Below, piece after piece: positions 1 to 38,890 of a DNA stretch of 38,890 nt. Location of the stretch: positions 1-38,890 of the IMG/VR virus record IMGVR_UViG_3300042465_002416; one strand, given 5' to 3'. A model generated the notes under the pieces. The model saw only the letters and a program-made list of their open reading frames with translations. It had not been told where the DNA came from and did no database searches. A program made the position numbers and the translations under genes. Positions within the stretch are counted from its first letter, which is position 1; the number at the start of each line of letters is the position of its first letter. The stretch comes from a virus.

Positions 1-2075
1 AACCAACAGACATTGAACCAGCAGGCGCACCTACCAATGGTACATACTGGTTAGACTTGGCTAATACAAGCTGGGGTATTTTTGAAGCATCAGCAATTGG
101 TACATCTAGCTGGGTTACAAAAACTCCTTTAGTTATCACCGACTCTGCCGATACTGTCAGTTCTGCAGGTGTAGTTCCTGCTACTTCAATTGGCGCCAAT
201 GGTGATTATGCAGTTGTAGCAACTTCTACAGTTTCTAGTTATCAAGTATATAAAAAAATATCAGGCGCTTGGGAAATTTGTACAACAGCAAACTCTGCAA
301 TTTCCACAGTTTTTGTTTCAGCTCACTATAATATTCCTACAGCAACAGCGGCTGGTGATGTATGGTTAAAGACTACAAGTCCTAACAATGGTTTAAGTTT
401 AGCAGTTAAAAAATATGTAAGTGCTAATATTCCAGACAATAGCCCATGGGTAGTTGTAGCAACTCCAGTTTATGTCAATGACTCGGCAGCTACTACAGGT
501 TTTGCAAGTGCATTATCTGCAGGTAAAGTATATGCTAAAGCAGACACCGGAAGTGCCAATGTAGAATTACGTTATTATGACGGCAGCAACTGGAATGCAT
601 TAAATGAACAATCTGGTGCTAGTGCTCCGGTAGGCGCAACAATAGACGGTACATTGTGGTACAATACTAGTTTGGCAGTTGACTTATATGTAAAAGCAAA
701 TAGTCAATGGGAACCAATAGGCAGCGATATCACTATTGATTCTAATGCTCCAAGTAGTCCTGCAAACGGTGATTTCTGGATTGACAGTAGCGATGTAGAA
801 AACTATCCTGGAATTTATGAATACGATGGTAGTTCTTGGGTTTCTCGCAATGTAACAGACCAAACAACTCCTAACGGTGTTGTATTTGCTGATTTAACCG
901 TTACAGCTAGTGATACTACAAATGGCACAGGTGGAGCAACAGCAGTTGACGAAAATGCTCCTGATCCTTTATTGTATCCAAATGGTATTTTATTATGGAA
1001 TGGTATCGTTTCAACAGGTAACGTTAAACAATACAGTGATGTATTGGATGCCAGTGGTGTTGCTACGGGCGACAAGGCATGGTTTACATTCAGCGGTAAC
1101 AAAGAAGACGGTAGCCCATATATGTTGCGTAAAGCACAACGTCGAGCAGTAGTTAAATCATTACAAAGCGCGGTTGCCAGCAATGAAACAATTCGTGAAG
1201 AAATGACCTTCTTTACTTTGATTGCGGCTCCAGGTTATCCAGAACTAATCGACGAAATGTTGTCATTGAATACAGACCGTAAAGAAACAGCATTTGTTAT
1301 TGTCGATACTCCAATGCGTTTAGCCCCACAAGGTCAAACATTGATCGATTGGATGAGCGGTAATAATGCAAGTAGCACAGGCGAAGATGGTTTAATTGTC
1401 AGTGGTGGTTCTGCATATCAGGCAGCATGTTACTACCCAAGTGCATTGGCAACTGATTTAAGTGGCAACGATGTTGTTGTTCCAGCAAGTCACGTTGTTC
1501 TAAGAACTTATGCATACAACGACCAGGTTGCTTATCCTTGGTTCGCTCCAGCTGGTTTAACACGCGGTGTTGTAACCAATGCAAGTAACGTGGGTTACAT
1601 CAACGGAGAAGGCGAATTTATACCAGTGGCATTGACAACAGGTCAGCGTGATACATTGTATGGCGATGGCAGTAGAGTTGGTTTAAATCCAATTGCACGT
1701 TTCCCAGGACAAGGTGTTTATGTTTTCGGTCAGAAAACATTACAAACTGGTTCTAGTGCATTAGATAGAGTTAACGTTGCTCGTTTATTGGCTTACTTAC
1801 GTGAGCGTTTTGATCCGCTGGCTCGTCCGTTTATATTTGAACCCAACGACAAGATCACTCGTGCTAATGTAAAACAAGTTTTTGATAGTTTCTTAGGTGA
1901 GTTGCTTGCCAAACGTGCTATCTATGACTTCATTGTTGTCTGTGATGAAACAAACAACACCCCTGCCAGAATTGACAGAAATGAATTATATGTTGATGTT
2001 GCCATCGAGCCAGTTAAGGCCGCTGAGTTCATTTACATTCCAGTTCGTGTTGTCAACACAGGCGAGTTATCATAA
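1..2075 (+). CDS. gp18: Contractile tail sheath protein (gp18-like), 5' partial
   Basis: The reading frame is open to the left edge (codons begin at base 3), so the N-terminus lies outside the window; 690 residues are visible. The C-terminal 300 residues carry the gp18 core: a segment resembling LLAYLRERFDPLARPFIFEP, then an FDSFLGELLAKRAIYDF stretch and the terminal VDVAIEPVKAAEFIYIPV strand that interlocks sheath subunits. The visible first 280 residues are not core fold. They hold about six loose copies of a module whose hallmark is G-[D/T/K]-x-[W/Y/A], starting near bases 39, 201, 354, 522, 648 and 768, each followed by a short Y/V...SxW strand. This region probably forms extra domains exposed on the outside of the sheath. 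Followed 31 bases later by the tube gene, as expected for the sheath-tube pair. Core identity is secure; the role of the repeats is inferred. Confidence 0.93.
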   Translation, partial: PTDIEPAGAPTNGTYWLDLANTSWGIFEASAIGTSSWVTKTPLVITDSADTVSSAGVVPATSIGANGDYAVVATSTVSSYQVYKKISGAWEICTTANSAISTVFVSAHYNIPTATAAGDVWLKTTSPNNGLSLAVKKYVSANIPDNSPWVVVATPVYVNDSAATTGFASALSAGKVYAKADTGSANVELRYYDGSNWNALNEQSGASAPVGATIDGTLWYNTSLAVDLYVKANSQWEPIGSDITIDSNAPSSPANGDFWIDSSDVENYPGIYEYDGSSWVSRNVTDQTTPNGVVFADLTVTASDTTNGTGGATAVDENAPDPLLYPNGILLWNGIVSTGNVKQYSDVLDASGVATGDKAWFTFSGNKEDGSPYMLRKAQRRAVVKSLQSAVASNETIREEMTFFTLIAAPGYPELIDEMLSLNTDRKETAFVIVDTPMRLAPQGQTLIDWMSGNNASSTGEDGLIVSGGSAYQAACYYPSALATDLSGNDVVVPASHVVLRTYAYNDQVAYPWFAPAGLTRGVVTNASNVGYINGEGEFIPVALTTGQRDTLYGDGSRVGLNPIARFPGQGVYVFGQKTLQTGSSALDRVNVARLLAYLRERFDPLARPFIFEPNDKITRANVKQVFDSFLGELLAKRAIYDFIVVCDETNNTPARIDRNELYVDVAIEPVKAAEFIYIPVRVVNTGELS

Positions 2076-2076
2076 T

Positions 2077-2084
2077 GATAAATA
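2077..2084 (+). promoter_or_regulatory. Late-type promoter GATAAATA before the tube gene
   Basis: GATAAATA lies 22 bases before the gp19 ATG, just after the sheath stop codon, with a GAAGGAG Shine-Dalgarno between. T4 late promoters have TATAAATA at -10 and no -35 box. The same octamer recurs before other structural genes here. Confidence 0.6.
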
Positions 2085-2106
2085 ACATAGCCGAAGGAGA
2101 AACAAC

Positions 2107-2718
2107 ATGGCAGATTTAACACAATTTGGAGTTCCAACAACAGGCACTAATGCAATGGTGATGCCTAAACTCCAATATCGATTCAGAGTTAACTTGTATA
2201 ACTTTGGTAGAAACAACGGTAGTACTGTTGAGATGACACAGAATGTAGTTAGTGTAAATAGACCTAGTCTAACACACGATGAAATTACTTTGGATGCTTA
2301 CAACAGTCGTGCTTACCTTGCTGGCAAGCACAGCTGGGAACCAATTACTTTAACTTTACGCGACGACATCAACGGTACAGTTACCAAGCATGTAGCAAGT
2401 CAATTACAGAAACAATTAAACCAAGGTTTACAAAGTGCTCCAACAGCAGGACGTGACTATAAGTTTGGTATGGTAATTGAACAGCTAGATGGTAGTCAAC
2501 CAGGGTTAGTCATTGAAAGCTGGAGTTTAAATGGATGTTTCATCCAAAACGTAAACTACGGTGAAAACAATTACGCAACTAGTGATGTAATGCAAATTAC
2601 ACTACAGATCCGATATGATGCCGCAGACATTCACGGCGATGCAGTCGGTGCAGCCACTACACAAGGCGCATTGACTACTGGCGTATTACCGATTGGCGCA
2701 GGCAACTCTGCAACATAA
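2107..2718 (+). CDS. gp19: Tail tube protein (gp19-like)
   Basis: 203-residue protein that polymerises into the inner tail tube through which DNA passes, surrounded by the sheath. It has the T4 gp19 pattern: an N-terminal strand reading MPKLQYRFRVNLYNFG, a central HSWEPITLTLRDD strand, and a C-terminal WSLNGCFIQNVNYGENNYAT...MQITLQIRYD segment. Length matches the family (T4 gp19 is 163 residues; relatives reach about 200-210). It follows the sheath gene and has a strong Shine-Dalgarno (GAAGGAG) 7 bases before ATG plus a late-type octamer, consistent with a highly expressed structural protein. Confidence 0.9.
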   Translation: MADLTQFGVPTTGTNAMVMPKLQYRFRVNLYNFGRNNGSTVEMTQNVVSVNRPSLTHDEITLDAYNSRAYLAGKHSWEPITLTLRDDINGTVTKHVASQLQKQLNQGLQSAPTAGRDYKFGMVIEQLDGSQPGLVIESWSLNGCFIQNVNYGENNYATSDVMQITLQIRYDAADIHGDAVGAATTQGALTTGVLPIGAGNSAT

Positions 2719-2727
2719 GGATAATAC

Positions 2728-3612
2728 ATGGCGGCATTAACTGACGCTATGAAATGGTACAACTTAGGCGGGCTTAAAGCGGCCCGCCTAAAGTTCCATT
2801 TTAAAGTAGAAATCTTTAGCGCACAATATACAGCAGAACTTCAAACACCAGCTAGGCTGATATTTGATGCTGTTCGTACGATTGAACTTCCTAAGTATAG
2901 CATAGAAACAGAAGTAGCAAACGCATGGAACGTGCGTCAACCTATCCCAACTAAAATTAACTTTGAACCGATCAGTATCTCATTTACTGATACGTTAGAT
3001 AACAGGTTTCAAACTTTTATTAAAAACTATATGAACATCATCAGTGGTAATTTTGCACCACAGACAAAGTCGATGCGTAAAGGCTTTGATGGTTTTGGTA
3101 TCAGGATGTTAGAGACTGGTAAAGATTGTCCTATAGATAAAATTGTTATTACTAGATTTTACGGCGCAGATGCTGATAGAGAAAATCTACAAACACCCAG
3201 TGTAGTGACATTATGGCGCCCGAAGATTGTCGATGTGCAACATGACACATTAGATTATAGTGTCAGCGAAGCAATTACATGGCAAGTAAGTTTACGTTAT
3301 GAAAGCGTTACATATACTGATAGTACTTCATCGACAGTCAGTAGTCCGCAAGCAACAACTGGTAGTCCGCAGGCAACTTCTGCCAATCGAGATAACTCTT
3401 ATGCTAAACAAGTAGAAGAGCAAATTAAATTAAATAACACTATTCCTCCCAAAGATTTAAATGCAGAAAGTGTAAAGCAATCTCAAACGGCAGCAATGTC
3501 GCCTACTAGATCAATCGATCAAGCAGTTAATAGATTAGGAGATCCAAATGCGGCTCCTTATACAGGTGATGACCCTATAATCAAGGCAAGACTTGCCAGC
3601 GGCCGAGGTTAA
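2728..3612 (+). CDS. Second tube-fold protein (gp19 paralogue or gp54-like tube initiator)
   Basis: 294 residues, starting 9 bases after gp19 with an AAGGAT Shine-Dalgarno. The first 200 residues follow the tube-fold order of beta strands: LKFHFKVEIF, a DAVRTIELPKYSIE strand, INFEPISISFTDT, and a late WQVSLRYESV strand resembling the gp19 C-terminal strand. The last 90 residues are low-complexity (Ser/Thr/Gln/Asn-rich, with a repeated SSPQATTGSPQATS stretch) and look disordered. In T4, the baseplate tube-nucleating proteins gp48 and gp54 share the gp19 fold, and gp54 is of similar length (320 residues). Position beside gp19 favours a tube-related role; whether it caps, initiates or terminates the tube cannot be decided here. 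Confidence 0.6.
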   Translation: MAALTDAMKWYNLGGLKAARLKFHFKVEIFSAQYTAELQTPARLIFDAVRTIELPKYSIETEVANAWNVRQPIPTKINFEPISISFTDTLDNRFQTFIKNYMNIISGNFAPQTKSMRKGFDGFGIRMLETGKDCPIDKIVITRFYGADADRENLQTPSVVTLWRPKIVDVQHDTLDYSVSEAITWQVSLRYESVTYTDSTSSTVSSPQATTGSPQATSANRDNSYAKQVEEQIKLNNTIPPKDLNAESVKQSQTAAMSPTRSIDQAVNRLGDPNAAPYTGDDPIIKARLASGRG

Positions 3613-3615
3613 CAT

Positions 3616-3894
3616 ATGGCATTAGAAGCATCTAAATATGACGTACTTTATGGCAAACTATTAAAATTAGGACTTGCTGTTGATCAAGCAAAGACATTAT
3701 CAAAAGTGTTATATGATATTAGTATAGAACAAGGCGTATCCACAGACGAATTACTAAAGTATGTTAATTCAAATGGGTTGAGATATGACAATGAAGTATA
3801 TGCATTACTTAATAAGGCCAGAACAAACAGCAGTCAAATTGGATATATAGATCAAGACAACATACCTTCCGCGATTGTCAAACAGGCAGTATAA
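3616..3894 (+). CDS. Small helical protein of unknown function in the tail/head cluster
   Basis: 92 residues, 3 bases after the previous stop and abutting the next ATG (stop TAA followed directly by ATG), so it is translated in one operon with the tube paralogue and gp4. Composition is helical (Leu/Lys/Asp/Ala-rich) with no signal peptide, cysteine or recognisable motif. No family recognised; a small morphogenesis factor is suggested by position only. Confidence 0.65.
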   Translation: MALEASKYDVLYGKLLKLGLAVDQAKTLSKVLYDISIEQGVSTDELLKYVNSNGLRYDNEVYALLNKARTNSSQIGYIDQDNIPSAIVKQAV

Positions 3895-4359
3895 ATGGCT
3901 TATAACTTTACACAAGGATATTTTACACCTACTAATCCGAGCAAGTATATAGGTAGTAATAGCCCAAAGTATCGTAGCAGTTGGGAACTAACAGTGATGC
4001 GATTCTGTGATAATCACCCAGCGGTTATAGGATGGGCCAGTGAAAGTTTACGCATACCTTATCGTAATCCATTTACAGGAAAAGACACAACATATTATCC
4101 AGACTTCTTAATCACTTACCAAGACAAAGCTGGTAATAAAATCAGTGAAATTATCGAAGTTAAGCCACGCAAACAAGCTAGACTAGATGAAGCAAACACA
4201 CAGCAGGAAAAAGCCGCAGTGGTGTTAAATATGGCCAAGTGGGAAGCATGTAGACTTTGGTGCCAACGTCATGGTATGAAGTTTAGAATACTCACAGAAG
4301 AAGATATATATAATAACTGGCAACCACGAACTGCTGCCAAAAGAACGAAAAAACGATGA
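3895..4359 (+). CDS. gp4: Head completion nuclease (gp4-like)
   Basis: 154 residues, close to T4 gp4 (150). gp4 acts late in head maturation, before tail joining. The fold is a PD-(D/E)XK nuclease and the residues are visible: E31 in YRSSWE, the YYPDFLI motif with D70, and IIEVKPRKQ with E88 and K90, spaced like TnsA/gp4 proteins. The start is fixed by the directly abutting stop of the upstream gene. The stop overlaps the gp16 start by 4 bases, giving a gp4-gp16 translational unit. Confidence 0.88.
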   Translation: MAYNFTQGYFTPTNPSKYIGSNSPKYRSSWELTVMRFCDNHPAVIGWASESLRIPYRNPFTGKDTTYYPDFLITYQDKAGNKISEIIEVKPRKQARLDEANTQQEKAAVVLNMAKWEACRLWCQRHGMKFRILTEEDIYNNWQPRTAAKRTKKR

Positions 4360-4862
4360 CTAAAAAACTTGAAGATTTTTTTAATGTAGAAACTACAGAA
4401 TCAGATGCAGAGGATCAACTGCCTTTGACAGCCGAAAAAGTAGTTCCAATAGAAACAACTATCGCTCTAGTTCACGAACAACTGACCATAGCAGATAGAA
4501 TTGATCGAGCACTGCCTACCGTTAGAGGATTGGACGTAGAAGACAGAGATTTAGATGATTATGCAGAACGTGCCATGGAAAGTTTCGAGCGTTTAATGGA
4601 TCTTGGCTATAATATGGATGATAGAAATGCAGGTAAAGTATTTGAAGTAGCCAGTACCATGATGAATAATGCCATTTCTGCTAAAACAGCCAAGTTGGAC
4701 AAGAAGCTAAAGATGATCGATCTACAGTTAAAGGCAGCTAAACTAGCACAAACAGCCAAAACTGAAGATGATAATAGCCCACAAGGCCTGGGTGATTTAA
4801 CTACAGATCGCAATGCTATATTGAATCTAATCAGCCAGAACCTTAAAAACAAAGATAAATAA
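4356..4862 (+). CDS. gp16: Terminase small subunit (gp16-like)
   Basis: 168 residues, near T4 gp16 (164). Small terminase forms a ring that recognises concatemeric DNA and stimulates gp17 for packaging. Visible: an acidic N-terminal tail, a central helical segment reading DLDDYAERAMESFERLMDLG, and a KVFEVASTMMNNAISAKTAKLDKKLKMIDLQ helix pair matching the gp16 coiled-coil oligomerisation core. The ATG overlaps the gp4 stop (ATGA). In T4 gp16 directly precedes gp17; here two unrelated genes lie between them (4880-6543). Confidence 0.8.
   Translation: MTKKLEDFFNVETTESDAEDQLPLTAEKVVPIETTIALVHEQLTIADRIDRALPTVRGLDVEDRDLDDYAERAMESFERLMDLGYNMDDRNAGKVFEVASTMMNNAISAKTAKLDKKLKMIDLQLKAAKLAQTAKTEDDNSPQGLGDLTTDRNAILNLISQNLKNKDK
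4854..4861 (+). promoter_or_regulatory. Late-type promoter GATAAATA before 4880 gene
   Basis: GATAAATA lies 18 bases before the ATG at 4880 and overlaps the gp16 stop codon; GGAGAAA precedes the ATG as ribosome site. It matches the recurring late-type octamer of this window and would let the 4880-8075 group be transcribed separately from gp16. Confidence 0.5.
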
Positions 4863-4879
4863 AGTATCGGAGAAACGAA

Positions 4880-5509
4880 ATGCCTACTCTATTTGAATAC
4901 ATTGAACAACTAAAAGAAAAACACGAAGTGCGTGTTAAATTCGCCTGCGAAGTAACAGACGAAATGATGGACAAGATTGAGCGTCACTTGCAAAAGTATG
5001 ATGCTGAAAAAGTCTCAAGTCCAAGCAAAACAATTTTACAAGCTCGTCCATTAGACTTTCCTAACTTGGACATGGGTGAGATTTATATCATTGATTTTAC
5101 TAGCAACTTGCCAGTAAGTAATCACATGCTTAAACAAGAACTAGCAAAACTATTAAATGTCAGTGAAGGACTGGTCGTTGTTCGTGGTGTAAACGAAGAT
5201 CGTGAGATAGAACAAGAAGAAGAAAAGTTTCAAGATAAAAAAGAAGAATATAAAGTTAAGTTGGGCGCAGACTATGACAAAAGCGAAGGCAGTGATGTCA
5301 AAGCCGCAGAAGTATTCGGCGACAAGTTTAACGGTAGTTTATTAAAAGAACTTAAAAAGATCAGTGACAGCAAAAAGAAGGAAATTAAAACTCCAAAGAT
5401 TGTTAAAGATCCAGACGTTCCTGCAAGCACACCAGTGATTGGTGACAGCGCAACAACTAACAAAAAAAGTCCAGTGGCTAATCGCGGTCCAGTGATTGCT
5501 AAGAAATAA
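4880..5509 (+). CDS. Unknown protein between small and large terminase genes
   Basis: 209 residues. Residues 1-110 look like a compact alpha/beta domain: a helix ending in EKH, a strand VRVKFACEV, helix DEMMDKIERHLQKYD, then strands around IYIIDFTSNLPVSNHMLKQELAKLL and LVVVRGVNED. Residues 112-209 are a long Lys/Glu-rich, probably extended or coiled region with a basic end. There is no catalytic motif and no family recognised with confidence; proteins of this type occur as virion proteins in T4-like phages of aquatic bacteria (recollection, not checked). Late-type promoter and GGAG ribosome site upstream. Confidence 0.6.
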   Translation: MPTLFEYIEQLKEKHEVRVKFACEVTDEMMDKIERHLQKYDAEKVSSPSKTILQARPLDFPNLDMGEIYIIDFTSNLPVSNHMLKQELAKLLNVSEGLVVVRGVNEDREIEQEEEKFQDKKEEYKVKLGADYDKSEGSDVKAAEVFGDKFNGSLLKELKKISDSKKKEIKTPKIVKDPDVPASTPVIGDSATTNKKSPVANRGPVIAKK

Positions 5510-5520
5510 GGAAAAATATT

Positions 5521-6543
5521 ATGAACAGTTTACATGATTTAATGAAACGACTAAGCAGTATTGGCCAAGTCACTGAAGCAGAAGAAAAATGCTCCGAATG
5601 TGGTTGCACTCCATGTGAGTGCGATGACAAAGACAAAGTCGACGAAGCTAAAAAGCCAGATGCTGACAAAGATGGTATTCCTGATTGGGCTGACAAGGAC
5701 GAAGAAAAAGTCGACGAAGGCGCATTAGATACATTAAAGAAATTCGGCAAAAAAGCATTGGACACATTAGGTCATCCTGATGATGAAGAAATGATTAAAG
5801 ATTTACAAAGAAAAGTCGGTGTACCGCAGACAGGTAAAAAACCCGGCGAAGAAGAAAAATCAATGAAAGAAAGTGCTTTAAATTTATTACGCAGATACGC
5901 TGGTATTCAAGAAGCAACGATCGATGAAGACGATGTCGAAGAAGGAAATGAATTCAGTGGTGCATTAAAAGCAGCCAAGGCCGCAGGTCAAGAAGAATTT
6001 GAAGTAGGCGGTAAAAAATATAAAGTAAACGAATGCGGCGACATGCACATGCCAATGGGCTCCGAAATGAGTCCAATGAGTGCTGTCAGCGACATGGCCA
6101 GTCCTATTCAAGTTATCGGAAATCCTGAAGCTGAAGTAGAACCAGAAGGTCCGCACATGGAAGTTCCTATGGCAGCAGAAACTCCAAAAGCAACATACAC
6201 ATTGAATATTCAAAATGGCGAAAACAATTTAAGTATGACAACTGACATGCCTGATGAAATTATTCACATCATGAAGTTAGCTGGTGTTAACAACGGTGCC
6301 AAAGTAAGCAAAAAAGAAATGCCGGCAGATGGTGAACAAGAAGTAGAAGAGTCTGGTTATGAAAATACTCCGGACAATACTCGAGCACGTGATCCACAGG
6401 CACATGGCGACATCCGTGATTGGGGACAAAAAGGCACCGGCTCAGGCAAACCAAACTATCCTGGTACACGTGCCAGTGGCGACAACCCAATGAGCGAACA
6501 GCGTATGATGGAAGATTACAAACACTTTAAAGCGGGCAAATGA
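5521..6543 (+). CDS. Acidic Cys-cluster / Ca-loop protein of unknown function
   Basis: 340 residues, strongly acidic and mostly low complexity. Residues 20-36 hold a tight cysteine cluster, CSECGCTPCEC, which could bind a metal. Residues 46-60 hold a DADKDGIPDWADKDE loop, the spacing of a thrombospondin type-3/dockerin-like calcium site. The middle is rich in Met, Pro and Glu, and the C-terminal part is Gly/Pro/Arg-rich. It follows the 4880 gene by 11 bases (AAGGAAAA ribosome site), and its stop overlaps the gp17 start (ATGA), tying it to terminase expression. I do not recognise the family; a structural, scaffold-like or packaging-associated role is inference from position and disorder. Confidence 0.6.
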   Translation: MNSLHDLMKRLSSIGQVTEAEEKCSECGCTPCECDDKDKVDEAKKPDADKDGIPDWADKDEEKVDEGALDTLKKFGKKALDTLGHPDDEEMIKDLQRKVGVPQTGKKPGEEEKSMKESALNLLRRYAGIQEATIDEDDVEEGNEFSGALKAAKAAGQEEFEVGGKKYKVNECGDMHMPMGSEMSPMSAVSDMASPIQVIGNPEAEVEPEGPHMEVPMAAETPKATYTLNIQNGENNLSMTTDMPDEIIHIMKLAGVNNGAKVSKKEMPADGEQEVEESGYENTPDNTRARDPQAHGDIRDWGQKGTGSGKPNYPGTRASGDNPMSEQRMMEDYKHFKAGK

Positions 6544-8075
6544 GCGGTCAAGCGGTTTTAGTAAAACAGCCATACAAAAAAGAAAATTATACAGAGAATC
6601 AGATAGCGGAGATTGTAAAATCCGCTACTGATCCTATATACTTCATTGGCGAGTATATGTGGATACAACATCCCACAAAAGGTCGTGTTAAGTTCGAACT
6701 CTACGACTATCAAATTGAATTAATCAACGCTTATCAAAATCACAAATATAGTATTAATATGCTTGGCCGACAAATGGGCAAGTCAACTTGTGCCGCAGGT
6801 TACTTGTTATGGTTCGCTATGTTTGTTCCAGACAGTACGATTCTTATTGCCGCACACAAATACACAGGCTCGCAGGAGATCATGCAACGTGTGCGCTTTA
6901 TGTATGAAAGTCTGCCTGAATGGATTAAAGCAGGCGCAGTAAGTTACAATAAAGGTAGCATTGATTTTGATAATGGCAGTCGTATTGTCAGTGCCACAAC
7001 AACAGAAAATACTGGTCGTGGTATGAGTATTACCTTAGTATACTTAGACGAGTTTGCTTTCGTTCCGCCGCGTATTGCTAAAGAATTCTGGACAGCACTA
7101 AGCCCAACACTATCAACAGGTGGTAAATGTATTATTACAAGCACACCTAACCAAGACAATGACCAATTCGCACAGATTTGGAACGATGCCATTAAAAAGT
7201 TTGACGAGTTCGGCAACGACCGTGAAGTGGGTAAAAATGGCTTTAAGAGCATTAAGTACATTTGGAGTGACCATCCTGACCGAGACGAGGCCTGGGCAGA
7301 CCACGAACGCAGTAAGATTGGCAATGAACGTTTCATGCGTGAACATGAATGCTTGTTCATTACAGCAGATGAAACTTTAATCAGTAGTTTAGTTCTTACA
7401 AACTTGCAAGGTGAAGATCCCTATGAACGAGTAGGACAACTTAGAGTATATACTCCCATTGACAAAGATAAGATATATGTAGCAGCCTGGGATCCTAGTT
7501 TAGGTACTGGTGGTGATGCAGCCGCCATAGAGATTTTTAGTTTACCTGACTTAGTTCAAGTAGCAGAGTGGCAACACAACAAAACAGATATACGTGGACA
7601 GCTAAGAAATTTTATTACTATACTGGATTGGTTACGTGAAAAAGGTGCGAGCAATGACAATATCTATTGGAGTGTGGAAAACAATACTCTGGGCGAAGCC
7701 GCACTAGTTGCTATTCAAGAATACGGCGAAGAACGTATTGCTGGACATTTTATCAGCGAAGCCGGCGCTAAACGTCGTGGCTTTAACACAACAAATAAAA
7801 GTAAAATAGCCGCTTGTACCAAATTAAAATACTACATCGAAAGCAGTAAAATGCACCCAAAAAGTAAGAGTTTAGTTCAAGAATTAAAAACCTTTGTGGC
7901 CAAAGGAACTAGCTTTGCAGCCAAAGAAGGAGAAACAGATGATTTGGTCATGGGTACAATACTAGCAGTTAGACTAATCGAATATGTTATGAAGTATGAC
8001 GAAGCAACATATAACACGCTAGTCGAACGAAACAGCGGCGATTATTTACAACCCATGCCAATTGGAATAATTTAA
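6540..8075 (+). CDS. gp17: Terminase large subunit (gp17-like packaging ATPase-nuclease)
   Basis: 511 residues. It pumps DNA into the prohead and cuts the concatemer. ATPase: Walker A GRQMGKST (76-83), Walker B LVYLDEFAF (166-174, D170/E171), coupling motif TSTPN (200-204). RNase H-like nuclease: D318 in AAWDPSLGTGGD, E380 in SVENNTLGEAAL, and the acidic pair D467/D468 in GETDDLVMG, so all three acidic positions expected of the gp17 nuclease are retained. Shorter than T4 gp17 (610) but normal for the cyanophage-type branch. Start overlaps the upstream stop by 4 bases. No intein or frameshift. Confidence 0.96.
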   Translation: MSGQAVLVKQPYKKENYTENQIAEIVKSATDPIYFIGEYMWIQHPTKGRVKFELYDYQIELINAYQNHKYSINMLGRQMGKSTCAAGYLLWFAMFVPDSTILIAAHKYTGSQEIMQRVRFMYESLPEWIKAGAVSYNKGSIDFDNGSRIVSATTTENTGRGMSITLVYLDEFAFVPPRIAKEFWTALSPTLSTGGKCIITSTPNQDNDQFAQIWNDAIKKFDEFGNDREVGKNGFKSIKYIWSDHPDRDEAWADHERSKIGNERFMREHECLFITADETLISSLVLTNLQGEDPYERVGQLRVYTPIDKDKIYVAAWDPSLGTGGDAAAIEIFSLPDLVQVAEWQHNKTDIRGQLRNFITILDWLREKGASNDNIYWSVENNTLGEAALVAIQEYGEERIAGHFISEAGAKRRGFNTTNKSKIAACTKLKYYIESSKMHPKSKSLVQELKTFVAKGTSFAAKEGETDDLVMGTILAVRLIEYVMKYDEATYNTLVERNSGDYLQPMPIGII

Positions 8076-8083
8076 TTAAAATA

Positions 8084-8091
8084 GGTAAATA
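8084..8091 (+). promoter_or_regulatory. Late-type element GGTAAATA, 5 bases before ATG
   Basis: GGTAAATA ends 5 bases before the ATG at 8097. A T4 late promoter this close would start RNA about at the ATG, and there is no convincing Shine-Dalgarno. The spacing is identical to that at 23831-23838 / ATG 23844. Confidence 0.4.
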
Positions 8092-8096
8092 AGTGT

Positions 8097-9365
8097 ATGG
8101 CTATAGATTACAACGCAGTTGCAGACAGGATATTTGACCAACTTAAAGGCTTTGGGCATGACATTATCATCTTTGATGATAAAGGTCGACAAACCGCAAA
8201 TGCTAAACAAGGCCGTAGTTTTTACAGTAAAGATCAAAAGTTTACAGTAGAATTAGATCAAGATGACAATGTTATCAAATTTAAATACGGTACAAGTACA
8301 GACATGCCCCGGGTCAAAAAGTTAGTAGATACAATTGGTGCTATAGCAAAGAAATACCCTCCATTGGGATTAGATAGATTGCCGTACACCGGCAAAGAAA
8401 TAGAATTAAAGGATGTAGAGAACATGGCAAAAGTCCAAGAGAGTTTAAGCCCAACAATGGGTTCGACTAAAACTAGTTACCAACAAACCGAAGGTGCTAA
8501 ACTAATCATTAGACATAACACCGCTGTCAACGAAGAAGTTCGTGGCAGTCGTAGTCGCAACATCAGCGCATTGTTTATTGAAAACGCACAAGGTGAACGA
8601 TTCAAATATCCGCACAATCACTTAACTGGTGCTCGTATTATGACTCAACACGTTGCCGAAGGCGGCACACCATATGATGAAGTCGGACAAAAAATTATTG
8701 GACTAAGTGAAGAACGCAATCAACTTTCACAGGTATCCAAGTACATTAAAAGCCAAGGCCTGCAAGAACAAGCCGGTGATGTACAATTTGCTGTTACTCA
8801 ACGTCTAAGCGAAATTAAAGGCCTATTGGGTAGATATAACCCGACAAGATTTATGGAAGATAAATCACAGGCCGACGAAACAAATCTGGAAGCACTACAA
8901 GAAAAACTAACTAAAAACGTCTTTGACGAAAGCATTGGCACACTATTACCAAAACTAAATGGCTATGTAAAACAATATCAACAACAAATGGAAGCAAAAC
9001 AAGAACTCGAAACTCTAAAACAACAAGTAGAAGAATCAACATCAATCCAAGTTAGTGCTATTCCAGATTTAGAAATGATGAGCATGATGGTCTACGAAAG
9101 CCCAACTATCAATACCACCGAACTAATCAACATGATTTTACCAGTGTTAGAAGACGAGGAAGTAAAAACTCGTTTAACTCGCGTATCCGAATATGTACGT
9201 GAAGGCAAATTGGATGCCATGGAAGTCGAAAACTTAACTCGTAGCATTATTGGTAAGAGCGCAGTTAAAGAATCCAATTACAAAATTGTACATCAATTGA
9301 GTACAGTGGATCAAGTGTTTGAATCGGTTATGGCTAAGTTCACGTTAAAAGAAATACTGAAATAA
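8097..9365 (+). CDS. Large unknown virion-type protein after gp17
   Basis: 422 residues. Residues 1-110 form an alpha/beta region with strands HDIIIFDDKG, KFTVELDQDD and VIKFKYG. A middle beta-rich part carries AKLIIRHNTAVNEEVRGSRS, ALFIENAQGERFKYPHNHLTGARIMTQHV. Residues 190-310 are helical and partly coiled-coil (QQQMEAKQELETLKQQVEE). I recall similar proteins after gp17 in T4-like phages of aquatic bacteria, where they are annotated as hypothetical or structural, but cannot verify this. The start at 8097 has no good Shine-Dalgarno and sits 5 bases after a late-type element. Transcription seems to end or be re-set by the hairpin at 9381-9416. Confidence 0.65.
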   Translation: MAIDYNAVADRIFDQLKGFGHDIIIFDDKGRQTANAKQGRSFYSKDQKFTVELDQDDNVIKFKYGTSTDMPRVKKLVDTIGAIAKKYPPLGLDRLPYTGKEIELKDVENMAKVQESLSPTMGSTKTSYQQTEGAKLIIRHNTAVNEEVRGSRSRNISALFIENAQGERFKYPHNHLTGARIMTQHVAEGGTPYDEVGQKIIGLSEERNQLSQVSKYIKSQGLQEQAGDVQFAVTQRLSEIKGLLGRYNPTRFMEDKSQADETNLEALQEKLTKNVFDESIGTLLPKLNGYVKQYQQQMEAKQELETLKQQVEESTSIQVSAIPDLEMMSMMVYESPTINTTELINMILPVLEDEEVKTRLTRVSEYVREGKLDAMEVENLTRSIIGKSAVKESNYKIVHQLSTVDQVFESVMAKFTLKEILK

Positions 9366-9368
9366 GAA

Positions 9369-9376
9369 TATAAATA
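9369..9376 (+). promoter_or_regulatory. Perfect T4 late-promoter octamer TATAAATA upstream of gp32
   Basis: TATAAATA directly follows the stop of the 8097 gene and lies 144 bases before the gp32 ATG. It would give gp32 a second, late transcript with a long leader in addition to the TTGACA/TATAAT promoter at 9414. Confidence 0.5.
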
Positions 9377-9380
9377 TTTT

Positions 9381-9416
9381 CAACAGCAATTCATCCAAAA
9401 GGAAAAATTGCTGTTG
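9381..9416 (+). repeat. 11-bp perfect inverted repeat abutting the gp32 -35 box
   Basis: CAACAGCAATT (9381-9391) and AATTGCTGTTG (9406-9416) are exact reverse complements around a 14-base loop. The right arm ends inside the -35 TTGACA (9414-9419). It may be a terminator-like hairpin for upstream transcripts (no T-tract follows) or an operator. Confidence 0.7.
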
Positions 9417-9443
9417 ACATAGCACTTAATAGAGTGTTATAAT
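9414..9443 (+). promoter_or_regulatory. Sigma70-type promoter for gp32
   Basis: TTGACA (9414-9419), 18-base spacer, TATAAT (9438-9443): both hexamers are consensus. Predicted RNA start is near 9450, at the base of the hairpin 9448-9469. Confidence 0.8.
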
Positions 9444-9447
9444 TGTT

Positions 9448-9497
9448 CACAAGATGAGAGTATCTTGTGTTCCAGGCAACAAACTTTTTAACCCTGG
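9448..9497 (+). promoter_or_regulatory. Structured gp32 leader (5'-terminal hairpin plus CCAGG/CCTGG pairing)
   Basis: CACAAGAT (9448-9455) pairs perfectly with ATCTTGTG (9462-9469) around the 6-base loop GAGAGT, so the RNA would begin with a stem-loop. CCAGG (9472-9476) can pair with CCTGG (9493-9497). T4 gene 32 mRNA is translationally autoregulated through a leader pseudoknot and an unstructured A/U-rich ribosome site; this leader is a candidate for the same logic (inference). An AAGGAAAA site precedes the ATG. Confidence 0.55.
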
Positions 9498-9520
9498 CAT
9501 TTTTAATAAGGAAAAACATT

Positions 9521-10534
9521 ATGGCAACTTCACTAGCAGAAATCCGCGCTCGCTTACTAGAGCAAGACACACGTCAAAGCGGCAACAACAATCGCTCACA
9601 GGGCGACAACGGAATTTTTCCGTTCTGGAATATCCCAGAAAATTCAACCACAGTACTACGCTTTCTCCCAGATGGAGATGAGACAAATACTTTCCCATGG
9701 CGTGAACGTCAAATGATCCGACTAGAATTCGCAGGAGTTCTAGGTGGAGATGAAAATAAGAAAGTAACTGTAACAGTTCCTTGTATGGAAATGTGGAAAG
9801 AGACTTGTCCTATCCACGCAGAGATTCGTCCTTGGTTCAAGGATAAGAGTCTGGAAGATCTTGGTCGTAAATATTGGAAGAAAAAATCTTATGTGTTCCA
9901 GGGCTTTGTAGTAGATACAAAGCTACAAGAAGATGCACAACCGGAAAATCCAATCCGTCGTTTGATTATCAACCCAAGTATCTTTAACATTGTTAAGGGT
10001 GCATTGATGGATCCAGAAATGGATAATCTGTTTACAGACTACGAAAACGGCACAGACTTCCGTCTAACAAAGACTACAAAAGGGCAATATGCAGACTATA
10101 GCACAAGTAGCTTTGCACGTAAAGAGCGTGGTTTGAACGAAGTAGAACTGCAAGCTATTGCAGATCACGGCTTGTTTACTTTAAATGACTTTATGCCTAA
10201 AAAGCCAACTAAAGAAGAAGTTGACGTCATTTATGATATGTTCAAAGCCAGCGTTGACGGCGAATTGTATGATCCCAAGCGTTGGGGTCAGCATTTTAAA
10301 CCAGCAGGTGTAAACCTTGGTAACTTGGTGGCAGCATCAGATGTTGAAGCCGCAGAGTCAAGTTTCAAAGCACCAGCTCAGGCGGCTCGTCCTAGTCCTA
10401 TAGCGGCAGCAAAGCCAGCAGTTGTAGATGACGAAGACGACGCACCTTTTGAAGTTGCTGAAACAGCCGCACCAGAAGGCAAAAAGAATGTCAACGACAT
10501 TCTTGCGATGATTCGTAATCGTCAACAAAAGTAA
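9521..10534 (+). CDS. gp32: Single-stranded DNA-binding protein (gp32-like)
   Basis: 337 residues from ATG 9521, which has an AAGGAAAA ribosome site; the frame could begin at 9467 but that extension is leader sequence. It coats ssDNA in replication, recombination and repair. Visible: an N-terminal cooperativity tail with Arg/Lys (SLAEIRARLLEQD), OB-fold strands (STTVLRFLPDGD, FPWRERQMIRLEF), zinc ligands C88, C96 and H99 in PCMEMWKETCPIH, and a C-terminal acidic stretch VVDDEDDAPFEV used by gp32 for partner proteins. After that stretch a basic NDILAMIRNRQQK tail ends the protein. Flanked by a strong promoter with structured leader and a GC-rich terminator hairpin, so it can be expressed alone. 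Confidence 0.93.
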   Translation: MATSLAEIRARLLEQDTRQSGNNNRSQGDNGIFPFWNIPENSTTVLRFLPDGDETNTFPWRERQMIRLEFAGVLGGDENKKVTVTVPCMEMWKETCPIHAEIRPWFKDKSLEDLGRKYWKKKSYVFQGFVVDTKLQEDAQPENPIRRLIINPSIFNIVKGALMDPEMDNLFTDYENGTDFRLTKTTKGQYADYSTSSFARKERGLNEVELQAIADHGLFTLNDFMPKKPTKEEVDVIYDMFKASVDGELYDPKRWGQHFKPAGVNLGNLVAASDVEAAESSFKAPAQAARPSPIAAAKPAVVDDEDDAPFEVAETAAPEGKKNVNDILAMIRNRQQK

Positions 10535-10540
10535 ACACGG

Positions 10541-10597
10541 CCCGGGCCTCTGCGATAACTAACCGGTAAATGGTTATTGTATCGCCCGGGTTCTTCT
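10541..10597 (+). terminator. Large GC-rich hairpin terminator after gp32
   Basis: CCCGG at 10541 pairs with CCGGG at 10586-10590, GCGATA (10552-10557) with TATCGC (10579-10584), and TAACC (10559-10563) with GGTTA (10572-10576), around the loop GGTAAAT, followed by TTCTTCT. An asymmetric 6-base bulge (GCCTCT) sits on the left arm. Terminator function is inferred from position and the U-rich end. Confidence 0.65.
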
Positions 10598-10639
10598 ATG
10601 CAGAAGAAACGTTTATTATCACAAAGTAGAGAGTATCCA

Positions 10640-11422
10640 ATGACACTACCAGACGAAAGATATCGTGCTGTATTATGGGCAAGTAGATTCCTAGGCGAAG
10701 TTGCTCATGATAAGAAAAAGTATCCTAGAATTTCCAAAGAAGTTAGACGTGAGGCTTATAGCATACTGCGTCATTATCCCAGTGACTGGGATATGAAACG
10801 CATAGCGGATAAGGTACCCGAAGTCTTCCAAGAGAAAATGGAACCATTAACAAAAATGATTATGACTTATAATCAAGAACAAAAGGAAAATGAAATGAAA
10901 AATATACCAAATGTAACTTTTGCCTTTAGACAAGGCGATGAAGAACCTGAACAAGGTGGCTGTCCAATCGGTGGCGAGTTTGTTTTTAAAACAAGCAATG
11001 AGTTGTTTGCAAATAAACGTGTAGTAGTGTTTAGTCTCCCTGGAGCATTTACACCAACATGCAGTACATATCAACTGCCAGGATTTGAAGAACAATTCGA
11101 AGATTTCAAAGCGCAAGGCATTAATGAAATTTATTGTGTCAGCGTGAACGATGCGTTTGTTATGAACGAATGGGCCCGTGCCCTTAAAATTAAAAACGTT
11201 AAAGTTATTCCAGATGGCGCCGGCACGTTCACACAAGGTATGGACATGACAGTTGACATGAGTGCTATTGGTTTTGGCAAGCGCAGTCGTCGTTATGCGG
11301 CCATTATTGATAATGGTAACGTGGAACAAATGTTTGTAGAACCAGAATCGAGTGCCAGTGATCCTGATCCATATGGCGTTTCGAGTCCAGAAAACGTAAT
11401 GAAATATCTACAAGGAGTATAA
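10640..11422 (+). CDS. BPSL0761-like domain fused to a peroxiredoxin
   Basis: 260 residues if read from ATG 10640. Residues 1-75 (TLPDERYRAVLWASRFLGEV...RREAYSILRHYPSDWD) match the BPSL0761-type small bacterial proteins, whose N-terminus begins at this Met. Residues 86-260 are a full-length Prx5-like thiol peroxidase: PGAFTPTC with peroxidatic Cys (C56 counted from M10895), a VSVNDAFVMNEWA segment and a conserved Arg in RSRRYAAIIDNG. There is no stop between the two parts, but an AAGGA site (10883-10887) lies 7 bases before an in-frame ATG at 10895, so the peroxiredoxin may also be made alone. Role: reduction of peroxides, perhaps protecting the infected cell (inference). Ends 1 base before uvsX. 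Confidence 0.8.
   Translation: MTLPDERYRAVLWASRFLGEVAHDKKKYPRISKEVRREAYSILRHYPSDWDMKRIADKVPEVFQEKMEPLTKMIMTYNQEQKENEMKNIPNVTFAFRQGDEEPEQGGCPIGGEFVFKTSNELFANKRVVVFSLPGAFTPTCSTYQLPGFEEQFEDFKAQGINEIYCVSVNDAFVMNEWARALKIKNVKVIPDGAGTFTQGMDMTVDMSAIGFGKRSRRYAAIIDNGNVEQMFVEPESSASDPDPYGVSSPENVMKYLQGV
10883..10897 (+). promoter_or_regulatory. Internal ribosome site and in-frame start for the peroxiredoxin part
   Basis: AAGGA followed at 7 bases by ATG (10895-10897) in the same frame as the upstream domain. A TGA in another frame overlaps this ATG (ATGA at 10895-10898), exactly how an upstream gene would normally end if the frame were shifted by one base. Confidence 0.55.
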
Positions 11423-11423
11423 C

Positions 11424-12497
11424 ATGACAAAACCATTTGATGTAAGTAAATTTAGAAAAGAAATCACTAAGAGCATTGAAGGTCTTAGCATTGGTTTCAA
11501 TGATCCTACAGATTGGATCAGTACAGGCAATTACACCTTAAACTATTTGATCAGTGGCGACTTTTTCAAAGGTGTACCCATGGGCAAGGTCACTGTTTTT
11601 GCTGGAGAATCCGGTGCAGGTAAATCATATATCTGTTCGGGTAATCTAGTTCGTCATGCACAAGAGCAGGGCATTTATGTTGTGCTTATTGATACAGAGA
11701 ACGCACTGGATGAAGCATGGCTTCATGCACTTGGCGTAGATACAAGCGAACAAAAATTGTTAAAACTTAACATGGCCATGATTGATGATGTAGCTATGAC
11801 TATTACAAAATTTGTAGCAGACTACAAAGCAATGGCAGAAGATTCTAGACCTAAGGTATTGTTTGTGGTAGACAGTTTAGGTATGTTGTTGACACCCACA
11901 GACGTTAATCAGTTCCAAGCAGGTGATATGAAAGGTGACATGGGTCGTAAGCCCAAAGCACTGACATCGCTGGTTCGTAACACAGTTAACATGTTTGGTA
12001 ATCTAAACATTGGTATGGTATGTACTAACCACACATACGCAAGTCAGGACATGTTTGATCCGGACGATAAGATTTCTGGCGGTCAAGGTTTTATCTATGC
12101 AAGTTCTATTGTTGTTGCTATGCGTAAGTTGAAGTTGAAACTAGACGAAGATGGCAATAAAACCACAACAGTTAATGGTATTCGTGCTAGTTGTAAAATC
12201 ATGAAAACTCGTTATGCTAAACCGTTTGAAAGTGTACATGTTCAAATTCCATACGCAACGGGTATGAGTCCTTACAGCGGATTGTTTGACTTGCTGGAAG
12301 AACGTGGCAGTTTGAAGCGTGAGGGCAACAGCTATCTTTATACAACTAAAGAAGGCGAAGTCTTTAAAGCAATGCGTAAAGCATGGACCAATGAGCTTTT
12401 GGACAAAGTAATGGCAGACATCATGCTTAGAGATCTGACAGCAGATGTAAATATAGCGGATACAACACCCTTAGAGGAGATTGAAGATGCTTCATGA
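11424..12497 (+). CDS. uvsX: RecA-like recombinase UvsX
   Basis: 357 residues. It forms filaments on ssDNA for strand exchange and recombination-dependent replication. Walker A GESGAGKS (61-68), a DTENALDEAWL segment after strand 2 (catalytic Glu region), Walker B KVLFVVDSLG (D150), and the loop-containing stretch MKGDMGRKPKALTSLVRN followed by GMVCTNHTYAS. Length is close to T4 UvsX (391). An AAGGAG ribosome site overlaps the peroxiredoxin stop region. The 3' end overlaps the next gene by 11 bases. Confidence 0.95.
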   Translation: MTKPFDVSKFRKEITKSIEGLSIGFNDPTDWISTGNYTLNYLISGDFFKGVPMGKVTVFAGESGAGKSYICSGNLVRHAQEQGIYVVLIDTENALDEAWLHALGVDTSEQKLLKLNMAMIDDVAMTITKFVADYKAMAEDSRPKVLFVVDSLGMLLTPTDVNQFQAGDMKGDMGRKPKALTSLVRNTVNMFGNLNIGMVCTNHTYASQDMFDPDDKISGGQGFIYASSIVVAMRKLKLKLDEDGNKTTTVNGIRASCKIMKTRYAKPFESVHVQIPYATGMSPYSGLFDLLEERGSLKREGNSYLYTTKEGEVFKAMRKAWTNELLDKVMADIMLRDLTADVNIADTTPLEEIEDAS

Positions 12498-12756
12498 TGA
12501 ACAAGTTAATTTGATTGTGGACGTATGGGCCACTGTTAAGACTTACATTGATAAGAAAGAACGCTATGATGCTGCCTGTGCATTACTGCGTAGTTTGGAA
12601 AATCACTATGAAATGGATAGTGTTGCAGAAGAACTTCTTGGTAATGATTCTACATTAGATACAGTAATTAAAGACTTATATACTGCCAACGACATCGTCG
12701 ATGACGACGATGACTACGAAGAAGATAATTACGATTCCGACCACGACGAAGAATGA
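12487..12756 (+). CDS. Small acidic protein between uvsX and uvsY
   Basis: 89 residues from ATG 12487, chosen because GAGGAG lies 6 bases upstream inside the uvsX end. The N-terminal 55 residues are predicted helical (VNLIVDVWATVKTYIDKKERYDAACALLRSLE). The C-terminal third is an extreme acidic tail, rich in Asp/Glu/Tyr (IVDDDDDYEEDNYDSDHDEE), which could mimic DNA or contact basic partners such as UvsX/UvsY. Its stop overlaps the uvsY start (ATGA). No family recognised. Confidence 0.7.
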   Translation: MLHDEQVNLIVDVWATVKTYIDKKERYDAACALLRSLENHYEMDSVAEELLGNDSTLDTVIKDLYTANDIVDDDDDYEEDNYDSDHDEE

Positions 12757-13214
12757 GTAATTGGTACAGACGTGTTACCGGCAACTTAGGCGAGTTGCCG
12801 GGTGCGATTGCCTACTACGAAGCTGAGTTACAAGATGCTAGAATAGAAACTAGTATTAAAGGTAACTTAGAATCTAACTCCAGACTTATGCCCGGAATAG
12901 TGGAACACAGATTTAACCAATTACAAGAAGTCGAAGCTATACTCGAATTCCTAAACATCCAACTAAGAAAAAAACGAAGTGAGATGTTTAGGAAGTATAC
13001 TGAGAACTATAATAGAACACTCAGTGATCGTAGTGCGGACAAGTATGTGGACGGCGACGACGAAGTAATTGAATGGCAAGTTCTTGTTAATGAGTTTGCT
13101 ATGATCCGTAACAAATATCTCGGTATCATGAAAGCTATTGACACCAAGCAATGGCAAATTACTAATATTGTCAAACTCCGTGTAGCGGGTATGGACGATA
13201 CAACTTTGGGTTAA
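12753..13214 (+). CDS. uvsY: Recombination mediator UvsY
   Basis: 153 residues (T4 UvsY is 137). UvsY loads UvsX onto gp32-coated ssDNA. The diagnostic pattern is present: AYYEAELQDARIETSIKGNLE, then LMPGIVEHRFNQLQEVEAILEFLNIQ, FRKYTENYNRTLSDRSADKYVDGD, FAMIRNKYLGIMKAIDTKQWQI and a final LRVAGMDD. Translationally coupled to the acidic upstream gene by a 4-base overlap. With uvsX and gp32 it completes the presynaptic recombination set in 3.7 kb. Confidence 0.92.
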   Translation: MSNWYRRVTGNLGELPGAIAYYEAELQDARIETSIKGNLESNSRLMPGIVEHRFNQLQEVEAILEFLNIQLRKKRSEMFRKYTENYNRTLSDRSADKYVDGDDEVIEWQVLVNEFAMIRNKYLGIMKAIDTKQWQITNIVKLRVAGMDDTTLG

Positions 13215-13243
13215 TTGACACAAATTGGATCCTTTGCTATAAT
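13215..13243 (+). promoter_or_regulatory. Consensus sigma70 promoter, copy 1 of a duplicated element
   Basis: TTGACA (13215-13220), 17-base spacer, TATAAT (13238-13243) with an extended -10 TGC. The preceding uvsY stop codon touches the -35 box. TTAATTGACACAAATTGG and GCTATAATACATACATAGA are identical to copy 2 at 13496. Confidence 0.85.
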
Positions 13244-13274
13244 ACATACATAGAGAAACAAAAAGGAGTCCAAA

Positions 13275-13499
13275 ATGGAACTAGCAATCGGAACTAAAAT
13301 TGTTTATACAAGTGCCGCAGGTACCCGTAATGCAGAAGTAGTTGGTATCAAAATTACCCCTACAGCAAAGCCTGGATTTCTTAATACTTTTGTTACACTT
13401 TTAATACCCGTACAAACAGGTGTTAAATTTGAGAATAAAATTCAAATCTGTGCTGACAATGCCAGCTTAAAAATGTTCAAAGTAGCAGTCATTAATTGA
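13275..13499 (+). CDS. Unknown 74-residue protein with its own strong promoter
   Basis: 74 residues, predicted mainly beta strands (TKIVYTSAAG, NAEVVGIKIT, FVTLLIPVQTG, KIQICAD, LKMFKVAVI), suggesting a small SH3-like or OB-like barrel. There is a strong AAAAAGGAG ribosome site 7-8 bases before ATG and a consensus promoter immediately upstream, with another promoter directly after its stop, so it is a single-gene transcription unit. No family recognised. Confidence 0.65.
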   Translation: MELAIGTKIVYTSAAGTRNAEVVGIKITPTAKPGFLNTFVTLLIPVQTGVKFENKIQICADNASLKMFKVAVIN

Positions 13500-13524
13500 C
13501 ACAAATTGGTTTCAGTGCTATAAT
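13496..13524 (+). promoter_or_regulatory. Consensus sigma70 promoter, copy 2 of a duplicated element
   Basis: TTGACA (13496-13501), 17-base spacer, TATAAT (13519-13524), extended -10 TGC. Nearly identical to the promoter 281 bases upstream except for six central spacer bases (GTTTCA-type versus ATCCTT-type). Drives the AAA+ gene at 13558. Confidence 0.85.
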
Positions 13525-13557
13525 ACATACATAGATTAACAAAACAGGAGTTTATAA

Positions 13558-14634
13558 ATGGCTAATGTAACTATTTTTGCAGGCGAGTATCGCGGCGTTA
13601 AAGTTCGTAACCAAACATTCCGCTTGGTGTCAGACGTTAAGTCTGGTAGCAAAGGTATGTATGTAACAGTTCAAGATGACGGCACCCTGGGTTATCCTGG
13701 TAAAGCCATTCGTGTTAAAGTTAAAACAATGGAGGATATCACAGTGAGTGGTCAAACTATTGCTGACATGACAGATAGTCAGCGCAACAAAGCAAATAAA
13801 GACGACAATGTCTTTTCTTTAGTAACTACTAAAGAGACAGAAGTGTACACAGAAACAGACGAGCAAGCTATTGAGCGCATCCGTGAACGCTTTGATATCC
13901 TAGACCAAATGGCAGAAGGCACCACAACAGGTGCAGTTCGTGCTATGATTGTCAGCGGCCCTCCGGGCGTAGGTAAGAGCTACGGTGTTGAGAAGGTACT
14001 TGAGCAAGCCAGCTTGTTTGACAAAATGGCAAACCGCAAGAACCGTTTTGAAGTTGTCAAAGGTGCAATGTCAGCATTGGGTTTGTATGCCAAACTTTAC
14101 AAGTTCTCAGATGAAGGCAACGTTCTAGTGTTTGACGACTGTGACAGCATCTTGCTTGACGACTTGTCGTTGAACATTTTGAAAGCCGCACTAGACAGTT
14201 CTAAGAAACGTTATATTTCTTGGAACACTGACAGCAATATGTTGGGTCGTGAAGGCATTCCGGATCGTTTTGAATTTAAAGGTAGTGTGATTTTTATTAC
14301 TAACATTAAGTTTGAGCACGTTCGCAGTAAGAAATTGAAAGACCATTTGGATGCATTGGAAAGCCGTTGCCACTATTTGGACTTGACTATGGACACACAA
14401 CGTGACAAGTTCCTGCGTATTAAACAAATTGTGCGTGACGGCATGTTGGACAGTTATGATTTTGAAGAGAATGCCGCACAAGAAATCGTAGACTATATGT
14501 GGGAAATGAAAAGCCGTTTGCGTGAGTTGTCTTTGCGTACAGTTTTGAAGATTGCAGACCTGCGTAAAATGTCAGAACATAATTGGAAACGTCTTGCAGA
14601 GACAACAATTTTAAAACGTGCAGAGGTGTGCTAA
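13558..14634 (+). CDS. AAA+ ATPase of unknown target
   Basis: 358 residues with a CAGGAG ribosome site. Residues 1-60 form a small beta domain (EYRGVKVRNQTFRLVSDVK...PGKAIRVKVKTM). Residues 125-300 are an AAA+ core: Walker A GPPGVGKS (134-141), Walker B NVLVFDDCD (D193/D194), sensor-1 FITNI (N249), and an EGIPDRFEFKG stretch before sensor 1. A C-terminal helical lid carries RELSLRTVLKIADLRK. It is not the gp44 clamp-loader ATPase: no gp44-like SRC motif is seen and the N-terminal domain is foreign to it. Strong dedicated promoter in an early-type cluster; a remodelling or maturation role is possible but unproven. Confidence 0.8.
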   Translation: MANVTIFAGEYRGVKVRNQTFRLVSDVKSGSKGMYVTVQDDGTLGYPGKAIRVKVKTMEDITVSGQTIADMTDSQRNKANKDDNVFSLVTTKETEVYTETDEQAIERIRERFDILDQMAEGTTTGAVRAMIVSGPPGVGKSYGVEKVLEQASLFDKMANRKNRFEVVKGAMSALGLYAKLYKFSDEGNVLVFDDCDSILLDDLSLNILKAALDSSKKRYISWNTDSNMLGREGIPDRFEFKGSVIFITNIKFEHVRSKKLKDHLDALESRCHYLDLTMDTQRDKFLRIKQIVRDGMLDSYDFEENAAQEIVDYMWEMKSRLRELSLRTVLKIADLRKMSEHNWKRLAETTILKRAEVC

Positions 14635-14640
14635 ACTAAA

Positions 14641-14674
14641 CAATGCCTAGTTAATTGATGTTAACTAGGCATTG
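14641..14674 (+). repeat. 14-bp perfect palindrome embracing a -35 box
   Basis: CAATGCCTAGTTAA (14641-14654) and TTAACTAGGCATTG (14661-14674) are exact reverse complements. The 6-base loop TTGATG is itself the -35 hexamer of the following promoter and the right arm is its spacer. No T-tract follows, so an operator or a bifunctional cruciform/hairpin is more likely than a simple terminator. Confidence 0.8.
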
Positions 14675-14683
14675 TGCTATAAT
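14655..14683 (+). promoter_or_regulatory. Sigma70-type promoter for the S8 protease gene
   Basis: TTGATG (14655-14660), 17-base spacer, TATAAT (14678-14683) with extended -10 TGC. Predicted RNA start is near 14690, 22 bases before the ATG at 14712. Confidence 0.75.
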
Positions 14684-14711
14684 AACTTTTAAAACAACAA
14701 AGGGAATTCAA

Positions 14712-16799
14712 ATGAAATTCAAACCCACTCTCGTAGCAGTAGCAGTTTTGACATTGGCTGGAAGTGTGCAGGCTCAAACTCCTGCTCCACAGACTTATCT
14801 ATCTCCAACTGGAAAACGTTATGAAAGCATTGAACAATATCAGATTCAAACTGTATTAAACAGAGTTGGTGCCCCAGAAGCGTGGTCGCGTGGCTATACA
14901 GGTAAAGGAGTTAGCATAGCAATCATCGATAACGGATTTGACTTGGGAACATACGATTTAAAAGGGGCGGTTGGTAGCTATAAAAACTTTTATGTAGGTT
15001 CTATTAGTGCTGCCAACACTGGTTGGGGCGAGCATGGTACGGCAATGTCAAGTATTGCCGCAGGCAGATATGGTGGTGACGTAGGTACAGTAGGTGTTGC
15101 ATATGATGCGACCTTGCTACTTGCACAGGCAGGTCAGGGCGGCAGGATGCCTCAAATTGATGATGCCGCAGTTATTCGAGCATTAAACTGGGCTGGAGAA
15201 AATAAAGCAGTTGCAGTTAATATGAGCTTTAGTTCTGCCTTTAATGTAGATTACGTTAAAGGTACTAAACGGATTGGCAATACTGATTTTTATCAAGGTA
15301 GCGCAACATCTAGTGCGATGTATGGAAAAGTAAACACATTAAAAACATATTTTACATCAACTAATACAACTAGTGTTATTGTAGCCGCCGCTGGTAATCA
15401 AGGACTAGCGTATTCGGGCTATCCGGGTGCTTTTGCCACTGCTACAAATGACAAAGGTGAATTGTTGTTTGGTGGTCGTTGGTTGATTGTTGGTGCAGTT
15501 GACGCCAACAACAATATTGCTTCTTATAGTAATCGTGCAGGTAGTATCTGTACTAACGTGGTTGCAGGTGCATGTAAAGATCTATATAGTGTGAAAGATT
15601 TTTATGTTGTTGCTCCGGGAGGATCTTCACTAAAAGGTGACTTTGTCGCAGTAGCATATGATAAAAGCAAAGCGGCAGAAACTCTTGCCGGCGGTCTTGG
15701 TTCTGGTACAAGTCAAGCAACAGCGATTGTAACCGGCGGCATTGCAATTATTAAGCAAGCATGGCCACAGCTTAGTGCCGCACAGATTGTCCAGTTGGTT
15801 AAAACTACTGCCACTGACTTGGGTGCTAAAGGTGTAGATGAAGTTTATGGTTGGGGTATGGTTAATTTTGATAAAGCTACTCAGCCGCAGGGTTTGTTGA
15901 AGATTGCTAACTTTAAAGGATATGCATCTGCAACTCCGTTGTCATCCACAGGTGTTGCGTCAAGCGGTAGTGCTAGTCTTAAAACGAGTAGTGTGCTGAA
16001 AAATGTACAAGGCTTGGACAGTTATAATCGCAACTATACATTGGACATGACTCGGGTAGTTATTACTAATCCAGTGGCAACATATCGCAGTTCTAGTTCT
16101 TATTTGGCAATGAGTCCAGCAGGCTATAATGAAGTATCTACACCAGTAACTGAAAACTATAGCGTTAAGATGATGCAAAGTCAAACTGGTATTGCCAGTG
16201 AAGTTTCTTACAATGAACAAGGTGCTAGCTATAGTGTGCAGTTTGGTAGCATGACAGAGAAGTCGGGCTTCCTTGGTAACTATGGTACAGGTGCAATGGC
16301 ATTTGGTGATAGTTCTACTAGTTACTTACAACTTGGTACCGAACACAAGTTTGGTAGCGTAGCAGTATTTGGTAGTTACGGACTAGGTACTACTCGTGCA
16401 GGAAGTGTGCAAGACAGTATGATCCAACTTGGTAATCGTATTAGTAGTGACACATGGAGAATGGGTGTTGCTAAGAACAATGTCTTCCAAAATAAAGATG
16501 CTGTGAGCCTAAGTGTAGTTAGTCCTGTAAGTGTGCGAAATGGCTCGGCAACTGTTACAGGTGTAACTGGCTACGAGTTCACAGACAATGGTGATGGCGC
16601 AGATGCTCGGGCTATTGTTAGCACAGAGACTATCAACTTGCGAGCACAAGTTAAGCCCATGGATTTGGTATTAGGTTATACTGTAATTGGTAAAGGCTAC
16701 GACCGTGTAAACGTAAATGTTGCTAGACAGTTTAACGTAGGCGGTGTTGCAGGCAATACAGCTAACAGCATTGGTGTTATGGCAGTCAAGTCTTTCTAA
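14712..16799 (+). CDS. Exported subtilisin-like (S8) serine protease with barrel-like C-terminal domain
   Basis: 695 residues from ATG 14712 (AAAGGG ribosome site; an upstream in-frame ATG lies inside the promoter palindrome and is rejected). A signal peptide is clear: basic MKFK, hydrophobic core LVAVAVLTLAG, cleavage likely after SVQA (A21). The S8 domain (about 45-410) has the catalytic triad D73 (AIIDNGFD), H108 (GEHGTAMSS), S334 (GSGTSQAT) and oxyanion Asn N229 (AAAGNQG). After a Ser/Thr-rich linker (about 415-470) the last 220 residues are alternating beta strands ending in Phe (VMAVKSF), as in outer-membrane beta-barrels and autotransporters. It sits in a phage recombination cluster with its own promoter. 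Known autotransporter proteases are bacterial surface proteins; here a role at the host envelope or against competitors is inference. Confidence 0.88.
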   Translation: MKFKPTLVAVAVLTLAGSVQAQTPAPQTYLSPTGKRYESIEQYQIQTVLNRVGAPEAWSRGYTGKGVSIAIIDNGFDLGTYDLKGAVGSYKNFYVGSISAANTGWGEHGTAMSSIAAGRYGGDVGTVGVAYDATLLLAQAGQGGRMPQIDDAAVIRALNWAGENKAVAVNMSFSSAFNVDYVKGTKRIGNTDFYQGSATSSAMYGKVNTLKTYFTSTNTTSVIVAAAGNQGLAYSGYPGAFATATNDKGELLFGGRWLIVGAVDANNNIASYSNRAGSICTNVVAGACKDLYSVKDFYVVAPGGSSLKGDFVAVAYDKSKAAETLAGGLGSGTSQATAIVTGGIAIIKQAWPQLSAAQIVQLVKTTATDLGAKGVDEVYGWGMVNFDKATQPQGLLKIANFKGYASATPLSSTGVASSGSASLKTSSVLKNVQGLDSYNRNYTLDMTRVVITNPVATYRSSSSYLAMSPAGYNEVSTPVTENYSVKMMQSQTGIASEVSYNEQGASYSVQFGSMTEKSGFLGNYGTGAMAFGDSSTSYLQLGTEHKFGSVAVFGSYGLGTTRAGSVQDSMIQLGNRISSDTWRMGVAKNNVFQNKDAVSLSVVSPVSVRNGSATVTGVTGYEFTDNGDGADARAIVSTETINLRAQVKPMDLVLGYTVIGKGYDRVNVNVARQFNVGGVAGNTANSIGVMAVKSF

Positions 16800-16828
16800 T
16801 TGACAGCAATTAATTTTAATGTTATAAT
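16800..16828 (+). promoter_or_regulatory. Consensus sigma70 promoter for the ParB-fold gene
   Basis: TTGACA (16800-16805), 17-base spacer, TATAAT (16823-16828): perfect consensus, starting one base after the protease stop codon. Predicted RNA start is near 16835. Confidence 0.85.
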
Positions 16829-16832
16829 TACT

Positions 16833-16860
16833 GCATAGTGTAGAATAAGCTACGCTATGC
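16833..16860 (+). promoter_or_regulatory. 11-bp stem-loop at the 5' end of the predicted RNA
   Basis: GCATAGTGTAG (16833-16843) pairs with CTACGCTATGC (16850-16860) with one G-U pair and the 6-base loop AATAAG. Because transcription should start near 16835, the RNA would begin with this hairpin, as in the gp32 leader. Confidence 0.65.
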
Positions 16861-16866
16861 TTTATA

Positions 16867-16906
16867 GGTCGAGAATGACCGCAACCCTGGGCGAGTTTGC
16901 CCGCAA
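16867..16906 (+). repeat. Two tandem leader hairpins related by a compensatory change
   Basis: GGTC-GAGAAT-GACC (16867-16880) and GGGC-GAGTTT-GCCC (16889-16902) are each followed by GCAA. The 18-base units differ by a T to G change in the left arm matched by A to C in the right arm, preserving the pair, plus two loop changes. The ribosome site AAAAAGGA and the ATG at 16922 follow immediately. Confidence 0.65.
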
Positions 16907-16921
16907 AAAGGAAATTTACTT

Positions 16922-18067
16922 ATGACAACAATTACCCACGCTCAAACTATTAACGGGCGTTATCTAAAATCTACCAGCCATTTCGTTTCGTTACAACAAC
17001 GTCTTGCAGATGCGCTGAAATCTTCTCCAGTATTCGTAAACATGCTAACTGCAATGGTAGACGAGTACAAACGTCGACATGCCAACTGGGCAAAGTTTTC
17101 CGACATGAAACTTTGTGAAGCAATTCAAGTTCCGATGGACAAAATCCTAATTGATACTACAATGCAACGTAGTTTGAATCTCCGTCACGTCTTGAATATT
17201 CTACAGAACTTTAAAAGTAGTATGGTGATGGCAATTCAAGTGTATGTAGACGAAAACAAACCTGGTTATTATATTGCATGGGAGGGTCAACATACTGCTA
17301 TTGCTTTGCATATTATTCTAACAAAAGTATTTGGCGAGCAGACAGCTAACGCTATGATCCCAGTTGTGATTTACAATGTCAAACAGAAATTAGAAATTCG
17401 TCGTAACTTTATTTTGCTTAATGGCGATGCCAAAGAAGAATTAGACTTTATTGACAAGTATATCCAAATGGTATTTGGTGTTAAGATTGATAAGGCGGAT
17501 GACCAAGAATGGATTGACACAGCCCTTAAGAATGACTACTTTGCCGCCGCAGGATTGTTTGCCACACATAGTAAGTTCGGAGACGAAGACCAACCAGGCG
17601 CATTTACTTTGTTAGCTGATACTCTTATGAGCAAGAGCTTGAAGACCCGCAAGCATCCAGAAGTTACTCGTATGTTTGCACAGTACTGGAGTTTCTTAAA
17701 TCAACAACGTCCTGTAGAACCCAAGGAAGCTAGGCAGTTGTATGAGTACTTTAATTTGTGTTATGAGCAAAAGATCGTAGTTGATGATGCATACTTGTTG
17801 GACTTAGTAGCTTTTACTAAAGCTAACTTCGGAGCAGACTTTGGACCCAATAGTCCATTCTGGGATAAAGTTAAAATGTCGTACGAATCGTGGTACTCCA
17901 AGGCTAATCCAGAATCATTTGCAGAGTTTGGTTTGAAAGGCTTTACTACAGAAATGCGTACAGGTATTCCGTTTTTAATTGCACAACTTAAAAAGAGTAC
18001 TAAATTAAAAGTGCCCGCATTTACTCCTAACAATGGCTTTACAGTTAACAAAAAGGACTTGTGGTAA
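16922..18067 (+). CDS. ParB/sulfiredoxin-fold domain protein
   Basis: 381 residues. Residues 69-130 carry the ParB N-terminal pattern: IQVPMDKILIDTTMQRSLNLRHV (position-of-Arg box), then VMAIQVYVDEN, and YIAWEGQHTAIAL replacing the usual dGqHRaaAl motif; the Arg of that motif is Thr here. The rest (about 140-381) is largely helical and not recognised, with an FILLNGDAKEELDFIDKYIQ segment common in phage ParB-like nucleases. Proteins of this fold act as DNA-binding or nuclease domains or as nucleotide-dependent enzymes; which applies is open. It is preceded by a perfect promoter and an elaborately structured leader, so expression is probably controlled after transcription starts. Confidence 0.7.
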   Translation: MTTITHAQTINGRYLKSTSHFVSLQQRLADALKSSPVFVNMLTAMVDEYKRRHANWAKFSDMKLCEAIQVPMDKILIDTTMQRSLNLRHVLNILQNFKSSMVMAIQVYVDENKPGYYIAWEGQHTAIALHIILTKVFGEQTANAMIPVVIYNVKQKLEIRRNFILLNGDAKEELDFIDKYIQMVFGVKIDKADDQEWIDTALKNDYFAAAGLFATHSKFGDEDQPGAFTLLADTLMSKSLKTRKHPEVTRMFAQYWSFLNQQRPVEPKEARQLYEYFNLCYEQKIVVDDAYLLDLVAFTKANFGADFGPNSPFWDKVKMSYESWYSKANPESFAEFGLKGFTTEMRTGIPFLIAQLKKSTKLKVPAFTPNNGFTVNKKDLW

Positions 18068-18074
18068 TATAACT

Positions 18075-18521
18075 ATGTTTAGAGACCCTAACAAAGACAA
18101 ACTTAAGAGCCAAAGTATTCTTAAGGAACAATATAAATTACAATGTAAATGCAGATTGGAAGATTGCGACAATGATCTTACAATTTTTGATGGTCCGGGT
18201 AGTGATGGTTTCTGCCGCGAACATCAACTTCAACTTACAGACTACGAAGGCGGTATGGGAAAAGCAGATCGCCCACATACATTTTACAGAGGTTGGCTCT
18301 GCGAGAAGTGTGGATACGATCCAAGAGAAGACAGTCAGTTTGATGATATAGAAGATCCATTTCATAAACTTCGTTGTATGCGAGGAGTAATGCACGGGGA
18401 TCATTTGGAACGCAAAAGTGACGGCGGCGCAGATACCGCAGAGAACATCCAAACTCTATGTTGTAGATGCCATATGATTAAAACATACAAAGAAAAAGAT
18501 TACTTAAAGGGCAATAAATGA
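18075..18521 (+). CDS. HNH endonuclease with extra zinc-binding cysteines
   Basis: 148 residues from ATG 18075 (an upstream in-frame start would overlap the ParB-like gene). The C-terminal 50 residues are an HNH nuclease: H110 in MHGDHLERKSDGG, N124 in TAENIQTL, H133 in CCRCH, with zinc-type pairs CEKC (76-79) and CCRC (129-132). A second cysteine group C24, C26 and C31 with CREH (47-50) lies near the N-terminus. Free-standing HNH genes in T4-like phages are often homing endonucleases, but a role in DNA processing beside uvsW is also possible. Start is 7 bases after the previous stop with no Shine-Dalgarno; a TTAACA-17-TATAAC pair lies directly upstream. Followed by a terminator. Confidence 0.78.
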   Translation: MFRDPNKDKLKSQSILKEQYKLQCKCRLEDCDNDLTIFDGPGSDGFCREHQLQLTDYEGGMGKADRPHTFYRGWLCEKCGYDPREDSQFDDIEDPFHKLRCMRGVMHGDHLERKSDGGADTAENIQTLCCRCHMIKTYKEKDYLKGNK

Positions 18522-18528
18522 ACAAATT

Positions 18529-18552
18529 AAGCAACTGAAAGGTTGCTTTTTT
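18529..18552 (+). terminator. Rho-independent terminator after the HNH gene
   Basis: AAGCAAC (18529-18535), loop TGAAAG, GTTGCTT (18542-18548), running into six T residues (18547-18552). A classic intrinsic terminator 7 bases after the stop codon. Confidence 0.85.
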
Positions 18553-18572
18553 GTGACTGAATATGTTATACT
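18543..18572 (+). promoter_or_regulatory. Weak sigma70-like promoter overlapping the terminator arm
   Basis: TTGCTT (18543-18548), 18-base spacer, TATACT (18567-18572). The -35 lies in the terminator's right arm. The predicted start base 18579 is the A of the second ATG of uvsW, suggesting a leaderless mRNA. Confidence 0.4.
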
Positions 18573-18578
18573 ATGTCT

Positions 18579-20033
18579 ATGACATCTTGTACAATACATA
18601 TTAAAGACGAAGTTAACATTAAGATATCTGACTTAGTAACTGCTACTAGACGTAAACTAGAAAAAGAATTCAAGTACTTTCAGCCCTGGGCTTACCACAG
18701 TCCAGCATATAAGCTAGGACGCTGGGATGGTTGTGTTAGTTATTTTAGTCTAGGCGGTAGTACTTACTTTAATCTTCTAGATAGAATACTACCCATTCTA
18801 GTTGATGAAGGTTACAATATTGAAATTGATGACCAAAGAACTAATCATAACTTTCAATTCCGTGAGGTAACTGAAACAACACATGAACAAACTATTTGGC
18901 CCAAAGGACATGTCAATGAAGGACAACCAGTATTACTACGTGACTATCAAGTAGATGCTATTAACAAGTTCCTAAACAATTTACAATGTGTACAAGAGAT
19001 CAGTACTGGTGCCGGCAAAACTATTACAACAGCAACATTATCCGGAAGTGTGCAGGACTATGGTAGAACATTAATTATTGTTCCTAACAAAGACTTGGTC
19101 AAGCAGACATTAGAAGATTATGAACTATTGGGTCTTGATGTAGGTGTTTACTTTGGCGATAAGAAAGAACTGGGTAAGACACATACCATCTGCACATGGC
19201 AAAGTCTTAACGTATTAGAAAAACGTTTTAAAGACGGACTCAGTCCTTTAAGTCTAGAGGAGTTTGGTCAAGACTTGGTAGCAATTATTGTCGATGAAGT
19301 TCACCAAGCAAAAGCAGATGTACTTAAGGCATTGTTAAGCGGACCATTTGCTAATGTACCTATTCGTTGGGGATTGACAGGAACTATTCCTAAAGAAGAT
19401 TTTGAAAAAGTTGGATTAATTGCAACCTTAGGTCCTGTGGTAAATAAGATCGCTGCCAAGGATCTACAGGATCAAGGTGTGTTAGCTAACTGCACAGTTA
19501 ACGTCATTCAATTACAAGAGACAGCACAATACCAAACATATCAAGAAGAACTGACATTCTTAACGACAAATACTCGTCGCATAGATTTCATTGCAGAGTT
19601 CGTAAAAAGTCTTGCCTTGTCTGGAAACACATTAGTATTAGTAGATAGAATTAAAGCAGGTGAATTGCTCTGTGAAAGGATCACAGATAGTGTATTCGTC
19701 AGCGGCGCAATGAAAACAGGTGATAGAAAAGAACACTATGATGAAATTAAAGACAGCGATGGCAAGGTTATTGTGGCGACTTATGGTGTGGCCTCTGTGG
19801 GTATTAATATTCCTCGTATTTTTAATCTGGTTCTTTTGGAGCCCGGAAAGAGCTTTGTTCGCGTTATCCAAAGCATTGGACGAGGTATTAGAAAAGCTCA
19901 AGATAAGGACCATGTAGAGATTTGGGACTTGACATCAAGTGCAAAGTTTAGTAAGAAGCATCTTACTACAAGAAAGAAATACTATGAGGAAGCTGGCTAT
20001 CCTTATAAAATTGAGAAAGTAAAATACCTATGA
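18579..20033 (+). CDS. uvsW: UvsW recombination helicase
   Basis: 484 residues from ATG 18579 (an in-frame ATG at 18573 directly abuts the putative -10). SF2 helicase/translocase that unwinds branched DNA and helps switch from origin- to recombination-dependent replication. N-terminal domain ends with the UvsW-type YKLGRWDG (44-51, T4 has YGNWDG). Helicase motifs: Q-like RDYQVDAI, motif I STGAGKT (142-148), DEVH (239-242), motif III-like LTGT, and VI-type SIGRGIRK near residue 435. No Shine-Dalgarno is seen. The stop overlaps the next start (ATGA). Confidence 0.94.
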   Translation: MTSCTIHIKDEVNIKISDLVTATRRKLEKEFKYFQPWAYHSPAYKLGRWDGCVSYFSLGGSTYFNLLDRILPILVDEGYNIEIDDQRTNHNFQFREVTETTHEQTIWPKGHVNEGQPVLLRDYQVDAINKFLNNLQCVQEISTGAGKTITTATLSGSVQDYGRTLIIVPNKDLVKQTLEDYELLGLDVGVYFGDKKELGKTHTICTWQSLNVLEKRFKDGLSPLSLEEFGQDLVAIIVDEVHQAKADVLKALLSGPFANVPIRWGLTGTIPKEDFEKVGLIATLGPVVNKIAAKDLQDQGVLANCTVNVIQLQETAQYQTYQEELTFLTTNTRRIDFIAEFVKSLALSGNTLVLVDRIKAGELLCERITDSVFVSGAMKTGDRKEHYDEIKDSDGKVIVATYGVASVGINIPRIFNLVLLEPGKSFVRVIQSIGRGIRKAQDKDHVEIWDLTSSAKFSKKHLTTRKKYYEEAGYPYKIEKVKYL

Positions 20034-20530
20034 ATATATTAACTTCTAATAATGAAGCATTTGAGTTGAATTCTTTACCAGAGGAAGTGGAAGATCTGCG
20101 ATATGGAGTTCTTGATTGGAACGATCCTAAGAACGTTGACTATCATTTTGTGCCATTAATCTTCATGGAAACATTTCATGCGCCTGCCGCTGTATTAAAA
20201 ATCGGTGACTATATTATTCAAGTTCCCCTGGATTGGTATATTGTCATAGGTGAAAAAGATCACGGCGACCCAGAGATTGTTCCTATTATGAACATCAATG
20301 ATCGGGGTTTCAGTGCATTTGCTTTTAACCCTATTAGTAGTTTTAGATTAGACTTTCAGCCACTGGAAATTATCAATGTGTTTCAAGACATTCGTTGGTA
20401 TACACCTAAACTTAAACATGGACATATTCTAGCAGTGCCGTTAGAAACAGGTCCCAAGCCTTTATGTGCTTACTTTGTTAAAGAAACTACCAAGCTACCG
20501 GAAGTATTGTCCATAGACAAAATGTATTAA
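20030..20530 (+). CDS. Unknown beta-rich protein coupled to uvsW
   Basis: 166 residues whose ATG overlaps the uvsW stop by 4 bases. Predicted mostly beta (HFVPLIFMETFHAPAAVLKIGDYIIQVPLDWYIVIG, ILAVPLETGPKPLCAYFVKE) with several Trp/Tyr and no catalytic motif. I recall proteins of this look beside replication genes in aquatic T4-like phages but cannot name the family. The gp62-like gene follows after 17 bases and seems to have its own promoter inside the end of this gene. Confidence 0.6.
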   Translation: MNILTSNNEAFELNSLPEEVEDLRYGVLDWNDPKNVDYHFVPLIFMETFHAPAAVLKIGDYIIQVPLDWYIVIGEKDHGDPEIVPIMNINDRGFSAFAFNPISSFRLDFQPLEIINVFQDIRWYTPKLKHGHILAVPLETGPKPLCAYFVKETTKLPEVLSIDKMY

Positions 20531-20542
20531 AGAGCGTATAAT
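20514..20542 (+). promoter_or_regulatory. Sigma70-type promoter ending at the gp62-like start codon
   Basis: TAGACA (20514-20519), 17-base spacer, TATAAT (20537-20542). Predicted RNA start 20549 falls within the ATG (20548-20550), and there is no Shine-Dalgarno, so the transcript would be leaderless. Confidence 0.6.
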
Positions 20543-20547
20543 ACAGT

Positions 20548-21033
20548 ATGGCAACAAAAGCTCCGATGTTAGATATGTTTAAGCGAGTACTTCCAGCTTT
20601 GGATACTCGCAACAAGAAACTCTACGAGAATCTCAGTGAAGAAGAAATGAAAGGGTTCAGTCCCTGGCTTGTTCAACGATATTTAAGCAGTGCAGAAAGT
20701 GCCAACAATGCTGTCATTGAACATTATTTAATTATGACCAATGACATTGTCAATGTTAACTTCAGTGAAGTAAAAGATCCTGAAATGACTTGGAAGTTAA
20801 TGAGTATGGTTGGTATTGGTAAAAGTCTCAAGCACCCATACATTGCTCCTGGTGGCGGCAAGAGAAAAAAGAAAAATGCTTTTAAGGCATGGCTCTGTGA
20901 GCAATATCCTCACTTAGATGATCAAGAATTAGATATCTGGATCAGCAACTTAGATAAAAAATCCGCAAGGGATATGTTGGAACAATACCATGTTAAAGAC
21001 AAAGATGTTATCTCTAGTGCCAATGACTTATAA
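20548..21033 (+). CDS. gp62: Probable sliding-clamp loader small subunit (gp62-like)
   Basis: 161 residues (T4 gp62 is 187). gp62 partners gp44 to load the gp45 clamp. The order of features fits: a LSEEEMKGFSPWLVQRYLSS segment like the gp62 PFLVNRALS motif, a helical middle (EHYLIMTNDIVNVNF), the ...PEMTWKLMSMVGIGKSLKHPY then KRKKK basic stretch corresponding to the LQYDFL..RKRKR region, and a C-terminal DIWISNLDKKSARDMLEQY like the gp62 YGYSxxKAKQxLxxLT end. The call rests on pattern memory rather than an alignment; gp44 and gp45 lie outside the window. The next gene starts 11 bases before its stop. Confidence 0.6.
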   Translation: MATKAPMLDMFKRVLPALDTRNKKLYENLSEEEMKGFSPWLVQRYLSSAESANNAVIEHYLIMTNDIVNVNFSEVKDPEMTWKLMSMVGIGKSLKHPYIAPGGGKRKKKNAFKAWLCEQYPHLDDQELDIWISNLDKKSARDMLEQYHVKDKDVISSANDL

Positions 21034-21703
21034 ATGTAAATTTTGTAATAAAGATTTTGTTCGTGAAACTACACTTATGTCTCACTTATGTGAGAAAAAG
21101 CGTAGAATGATGGAAAAAGATTCCAAGCAAAATCGCATTGCTTACCAAAGCTGGTTGATATATCGCAAGATGATCATTGCCAATGTCAAGCACGACAAAC
21201 CCTATGAAGACTTTATCAGCGACAGATACTATCTAGACTTTATGAAAGTTTCCAAGCATATCATTGATTTGAACTTGGACAAGCCAGAAGAGTTTGTTAG
21301 ATTTGTTTTAAAAAATGCAATTAAGATTGATGACTGGTGTAAAGCAGTTGTCTACGAAACCTACGTTAAAGATACAACCAAAAAAGAAACAGTAGAGCGA
21401 GCAATTGAGCGAAGTTTGTTAAATATGAAAGCCTGGGCAGAAAAGACTGGATATAGTTGGAGTGAATACTTTGCTAAAGTTAGCACAGTTGATGCAGTAC
21501 AAGATATCAGAATGGGTCGTATCAGTCCATGGTGTACCTTTGCTACAGATCAAGGTAGCAGATTAATTGATAGGTTTGAACCCGGACAAGTTCAAACATT
21601 GATAGATTACATTGAGCCTTTATCATGGAAGGCCAGAGTAAAACGTCAGCAGAGTGATGCTGATTGGGTGCAGGAAGTTTTTAACAAGGCGGAAATTAAA
21701 TGA
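21023..21703 (+). CDS. Zinc-finger protein of unknown function
   Basis: 226 residues from ATG 21023, overlapping the upstream gene by 11 bases. The N-terminus is a C2H2/C2HC-type finger: C5, C8, H21, C23 (YKCKFCNKDF then LMSHLC), followed by a basic helix EKKRRMMEKD. The remainder is helical, with conserved-looking SWLIYRKMI, FVRFVLKNAIKIDDWCK, and IRMGRISPWCTFATDQGSRLIDRF. It may bind nucleic acid through the finger. The 3' end overlaps the next gene (ATGA). Family not recognised beyond the finger. Confidence 0.7.
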   Translation: MTYKCKFCNKDFVRETTLMSHLCEKKRRMMEKDSKQNRIAYQSWLIYRKMIIANVKHDKPYEDFISDRYYLDFMKVSKHIIDLNLDKPEEFVRFVLKNAIKIDDWCKAVVYETYVKDTTKKETVERAIERSLLNMKAWAEKTGYSWSEYFAKVSTVDAVQDIRMGRISPWCTFATDQGSRLIDRFEPGQVQTLIDYIEPLSWKARVKRQQSDADWVQEVFNKAEIK

Positions 21704-21933
21704 ATCAATACAAGCAACGAGCAGTACCAGTATTGCTAAAAAGTAAACAGGTACAAGAAGCACGAGTTAGACTGATCAACGACATGGTTGAAATAGAAAT
21801 GAATGGTAATAGAGTAGTTGTACCCACTGCCGAATCATATCAACGTTTGCTGAAAAAGGTTGCAGTATTGGAACAAAAACTGTATGCTACTGATAACAAA
21901 GCAAATAGAGCCGCTAGGATGAACAATGAGTGA
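21700..21933 (+). CDS. Small unknown protein in the replication cluster
   Basis: 77 residues, coupled to the zinc-finger gene by a 4-base overlap and overlapping the next gene by 8 bases. A short beta section (EIEMNGNRVVVP) is followed by a helix likely to form a coiled coil (YQRLLKKVAVLEQKL). No family recognised. Confidence 0.6.
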   Translation: MNQYKQRAVPVLLKSKQVQEARVRLINDMVEIEMNGNRVVVPTAESYQRLLKKVAVLEQKLYATDNKANRAARMNNE

Positions 21934-22156
21934 AAAAGATCATAACTTAGAAAATATCTATAACGAAGTTATACTAGTTATAGAAAAATTATTAAAGGAA
22001 GAGCACGATCCGTTGGCAGTGGCCGCAGTATTTGCCAGTCAAGCATTGGGGTTGTATAAAACTGTGTTAAGTGACAAAGACTATAATACCATGGTTGATA
22101 GTATTGTTGATAAAAAAGATAGAGTACAGCCTTTTGAATCTAGGAGTTTACATTGA
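21926..22156 (+). CDS. Small helical protein in the replication cluster
   Basis: 76 residues, overlapping both neighbours. Predicted all-helical, acidic N-terminus (NLENIYNEVILVIEKLLKEEHDPLAVAAVFASQALGLYK), resembling small helical adaptors seen in cyanophage-type genomes. Its last codons contain a TAGGAG site that serves the following TTG start. Confidence 0.6.
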   Translation: MSEKDHNLENIYNEVILVIEKLLKEEHDPLAVAAVFASQALGLYKTVLSDKDYNTMVDSIVDKKDRVQPFESRSLH

Positions 22157-22731
22157 GCTTTGACGTTGACATAGACTTTGCAGACCGAGAGCAAATTCTT
22201 AAAGTAGTTAAACACACAGCCGCTATGCAACATGACGGCAACAAAGAACGTAAACACAATACAGGTGTTTACTTTCATCACGTGCCCACTAATCCATTTA
22301 CAGGACTATGCACATTAGATTATAAACAAGCAGAGGATGCTGCCTGGTTTAAGATTGACTTGCTTAATGTAGGCATCTACAGCAATTTTACCAGCAACGA
22401 ACAGATTGACGACTTATTAGACAAAGAACCAATGTGGGAATTATTAGAACACAAAGATGTTATACAACAACTGTTTCATATTCATAATCACAGCGACACA
22501 GTTATTAGAATGAAGCCAAAAAGTATTGAACAACTTGCCATGGTACTGGCAGTTATACGTCCCGGTAAGAAACATTTAATAGGACGTGGCTGGATTGAGA
22601 TAGAAAAAGAAGTATGGACTAAAACAGAAGATGTTTATAGTTTTAAGAAGAGTCATGCTATTGGGTATTCGGCTGCTATTGTATTACAGCTTAATCAATT
22701 AGCTTACAGTATTAATAGTGGCAAGACCTAA
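22153..22731 (+). CDS. Miniature C-family DNA polymerase-like protein (DnaE/PolC core remnant)
   Basis: 192 residues with a TTG start; TAGGAG lies 6 bases upstream and TTGA overlaps the previous stop, which fixes the start. The protein reads as a compressed DNA polymerase III alpha core: FDVDIDF (D4, D6, D8) corresponds to PDFDVDF holding two catalytic aspartates of E. coli DnaE (D401/D403); WFKIDLLNVG (D69) to VKFDFLGL with D555; MKPKSIEQLAMVLAVIRPGK to the PxxFEDLVALxALxRPGP block; and SFKKSHAIGYSAAIVLQL to the FNKSHAAAYALxSYQ block. PHP, tau-binding and OB domains are absent and all spacers are short. Whether it is a polymerase, an inactive homologue or a regulator is unknown. The 3' end overlaps the minus-strand desaturase by 33 bases. 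Confidence 0.65.
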   Translation: MSFDVDIDFADREQILKVVKHTAAMQHDGNKERKHNTGVYFHHVPTNPFTGLCTLDYKQAEDAAWFKIDLLNVGIYSNFTSNEQIDDLLDKEPMWELLEHKDVIQQLFHIHNHSDTVIRMKPKSIEQLAMVLAVIRPGKKHLIGRGWIEIEKEVWTKTEDVYSFKKSHAIGYSAAIVLQLNQLAYSINSGKT

Positions 22732-23409
22732 TAGGCTGAGAGTTTTAATATAAAACCATCCTATATCAAATTCAAACCAGCGTTTGCTTAACTTTGCACT
22801 AGCTGGAGTCATGTGATGGTTATTGTGTAATTCTTCGCCGCCGATCCATATAGCCCAAGGTATTAAATTAGTGCTACGATCTTTTGTGTTACCATTTCTA
22901 TATCCCCACCAGTGACCCAGGCCATTAATAACTCCTGCCGCCCAAAACGGTATCCACAACATCTGTACTGCCCATATCACAAGTCCCATCCAGCCGAATA
23001 ACAACAAATTAATGGTCAGCATTACAATCACGCCTGAGTAATTATAAGGAGTGTACAGTTTTCTTTCAATCCAGTCATCGGGTGTGCCTCTGCCAAAACT
23101 CACTACCATTTTTGCATTTTTGCCCGACAAATAATAATAGTAAACACCTCTGAATAGTATGTTCAAAATTCCATGTACATGTGGACTATGTGGGTCACCT
23201 TCTTTATCAGTTGTGCTGTGATGTTTTCTATGTATTGCTACCCATTGTCTAGTAATCATGCCAGTGGTTAACCACAGCCATAATCTAAAAAAATGATCAG
23301 CAACGGGATGAAATGTAACTGATTTATGTGCTTGGCTTCTGTGTAAAAAACAGGTCACAGAGACAATGGTGATGTGGGTTAGTATAAGAGTATATAGTAT
23401 TTCTAGCAT
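22699..23409 (-). CDS. Fatty-acid (acyl-CoA type) desaturase
   Basis: 236 residues on the minus strand. Membrane di-iron desaturase that introduces a double bond into acyl chains. All three histidine boxes are present: HRSQAH (23-28), HRKHH (60-64) and ELHNNHH (H195, H198, H199), plus NGLGH (H166). Hydrophobic segments surround them (about 3-22, 40-58, 126-165). It is shorter than most bacterial delta-9 desaturases (about 300 or more) but complete by motif content. It is second in a minus-strand pair, 14 bases after the 23424-23792 gene, and its end overlaps the polymerase-like gene convergently. As an auxiliary metabolic gene it may alter host membrane lipids during infection (inference). 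Confidence 0.9.
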   Translation of the reverse strand: MLEILYTLILTHITIVSVTCFLHRSQAHKSVTFHPVADHFFRLWLWLTTGMITRQWVAIHRKHHSTTDKEGDPHSPHVHGILNILFRGVYYYYLSGKNAKMVVSFGRGTPDDWIERKLYTPYNYSGVIVMLTINLLLFGWMGLVIWAVQMLWIPFWAAGVINGLGHWWGYRNGNTKDRSTNLIPWAIWIGGEELHNNHHMTPASAKLSKRWFEFDIGWFYIKTLSLLGLATINTVS

Positions 23410-23423
23410 TATATATACTTATC

Positions 23424-23792
23424 TTATAATTTTTGAACTAGTTGAATTTGTCTGCGTTTAATGCGTTTAGTGATAATGTTTTGTAGACTAACTGCTTCGC
23501 CATGTAGCAATTCAAAATCCTTGACATTATATGTTCGAAGACTATAGCTGAACCGTTTAAATTTAGGTCCTATAAACAAATTAATTGGTAGCTGTCTATT
23601 ACTCTGCCACCACCATTCTTCTCCGCACTCTAGGAATTCCTGGCGATCTTCCTTGCAGTTTAATACGTTTAACACATATATGCTGGCCAGAGTTTGAGTA
23701 TAGTTTTGTATTATACCTATGACTTCATCTTCCCCTGCCCTGCATAGGCTTAAGAAAGGGAAGTTTTCTAATATTTCTTTGTGATCTGACAT
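23424..23792 (-). CDS. Conserved-type phage protein of unknown function
   Basis: 122 residues on the minus strand from ATG 23792 (an in-frame TTG 6 bases earlier is less likely). Visible: GEDEVIGIIQNYTQ, then EFLECGEEWWWQSNRQLPINLFIG, and a basic end KRIKRRQIQLVQ. I recall proteins with this GEEWWW...NRxxPI pattern in T4-like phages of aquatic bacteria, function unknown. A late-type element GCTAAATA ends 6 bases before the ATG and no Shine-Dalgarno is present. Cotranscribed with the desaturase. Confidence 0.65.
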   Translation of the reverse strand: MSDHKEILENFPFLSLCRAGEDEVIGIIQNYTQTLASIYVLNVLNCKEDRQEFLECGEEWWWQSNRQLPINLFIGPKFKRFSYSLRTYNVKDFELLHGEAVSLQNIITKRIKRRQIQLVQKL

Positions 23793-23798
23793 TGTCAA

Positions 23799-23806
23799 TA
23801 TTTAGC
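23799..23806 (-). promoter_or_regulatory. Minus-strand late-type element GCTAAATA
   Basis: Read on the minus strand, GCTAAATA is followed by TTGACA and the ATG at 23792. It forms a back-to-back pair with the plus-strand element at 23831-23838. Confidence 0.4.
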
Positions 23807-23830
23807 AGCCATTTCAATTCAATTAATTTA

Positions 23831-23838
23831 AATAAATA
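23831..23838 (+). promoter_or_regulatory. Plus-strand late-type element AATAAATA
   Basis: AATAAATA ends 5 bases before the ATG at 23844, with no Shine-Dalgarno. A T4-like late start would fall on or next to the A of the ATG. Confidence 0.45.
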
Positions 23839-23843
23839 TAACT

Positions 23844-24659
23844 ATGAGCGATACATTCACATTACTAGATTATCCGCAACGAAGCGTATTAATATACTCT
23901 GATGGATACAGCAGGACAAAAAACATGCCATTTAGCACAACACGAAAAACGGTCTACAAAGGAGTAGACACGAAGCTGGGTTTTGATATAAAAAATCAAG
24001 ACCGCAAACCTGTTAACCTGCTAGGTAAAACTATCATGGTCAATGTCATGCAGGTCAGACGCGGCGAGTTAGTATTACAGCGCAGAGCACAGATCAAAGA
24101 ACCTCAAAATGGTTATTGCGAGTTTAGTATATTTGGCTATGATTTAACTGATCTGGAACCAGGAATATATCAACTCAGTGCTCAACTATACGAAGATGAT
24201 GGTATGGCTCGAAGCTTGTATTCTGATTTAAACAGAGCGGCTACCATGGAAATTGAATTAGTAGACGGCGCATATCCTAAATTCTTTAATAGTACATTGT
24301 TGCAATTTACACAAGATAACGACACGATGATTAGCCAGCCTGTAGCAAGTAACTTACAGAAAAACGACAGCAGTACACTACATACTCTTCAAATCGAAAC
24401 AACTAATTTTAAAGGTAGATTAACTGCTTTTGGTAGTTTAGAATACGGTAGTATGGGCAATTACAGTCCTATTAGATTTATCGACGGACAATATTGGCTA
24501 CCTCTTGATTCATCACCTACAAGCCCAACAATTGGAATAACAGGTACACATCAAACTCAGGGTTGGAACTGGCGCGGAAGTTTCCGTTGGATAAAAGTGG
24601 TATACACACCCGACACTGATAACACCGGAACAGTTGACAAAATACTTTATAGAAGTTAA
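23844..24659 (+). CDS. BppU-like virion protein (baseplate or fibre component)
   Basis: 271 residues. Residues 25-145 resemble the BppU N-terminal Ig-like domain: TKLGFDIKNQDRKPVNLLGK, a VLQRRAQIKEPQNGYCEFSI segment, then DLEPGIYQLSAQLYEDDG. The C-terminal half is beta-rich with WLPLDSSPTSPT and a Trp-rich WNWRGSFRWIKVVY end, as in small receptor-binding or baseplate proteins. It stands alone among replication genes and begins 5 bases after a late-type promoter element, consistent with a late structural protein. Exact virion location unknown. Confidence 0.6.
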   Translation: MSDTFTLLDYPQRSVLIYSDGYSRTKNMPFSTTRKTVYKGVDTKLGFDIKNQDRKPVNLLGKTIMVNVMQVRRGELVLQRRAQIKEPQNGYCEFSIFGYDLTDLEPGIYQLSAQLYEDDGMARSLYSDLNRAATMEIELVDGAYPKFFNSTLLQFTQDNDTMISQPVASNLQKNDSSTLHTLQIETTNFKGRLTAFGSLEYGSMGNYSPIRFIDGQYWLPLDSSPTSPTIGITGTHQTQGWNWRGSFRWIKVVYTPDTDNTGTVDKILYRS

Positions 24660-24671
24660 AATAGTAAGGTC

Positions 24672-25643
24672 ATGTCGGCCTTACAAACATTATTACAATC
24701 ACGCATAAATGGAAGACCTAGTCCCAAGGGCTGGCTGAGTTTCAACTGTCCGATGTGCGTGGTCAATGGGCAGAGTCGTCTAGATACAAAACGTCGCGGT
24801 GGCATGATGTTTAATCCAGACGGAGCAGTGAGCTATCATTGCTTTAACTGTCAATTTAAAACAAGTTGGACACAAGGCAGAACACTGAGCTTTAAGATGC
24901 GTAAACTTATGCGTCAGCTAGGATTCGATGAAGCAGAAGTACAGCGGTTAAACTTAGAACTACTAAGCCAAGCAGATGTAGAAATATTAGTACAACGTGA
25001 ACCAGAGCCAACCTGGACTCCTAGTTGGCCCGACTACGACTTGGGATTTGAAGTAAGACCTTTAGATACTCCTGAGAAGATAGAATATTTAAAACACAGA
25101 CAAGTATATGACTTGGCAATATGGTTGGAGACAGACACAGAATATGCCGGCTTAAACAAACGAGCTATACTACCGCTGACTTATGAAAATAGAATAGTCG
25201 GCTTTCAAAGTAGATACGTTGGAGAAATACCAGAGAAGTTTTCTAAGTATTATAAAAAAGCGCCAGCAGACTATGTGTTTGGTTTAGATAATCAGCGAGA
25301 CAATAGACAGTTTGTTATTGTCACAGAAGGTGAAATGGATGCATTGTTAACCAGCGGGTTAAGTATTGGCAGTAATAATTTAAGTGACCATCAAGCACAA
25401 CTGATTGAAGACTTAAATATAGAACCTATCGTGATTCCAGACGCAGACAAAGCAGGCAGGGACCTAGTAGAACGTGCCGCAGATTACGGCTGGAGTGTGA
25501 GTTTTCCCGAATGGGAAAACTGTAAAGACGTCAGTGACGCAGTAATGAAATATGGACGCTTGTTTGCTATTCACAGCATACTACAGGCCACAGAACACAG
25601 TCCAACAAAAATTAGATTAATGGGAAAGAGATATTGTCAATGA
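24672..25643 (+). CDS. gp61: DNA primase (gp61-like)
   Basis: 323 residues (T4 gp61 is 342). Makes RNA primers with the gp41 helicase. Zinc-binding domain with C26, C29, C57 and C60 (FNCPMC...YHCFNC). TOPRIM domain: VTEGEMDAL (E219) and IPDADKAGRD (D257/D259), as required for metal-dependent primer synthesis. The start has a TAAGG site and lies 12 bases after the BppU-like stop. Its stop overlaps the gp41 start (ATGA at 25640), giving a primase-helicase unit. Confidence 0.92.
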   Translation: MSALQTLLQSRINGRPSPKGWLSFNCPMCVVNGQSRLDTKRRGGMMFNPDGAVSYHCFNCQFKTSWTQGRTLSFKMRKLMRQLGFDEAEVQRLNLELLSQADVEILVQREPEPTWTPSWPDYDLGFEVRPLDTPEKIEYLKHRQVYDLAIWLETDTEYAGLNKRAILPLTYENRIVGFQSRYVGEIPEKFSKYYKKAPADYVFGLDNQRDNRQFVIVTEGEMDALLTSGLSIGSNNLSDHQAQLIEDLNIEPIVIPDADKAGRDLVERAADYGWSVSFPEWENCKDVSDAVMKYGRLFAIHSILQATEHSPTKIRLMGKRYCQ

Positions 25644-27130
25644 GTAATGAAGTAAAAGAATATAGTGCAGATCTACAAAAATTATTTTTAGAATTTCTAG
25701 TAAGCGACAAGGAACTACTAAGCCGTTGCCAAAACGTTTTAGAAAGTGCTTACTTTACTAGAAGTTTACAAGCAACCGCAGAGTTCATTAAAGACTATGC
25801 TGGCAAGTACAGTGACTGTCCCACAGTAGAACAGATTAAAGCAGTTACAGATACGGAACTTAGAATTATTCCAGGCGAAGCAAGCAGCCACAAGGAATGG
25901 TTCTTAACAGAGTTTGAACAGTTTGCCCGCCACAAAGCATTAGAAAAAGCAATTCTAGCCAGTGCAGATTTGTTAGACAAACAACGCTATGGCGAAGTAG
26001 AAAAGTTAATCAAAGATGCCAGTAGTATAGGTCTGCCAAAGAGTTTTGGCACAGACTACTTTGCTGATCCTAAAGGTCGACTAGAAGCATTGAGAAGAAA
26101 TAATGGTCAAATTAGTACAGGTTGGAAGACCATTGATTATAAATTATTTGGTGGATTTAACAGAGGCGAACTTAATATTTTTGCAGGCGGCAGTGGTGCG
26201 GGTAAGAGTTTATTCTTACAGAACTTAGCACTCAATTGGAGTTTACAAGGACTCAACGGCGTTTACTTTAGTCTAGAACTAAGTGAGGGATTAAGCAGTC
26301 AGCGTATGGATGCCATGCTTATGGGCATAGGTACTGCTGATATTTTTAAAGACTTAGATAACGTTGACTTGAAAATTAGGACAATGGGTAAGAAAGCAGG
26401 TAAGTTACAAATGGTACAACTCACTGCGGGCGTCACAGTGAATGATTTAAAATCATGGTTGAAAGAATTTCAGATTCAGCTTAATAAAAAAGTTGATTAT
26501 GTTATTGTTGATTATTTAGATTTGATGTCTCCGGTGTCTGTAAAGATATCAGCAGAGAACACGTTTATTAAAGACAAATACGTTTCGGAAGAACTTAGAG
26601 CAATGGCAGTACAAGACAAATACTTATTCTGTACAGCTAGTCAGTTGAATCGCGGAGCCGTGGAGAGTGTTGAATTTGACCACAGTCATATCAGTGGTGG
26701 ACTCAGTAAGATTCAAACAGCAGACAACGTGATTGGTATCTTTAACAGTATTACTATGCGTGAGCGTGGCAGAGTACAATTACAATTTATGAAGACACGT
26801 AGTTCGAGTGCAGTTGGTAGTAAGATTGAATTAGAATTTAATACAACTAGTTTACGTATTACTGACTTAGATGAAGATAGTCCAGAAGCACCAACTACAG
26901 CAGATGTGTTGCATGATAAACTTCGTCGACAGGCCCGGACAACAGAGTCCACTAGTACTTCCGCAGGATCTACTAAATGGGAAAAGCCAACTGGAACTCA
27001 TGCGTGGGATTATCAAGCCGGCGGAAAAGAATTAAAACCAGGAATTGAACCTACAAATTCAGAGCCATCCATTGCGATTAGGACAATGGACAGTAATAAT
27101 AGACTTAATAATCTTCTAAAGAAGAGTTGA
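25640..27130 (+). CDS. gp41: Replicative DNA helicase (gp41/DnaB-like)
   Basis: 496 residues from ATG 25640, overlapping the primase stop by 4 bases (a TTG two codons earlier is less likely). T4 gp41 is 475 residues. Hexameric 5'-3' helicase of the replisome. An N-terminal helical domain (1-135) precedes the RecA-like domain: FNRGELNIFAGGSGAGKS with Walker A 183-190, a VYFSLELSE strand with the catalytic Glu region, Walker B DYVIVDYLDLM, and TASQLNR plus the DNA-loop region HISGGLSKIQTADNVIG. The last 70 residues are low complexity. The stop is directly adjacent, with no gap, to the end of the convergent gene at 27131. Confidence 0.94.
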   Translation: MSNEVKEYSADLQKLFLEFLVSDKELLSRCQNVLESAYFTRSLQATAEFIKDYAGKYSDCPTVEQIKAVTDTELRIIPGEASSHKEWFLTEFEQFARHKALEKAILASADLLDKQRYGEVEKLIKDASSIGLPKSFGTDYFADPKGRLEALRRNNGQISTGWKTIDYKLFGGFNRGELNIFAGGSGAGKSLFLQNLALNWSLQGLNGVYFSLELSEGLSSQRMDAMLMGIGTADIFKDLDNVDLKIRTMGKKAGKLQMVQLTAGVTVNDLKSWLKEFQIQLNKKVDYVIVDYLDLMSPVSVKISAENTFIKDKYVSEELRAMAVQDKYLFCTASQLNRGAVESVEFDHSHISGGLSKIQTADNVIGIFNSITMRERGRVQLQFMKTRSSSAVGSKIELEFNTTSLRITDLDEDSPEAPTTADVLHDKLRRQARTTESTSTSAGSTKWEKPTGTHAWDYQAGGKELKPGIEPTNSEPSIAIRTMDSNNRLNNLLKKS

Positions 27131-27592
27131 TTATTTTAAACCACGAAGAGGTTCTTGTGGCTGTGCCGGTTCAGCAGTTGTAGGTGCACCAACTTCTGCG
27201 TTGGGTTCGCTGGCAGGTTGTTCTTGAGCAGCGGCTTCTGAGTCTCTATTCAAATCAGCTTTTAGTCTTTGGAACAGTGCATTATCTTCGGCAACATAAG
27301 CAAGTACAGTTTCCAATAAATCCATCAACGCACTCATTTGATTTAAGTTTGGTCGACGATTCATGTACATTGCACGAACCCCTGCTTTTAAATCGCTGTA
27401 ATGATCTTCACCGACTGCATCTTTAATAGAAGCCAAACGACTCATTGTGCGTGTAAAACTACTGTGATCAATTTCTTTGCCGCTGACATCCATACCCGGA
27501 TCGTGATGAACTTCTGGCGCTGCCTCTTCGATTGAACGAAGTTTGTTTAAAATCGTTCCCATATTAAAATTTGTACTCGACATCATAGTCAT
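27131..27592 (-). CDS. Minus-strand late protein of unknown function
   Basis: 153 residues on the minus strand; starts possible at 27592, 27586 or 27583 (MTMMSST). Two helical parts (MGTILNKLRSIEEAA, ALMDLLETVLAYVAEDNALFQRLKADL) end in a Pro/Ala/Glu-rich tail (PASEPNAEVGAPTTAEPAQPQE). A GATAAATA late-type octamer lies upstream on its own strand (27622-27615). Virion or scaffold-type protein by context. Stop-to-stop convergent with gp41 without any spacer. Confidence 0.65.
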   Translation of the reverse strand: MTMMSSTNFNMGTILNKLRSIEEAAPEVHHDPGMDVSGKEIDHSSFTRTMSRLASIKDAVGEDHYSDLKAGVRAMYMNRRPNLNQMSALMDLLETVLAYVAEDNALFQRLKADLNRDSEAAAQEQPASEPNAEVGAPTTAEPAQPQEPLRGLK

Positions 27593-27614
27593 AATAGTGC
27601 TCCACTGTTAAAGT

Positions 27615-27639
27615 TATTTATCAGTTTGTTAGATAAATA
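27615..27639. promoter_or_regulatory. Divergent back-to-back late promoters
   Basis: TATTTATC (27615-27622, reading GATAAATA on the minus strand) and GATAAATA (27632-27639, plus strand) are separated by 9 bases, forming an 8-bp inverted repeat. They point outward to the minus-strand gene ending at 27131 and to the plus-strand late cluster starting at 27662. Confidence 0.65.
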
Positions 27640-27661
27640 CTTTCAAGGATGGACTATAATA

Positions 27662-27922
27662 GTGCATAAACATACACGATCTTTACTTGAAGAAATTACC
27701 AATATTGTACCGCAGAGAGACAGAGAAAGTTTTGTGGAAAACAAAGCTGTGAATGTCATTGCAAGTACTCGGTATCTTGTTGAGTATATACAAGAAAATT
27801 TCAATCAAGAGCAAAGTGAAGATTTATTAAAACGTTTATTCAACAGCTTAAAAACTGGTGATGAAATGAAATTCCGCAGAGGAATTAAACAAATTAAAGA
27901 AGCAAATAATGGAAGAATTTGA
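27662..27922 (+). CDS. Small helical late protein
   Basis: 86 residues from GTG 27662 with an AAGGA site 12 bases upstream; an upstream in-frame TTG at 27626 precedes the late promoter and is unlikely. All-helical, charged (SLLEEITNIVPQRDRESFVEN, RYLVEYIQENFNQEQSEDLLKRLF). First gene of the plus-strand late cluster; overlaps the next gene by 14 bases. No family recognised. Confidence 0.6.
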   Translation: MHKHTRSLLEEITNIVPQRDRESFVENKAVNVIASTRYLVEYIQENFNQEQSEDLLKRLFNSLKTGDEMKFRRGIKQIKEANNGRI

Positions 27923-28679
27923 ACATTTATCAGGCTGGGATCTGCTAGTAGAAAGCAGACAGTATCGCTCAAACACAGCAGGTCTTAATCTGAGAAATGT
28001 CAGCGACTTTGCTTTTTTAGATTTGATTTCATTATTCATACTTCAAAATGAATACGAAACTGCACCAGTATCAAAGAACTATGCAGATAAAACCATAGGA
28101 TATAGAAACTTTTTACGTCCTAGACTTGCTGGCACAGACTTATATACCAGTTTGAATATACTGGCTAATCCAGACAGTGTTTTCAGTAAAAAGATACGTC
28201 AAAATCCAGAGGCAGATGCCTTACTTAGATCAAAGCTGAAGGTACATACTCCCACTGTGAAACGTTACTTGGATTTATTAGCAGATGGAAGTTTAAGAAA
28301 AGAAGATGCCGCAGTATTGTTATTGCGTTTAGAGAAACAATTAAACATAACAGATAGTAAGTTAAAAAGTATTCGCCGATTAGCACAAGACTGGCCTGCT
28401 ATCAATGACATGCAACGAGAATTAGTAGTTACACGTATGCTACAATATTATCGTAAGTTTGCAAAACGCAGTGAAATGGCAGTGTTCCTAGAAGACATGG
28501 GTAAAACTAAAGGCTATAAGTTAAATGCTCCCGTAGATGCAGAACTTGCTAATCTGGGCTACGGTGAAAAACCAGAACCTGGTAAAAAAGGATGGCTAGC
28601 AACATTAGCCCCTGCGGCAGGCTTAATAGCAGGATACAAGTTGGGCTATGCACTAACTGGTCCAAAAAACAAGCAGTAG
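27909..28679 (+). CDS. Late protein with C-terminal hydrophobic segment
   Basis: 256 residues. Mostly helical with a basic central part (LLRSKLKVHTPTVKRYLDLLAD, LLLRLEKQLNITDSKLKSIRRLAQDW). The C-terminus has a Gly/Ala-rich hydrophobic stretch at about 228-249 (GWLATLAPAAGLIAGYKLGY), a possible membrane-spanning segment. Overlaps the previous gene by 14 bases. Could be a virion-associated or membrane-active protein; no family recognised. Confidence 0.65.
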   Translation: MEEFEHLSGWDLLVESRQYRSNTAGLNLRNVSDFAFLDLISLFILQNEYETAPVSKNYADKTIGYRNFLRPRLAGTDLYTSLNILANPDSVFSKKIRQNPEADALLRSKLKVHTPTVKRYLDLLADGSLRKEDAAVLLLRLEKQLNITDSKLKSIRRLAQDWPAINDMQRELVVTRMLQYYRKFAKRSEMAVFLEDMGKTKGYKLNAPVDAELANLGYGEKPEPGKKGWLATLAPAAGLIAGYKLGYALTGPKNKQ

Positions 28680-28702
28680 ATAGTATAATATCTTAAAAAG
28701 AA

Positions 28703-28710
28703 GATAAATA
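28703..28710 (+). promoter_or_regulatory. Late-type promoter GATAAATA for the 79-aa gene
   Basis: GATAAATA lies 49 bases before the ATG at 28760. The leader contains a short GAAAAC-AAA-GTTTTC stem (about 28719-28733) and a TTAGGAGA ribosome site. Confidence 0.6.
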
Positions 28711-28759
28711 AACTTAAGAAAACAAAGTTTTCGAAGAAACAAATTAGGAGAATTTTATC

Positions 28760-28999
28760 ATGGCACAAAATGCAGCCCCATTTACAGCAATCGGACGTAC
28801 CGTATTCATCAAGTCTTTCGCTAAGACAAATGCTACTCAAGCAGAATTAAATGCTTTAGTACAAGCAGTTCAATTAACAAGTACAATCACAGCTATCGGC
28901 GATTTCACAGCCGGTACCAGCGATGTTGTTAACATGATCATCGAAGGTGCAGACGTTGGCGATCTAGCTGGTTTCACAGCTGGTAACGTAGCATTCTAA
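28760..28999 (+). CDS. Small, probably abundant virion protein
   Basis: 79 residues, Ala/Thr/Val-rich, no Cys or Trp. The pattern TAIGRTVFIKSFAKTNATQAELNALVQ followed by TITAIGDFTAGTSDVVNMIIEG looks like a compact alpha/beta unit. It is a complete single-gene unit: late-type promoter, strong TTAGGAGA site and an excellent terminator just downstream. That layout, with little else in the leader, suggests high expression, as for capsid decoration proteins; the function itself is inferred. Confidence 0.7.
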   Translation: MAQNAAPFTAIGRTVFIKSFAKTNATQAELNALVQAVQLTSTITAIGDFTAGTSDVVNMIIEGADVGDLAGFTAGNVAF

Positions 29000-29031
29000 T
29001 TTTTAGAGTGTAACTTTTTCGGGATGGGAAG

Positions 29032-29060
29032 CCGCTATACTTTTTGGTATAGCGGTTTTT
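29032..29060 (+). terminator. Strong Rho-independent terminator
   Basis: CCGCTATAC (29032-29040), loop TTTTTG, GTATAGCGG (29047-29055), then TTTTTCTTTT. A perfect 9-bp stem. Confidence 0.92.
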
Positions 29061-29088
29061 CTTTTGACTATAACTTCTGTATTATATG

Positions 29089-29096
29089 GTTAAATA
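29089..29096 (+). promoter_or_regulatory. Late-type element GTTAAATA
   Basis: GTTAAATA lies 18 bases before the ATG at 29115, followed by an ATAGGAGA ribosome site. It restarts transcription after the terminator at 29032. Confidence 0.45.
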
Positions 29097-29114
29097 CAGC
29101 ATAGGAGAATTAAT

Positions 29115-29561
29115 ATGAGAAACACAACAGGACGTACAGGTGAAGTAATAGGTGGCAACATTGAATATTTTACTTGTTACACATTAGTAGATATTACAGA
29201 TTCTGGCGTATATGATCCAACGGCAGGCAATAGTTATGAACAAGCACAGAACTTAAATGTATTATTACAAGCAATTAGTTTAGGTAGTCAACCAATTCTA
29301 TCAAGCGTAGAAAAGATTGTAGCTGCCGATCTAGCTGACTATGATTTTGGCAGTGATTTTACTGGAAACCAAAATGTATGGATTTTACGTTTTGCCAGCG
29401 AAAGAGTTGGTAGTATTACCACTATATCATTGGTTAGAGATATAGACGGTTTGCCTATCTATGATGATTTGGAAGAAACTGCGGTTTTTGATACAAATGT
29501 ATTTGAAACCAATGCCGCAGATCAAAAGAACATATACTTTTATCGCAACGATAATCTATAA
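29115..29561 (+). CDS. Unknown late protein
   Basis: 148 residues with a good AGGAGA site. Beta-rich, acidic: IGGNIEYFTCYTLVDITDSG, VWILRFASERVGSITTISLVRDIDGLPI, and an Asp/Glu/Asn-rich end. It lies directly after the 79-residue gene and its terminator, with its own late-type element. Probably a virion component; family not recognised. Confidence 0.65.
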   Translation: MRNTTGRTGEVIGGNIEYFTCYTLVDITDSGVYDPTAGNSYEQAQNLNVLLQAISLGSQPILSSVEKIVAADLADYDFGSDFTGNQNVWILRFASERVGSITTISLVRDIDGLPIYDDLEETAVFDTNVFETNAADQKNIYFYRNDNL

Positions 29562-29565
29562 TTAA

Positions 29566-29573
29566 GATAAATA
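29566..29573 (+). promoter_or_regulatory. Late-type promoter GATAAATA
   Basis: GATAAATA lies 5 bases after the stop of the 29115 gene and 81 bases before the start at 29655; AAGGAG serves as ribosome site. Confidence 0.5.
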
Positions 29574-29654
29574 CAGTACATAATTAGGCACCAGTCCATT
29601 GGCACAAACTTAGGCATTTGAGATAAGAATAAAAACACATTTTTAAGGAGTATT

Positions 29655-29966
29655 GTGTCAATGGCAACATCAGTAGAACGGCTAGGAATAGTCGAAACTA
29701 AGGTCGAGAATCTTAATGAGAAACTCGACGACTTAAAAGTAGACGTAAAAGACCTACACGATTGTCTAGATAAAACTAGAGACACTATCGAAGAAAAATT
29801 AGAACAGATGTATCAAGCCAGCTGTACTCAACATGCTGAAATGGCTAAAAAGATATCGGCTATGGAACGTTTTAAAGACAAATGGATTTATACATTTGCA
29901 GGCGGGATGGTAGTAGTAAGTTGGGCAAGCGCAAATACGGAAAGTATTTTAGCAATATTAAAATGA
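29655..29966 (+). CDS. Coiled-coil protein with C-terminal membrane segment
   Basis: 103 residues from GTG 29655 or 101 from ATG 29661 (AAGGAG is 4 or 10 bases away, so undecided). Residues about 8-60 are a heptad-type coiled coil (VETKVENLNEKLDDLKVDVKDLHDCLDKT). Residues about 76-96 form a hydrophobic segment (WIYTFAGGMVVVSWASA). This coil-plus-membrane layout resembles XhlA-type phage membrane proteins linked to lysis or virion envelope contact, but no other lysis gene is visible. Overlaps the next gene by 4 bases. Confidence 0.6.
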   Translation: MSMATSVERLGIVETKVENLNEKLDDLKVDVKDLHDCLDKTRDTIEEKLEQMYQASCTQHAEMAKKISAMERFKDKWIYTFAGGMVVVSWASANTESILAILK

Positions 29967-30268
29967 ATGAATTTGAAGTTATAGTTGAAGACACAGAAGA
30001 ACCTTTAACTGAGGCTAAAAGAGTTTGGGCTAAACGCGGTAAAAAGCTAAAGCGCATGATTCGTTGTACTAGCGGTAAGAAAAAAGGTCGTACAGTTGCT
30101 AATGTTAGTGCCTGTAGTAAAGCGATAAATATGAAAAAGAGATTTATGATGAGGCGAATTAGAAAACGCTTTAATGCTAAAATCGTTAGAAAATCAAAGA
30201 GAACAAAAGCATTTAATCCTTTGAGTAAACGATTGAAGACAATGAATAAATCAACAAACGCAAGGTAA
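29963..30268 (+). CDS. Highly basic phage protein
   Basis: 101 residues from ATG 29963 (ATGA overlap with the upstream stop; the longer frame from 29882 is a shadow inside that gene). An acidic first 20 residues precede a very basic Lys/Arg-rich remainder (KRGKKLKRMIRCTSGKKKG, KKRFMMRRIRKRFNAK). The RCTSGKKKGRTV...SAC motif is familiar to me from small basic proteins of aquatic T4-like phages (recollection). Probably a DNA-binding internal or head protein, by charge. Confidence 0.65.
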   Translation: MNEFEVIVEDTEEPLTEAKRVWAKRGKKLKRMIRCTSGKKKGRTVANVSACSKAINMKKRFMMRRIRKRFNAKIVRKSKRTKAFNPLSKRLKTMNKSTNAR

Positions 30269-30275
30269 CAAATAT

Positions 30276-30701
30276 ATGGCAGATGATCGTAGTTTAACAG
30301 ATATAATAAGATTCGCAGATCCCAGCGGAGAAATCAGTGATGCTGAAATTGCCAGTATTTCCAATTCACTGAAATTTTCAGAAGTATTAGATTTAATATC
30401 GTCTGTGAGTAAAGATAACATGGACTCTGCTAGAAACATTTTAAGTAAGCACGATCCTCGATTCAGTGTTGCCACAGAATATGCCGGTGCATCAGGCGCC
30501 CAAACCAGCGGATTTAAACCAATCAAACCCCAAGGCACAGTCGGTGCATTGCCTACTACTGCTAACAAGCCAACTAATCCAAATGGCCCTCAAGACTCAG
30601 AACAAGGTGATTTAGAAGCTATGGTCGCAGATCCGATGAACAAGAATAAACCAGAAGTTAAGCAGATACAAAGTTTGCTACAAAGGTTACAGAATAGATG
30701 A
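30276..30701 (+). CDS. Unknown late protein with Pro/Gly-rich linker
   Basis: 141 residues. An N-terminal helical half (LTDIIRFADPSGEISDAEIASISNSLKFSEVLDLIS) is joined by a Pro/Gly/Asn/Thr-rich linker (FKPIKPQGTVGALPTTANKP) to a C-terminal helix (EVKQIQSLLQRLQNR). No family recognised. Its stop overlaps the next start (ATGA). Confidence 0.6.
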   Translation: MADDRSLTDIIRFADPSGEISDAEIASISNSLKFSEVLDLISSVSKDNMDSARNILSKHDPRFSVATEYAGASGAQTSGFKPIKPQGTVGALPTTANKPTNPNGPQDSEQGDLEAMVADPMNKNKPEVKQIQSLLQRLQNR

Positions 30702-31093
30702 AAATCAATGACATTATTGCTGAATCATATACGGGTTTTACTGGACGCATGAAGGACTTTGGCACTGTTAAACGCGGTGAAATTGATCAAAGTTTACCTA
30801 ACGTTATGATTGAACCGCAATTAAGAAACACAGATACTTATATGCAGATGCGATACGGTATTGCATTGGCAGCGGCCGCTGCCCAGCGAGGAGAACAATT
30901 TGAACAGGAAAGTGCCTGGGCAGAAAACATCGGTATGGTAGGCTATACTGATGCAGAAGTAGCACAGATCAAAGCTGCCGACAAGCTAATGGGTGTAAAG
31001 AGCATTAACTTGACTTCTAAAGGCAGTCAAGAACGCACCGATGTTAATTTGACAAGCCCTGTGGCTAGTGGATGGAAGAAGTTTGCAAAATGA
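30698..31093 (+). CDS. Unknown late protein
   Basis: 131 residues. N-terminal KINDIIAESYTGFTGRMKD, a middle LPNVMIEPQLRNTDTYMQMRYGIALAAAAAQRGEQF typical of small virion-type proteins I have seen in aquatic T4-like phages, and a basic C-terminus. No motif assigns a function. Coupled at both ends by 4-base overlaps. Confidence 0.6.
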   Translation: MKINDIIAESYTGFTGRMKDFGTVKRGEIDQSLPNVMIEPQLRNTDTYMQMRYGIALAAAAAQRGEQFEQESAWAENIGMVGYTDAEVAQIKAADKLMGVKSINLTSKGSQERTDVNLTSPVASGWKKFAK

Positions 31094-31305
31094 AAATAGT
31101 TGAACTAGCATCCGGCATTAAAACAATGATAACCAATGAGCAACAAGAACTCGTTAAGTTAGTCAAAGAACAAACACGAATCTCTAGAACAGACCTAGAC
31201 GAACGTAAACAAAAAATAGCCGAACAAATGACAGGGCTAGGATTATTAGATAGAATATATGATGAAGAAAACCAAGCAATTATCTACAAATTATTCAGTA
31301 GATAA
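31090..31305 (+). CDS. Small helical late protein
   Basis: 71 residues from ATG 31090, overlapping the previous stop by 4 bases (a start at 31072 inside that gene is less likely). Predicted helical and charged (EQQELVKLVKEQTRISRTDLDERKQKIAEQM). No family recognised. The next gene begins 47 bases before its stop. Confidence 0.6.
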   Translation: MKIVELASGIKTMITNEQQELVKLVKEQTRISRTDLDERKQKIAEQMTGLGLLDRIYDEENQAIIYKLFSR

Positions 31306-31753
31306 AAAAGGCGCAGATAGGCTATCGTCAAAAGTGGCAGCAATGCTAGATGACGCTATACCTACTAACATATTAGGTATGTTAGTCACCATGAAAGAAC
31401 AAGAACGCTGTCTGATATTTTATGATAGATATAGTTTAACTGTGCGTAGCAAAAACGATTACTCTATTCTAGATTTATATACTAAAGATATAATCTATGA
31501 TAAAATAGCTTTATTTTCCAGTGCATTGCACATAATATTTGCTTTGCACAAAGGCATAACTAGGCAATCACCTACAGAAAATATAATATACGAACTAGAT
31601 CAAGAATACTTTCGATGTTTAGAAAACATCAAATTTTATAGACAAAAGATGAATTCGGGTAATACTGAACTAATTCCGCTATTTGCAGACAGATTGACTG
31701 ATGCTAAAGCAAGACTAGAAGAAACAAAAACCAAATTATCTAAATCATATTGA
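31259..31753 (+). CDS. Unknown late protein, overlapping start
   Basis: 164 residues from ATG 31259 (or 31262), overlapping the previous gene by 47 bases, which is long for this genome; a later start is possible but no good ribosome site is seen. Helical with several Tyr (EQERCLIFYDRYSLTVRSKNDYSILDLYTKD) and a charged C-terminal helix. No family recognised. Confidence 0.6.
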   Translation: MMKKTKQLSTNYSVDKKGADRLSSKVAAMLDDAIPTNILGMLVTMKEQERCLIFYDRYSLTVRSKNDYSILDLYTKDIIYDKIALFSSALHIIFALHKGITRQSPTENIIYELDQEYFRCLENIKFYRQKMNSGNTELIPLFADRLTDAKARLEETKTKLSKSY

Positions 31754-31759
31754 TAAATA
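31752..31759 (+). promoter_or_regulatory. Late-type promoter GATAAATA
   Basis: GATAAATA overlaps the upstream stop codon and ends 18 bases before the ATG at 31778, with an AAAGGA ribosome site between; the same spacing as at 4854-4861. Confidence 0.55.
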
Positions 31760-31777
31760 ATCTAAAGGATACCTATT

Positions 31778-32458
31778 ATGAATACCTCTGAAATTTTTAA
31801 CCCTACACAACGTAAACAACGTGTAGTAGAAAACTTTTTAAATAGCCACTATGGCTTGAAATTAGCCGCACACGGTGATTCCGTTAAAGTACAATCATTA
31901 ATTAGCAAACTAGTTATGGAAAACCATCAGATGGCAAGTACACGAGTTGGCTTTCAAAACGATGCTACTTATGTAAAGAATACGATGATTATCGAAGCAC
32001 TTCGTCATATTCTTAAAGAGATTGGACCAATGCGCTCTACTCGTAGAATGAATGAACAAAGTGGTGAAGATTTGGCTCAAGCTGAACTTATCCTTGTTGC
32101 TCAAAACATGGTAGATGATCTACAAAAGATGGCAGAAGATGTTGCTCAAATGCAAACAGACGAACTAATGCCATTAGAAGAAAAAATGAAAACGACATTT
32201 GGTCAAGAACAAGGTACTGCGTTTGGCCAGTCTGCTGATCAATCATTCGGTACATTGTTGGATGCAGTCAAGGCTGCTAAAGACGCTTTGAGTAATGCAG
32301 TTGCAGTTCTTAAAGGTGAAAGCCCGATGGGCGGCATGGGTGACGATCTAAGCGGTGGCATGCCGGCTCCTGCAATGGAACCAACAGGCGACGAGTTTGG
32401 CATGGCTGATGCGGCAAGTGGTGAAGAAGAATTGCCAACTGGTCGCGAGTTGAAGTAA
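31778..32458 (+). CDS. Unknown late protein with Gly/Met/Pro-rich tail
   Basis: 226 residues. The first 170 are helical (RKQRVVENFLNSHYGLKLAAHG, EDLAQAELILVAQNMVDDLQKMAEDVAQMQTDELMP). The end is disordered and acidic (MGGMGDDLSGGMPAPAMEPTGDEFGM), a composition common in scaffold or head-assembly proteins. Its own late-type promoter and AAAGGA site suggest good expression. The last base of its stop is the first of the next ATG. Confidence 0.65.
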   Translation: MNTSEIFNPTQRKQRVVENFLNSHYGLKLAAHGDSVKVQSLISKLVMENHQMASTRVGFQNDATYVKNTMIIEALRHILKEIGPMRSTRRMNEQSGEDLAQAELILVAQNMVDDLQKMAEDVAQMQTDELMPLEEKMKTTFGQEQGTAFGQSADQSFGTLLDAVKAAKDALSNAVAVLKGESPMGGMGDDLSGGMPAPAMEPTGDEFGMADAASGEEELPTGRELK

Positions 32459-32784
32459 TGCGTTTATACGAATTTGTCGACAGCGACGAACAAGTTTTGG
32501 GAATTATCAAGCCTTTGCTTTTACGAGCAAAGGCCGAAGGTGCTGTCTCTATTCCTACTAATCAATTAATTAATGATTTAAATGATTCTAGTATAACACC
32601 TGAACTATTAGTTCACATTCTTAACAAGCATAGAAAAGATTTAAACAATATTATTACAACAGCTACATATGATTCGATTGTATTAAACAATAATGAAATT
32701 AAATCTATGACCAGTAATTATGATAAAGATGTTAATAAAATGAAAAGCACAGCACTGAAACAAGCAATGGATAAATTAAAATGA
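32458..32784 (+). CDS. Unknown helical late protein
   Basis: 108 residues, translationally coupled to the previous gene (TAATG). Helical, with VDSDEQVLGIIKPLLLRAKAEG and SSITPELLVHILNKHRKDLNN. Low complexity Asn/Lys-rich end. No family recognised. Overlaps the next gene by 4 bases. Confidence 0.6.
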   Translation: MRLYEFVDSDEQVLGIIKPLLLRAKAEGAVSIPTNQLINDLNDSSITPELLVHILNKHRKDLNNIITTATYDSIVLNNNEIKSMTSNYDKDVNKMKSTALKQAMDKLK

Positions 32785-33101
32785 TAGCATCGATTATGTT
32801 AACTGCTACTCAAGCTAGAAGTAAAGCTCAAAATGACTTGGTCATTTTCAACGAAGTTAGAGCCATTGAATTAGCCATTTTAACTGCCAGTGCCGCTGGC
32901 AGCTATGATATAACATTAGCTACTACTACTATGTCAACTAGTGTACTATATGCCAATGTCTGGAAGGGTGTAATTTCCGACAGAGCAAAAGAAATCCAAA
33001 TGTCAAGTATAATTAAGTATTTTACTGATTTGGGTTATAATGTTGAACGCAGATCCAATCCAGTTACTGGCACAACATTCGATTGGCAAGTTTACTGGTA
33101 A
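32781..33101 (+). CDS. Conserved-type structural protein of unknown role
   Basis: 106 residues. The pattern MLTATQARSKAQNDLVIFNEVRAIE...YANVWKGVISDRAKEIQMSSIIKYFTDLGYNVERR...TFDWQVYW recalls a small protein widespread in T4-like phages of cyanobacteria and SAR11 (recollection, not verified). It ends in a Trp-rich strand. Last gene of the late cluster; the following gene reverts to a sigma70-type promoter. Confidence 0.6.
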   Translation: MIASIMLTATQARSKAQNDLVIFNEVRAIELAILTASAAGSYDITLATTTMSTSVLYANVWKGVISDRAKEIQMSSIIKYFTDLGYNVERRSNPVTGTTFDWQVYW

Positions 33102-33109
33102 TATATAAC

Positions 33110-33138
33110 TAGACTATACACTGATTTTAGTGTATAAT
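33110..33138 (+). promoter_or_regulatory. Sigma70-type promoter with overlapping palindrome, leaderless layout
   Basis: TAGACT (33110-33115), 17-base spacer, TATAAT (33133-33138). TATACACT (33115-33122) and AGTGTATA (33129-33136) form a perfect 8-bp inverted repeat around GATTTT that overlaps the spacer and -10, a plausible operator. Predicted RNA start 33145 is the A of the ATG. Confidence 0.6.
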
Positions 33139-33144
33139 GTGTAT

Positions 33145-33810
33145 ATGCTATTAAATCCAATTTACGAATACAAAAAACTCAATCGTGACGAAACTACAGG
33201 CAAGCGTCTTTATGCTTGCCCTGACGGAACAAAAGTTCCCAGCGTCACAACAGTGCTAGACTCGACCAAAGATAAAACATTCTTAATTGAATGGCGCAAA
33301 CGTGTGGGTGATGCCGAAGCAACTCGTATTAGCACAGAGTCTGCGGGTCTGGGCACACTGATGCACACACATTTAGAATATCATGTACTAGGTAAAGAAC
33401 GTCCACAAGGTAACAACCAAGTTCAGATACTGGCTCGTGACATGGCTGATACTATGATTAATCAAGCCTTCTGTGACATTGAAGAGGTATGGGGCATTGA
33501 AGCACCTTTATACTACCCCGGACTGTATGCAGGTACTAGTGATATGATCGGAGTACATAAAGGAACTCCAGCAATCATTGACCATAAGACAACTAAAAAG
33601 CCTAAGAAGAGAGAATGGATCGAAGATTACTTTCTACAATGTTGCGCCTATGCATTGGCACATAATGAAGTACATGGTACTAATATTAAAAAATGTGTAA
33701 TTAACATTATTGACCGAGATGCTAAACTACAACCATTTATCATAGAAGGCAACGAGTTTGATCACTACAGTGATCTCTGGGCTCAGCGTCTTGATCAGTA
33801 TTATAAATAA
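33145..33810 (+). CDS. PD-(D/E)XK exonuclease (RecB/Cas4-like fold)
   Basis: 221 residues from ATG 33145; in-frame GTG codons at 33130 and 33139 lie inside the promoter. The nuclease core is visible: H74 in GTLMHTHLEYH, D133 in YAGTSDMIG, D146 and K148 in AIIDHKTTK, and QCCAYA (Q165, Y169) of the RecB family motif. It likely processes DNA ends or degrades host DNA. No Shine-Dalgarno; a promoter positioned to start RNA at the ATG suggests a leaderless message. It ends in TATAAATAA, which doubles as a late-type octamer. Confidence 0.82.
   Translation: MLLNPIYEYKKLNRDETTGKRLYACPDGTKVPSVTTVLDSTKDKTFLIEWRKRVGDAEATRISTESAGLGTLMHTHLEYHVLGKERPQGNNQVQILARDMADTMINQAFCDIEEVWGIEAPLYYPGLYAGTSDMIGVHKGTPAIIDHKTTKKPKKREWIEDYFLQCCAYALAHNEVHGTNIKKCVINIIDRDAKLQPFIIEGNEFDHYSDLWAQRLDQYYK
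33802..33809 (+). promoter_or_regulatory. TATAAATA octamer at the end of the nuclease gene
   Basis: A perfect T4 late octamer that encodes the final Tyr-Lys and part of the stop; it ends 8 bases before the GTG at 33818, which has no Shine-Dalgarno. Confidence 0.45.
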
Positions 33811-33817
33811 GCATCTA

Positions 33818-34270
33818 GTGGAAAACAATTTAAGCATCTGGTACAAGACTACTACAGAAAAAATCCTAGCTTGGAGAGAGCTAAGACAAAATGCTGTAGA
33901 TATGTCAGTGGACGGTTTAATTGAAGCAGTCAATACATGGTGGACATTTTCACCGTGGGTACGTAAAACAATAGATCCTTACAAGCCAGAAACATGGCCC
34001 AGTCCTTGGGATATGATCAATCGTGGTGAATTTTGTCGCAGTGCTATTGCATTGGGACAAGCATATACACTTTGGATAACTGCACCCAATAGCAATGTAG
34101 AGCTATGGTTGGTAAATAATTTCAGCGAAAAAGATGTACATCTAGTAGTAGTTATTGATGAGAAGACAGTGCTAAATTATACTCTAGGTCATGTATTGGG
34201 TATTGAAGAATGCGACTTTGAGACTTTAAACAAGATCGTCAAAAGCGATTTAGCCCACATTAAAATATAA
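33818..34270 (+). CDS. Unknown protein upstream of nrdA
   Basis: 150 residues from GTG 33818, chosen because the frame's earlier ATG (33758) would overlap the nuclease gene by 53 bases. Several Trp-rich motifs: LIEAVNTWWTFSPWVRKTIDPYKPETWPSPWDMINRGEF, then YTLWITAPNSNVELWLVNNF and VHLVVVIDEKTVLNYTLG. I recall this WPSPWD pattern in T4-like phages of aquatic bacteria, without a known function. Confidence 0.6.
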   Translation: MENNLSIWYKTTTEKILAWRELRQNAVDMSVDGLIEAVNTWWTFSPWVRKTIDPYKPETWPSPWDMINRGEFCRSAIALGQAYTLWITAPNSNVELWLVNNFSEKDVHLVVVIDEKTVLNYTLGHVLGIEECDFETLNKIVKSDLAHIKI

Positions 34271-34290
34271 CAGAATTATTACAGTGCAGA

Positions 34291-34298
34291 GTTAAATA
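34291..34298 (+). promoter_or_regulatory. Possible late-type element GTTAAATA before nrdA
   Basis: GTTAAATA lies 40 bases before the nrdA ATG. Late control of nrdA would be unusual, so this may be chance; an ATAAGGA ribosome site follows. Confidence 0.25.
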
Positions 34299-34338
34299 GA
34301 ATACTAAAATTAAAATAGCAGATAAGGAAAAGAATAGA

Positions 34339-36672
34339 ATGACAACATCGGCCCGAGCCATCACTGTTATCAAGCGCAGTGGAGAAAAAGAAGAATTGAT
34401 GATTGAAAAATGGCAGGCACAGATTACTAAAATATGTTCTGGAATTGCTGATGTCAGTCAAAGTATGGTTGAAATCAAAGCACAGCCACAATTCTATGAT
34501 GGTATTACCACACAAGAAATTGATGAGATTACACTACGAGCCATTGTTAACCTCATTGATGTAGAAGCCAATCCGGATATCGGACACACAAATTATCAAT
34601 ACGTAGCAGGCAAGCAACGTCTAAGTATGCTACGGAAAGATGTCTATGGTAGTTATGAAGTACCACGCCTTTATGACATCGTTAAAAAGAATGTAGCAAC
34701 AGGCCTTTATACTAGTGAACTTCTTGATTGGTACACAGAAGAAGATTGGAACAAGATGAATGACATGCTTGACCACGAAAAGGACGAACAATATAGCTAT
34801 GCGGCTATTGAACAACTTATTGAAAAATACTTAGTAAAGAATCGTAGTACGAAAGAAACATATGAAACTCCTCAAATTAGATACATGGTCGCCGCCGCTA
34901 CTGTCTTTCATAAAGAAGAACCTAATGCGGCCCGTATGCGTTATATCAAAGAATACTACAACGCTGCCAGTGATGGGCTATTTACTCTTGCTACTCCTGT
35001 TCTTGCTGGGCTTGGTACTCCTACGAAACAATTTTCATCTTGCGTTCTTATTAGATCAGATGATGATTTGGATAGTATTTTCGCGTCTGGTGAAATGATG
35101 GCCAAGTATGCCAGCAAACGTGCTGGCATTGGTTTAGAGATTGGACGATTACGTCCTTTAGGAAGCCCTATTAGGGGCGGCGAAATCATGCACACAGGTA
35201 TGATTCCATTTTTAAAGAAATGGTTTGGAGATTTACGTTCATGTTCACAGGGAGGAATTCGCAATGCAAGTGCTACTATCTTTTATCCAATCTGGCATCA
35301 CCAGTTTGACGACCTTATTGTACTCAAGAACAACCAAGGAACAGAAGAAACCCGAGTCCGTCATATGGATTATGGGGTTGTGCTTAGTGCTCTATTCTGG
35401 AGACGATTCAAAAACAAAGAACAAATAACATTCTTTGATCCTAATGAAGTGCCTGATTTATACCAAGCATTTTATTCTAACACAAAACTATTTGAAGAGC
35501 TTTATGTTAAGTATGAAAATACTCCGGGCCTTCGTACAAAAACAATGTCAGCCGAAGAAGTATTCAAGTCTGGCATCTTAAAAGAACGCACAGATACAGG
35601 ACGTATCTACTTAGTGTTCATCGACAACGTGATGAATCAAGGACCATTTGATCCTGAGTATCACACCATTTACCAGAGTAATCTTTGCTGTGAAATACTT
35701 TTACCTACTAAGTCCTTTAAACGTCTGGATGACGATAGCGGTCGTATCGCACTTTGCACCTTGGGCTCAATCAATTGGGGTGCGTTCCGTAACCCAGAAG
35801 ACATGCGCCGTGCTTGCCGTATACTGCATCGTAGCCTCAACAATATTCTTGACTATCAAGACTTTCTTTCCATCCAGTCTAAACTATCCAACGACGAAAT
35901 CAGACCACTGGGAATCGGTATCACCAATCTCGCCTACTGGCACGCCAAGCGAAGCCTCAAGTACGGAGAACGAGACTCCTTGGCTGAAGTCAAGACGTGG
36001 ATGGAACATCAAGCCTACTACCTAACTGAAGCCAGTGTAGAACTTGCCAAAGAACGTGGCAAGTGCTTAGGCAGTGATCATACTCGTTATGGACAAGGTA
36101 CATTCCCGTGGGAACTACGTGCCAAAGGAGTGAACGAATTAACTGACTTTGCTCCGGAACTTGATTGGGAGACATTACGCAGTCAAATGAAGGAACACGG
36201 TGTTCGCAATGCTACACAAATGGCTGTAGCACCAGTTGAATCTAGTTCAGTTGTTATTAATAGTACAAATGGTATTGAAATGCCCATGTCGTTAATTAGT
36301 ACTAAAGAAAGTAAAGCAGGATCATTTACACAGGTTGTTCCTGAGTATCATAAACTAAAGAACAAGTATCAGTTAATGTGGGAACAAAAAGACTGTGACG
36401 GTTATTTAAAAACTGCCGCAGTTATTGCTGCCTACGTTGATCAAAGTATCAGTACCAACACATTCTACAATCCTGCTCACTTTGCAGATAGAAAAGTTCC
36501 TACAACGTTGATTGCCAAGAACCTGATGCAGAGTCATTACTGGGGATTAAAGACATTTTACTATAGTTTGATTAACAAAGCAGGCAGTAAAGCAGTTGCA
36601 GAAGATGCACCCGCTATGTTAGAACCTATAAACTTTGATGACGAAGAAGACTGTGAAAGTTGTAAACTATAA
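34339..36672 (+). CDS. nrdA: Ribonucleotide reductase large subunit (class Ia alpha, NrdA)
   Basis: 777 residues, normal for NrdA (about 760). Reduces ribonucleoside diphosphates to supply dNTPs for phage replication. N-terminal ATP-cone-like region (about 5-70, ITVIKRSGEKEELMIEKW). Active-site features: FSSCVLIRSDDDLDSI (redox Cys), NLCCEILLP with the catalytic Cys and Glu of the NxCxE motif, and a paired second redox Cys region. The C-terminal tail DEEDCESCKL carries the CxxC that exchanges electrons with thioredoxin or glutaredoxin. No intein. The stop overlaps the aldolase start by one base. Confidence 0.95.
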   Translation: MTTSARAITVIKRSGEKEELMIEKWQAQITKICSGIADVSQSMVEIKAQPQFYDGITTQEIDEITLRAIVNLIDVEANPDIGHTNYQYVAGKQRLSMLRKDVYGSYEVPRLYDIVKKNVATGLYTSELLDWYTEEDWNKMNDMLDHEKDEQYSYAAIEQLIEKYLVKNRSTKETYETPQIRYMVAAATVFHKEEPNAARMRYIKEYYNAASDGLFTLATPVLAGLGTPTKQFSSCVLIRSDDDLDSIFASGEMMAKYASKRAGIGLEIGRLRPLGSPIRGGEIMHTGMIPFLKKWFGDLRSCSQGGIRNASATIFYPIWHHQFDDLIVLKNNQGTEETRVRHMDYGVVLSALFWRRFKNKEQITFFDPNEVPDLYQAFYSNTKLFEELYVKYENTPGLRTKTMSAEEVFKSGILKERTDTGRIYLVFIDNVMNQGPFDPEYHTIYQSNLCCEILLPTKSFKRLDDDSGRIALCTLGSINWGAFRNPEDMRRACRILHRSLNNILDYQDFLSIQSKLSNDEIRPLGIGITNLAYWHAKRSLKYGERDSLAEVKTWMEHQAYYLTEASVELAKERGKCLGSDHTRYGQGTFPWELRAKGVNELTDFAPELDWETLRSQMKEHGVRNATQMAVAPVESSSVVINSTNGIEMPMSLISTKESKAGSFTQVVPEYHKLKNKYQLMWEQKDCDGYLKTAAVIAAYVDQSISTNTFYNPAHFADRKVPTTLIAKNLMQSHYWGLKTFYYSLINKAGSKAVAEDAPAMLEPINFDDEEDCESCKL

Positions 36673-37322
36673 TGTTAGAAACAATTTGTGAAGTTTTAGA
36701 AGACGCTTATAAGCGTAACTGGATTACCAGCCGTGATGGTAACGTCAGCATCCGTCACCATGATCGTGATCACTTTTACATCACACCTTCGGGTGTGCGT
36801 AAGCAGACTCTGCAACCAGATCAGTTTAAAAAGATGGGTATCGAGAAAGGTTACTGGAACCAACCTCCTCAAATTTACTATGCAAGCAAGGAATTAGAGT
36901 ACACTGATATTAGTGAAAAGTTAAAACCCAGCGGAGAACTTCCCTTGCACTTCGGCCTACAAAAAGAAATGGGTCAACACAGCAACGATGTGCGAGTAGT
37001 TGTACATGTTCATCCCACTTACTGTATTGCAGCCATGCACGCCGGCATAGATCTTAGTACTATCAGCGATGCATTTCCAGAACTCAATCGTTACACACGA
37101 GTAGCACCCAATGTAGGCGATGTGCCTCCTATCAGTCAAGAGCTTGCCGATCAGTGTCATAAGAATCTACAGTTAGATGATCTTGGTAATATTGCCTATG
37201 ATATTGTAGGTATCAAAGGTCATGGTGTTGTGGCCATTGATACAAGCCCGTGGCGGGCATACGAGCATATCGAACGATTAGAACATATTTGCCGGATAGT
37301 ACTGGCCAGCGGAAAATATTAA
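36672..37322 (+). CDS. Class II aldolase/adducin-family protein
   Basis: 216 residues, starting on the last base of the nrdA stop (TAATG). Zinc-dependent aldolases such as L-fuculose-phosphate or ribulose-phosphate epimerase relatives cleave or isomerise sugar phosphates. All family landmarks are seen: SRDGNVSIRH, ITPSGV, LKPSGELPLH, VVHVHPTYC with two zinc-type His, and GIKGHGVVAI with a further His. The third zinc His is within the last region. It sits inside the nrdA-nrdB operon, suggesting a role in sugar-phosphate or nucleotide precursor supply (inference). The exact substrate cannot be read. Confidence 0.88.
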   Translation: MLETICEVLEDAYKRNWITSRDGNVSIRHHDRDHFYITPSGVRKQTLQPDQFKKMGIEKGYWNQPPQIYYASKELEYTDISEKLKPSGELPLHFGLQKEMGQHSNDVRVVVHVHPTYCIAAMHAGIDLSTISDAFPELNRYTRVAPNVGDVPPISQELADQCHKNLQLDDLGNIAYDIVGIKGHGVVAIDTSPWRAYEHIERLEHICRIVLASGKY

Positions 37323-37934
37323 ATGACAGTGTTGCCCCAGCTGGGTGATGTAGATGTATTTGACAGCATAGCCATCGATGATCTTTGGTGTGTGGATAAA
37401 CTAATCTTATCAAAAAAATTAGGTTATACATGTGGGCCTGCAGGTATATCGCCCCCAGCGCCTAGACAATATGTAGTGCGTCCTATTGTAAATCTAAAAT
37501 CAATGAGTGTTGGTGCCACAATACAATATCTAGATTCAGATTCGATTCCAGATGGTTATTTCTGGTGCGAGCTGTTTGCTGGCCGTCATATGAGTTTTGA
37601 TTACCACTGGGGCAAACAAACACTGGCAGTGGAAGGATTTAGAACAGATCCACTACGCTTGGACAGATTTAGTCAATGGACAAAAATCAACGAAGTATTT
37701 GCATTGCCAGATGTACTGCAAACAGTTGCAGACCGCAATGAGTGGTTGAATGTGGAAGTGATAGGTGATAGGGTAATTGAAGTACATTTTAGATACAATG
37801 ATGACTTTGCCAATCATGATGCCGCTACTATCGTACCAGTCTGGCGCGACGAGTTTTACCCCAGTCCCGCAGGTGATAGACTGGGATTTATATTAAAAGA
37901 TAATATCGAATTAACAAAACAGGATAACAAATGA
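37323..37934 (+). CDS. ATP-grasp-like protein of unknown function
   Basis: 203 residues, abutting the aldolase stop. The order resembles the C-terminal part of an ATP-grasp enzyme: YVVRPIVNLKSMSVGATIQYL, FWCELFAGRHMSFDYHWG, QTLAVEGFR, then LNVEVIGDRVIEVHFRYND with an acidic-x-Asn-like metal site. The first ATP-grasp lobe is short or missing and no ATP-binding Gly loop is clear. Proteins like this occur beside nrd genes in aquatic T4-like phages in my recollection, unverified. The stop overlaps the nrdB start by 4 bases. Confidence 0.55.
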   Translation: MTVLPQLGDVDVFDSIAIDDLWCVDKLILSKKLGYTCGPAGISPPAPRQYVVRPIVNLKSMSVGATIQYLDSDSIPDGYFWCELFAGRHMSFDYHWGKQTLAVEGFRTDPLRLDRFSQWTKINEVFALPDVLQTVADRNEWLNVEVIGDRVIEVHFRYNDDFANHDAATIVPVWRDEFYPSPAGDRLGFILKDNIELTKQDNK

Positions 37935-38890
37935 GTAAAGAACAATATAACTTAACAACAAAAACAGACTACCTAAGTCGCAAGATGTTTCTGGATCCAG
38001 CTGGTCCAGTTACTATTCAACGATTCGAAGAAGTCAAATATAAAAAAATTGCAGATTATGATGCAACTGCACGTGGCTTCTTTTGGCAACCAGAAGAAGT
38101 AAGTCTTACAAAAGACAGCAATGATTTTAAAGAAGCCAGTGATGCAGTCAAACATATCTTTACCAGCAACCTGCTACGTCAAACCGCACTAGATAGTCTA
38201 CAAGGTCGTGGTCCAACACAGGTATTCACTCCGGTATGTTCATTACCAGAAGTAGAAGCACTGATGTATAACTGGGGATTCTTTGAAACCAACATTCACA
38301 GTAAGAGTTATAGCCATATTATCCGCAACATCTATAACGTACCCAAAGATGTATTCAATACTATTCACGACACTAAAGAAATTGTAGACATGGCAAGTAG
38401 TGTTGGCAAATATTATGATGCGCTACATTTAATAAACTGCCGCAAGGAAGTGGGAGAAGTAATTGACGAGCATGAACACATCAAGGCTATCTGGATGGCA
38501 CTGAATGCTAGCTATGCATTAGAAGCATTTCGCTTTATGGTTAGCTTTGCTACAAGTTTAGCCATGGTAGAGAACAAAATCTTTATTGGTAACGGTAACA
38601 TTATCAGTTTGATTCTACAAGACGAATTGTTGCACAAAGGCTGGACTGCTTATTTGATCAATCAAGTTGTCAAGGAAGATTCACGCTTTGTCAAAGCCAA
38701 ACAAGAATGCGAGTCAGAAGTTTATGCTTTGTATGTAGATGTTATTCGTGAAGAAAAAGCCTGGGCAGATTACTTGTTCAAGAAAGGTCCGGTTATTGGA
38801 TTGAACGCTGCCATCTTAAAAGAGTTTGTTGATTACACAGCAGTATCTGCATTAAAGGATATCGGTATTAAATATCAAAGTCTTTTAAGA
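37931..38890 (+). CDS. nrdB: Ribonucleotide reductase small subunit (class Ia beta, NrdB), 3' partial
   Basis: 320 codons are visible from ATG 37931 (ATGA overlap with the upstream stop); the frame is open to the right edge. NrdB carries the di-iron/tyrosyl radical for NrdA. Matches E. coli-type NrdB: LLRQTALDSLQGR (D84 equivalent), FFETNIHSKSYSHI (E115/H118 and radical Tyr Y122 equivalents), LEAFRFMVSFATS (E204), QDELLHKGW (E238/H241). Unusually, the ExxH ligand pair has one extra residue (E-T-N-I-H) compared with E. coli (E-T-I-H). The rest of the C-terminus lies beyond the window. Confidence 0.94.
   Translation, partial: MSKEQYNLTTKTDYLSRKMFLDPAGPVTIQRFEEVKYKKIADYDATARGFFWQPEEVSLTKDSNDFKEASDAVKHIFTSNLLRQTALDSLQGRGPTQVFTPVCSLPEVEALMYNWGFFETNIHSKSYSHIIRNIYNVPKDVFNTIHDTKEIVDMASSVGKYYDALHLINCRKEVGEVIDEHEHIKAIWMALNASYALEAFRFMVSFATSLAMVENKIFIGNGNIISLILQDELLHKGWTAYLINQVVKEDSRFVKAKQECESEVYALYVDVIREEKAWADYLFKKGPVIGLNAAILKEFVDYTAVSALKDIGIKYQSLLR

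Follow-up and report, generated by a model that had tools for sequence, protein, structure and literature searches.

The window analysed here, an IMG/VR virus fragment of 38,890 nucleotides (IMGVR_UViG_3300042465_002416), encodes a tail sheath, terminase, SSB, UvsX, UvsW, primase, DnaB helicase and ribonucleotide reductase, together with a gene for an S8 protease that carries an outer-membrane-protein (OMP)-like C-terminal domain (Table 1). In the phage lineage of the window this gene is flanked by an AAA-ATPase gene and uvsW, in the order TerL - ... - SSB - Prx - UvsX - ... - AAA - S8 - (variable slot) - UvsW; the one exception is contig L074, in which the S8 gene precedes the AAA gene. A preliminary description, made from the nucleotide sequence, had placed an intact gene in a recombination cluster. 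Both points hold: the frame runs uninterrupted through 695 codons, and it lies between the AAA-ATPase gene and uvsW.

Table 1. Features of the S8 protease locus, with positions counted from the first nucleotide of the window.
Feature	Position	Strand	Basis
AAA-ATPase gene (phrog_1250), fixed left neighbour of the S8 gene	13558..14634	+	PHROG/profile match, synteny
Perfect 15-bp inverted repeat with 6-nt loop, ACAATGCCTAGTTAA/TTAACTAGGCATTGT	14640..14675	+	repeat search, RNA fold
Sigma70-type promoter, TTGATG-17 bp-TATAAT	14655..14683	+	sequence; kept in most of the window's clade
S8 protease gene with OMP-like C-terminal domain, 695 aa, uninterrupted frame	14712..16799	+	ORF, Pfam, homologs
Predicted Sec signal peptide (residues 1-21) lacking a lipobox Cys; cleavage expected after VQA	14712..14774	+	sequence, conservation
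Peptidase_S8 domain, residues 64-382	14901..15857	+	Pfam, 129 bits
Catalytic codons	D73 14928-14930, H108 15033-15035, N229 15396-15398, S334 15711-15713	+	
Closely spaced Cys pair C280/C288	15549..15575	+	invariant in 51/51 homologs covering the position
Predicted 12-strand beta domain, residues 483-692, stopping 3 residues before C-terminal Phe695	16158..16787	+	AlphaFold2, Foldseek
Gene in the variable slot between S8 and uvsW, without Pfam or PHROG match	16922..18067	+	
HNH endonuclease, within the variable S8-uvsW slot	18033..18521	+	PF01844
UvsW-like helicase, constant right-hand limit of the S8 locus	18573..20033	+	

The slot between the S8 gene and uvsW (16800-18573 in the window) holds an HNH endonuclease gene; the matching slot was compared in L004, L007, L016, L065, L069, L070 and L076, and in some relatives it is occupied instead by D12/N6 DNA methyltransferase-like genes or by a gene for an Eco57I-like protein.

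The Pfam profile PF00082 is covered in its entirety by the match to the protein (E 2.9e-37). The catalytic triad consists of D73, H108 and S334, with N229 as the oxyanion Asn, and across 53 distinct aligned homologs every sequence that has the position carries the same residue (D 53/53, H 53/53, N 52/52, S 51/51); triad, fold and motifs are those of the S8 family by Pfam and alignment. By domain and triad the protein is an S8 subtilase, and it is predicted to be proteolytic. Among solved structures, the best match by sequence is to the passenger of Ssp, a Serratia subtilase autotransporter (8e7f; PMC9977779), with 87 bits versus about 50 for the runner-up. Upstream of the protease domain, the predicted signal peptide (MKFKPTLVAVAVLTLAGSVQA, with Q following the cleavage site) is of the Sec type, as assessed by eye without a trained predictor, and nearly all complete homologs begin likewise. 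The full triad and the clear Sec signal peptide described earlier are thus both recovered across the family. The two cysteines C280 and C288 probably form a small disulphide loop. Disulphide-bonded passengers often hinder autotransport (PMC3297439); a small loop of this kind would presumably be tolerated.

The C-terminal domain was modelled with AlphaFold2. A full-length prediction with 14 close homologs was poor because of too little alignment diversity (pLDDT 32) and was discarded; prediction of the C-terminal 317 residues with 40 sequences gave an all-beta model with 12 long meander strands (pLDDT 86.1, pTM 0.81). In Foldseek searches of the PDB, nearly all of the 50 best neighbours were outer-membrane proteins or BAM complexes, OmpT, Omp32, OprP, FadL, OmpG and BrkA being among them; no match reached E <= 0.001, and the TM-scores to solved barrels, mostly 0.2-0.4, are too low for the fold to be named an ordinary autotransporter barrel. 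Pfam, including PF03797, gave no convincing match for the domain, and none of 36 members matched PF03797 at E <= 1, while the Serratia autotransporter used as positive control did so at 215 bits. A profile comparison of the beta domain with the Ag43 and Serratia barrels also gave no match, and was uninformative because its positive control failed as well. Hydrophobicity alternates between the strand faces in the family profile, with only 17 of 5000 shuffles equally good. The window's own sequence alternates more weakly than two true autotransporters, and its single-sequence amphipathicity is not separated from that of shuffles (z 0.5); some divergent members reach z of about 3. Of the 45 homologs having the last column, 43 terminate in Phe, and the preceding residues are hydrophobic at -5, -7 and -9 and, in most homologs, polar at -3; in some divergent members, L157 among them, the final strand is a textbook OMP one, LGVKYNMRF.

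These data bear on whether the domain sits in the membrane at all. The protease might instead be secreted, with the beta domain serving as an accessory (binding or pro-) domain and the enzyme released onto extracellular matrix, nutrients or competing proteins; the missing PF03797 match, the low TM-scores and the weak strand alternation of the single sequence all lend themselves to that reading, against which stand the long meander strands with their nearly constant terminal Phe, the outer-membrane character of almost all Foldseek neighbours and the last strand of the L157-like members, and we consider it rather unlikely. On balance an outer-membrane barrel is likely, and probably a closed one. 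The preliminary description had proposed structure prediction as a check on its autotransporter-like C-terminus, and the outcome is 12 OMP-like strands in an all-beta domain ending in Phe; the beta-rich, Phe-terminated character is borne out and the likeness to an outer-membrane domain is retained, whereas membership of the PF03797 family finds no match by sequence.

Relatives of the protein were collected in five scans of viral contigs and are found on more than 50 distinct virus contigs from many samples, as full-length or end-truncated copies at 28-100% identity, on records of up to 285 kb. Each of the 14 records that were searched whole has a single S8 copy without internal stop codon. A second set of contigs, including L085, L093, L101, L146 and L154, has the S8 gene in different surroundings, so the gene is not confined to one phage lineage. 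We found no description of this phage S8 protease family in the literature. The C-terminal domain had no plasmid match and was not found in 289 genomes of one phylum, in a search run without a positive control; genome contigs were scanned once, with short peptide patterns that detect close relatives only. One close bacterial match, on a MAG contig labelled Verrucomicrobia (L020, RGES01000073.1), was rejected as evidence of a cellular origin: its S8 fragment lies at the contig end (~4690-5391), in about 700 bp that differ in base composition from the high-GC contig to which they are joined, and the contig is for this reason probably a chimera with phage sequence. The genome of L020 has no match to the C-terminal domain.

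S8 autotransporters are widespread in bacteria (PMC9289746), and it could be argued that the gene is a recently captured host gene carried as cargo without phage function, or an artefact of assembly or binning. An assembly chimera is already refuted by the number of virus contigs, the kept synteny and the single copy in each of the 14 records; the preliminary description, which had suggested a survey of related phages and had named an isolated chimera as a possible undoing of its interpretation, is answered here by a gene that recurs, conserved and in synteny, on many independent phage contigs. For cargo, broken copies would be expected in many phages and none was seen. The invariant triad, an omega of about 0.1 and the lack of C-terminal domain matches on plasmids and in the 289 genomes of the one phylum searched speak against both, and together we regard them as highly improbable.

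Directly upstream of the S8 gene is a sigma70-type promoter, and an inverted repeat overlaps it, spanning the -35 box. As RNA the repeat folds at -24.4 kcal/mol (z -5.7), and across 16 homologs its arms co-vary: 6 of the 15 pairs are changed on both sides with 93.7% of cells paired, against a mean of 3.2 such pairs in shuffles and 0-1 in slid controls, so that a hairpin or dyad is maintained. Other relatives have at the same place a G+C-rich hairpin with T residues behind it, resembling a terminator; in L068, L069, L071 and L076 the terminator-like hairpin is present upstream without a clear sigma70 promoter. The repeat may be the terminator of the AAA gene, an operator over the -35 box, or both; given the hairpins of the relatives, the simplest reading is an AAA-gene terminator joined to an S8-gene promoter. 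The claim of a private, regulated promoter is thereby narrowed. A consensus-like sigma70 site does lie directly upstream, but four other TTGAC-TATAAT promoters occur within the window (0.12 expected); similar sites precede several other genes, making the S8 promoter ordinary for this phage, and the overlapping repeat may simply end transcription of the upstream gene. A T4-late-type TATAAATA box was not found near the S8 gene.

A comparable arrangement is seen before the SSB gene, where a 17-nt inverted repeat (9380-9417) extends as far as the -35 box of a promoter of sigma70 type (9414-9443) and into it, resembling the terminator-promoter pair upstream of the S8 gene. Near-identical promoters (TTGACACAAATTGG...TGCTATAAT) also lie at 13215-13243 and 13496-13524, on either side of a gene for a 74-aa protein.

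The S8 gene is under strong purifying selection, with omega within allele classes of 0.05-0.15 in both halves of the protein, and it is exchanged between close relatives. In contigs L081 and L100 the products of all the neighbouring genes that were compared are 91-100% identical to those of the window (AAA 99%, UvsX 99%, o13275 100%, UvsW 98%), yet the S8 protein, taken from end to end, is only 48% identical; at the S8 ORF the identity of the DNA drops from about 97% to about 50%, and it is restored just past it. The difference between these contigs and the window at 14650-16800 thus has the form of a whole-gene allelic replacement in a near-identical backbone. A second pattern is seen in L004, L005, L010 and L018, whose C-terminal domain is 86-91% and whose passenger is 51-53% identical to that of the window, as in a passenger-only swap in which the C-terminal domain is retained; in the passenger-swap pairs that were profiled, identity returns around the catalytic-Ser helix. 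Phylogenetic trees group the window with L081 by the flanking genes, and L081 with L079 by the passengers. Flank and passenger data each reject the other's grouping (p-AU 3e-6 and 3e-66), for groups that had been picked after the identities were seen. Exchange of this kind would fit a changing target for the outer part of the protein and suggests a surface role; passenger swapping between near-identical phages lends indirect support to a role at the surface or in competition.

The subtilisin-like autotransporters (type Va, Group 15: Ssp, NalP, SphB1 and EprS) have been reviewed (PMC9289746), and the phage protein has in common with them a signal peptide, an S8A protease passenger, a C-terminal beta domain and a terminal Phe; the EprS model gives a partial, sub-threshold match to it. 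Unlike the members of that group it is encoded by a phage, measures only 695 aa, has no Cys for lipidation after the signal peptide, and has a C-terminal domain that PF03797 does not recognise and that is only weakly similar to solved barrels. It also differs in having no beta-helix stalk of ~200 aa, for which the short linker between the end of the S8 domain at residue 382 and the first long strand at 483 leaves no room. Among deposited phage proteins, A0A6J5TBB6 (UniProt; Peptidase S8/S53 domain protein, uncultured Caudovirales phage, 689 aa) is a member of the same phage family, with a C-terminal domain that superposes, in a comparison with viral models, at TM 0.92 and 39% identity; it is named as a peptidase only, and we met no account of its export, of a barrel or of passenger exchange. 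PHROG 3677 (protease) and Bacillus phage peptidases have the S8 catalytic domain in common with the window protein, but the match is limited to that part (~28% identity for the Bacillus phages) and the C-terminal domain is not shared. Of the named phages, the PA5oct-like Pseudomonas jumbo phages (PA5oct, MIJ3, Callisto) come closest, at 52% for TerL and 42% for the adjacent AAA protein, which points to Pseudomonadota as possible hosts; the S8 protein has no detectable relative in these three.

The layout of the protein, in which a predicted Sec signal peptide is followed by the S8 passenger, a short linker and a predicted 12-strand beta domain with a terminal Phe signature, resembles that of a subtilisin-type autotransporter, and a route of action can be proposed from it. 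A host-type sigma70 promoter, lying among the replication/recombination genes, would drive transcription of the gene, and the product would be exported through Sec to the periplasm, by analogy with the subtilisin-like autotransporters; the host BAM machinery would insert the beta domain into the outer membrane. The active subtilase would be displayed on the surface of the infected cell, or released, and would there most likely cleave proteins of the cell surface, for instance receptors or competing factors, thereby closing the cell to other phages or preventing re-adsorption of progeny. We lean, with slightly better than even confidence, towards a compact type V-like surface protease that remodels the infected-cell surface, in superinfection exclusion or receptor shaving. 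The earlier interpretation of the gene, as one for an exported S8 protease with an autotransporter-like C-terminus, is supported; the roles that it put forward (superinfection exclusion, receptor shaving, release) are still proposals.

The same surface-anchored protease could act later, weakening the outer membrane or cleaving receptors at lysis, freeing progeny and preventing their adsorption to debris. A surface-directed architecture would serve that purpose equally, and passenger diversification would suit adaptation to host surface types; the gene sits, however, among replication and recombination genes behind a sigma70-like promoter, with no late-type box nearby and no recognised lysis genes adjoining it, and we think a late role unlikely. 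Gene position and promoter favour expression before lysis, which is the probable timing for a protease that remodels the cell surface.

Where lytic phages alter the surface of an infected Gram-negative cell, the change is credited mainly to small blocking proteins. A conserved, catalytically intact and membrane-directed protease in widespread large uncultured phages would represent a different, enzymatic route. It is conceivable, though we advance this tentatively, that the autotransporter-like surface proteases of large phages form a class of their own, whose translocator lies outside the known family and whose passenger cassettes are exchanged, and that they serve as weapon or lock when phages compete; near-identical phages would then differ mainly in the protease displayed on the infected cell. 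The passenger-swap pattern makes a testable prediction, namely that phages with the same backbone and different alleles act on different surface targets.

Elsewhere in the window are a peroxiredoxin-like gene with an N-terminal extension (10577-11422) and a class II aldolase/adducin-like gene adjoining that for ribonucleotide reductase (36672-37322). A fatty acid desaturase gene (PF00487; 22699-23409, minus strand) is common to several relatives and is possibly an auxiliary gene for membrane remodelling.

What the first reader, a model, noticed from the sequence alone, without database searches (positions are those of the whole stretch)
16800..16921. Leader with a 5'-terminal stem-loop and two tandem hairpins showing a compensatory change
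Units GGTC-GAGAAT-GACC-GCAA and GGGC-GAGTTT-GCCC-GCAA differ at a U-A to G-C pair while keeping the stem and the GAG loop start. Together with the 11-bp hairpin at the RNA 5' end they fill most of the leader, up to the ribosome site. Paired substitution within one molecule is evidence that the RNA structure matters, for example as a repeated protein-binding site.
Basis: partly seen in the sequence, partly recalled or inferred. Interest (0 to 1): 0.7.

Follow-up and report, generated by a model that had tools for sequence, protein, structure and literature searches.

The report
Tandem-hairpin leader RNA in jumbo phages
The start of one phage messenger RNA carries two small RNA hairpins just before the ribosome site that dozens of related giant phages keep even though their letters change, so they are very probably a control switch, not seen in the RNA family library searched, for a two-gene nuclease-like operon.

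Summary
A perfect sigma70 promoter (16800-16828) is followed by a 5'-terminal hairpin (16833-16860), two GGNC-loop-GNCC hairpins (16867-16880, 16889-16902), a Shine-Dalgarno and the ATG at 16922. Among homologues of the 381-aa gene in uncultured phages, 34 of 63 distinct leaders carry the tandem hairpins (0 of 12,600 shuffles). The third pair occurs as U-A, C-G, A-U and G-C. Held-out leaders kept every scored pair, and one lineage lost the same pair on both strands. Sequence-only scans of IMG/VR found 28 places: 27 lie in records of this gene, and one is a chance hit inside an unrelated ORF. This is an RNA element dedicated to one gene, with no Rfam match. The gene encodes a probable DGQHR (ParB/sulfiredoxin-like) protein and is followed by an HNH endonuclease gene in all 84 loci examined. 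My best explanation is a translational operator: a protein, perhaps the DGQHR protein itself, binds both hairpins and blocks the ribosome. The structure is shown computationally; the binding protein and the direction of control are inferred. Distant homologues (one sister clade) lack the hairpins.

The parts
16800..16828 (+). sigma70-type promoter TTGACA-17-TATAAT, 12/12 match
   Evidence: a promoter-like match also precedes most homologous leaders
16833..16860 (+). 5'-terminal hairpin, 11 pairs (one G-U), loop AAUAAG, at the predicted transcription start
   Evidence: stems change with pairing kept, e.g. L001, L002, L026, L084
16867..16880 (+). hairpin H1, GGUC-GAGAAU-GACC
16881..16888 (+). 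linker GCAACCCU; both hairpins are followed by GC(N)AA-like sequence
   Evidence: spacing median 8, range 5-11
16889..16902 (+). hairpin H2, GGGC-GAGUUU-GCCC; its end is 19 nt before the ATG
16908..16912 (+). Shine-Dalgarno AAGGA
   Evidence: sequence
16922..18067 (+). 381-aa protein, probable DGQHR-domain (DndB-like, ParB/sulfiredoxin-type) protein
   Evidence: motifs TMQR, EGQHT/DGQHT, FILLN conserved; TIGR03187 in homologues L090 2.7e-7 and L105 3.2e-5, below the curated cut-off
18033..18521 (+). HNH endonuclease ORF (start probably near 18075); adjacent to the 381-aa gene in all 84 loci

Best explanation
The leader is a conserved cis-acting RNA element of a phage operon encoding a DGQHR-type protein and an HNH endonuclease. 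Shown by sequence: a strong promoter makes an mRNA that starts with a hairpin in the window's clade, followed by two small hairpins with purine-rich loops and variable but always paired stems, the second ending about 18 nt before the start codon. Inferred: a protein, most simply a dimer, recognises the loop, the closing C-G pair and the GC-AA flank of both hairpins at once, and the bound complex blocks 30S loading at the adjacent Shine-Dalgarno, which is free in most predicted folds of the unbound RNA. Because the element occurs only in front of this operon, autogenous control (the DGQHR protein, or its complex with the HNH protein, shutting off its own mRNA once enough is made) is the most economical version. 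The 5' hairpin probably protects the RNA end from decay.
For: Covariation in built and held-out sets; paired loss of one base pair in L090-L093. The element is tied to one gene: one confident copy per phage record, including 111-365 kb records, 27 of 28 sequence-only hits in IMG/VR in records with this gene, and 2 of 694 ORF leaders, both this gene. Geometry fixed to the start codon: H1-H2 spacing 5-11 nt, H2 to ATG 12-23 nt, median 18. In L031 and L038 a small ORF sits between leader and gene, yet the hairpins stay at the first start codon of the operon. T4 gp43 offers a proven analogue: an operator with a hairpin about 40 nt upstream of its start codon plus sequence overlapping the ribosome site (PMC3014915). 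Tandem simple hairpins have been read as dimeric protein sites before (pan motif, PMC2864571).
Against: No binding protein, repression or transcript was measured. An 8-sequence sister clade of the protein and scattered members have no hairpin by my criterion, and 14 of 62 have one only, so the operon can live without it. DGQHR proteins are not known to me as RNA-binding. A positive role (ribosome standby, stability) would leave much of the same sequence evidence.
Confidence: 0.5

Rival explanations
1. The hairpins act without a dedicated protein, as a translation-enhancing or standby structure: they keep the ribosome site open, offer purine-rich SD-like loops to the 30S subunit, and with the 5' hairpin stabilise a highly expressed mRNA.
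For: Shine-Dalgarno unpaired in most predicted folds; purine-rich loops; strong promoter; 5'-terminal hairpin in the window's clade.
Against: A mere spacer would not need C-G closing pairs, recurring AG loops and two copies, nor be confined to one gene among 694 leaders examined; other strong promoters in the same phages rarely have even a 5' hairpin.
Confidence: 0.2
2. The sites are bound by a different trans-acting factor (another phage RNA-binding protein, a host CsrA-like regulator or a small RNA), not by the product of the operon.
For: Hairpins near the SD resemble CsrA/RsmA targets in layout; some loops are AGGAU or GGA. The element is lost in some members that keep the protein.
Against: Most loops, including both in the window, lack GGA. 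A global regulator should have further sites, but confident copies occur once per record.
Confidence: 0.2
3. The palindromes are DNA operators for a transcription repressor downstream of the promoter.
For: They lie just downstream of a strong promoter, and symmetric changes are also compatible with palindromic DNA sites.
Against: The third position takes all four pairs yet always stays complementary, so it is paired rather than read; the spacer between arms varies from 3 to 7 nt; asymmetric loop letters are conserved; position is fixed relative to the ATG.
Confidence: 0.05
4. A transcription attenuator or antitermination (HK022 put-like) element.
For: Two hairpins near the 5' end of an operon transcript.
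Against: No terminator was called in this leader on either strand; tight coupling to the start codon; confined to one operon.
Confidence: 0.05

Closest known systems
T4/RB69 gene 43 and gene 32 autogenous translational operators
   Same: RNA structure in the leader of an early phage mRNA, upstream of and adjoining the ribosome site (PMC3014915).
   Different: gp43 uses one hairpin with a UAAC loop and gp32 a pseudoknot; here two 4-bp hairpins with RAG-type loops precede a DGQHR-HNH operon. Binding is untested.
pan RNA motif
   Same: Simple hairpin elements, mostly in tandem, upstream of an operon, read as a dimeric protein-binding site (PMC2864571).
   Different: pan has a stem with two bulged A residues and lies before pantothenate genes; no Rfam match here.
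CsrA/RsmA binding hairpins
   Same: Tandem small hairpins, one next to the Shine-Dalgarno (from general knowledge).
   Different: GGA loop absent in most copies, including the window.
GmrSD type IV restriction (for the operon, not the RNA)
   Same: A ParB/sulfiredoxin-fold protein with a DGQQR motif partnered with an HNH protein (PMC4619093).
   Different: The window's protein has EGQHT (DGQHT in most relatives); neither protein matches the DUF262 or DUF1524 models at the thresholds used; function unknown.

Membership tests
Structured cis-regulatory leader RNA | Conserved secondary structure with compensatory changes | tested here: met
Structured cis-regulatory leader RNA | Constant position in the 5' leader of homologous genes | tested here: met
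Any Rfam 15 family | Covariance-model match above gathering score | tested here: not met
Autogenous translational operator (T4 gp43/gp32 type) | Specific RNA structure adjoining the ribosome site of the gene's own mRNA | tested here: met
Autogenous translational operator (T4 gp43/gp32 type) | Bound and repressed by the gene product | not testable with these tools
   needs binding and reporter assays
CsrA/RsmA target | GGA in hairpin loops | tested here: not met
   window loops GAGAAU and GAGUUU
Intrinsic terminator/attenuator | GC-rich stem followed by a T run | tested here: not met
DGQHR domain (TIGR03187/PF14072), for the 381-aa protein | Score above the curated cut-off | tested here: not met
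   best 30.6 bits against 58.85 in L090; DndB 19.9 against 29.1
DGQHR domain (TIGR03187/PF14072), for the 381-aa protein | QR pair, DGQHR pentapeptide, FxxxN motif | tested here: inconclusive
   Q82-R83 and F163-N167 invariant; pentapeptide is (D/E)GQHT, not DGQHR (motif list PMC4619093)
DGQHR domain (TIGR03187/PF14072), for the 381-aa protein | ParB/sulfiredoxin-like fold | not tested

The most novel reading that the evidence does not exclude
A new phage RNA-operator family in which a DGQHR (ParB/sulfiredoxin-like) protein is itself the RNA-binding repressor, binding two tandem hairpins to limit synthesis of a phage-encoded DGQHR-HNH nuclease pair resembling GmrS/GmrD.
Probability: 0.25. Interest if true: 0.8.

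Novelty: new member of a known kind. Interest (0 to 1): 0.62.

Why it matters
Few translational operators are documented in phages, and the classic ones come from T4. This one is found across a broad set of uncultured, partly jumbo-sized phages, has a compact 50-nt architecture that can be synthesised and tested, and points to a conserved two-gene nuclease-like operon that the phages seem to keep under tight control. If the DGQHR protein binds it, that would give this protein fold an RNA-binding role, new to my knowledge, and an orthogonal regulator for synthetic use.

Tried and rejected
Rfam search of the window and of a relative's leader: nothing relevant. Isolate phage search for the gene: none. 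GTDB genomes: 107 pattern hits, none a relative. One of the 28 sequence-only hits (L144) is a chance match inside a GC-rich ORF. MAFFT alone misaligned loops of different length, so I padded loops and spacers with N. That set had been chosen for pairing, so I repeated the count on leaders not used to build the model; they were aligned to the model, which leans towards its structure. Kissing between the 5' loop and the hairpin loops or SD was considered by eye and dropped: complementarity is absent in the window. Weak Pfam hits to T4 RegB (E 0.02-0.06) were below cut-off and not pursued.

Full report
What is in the window. The window is a 38,890-base virus record with tail sheath, terminase, helicase and ribonucleotide reductase genes. 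Its terminase is closest, at about 52% identity, to the jumbo phages PA5oct, MIJ3 and Paride. The finding lies between a subtilase gene (14655-16799) and a 381-aa gene (16922-18067). A perfect promoter, TTGACA-17-TATAAT, occupies 16800-16828. The expected transcript begins in or at the 11-pair hairpin 16833-16860, then come H1 (16867-16880), H2 (16889-16902), the Shine-Dalgarno and the ATG.

Relatives. Two searches of IMG/VR with the 381-aa protein and its alignment gave loci from many uncultured phages. Their leaders show the same plan: promoter, two GGNC-loop-GNCC hairpins, SD, ATG. A strict test (two four-pair stems, at least three G-C pairs each, both starting GG) is met by 34 of 63 distinct leaders and by 0 of 12,600 dinucleotide shuffles. 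Of 694 regions upstream of ORFs of 100 aa or more in three phage records, it is met by 2, both being this gene.

Covariation. In 24 leaders aligned by hairpin (loops and spacers padded with N), 4 of 8 pairs have changes on both sides, 16 cells against 2.1 in shuffles; sliding the partner by 1-3 columns destroys the signal. That set had been picked for pairing, so I built a model and counted on leaders it had not seen: 108 of 108 scored cells paired, 4 pairs with double changes, 12 cells against 2.6. The third pair of H1 is U-A, C-G, G-C or A-U. In L038 the closing pair of H2 is U-A. L090-L093 lost the third pair on both strands. The changes fall on several branches of the protein tree.

RNA or DNA. 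A palindromic DNA site could also change symmetrically. But a position that takes all four pairs is not being read, only paired. The arm spacing varies from 3 to 7 nt, the loops are asymmetric (RAGNNN, AAGNGAA, AAGAU, AGGAU), and the position is tied to the start codon (spacing 8, range 5-11; H2 to ATG 18, range 12-23). An RNA element is strongly favoured.

Specificity. The model finds one confident copy per record and a match at E up to 1 in 31 of 40 records, including records of 111 to 365 kb. Sequence-only pattern scans of IMG/VR gave 28 places: 27 lie in records that carry this gene, and one is a chance hit in an unrelated ORF. So the element serves one operon. In L031 and L038 a small ORF sits ahead of the gene, and the hairpins stay before that first ORF. 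Some distant homologues have no hairpin, notably an 8-sequence sister clade.

The 5' hairpin. In most of 29 leaders tested (chosen mostly for having one) the stretch between the -10 box and H1 folds well below shuffles, with very different stem sequences. It is not a general feature of strong promoters in these phages: 2 of 34 in the 111-kb record of L001, the other being the single-strand-binding-like gene. Several leaders have the tandem hairpins without it. I read it as an mRNA 5'-end stabiliser (inference).

The operon. The 381-aa protein has no Pfam or PHROG match itself at E 0.001, but relatives match the DGQHR domain TIGR03187 (2.7e-7 and 3.2e-5, below the curated cut-off) and DndB (4.4e-4). 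The QR pair and FxxxN motif are invariant, and the pentapeptide is (D/E)GQHT (motif definitions from PMC4619093). The next gene encodes an HNH endonuclease in all 84 loci examined, with GDH, N and C-H residues largely conserved. A ParB/sulfiredoxin-type protein with an HNH partner recalls GmrS/GmrD, but membership is not shown.

Mechanism. The best fit is a translational operator: a protein grips two hairpins at the upstream edge of the ribosome footprint and blocks initiation, most simply the operon's own product. T4 gp43, with a hairpin about 40 nt upstream of its start codon, is the working analogue (PMC3014915). Promoter match, hairpins, covariation and exclusivity are computed results; the binding protein, repression and autogeny are inferred. 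I give the RNA element itself about 0.97 and this mechanism about 0.5.

Noticed in passing
window 18033-18521 and relatives: An HNH endonuclease gene directly follows the DGQHR-like gene in all 84 loci examined, with or without the leader hairpins: a conserved two-gene, nuclease-like phage operon.
   Followed up: partly
window 9414-9524: The single-strand-binding (gp32-like) gene has a perfect promoter followed at once by a 5'-terminal hairpin CACAAGAT-GAGAGT-ATCTTGTG and a CCAGG/CCTGG pairing further down; worth testing as an operator like that of T4 gene 32.
   Followed up: partly
window 13215-13260 and 13496-13540: Two near-identical promoter-leader units (TTGACACAAATTGG...GCTATAATACATACATAGA) precede two consecutive genes, a local duplication.
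   Followed up: no
L089, about 2945-2990: H1 and H2 are identical (GGGCAAGATGCCCGCAAAAAA repeated), as if one unit had been copied in tandem; elsewhere the two stems differ in 36 of 37 leaders, perhaps to avoid cross-pairing.
   Followed up: no
record of L017 (G014), + strand 268560 and - strand 58806: Single GGCC-AAGGAT-GGCC and GGCC-AAGATT-GGCC hairpins lie 25-28 nt before start codons of other ORFs; could be extra sites or chance.
   Followed up: partly
L100 and L104, just before the start codon: The SD itself (GAGGAG) sits in the loop of a GACC/GGTC hairpin in a divergent clade, a possible variant of the control.
   Followed up: no
record of L017 (G014) about 315730: A phasin-like 80-aa gene has a promoter with a 5' hairpin of similar loop type (AGCAATAGTGCT).
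   Followed up: no

What the first reader, a model, noticed from the sequence alone, without database searches (positions are those of the whole stretch)
22153..22731. 192-residue miniature of the C-family DNA polymerase core
Four blocks in the correct order match DnaE/PolC: the double-Asp catalytic motif (FDVDIDF), the third catalytic Asp block (FKIDLL), the RPG block and the KSHA block. All three catalytic aspartates seem to be kept although the core is about half the usual size and PHP, thumb and accessory domains are absent. T4-like phages replicate with a family-B polymerase, so a reduced C-family protein may be a novel enzyme (translesion, gap filling), a decoy for the host clamp loader/clamp, or a relic under selection.
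Basis: partly seen in the sequence, partly recalled or inferred. Interest (0 to 1): 0.85.

Follow-up and report, generated by a model that had tools for sequence, protein, structure and literature searches.

The report
Half of a split mini polymerase
This gene encodes the catalytic half of a very small, two-piece version of the bacterial replication polymerase that large T4-like phages carry beside their main polymerase; the family was predicted in 2021, and I found no report of anyone testing it at the bench.

Summary
ORF 22153-22731 (+) is a real gene: TTG start, AGGAG 6 nt upstream, purifying selection, hundreds of homologues. It is related to C-family polymerase and keeps all three catalytic aspartates. 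D4, D6 and D69 align with E. coli DnaE D401, D403 and D555. These residues, with K67, R136-P137 and H168, are invariant in every complete homologue of 129 distinct sequences. The model (pLDDT 91) matches only Pol III alpha well in the PDB.

The protein is not a self-contained miniature polymerase. It is the C-terminal half of a split one. The N-terminal half (~175 aa, GRGSS motif, ends at E. coli residue ~393, where this one starts at ~396) is encoded elsewhere in every complete phage genome checked, beside the clamp loader gene. No fusion was found in 160 C-part and 192 N-part ORFs.

This split minimal Pol III alpha, in phages that also carry a family-B polymerase, was described by Iyer et al. 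2021. The window is therefore a new member of a known kind; decoy and relic readings are unlikely.

My additions: residue invariance at scale, the N-half's tie to the clamp loader, and the same split point in full-size Pol III alpha of Cellulophaga/Tenacibaculum phages. Activity remains untested.

The parts
22153..22731 (+). C-terminal half of split minimal Pol III alpha (192 aa, TTG start)
   Evidence: phrog_11778 E=3.9e-62; hhalign to DnaE 395-801; AF2/Foldseek
22142..22146 (+). Shine-Dalgarno-like AGGAG, 6 nt before the TTG start; the start overlaps the TGA stop of gene 21926-22156
   Evidence: sequence
22162..22176 (+). DVDID motif, residues 4-8: D4, D6, D8 align with E. coli D401, D403, D405
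   Evidence: invariant in 129 of 129 distinct homologues; mapping posterior 0.99
22255..22266 (+). HNTG motif, residues 35-38 (E. coli HAGG 511-514)
   Evidence: H35 and G38 invariant; mapping
22351..22359 (+). KID motif, residues 67-69: K67 aligns with K553, D69 with D555
   Evidence: invariant except one cut-off ORF; mapping posterior >0.998
22558..22569 (+). RPGK motif, residues 136-139: R136-P137 align with R639-P640
   Evidence: mapping posterior 0.99 for R136 and P137; K139 is K in 127, R in 1
22645..22656 (+). KKSH motif, residues 165-168: K166 aligns with K758, H168 with H760
   Evidence: H168 invariant; mapping
18573..20033 (+). UvsW-type DNA helicase, conserved syntenic neighbour
   Evidence: phrog_16 E=5e-78; same order in 121Q and RaK2
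23424..23798 (-). small conserved opposite-strand gene, phrog_11637
   Evidence: a small minus-strand gene follows the C-part in the annotated relatives
24672..25643 (+). gp61-type DNA primase, conserved syntenic neighbour
   Evidence: phrog_47 E=4e-26, Toprim
25634..27130 (+). gp41/DnaB-type replicative helicase, conserved syntenic neighbour
   Evidence: phrog_19 E=2.6e-69

Best explanation
The gene encodes the catalytic (Mg2+- and template-binding) half of a two-subunit, minimal C-family DNA polymerase of a T4-like large phage. A second protein of about 175 aa, encoded elsewhere in the genome beside the clamp loader gene, supplies the other half of the palm, with the GRGS triphosphate-binding motif. 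The two halves meet at the loop that precedes the catalytic aspartates (E. coli DnaE ~394-397) and together rebuild a Pol-beta-like nucleotidyltransferase palm of about 365 residues. It lacks the PHP domain, most of the thumb, about 90 residues of the fingers, and the clamp-binding and OB parts. The phages replicate with a family-B polymerase, so the small enzyme most likely does short-patch synthesis at the fork (gap filling, Okazaki-fragment finishing or repair) rather than bulk replication. Shown computationally: homology, residue mapping and invariance, the separate N-half in relatives, coexistence with family-B polymerase, purifying selection. Inferred: physical assembly, polymerase activity, gap-filling role.
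For: Homology: profile-profile 95-99% against shuffled maximum 0.7%; Foldseek top hits Pol III alpha. Active site: D401/D403/D555/K553/R639/H760 equivalents invariant in complete homologues, 129 distinct C-parts; GRGS (R362, G363, S364) invariant in 152 distinct N-parts. The halves partition the DnaE palm at residue 393/396. Co-occurrence: 10 of 10 complete reference phages carry both halves and a family-B polymerase. Of ten large contigs tested, the clamp loader is found in exactly the six that carry the N-half. No fused ORF in 160 C and 192 N ORFs. Purifying selection: close-pair median dN/dS 0.077 (C) and 0.133 (N). The same loop is the split point in full-size two-gene Pol III alpha of phages Larrie, phi13:1 and phi19:2. 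C-half synteny with UvsW, primase and helicase.
Against: No complex could be modelled (single chains only) and no assay exists. The fingers segment with the conserved LRRAMGKK region has no clear counterpart (P137 to K166 is 29 residues here, 118 in E. coli), so dNTP binding or processivity could be lost. The N-half is not in the window or in the 111 kb contig that contains it; that contig also lacks the clamp loader region. Sequence-only matches to solved structures are weak for the C-half (best E=0.005).
Confidence: 0.72

Rival explanations
1. The two halves assemble into the palm fold and bind a 3' end and nucleotide, but act as a non-processive nucleotidyltransferase or regulatory subunit of the family-B replisome (for example at stalled forks) rather than as a template-copying polymerase.
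For: Fingers and thumb are largely deleted and no clamp-binding region remains; genes sit with primase/helicase (C) and clamp loader (N).
Against: Template-strand and fingers motifs (RPGK, KKSH) and all catalytic residues are (nearly) invariant, which fits catalysis on a template.
Confidence: 0.17
2. The C-half works alone as a stand-alone minimal polymerase.
For: All three metal-binding Asp lie within this one protein; the window's nearest contigs show no N-half.
Against: The GRGS triphosphate-binding half is a separate conserved gene in 10 of 10 complete phages; contigs without it also lack the clamp loader region beside which it lies.
Confidence: 0.04
3. A catalytically dead decoy or bait for host clamp or clamp loader, or a decaying relic.
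For: Small size; phages have another polymerase.
Against: Catalytic residues invariant and strong purifying selection; the clamp- and tau-binding regions of Pol III alpha are absent; found in phages of hosts from alpha- and gammaproteobacteria.
Confidence: 0.04
4. Fragment of a normal DnaE split by a sequencing error, intron or trans-splicing intein.
For: Cyanobacterial DnaE is a known split-intein protein (established knowledge); Larrie and phi13:1 carry beta-rich extra sequence at the same split point.
Against: Halves lie kilobases to tens of kilobases or more apart in many independent genomes, end and start without extra residues, and thumb/fingers/PHP are missing in all.
Confidence: 0.03

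Closest known systems
Split minimal DNA polymerase III alpha of group 2.2 jumbo phages (Iyer et al. 2021, PMC7824862; PHROG phrog_11778 for the C-part)
   Same: Same two separate proteins from distant genes, same sub-domain partition, same co-occurrence with a family-B polymerase.
   Different: The window member is from an uncultured virus; its own N-half has not been located. The family also occurs in a 141 kb phage (Slickus01), below jumbo size.
Bacterial Pol III alpha, DnaE (E. coli NP_414726)
   Same: Palm fold, three catalytic Asp, K553, R639-P640, K758/H760 and GRGS equivalents.
   Different: One 1160-aa chain with PHP, full thumb and fingers, clamp-binding, HhH and OB parts; here about 365 aa in two chains.
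Two-gene full-size Pol III alpha of Cbastvirus phages (Larrie, phi13:1, phi19:2)
   Same: Chain break in the same loop before PDIDxDF.
   Different: Adjacent genes, 515-525 + 673-676 aa, with PHP, fingers and HhH kept (Larrie); extra beta-rich sequence at the break.
Cyanobacterial split-intein DnaE (from established knowledge)
   Same: DnaE encoded as two genes.
   Different: Different split site, and the halves are joined by intein trans-splicing; no intein sequence is seen here.
Family X polymerases such as Pol beta (from established knowledge)
   Same: Pol-beta-type palm and similar total size, so a possible functional analogue (gap filling).
   Different: Different family; no sequence match here.

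Membership tests
Split minimal Pol III alpha of large phages (Iyer et al. 2021) | C-part with Mg2+-binding aspartates homologous to Pol III alpha palm/fingers | tested here: met
Split minimal Pol III alpha of large phages (Iyer et al. 2021) | N-part (GRGS, NTP-binding) encoded by a distant gene in the same genome | tested here: inconclusive
   Met in 10 of 10 complete reference phages. Not in the 38.9 kb window or its 111 kb parent contig, which also lack the clamp loader region.
Split minimal Pol III alpha of large phages (Iyer et al. 2021) | Family-B polymerase in the same genome | tested here: inconclusive
   Present in 10 of 10 complete references and in close relatives G002 and G003; absent from the window's own fragment.
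Split minimal Pol III alpha of large phages (Iyer et al. 2021) | No PHP, OB or other Pol III alpha domains attached | tested here: met
   ORF is 192 aa; Pfam finds only a weak fingers match; no fused ORF in 160
C-family DNA polymerase (Pol III alpha, DnaE/PolC) | Three catalytic Asp (E. coli D401, D403, D555) | tested here: met
C-family DNA polymerase (Pol III alpha, DnaE/PolC) | GRGS triphosphate-binding motif in the same chain | tested here: not met
   On a separate protein in relatives
C-family DNA polymerase (Pol III alpha, DnaE/PolC) | PHP domain, full thumb and fingers, clamp-binding/OB region | tested here: not met
   alignment ends near E. coli 772-801; large gaps at 405-511 and 640-758
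C-family DNA polymerase (Pol III alpha, DnaE/PolC) | Template-directed DNA synthesis | not testable with these tools
   needs purified proteins
Split-intein DnaE | Intein N- and C-segments at the split | tested here: not met
   N-part ends at EFLK, C-part starts a few to about 16 residues before DIDID; no intein-sized extra segment

The most novel reading that the evidence does not exclude
A natural polymerase whose active site is formed in trans by two unlinked small proteins, with the fingers' nucleotide-binding segment dispensed with: a C-family enzyme reduced to family-X size that finishes gaps beside a family-B replicase. It would be a bacterial-type/archaeo-eukaryotic-type replication hybrid in one phage and the smallest known C-family polymerase.
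Probability: 0.35. Interest if true: 0.75.

Novelty: new member of a known kind. Interest (0 to 1): 0.45.

Why it matters
If active, this would be the smallest C-family polymerase and one whose active site is shared between two proteins. That gives a minimal system for asking what the fingers, thumb and PHP of Pol III alpha are for. It would also show why large phages keep a second, bacterial-type polymerase beside a T4-type one. The family is widespread (90 sequenced phages for each half, and at least 558 relatives among the first 600 candidate IMG/VR stretches), and both halves are small enough to express and assay at once.

Tried and rejected
1. A stand-alone polymerase was rejected once the PF07733 search found the second small protein in all five reference phages.
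2. The possibility that the window's clade lost the N-half: four related contigs lack it, but all four also lack the clamp loader and nearly all other neighbours of the N-half gene, so these are most simply fragments.
3. L158, an N-half contig from the same sample as the window's parent contig, was considered as the missing half and rejected: 50% G+C and tetranucleotide correlation 0.02 against 0.98 for the parent. No other N-half locus could be assigned with confidence.
4. Natural N-C fusion: none in 160 + 192 ORFs.
5. A DnaQ exonuclease as obligate partner: RNase_T was found over cut-off in only 9 of 18 records, and the family-B polymerase has its own exonuclease domain, so it is not diagnostic. 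The window's exonuclease (33130-33810) is PD-(D/E)XK, not DnaQ.
7. Intein remnant at the split point of Larrie/phi13:1: no convincing match to any solved intein; left open.
8. Cellular homologues: only 14 contigs in 84,980 genomes, 13 labelled MAG and one uncultured, probably phage contigs binned with them.

Full report
WHAT WAS CLAIMED.

THE GENE IS REAL. The frame is open for 192 codons. The only common start codon near the 5' end of the open frame is TTG at 22153, 6 nt after an AGGAG (22142-22146) and overlapping the TGA of the upstream gene, a typical coupled phage arrangement. The window is 100% identical over 38,882 bases to part of a 111 kb IMG/VR contig. Relatives of the protein occur in 90 sequenced phages and in at least 558 of the first 600 candidate IMG/VR stretches. 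In the genomes of 84,980 bacterial and archaeal species, only 14 contigs, 13 of them labelled MAG and one from an uncultured bacterium, carry one; these are probably phage contigs. Pairs close to the window protein have dN/dS 0.04-0.11; the median of 46 close pairs is 0.077.

HOMOLOGY. Single-sequence tests are weak: Pfam fingers domain E=0.025, TIGR00594 E=0.15. PHROG's phage family 'DNA polymerase' (phrog_11778) matches at 4e-62. A profile of 108 distinct homologues against an alignment of E. coli DnaE and six phage DnaE proteins gives hhalign probability 95.4% and score 69.5; 40 column-shuffled controls reach at most 0.7% and 22.1. With forced end-to-end alignment the match covers E. coli 395-801 at 98.7%. 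An AlphaFold model from 75 homologues is confident (pLDDT 91.3, pTM 0.79). Its best 12 PDB matches are all Pol III alpha (best E=8.8e-4), followed by unrelated proteins from E=0.59. TM-scores are only about 0.4, which I attribute to the cut-down thumb and fingers, so the fold evidence rests on ranking and the sharp gap.

ACTIVE SITE. Residues map as D4 to D401, D6 to D403, D8 to D405, K67 to K553, D69 to D555, R136-P137 to R639-P640, K166 to K758, H168 to H760. In 129 distinct homologues D4, D6, D8 and K67 never vary; D69, R136, P137 and H168 are missing only from one ORF cut off by the end of its stretch; K139 is R once. Deleted relative to E. coli: PHP, most of the thumb (27 residues from D8 to H35 instead of 106), about 90 residues of the fingers (29 residues from P137 to K166 instead of 118, including the LRRAMGKK segment), and everything after about residue 800.

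IT IS HALF OF THE ENZYME. A search of five reference phages with Pfam PF07733 found, in all five, one further small protein matching only about profile positions 16-98. It is 170-180 aa, ends in GRGSS...EFLK, and aligns to E. coli DnaE up to residue 393 (hhalign 97.8%; PDB search E=1.5e-7; AlphaFold pLDDT 92.1, top PDB hits Pol III alpha). The window-type protein starts at E. coli ~396. The pair therefore cuts the palm just before the catalytic aspartates. GRGS (R362, G363, S364) is invariant in 152 distinct N-parts. In 160 C-part and 192 N-part ORFs no fusion was found. In SCTP-2 the genes lie about 116 kb apart, in XacN1 about 15 kb; in contig G018 about 6 kb.

CO-OCCURRENCE. All ten complete reference phages examined hold both halves and a family-B polymerase; no family-A polymerase was found in the five tested. 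Of ten large contigs tested for the clamp loader, the six with the N-half have it and the four without do not, so the absences are most simply incomplete assemblies. The tally of INPHARED records by genus is nearly identical for the two halves (90 and 90 records).

NEIGHBOURHOOD. The C-part gene lies in a T4-type replication cluster: gp32-like SSB 9467-10534, UvsX 11424-12497, UvsY 12753-13214, UvsW 18573-20033, primase 24672-25643, helicase 25634-27130. The same order from UvsW to helicase is seen in 121Q and RaK2, with the primase/helicase side also in most of the other references. The N-part lies next to the clamp loader and, in several phages, a GroES homologue.

LITERATURE. Iyer et al. 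2021 (PMC7824862; [quoted passage not shown] The CBB paper (PMC5259590) had noted a truncated 172-aa alpha, which by its size is the N-part. No experimental test was found in the papers searched. Hence 'new member of a known kind'.

WHAT IS ADDED HERE. (a) Catalytic-site invariance over 129 and 152 distinct sequences. (b) Purifying selection on both halves. (c) The N-half tracks the clamp loader. (d) The same split point occurs in full-size, two-gene Pol III alpha of Tenacibaculum phage Larrie and Cellulophaga phages phi13:1 and phi19:2 (in Larrie PF07733 ends at position 98 in the first gene and resumes at 100 in the second). This suggests that a chain break in this loop is tolerated. (e) The pair occurs in a 141 kb phage (Slickus01), outside the jumbo class.

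MECHANISM. Shown by computation: homology, active-site conservation, N-half in relatives, co-occurrence. Inferred: the two chains assemble; the complex binds primer-template and dNTP; it does short-patch synthesis beside the family-B replicase. Loss of the fingers segment is the main reason to doubt processive synthesis and leaves room for a non-processive transferase. A model of the complex and a primer-extension assay would decide.

Noticed in passing
window 22699-23409 (-): A fatty-acid desaturase gene (PF00487, E=2.4e-13; phrog_35201) lies on the opposite strand directly after the polymerase half, between it and the conserved minus-strand gene; the annotated reference phages show no gene in that position.
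   Followed up: no
L313 4193-4196, L403 and L404 2789-2791: Two-gene, full-size Pol III alpha in Tenacibaculum and Cellulophaga phages, broken in the loop just before the catalytic PDIDxDF; about 70 residues of beta-rich extra sequence flank the break (possibly a decayed intein or inserted barrel; no convincing match found). Bacteroides phage DAC20 has extra sequence in the same loop but no break.
   Followed up: partly
L314 3511-3522: Microbacterium phage OverHedge encodes Pol III alpha as two adjacent genes (345 + 767 aa) split between PHP and palm, a different break point.
   Followed up: no
window 14655-16799 (+): A 714-aa subtilase (Peptidase_S8, E=3e-37) inside the replication gene region.
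   Followed up: no
window 10577-11422 (+): An AhpC/peroxiredoxin-like (Redoxin) protein directly upstream of the UvsX recombinase gene.
   Followed up: no
window 18033-18521 (+): HNH endonuclease gene directly before the UvsW helicase, possibly a homing endonuclease.
   Followed up: no
record OQ508957.1 (Slickus01; locus L072 lies in it), positions 3596-5100: The family-B polymerase match is spread over two open frames of 578 and 322 aa, perhaps a second split polymerase gene in this phage.
   Followed up: no
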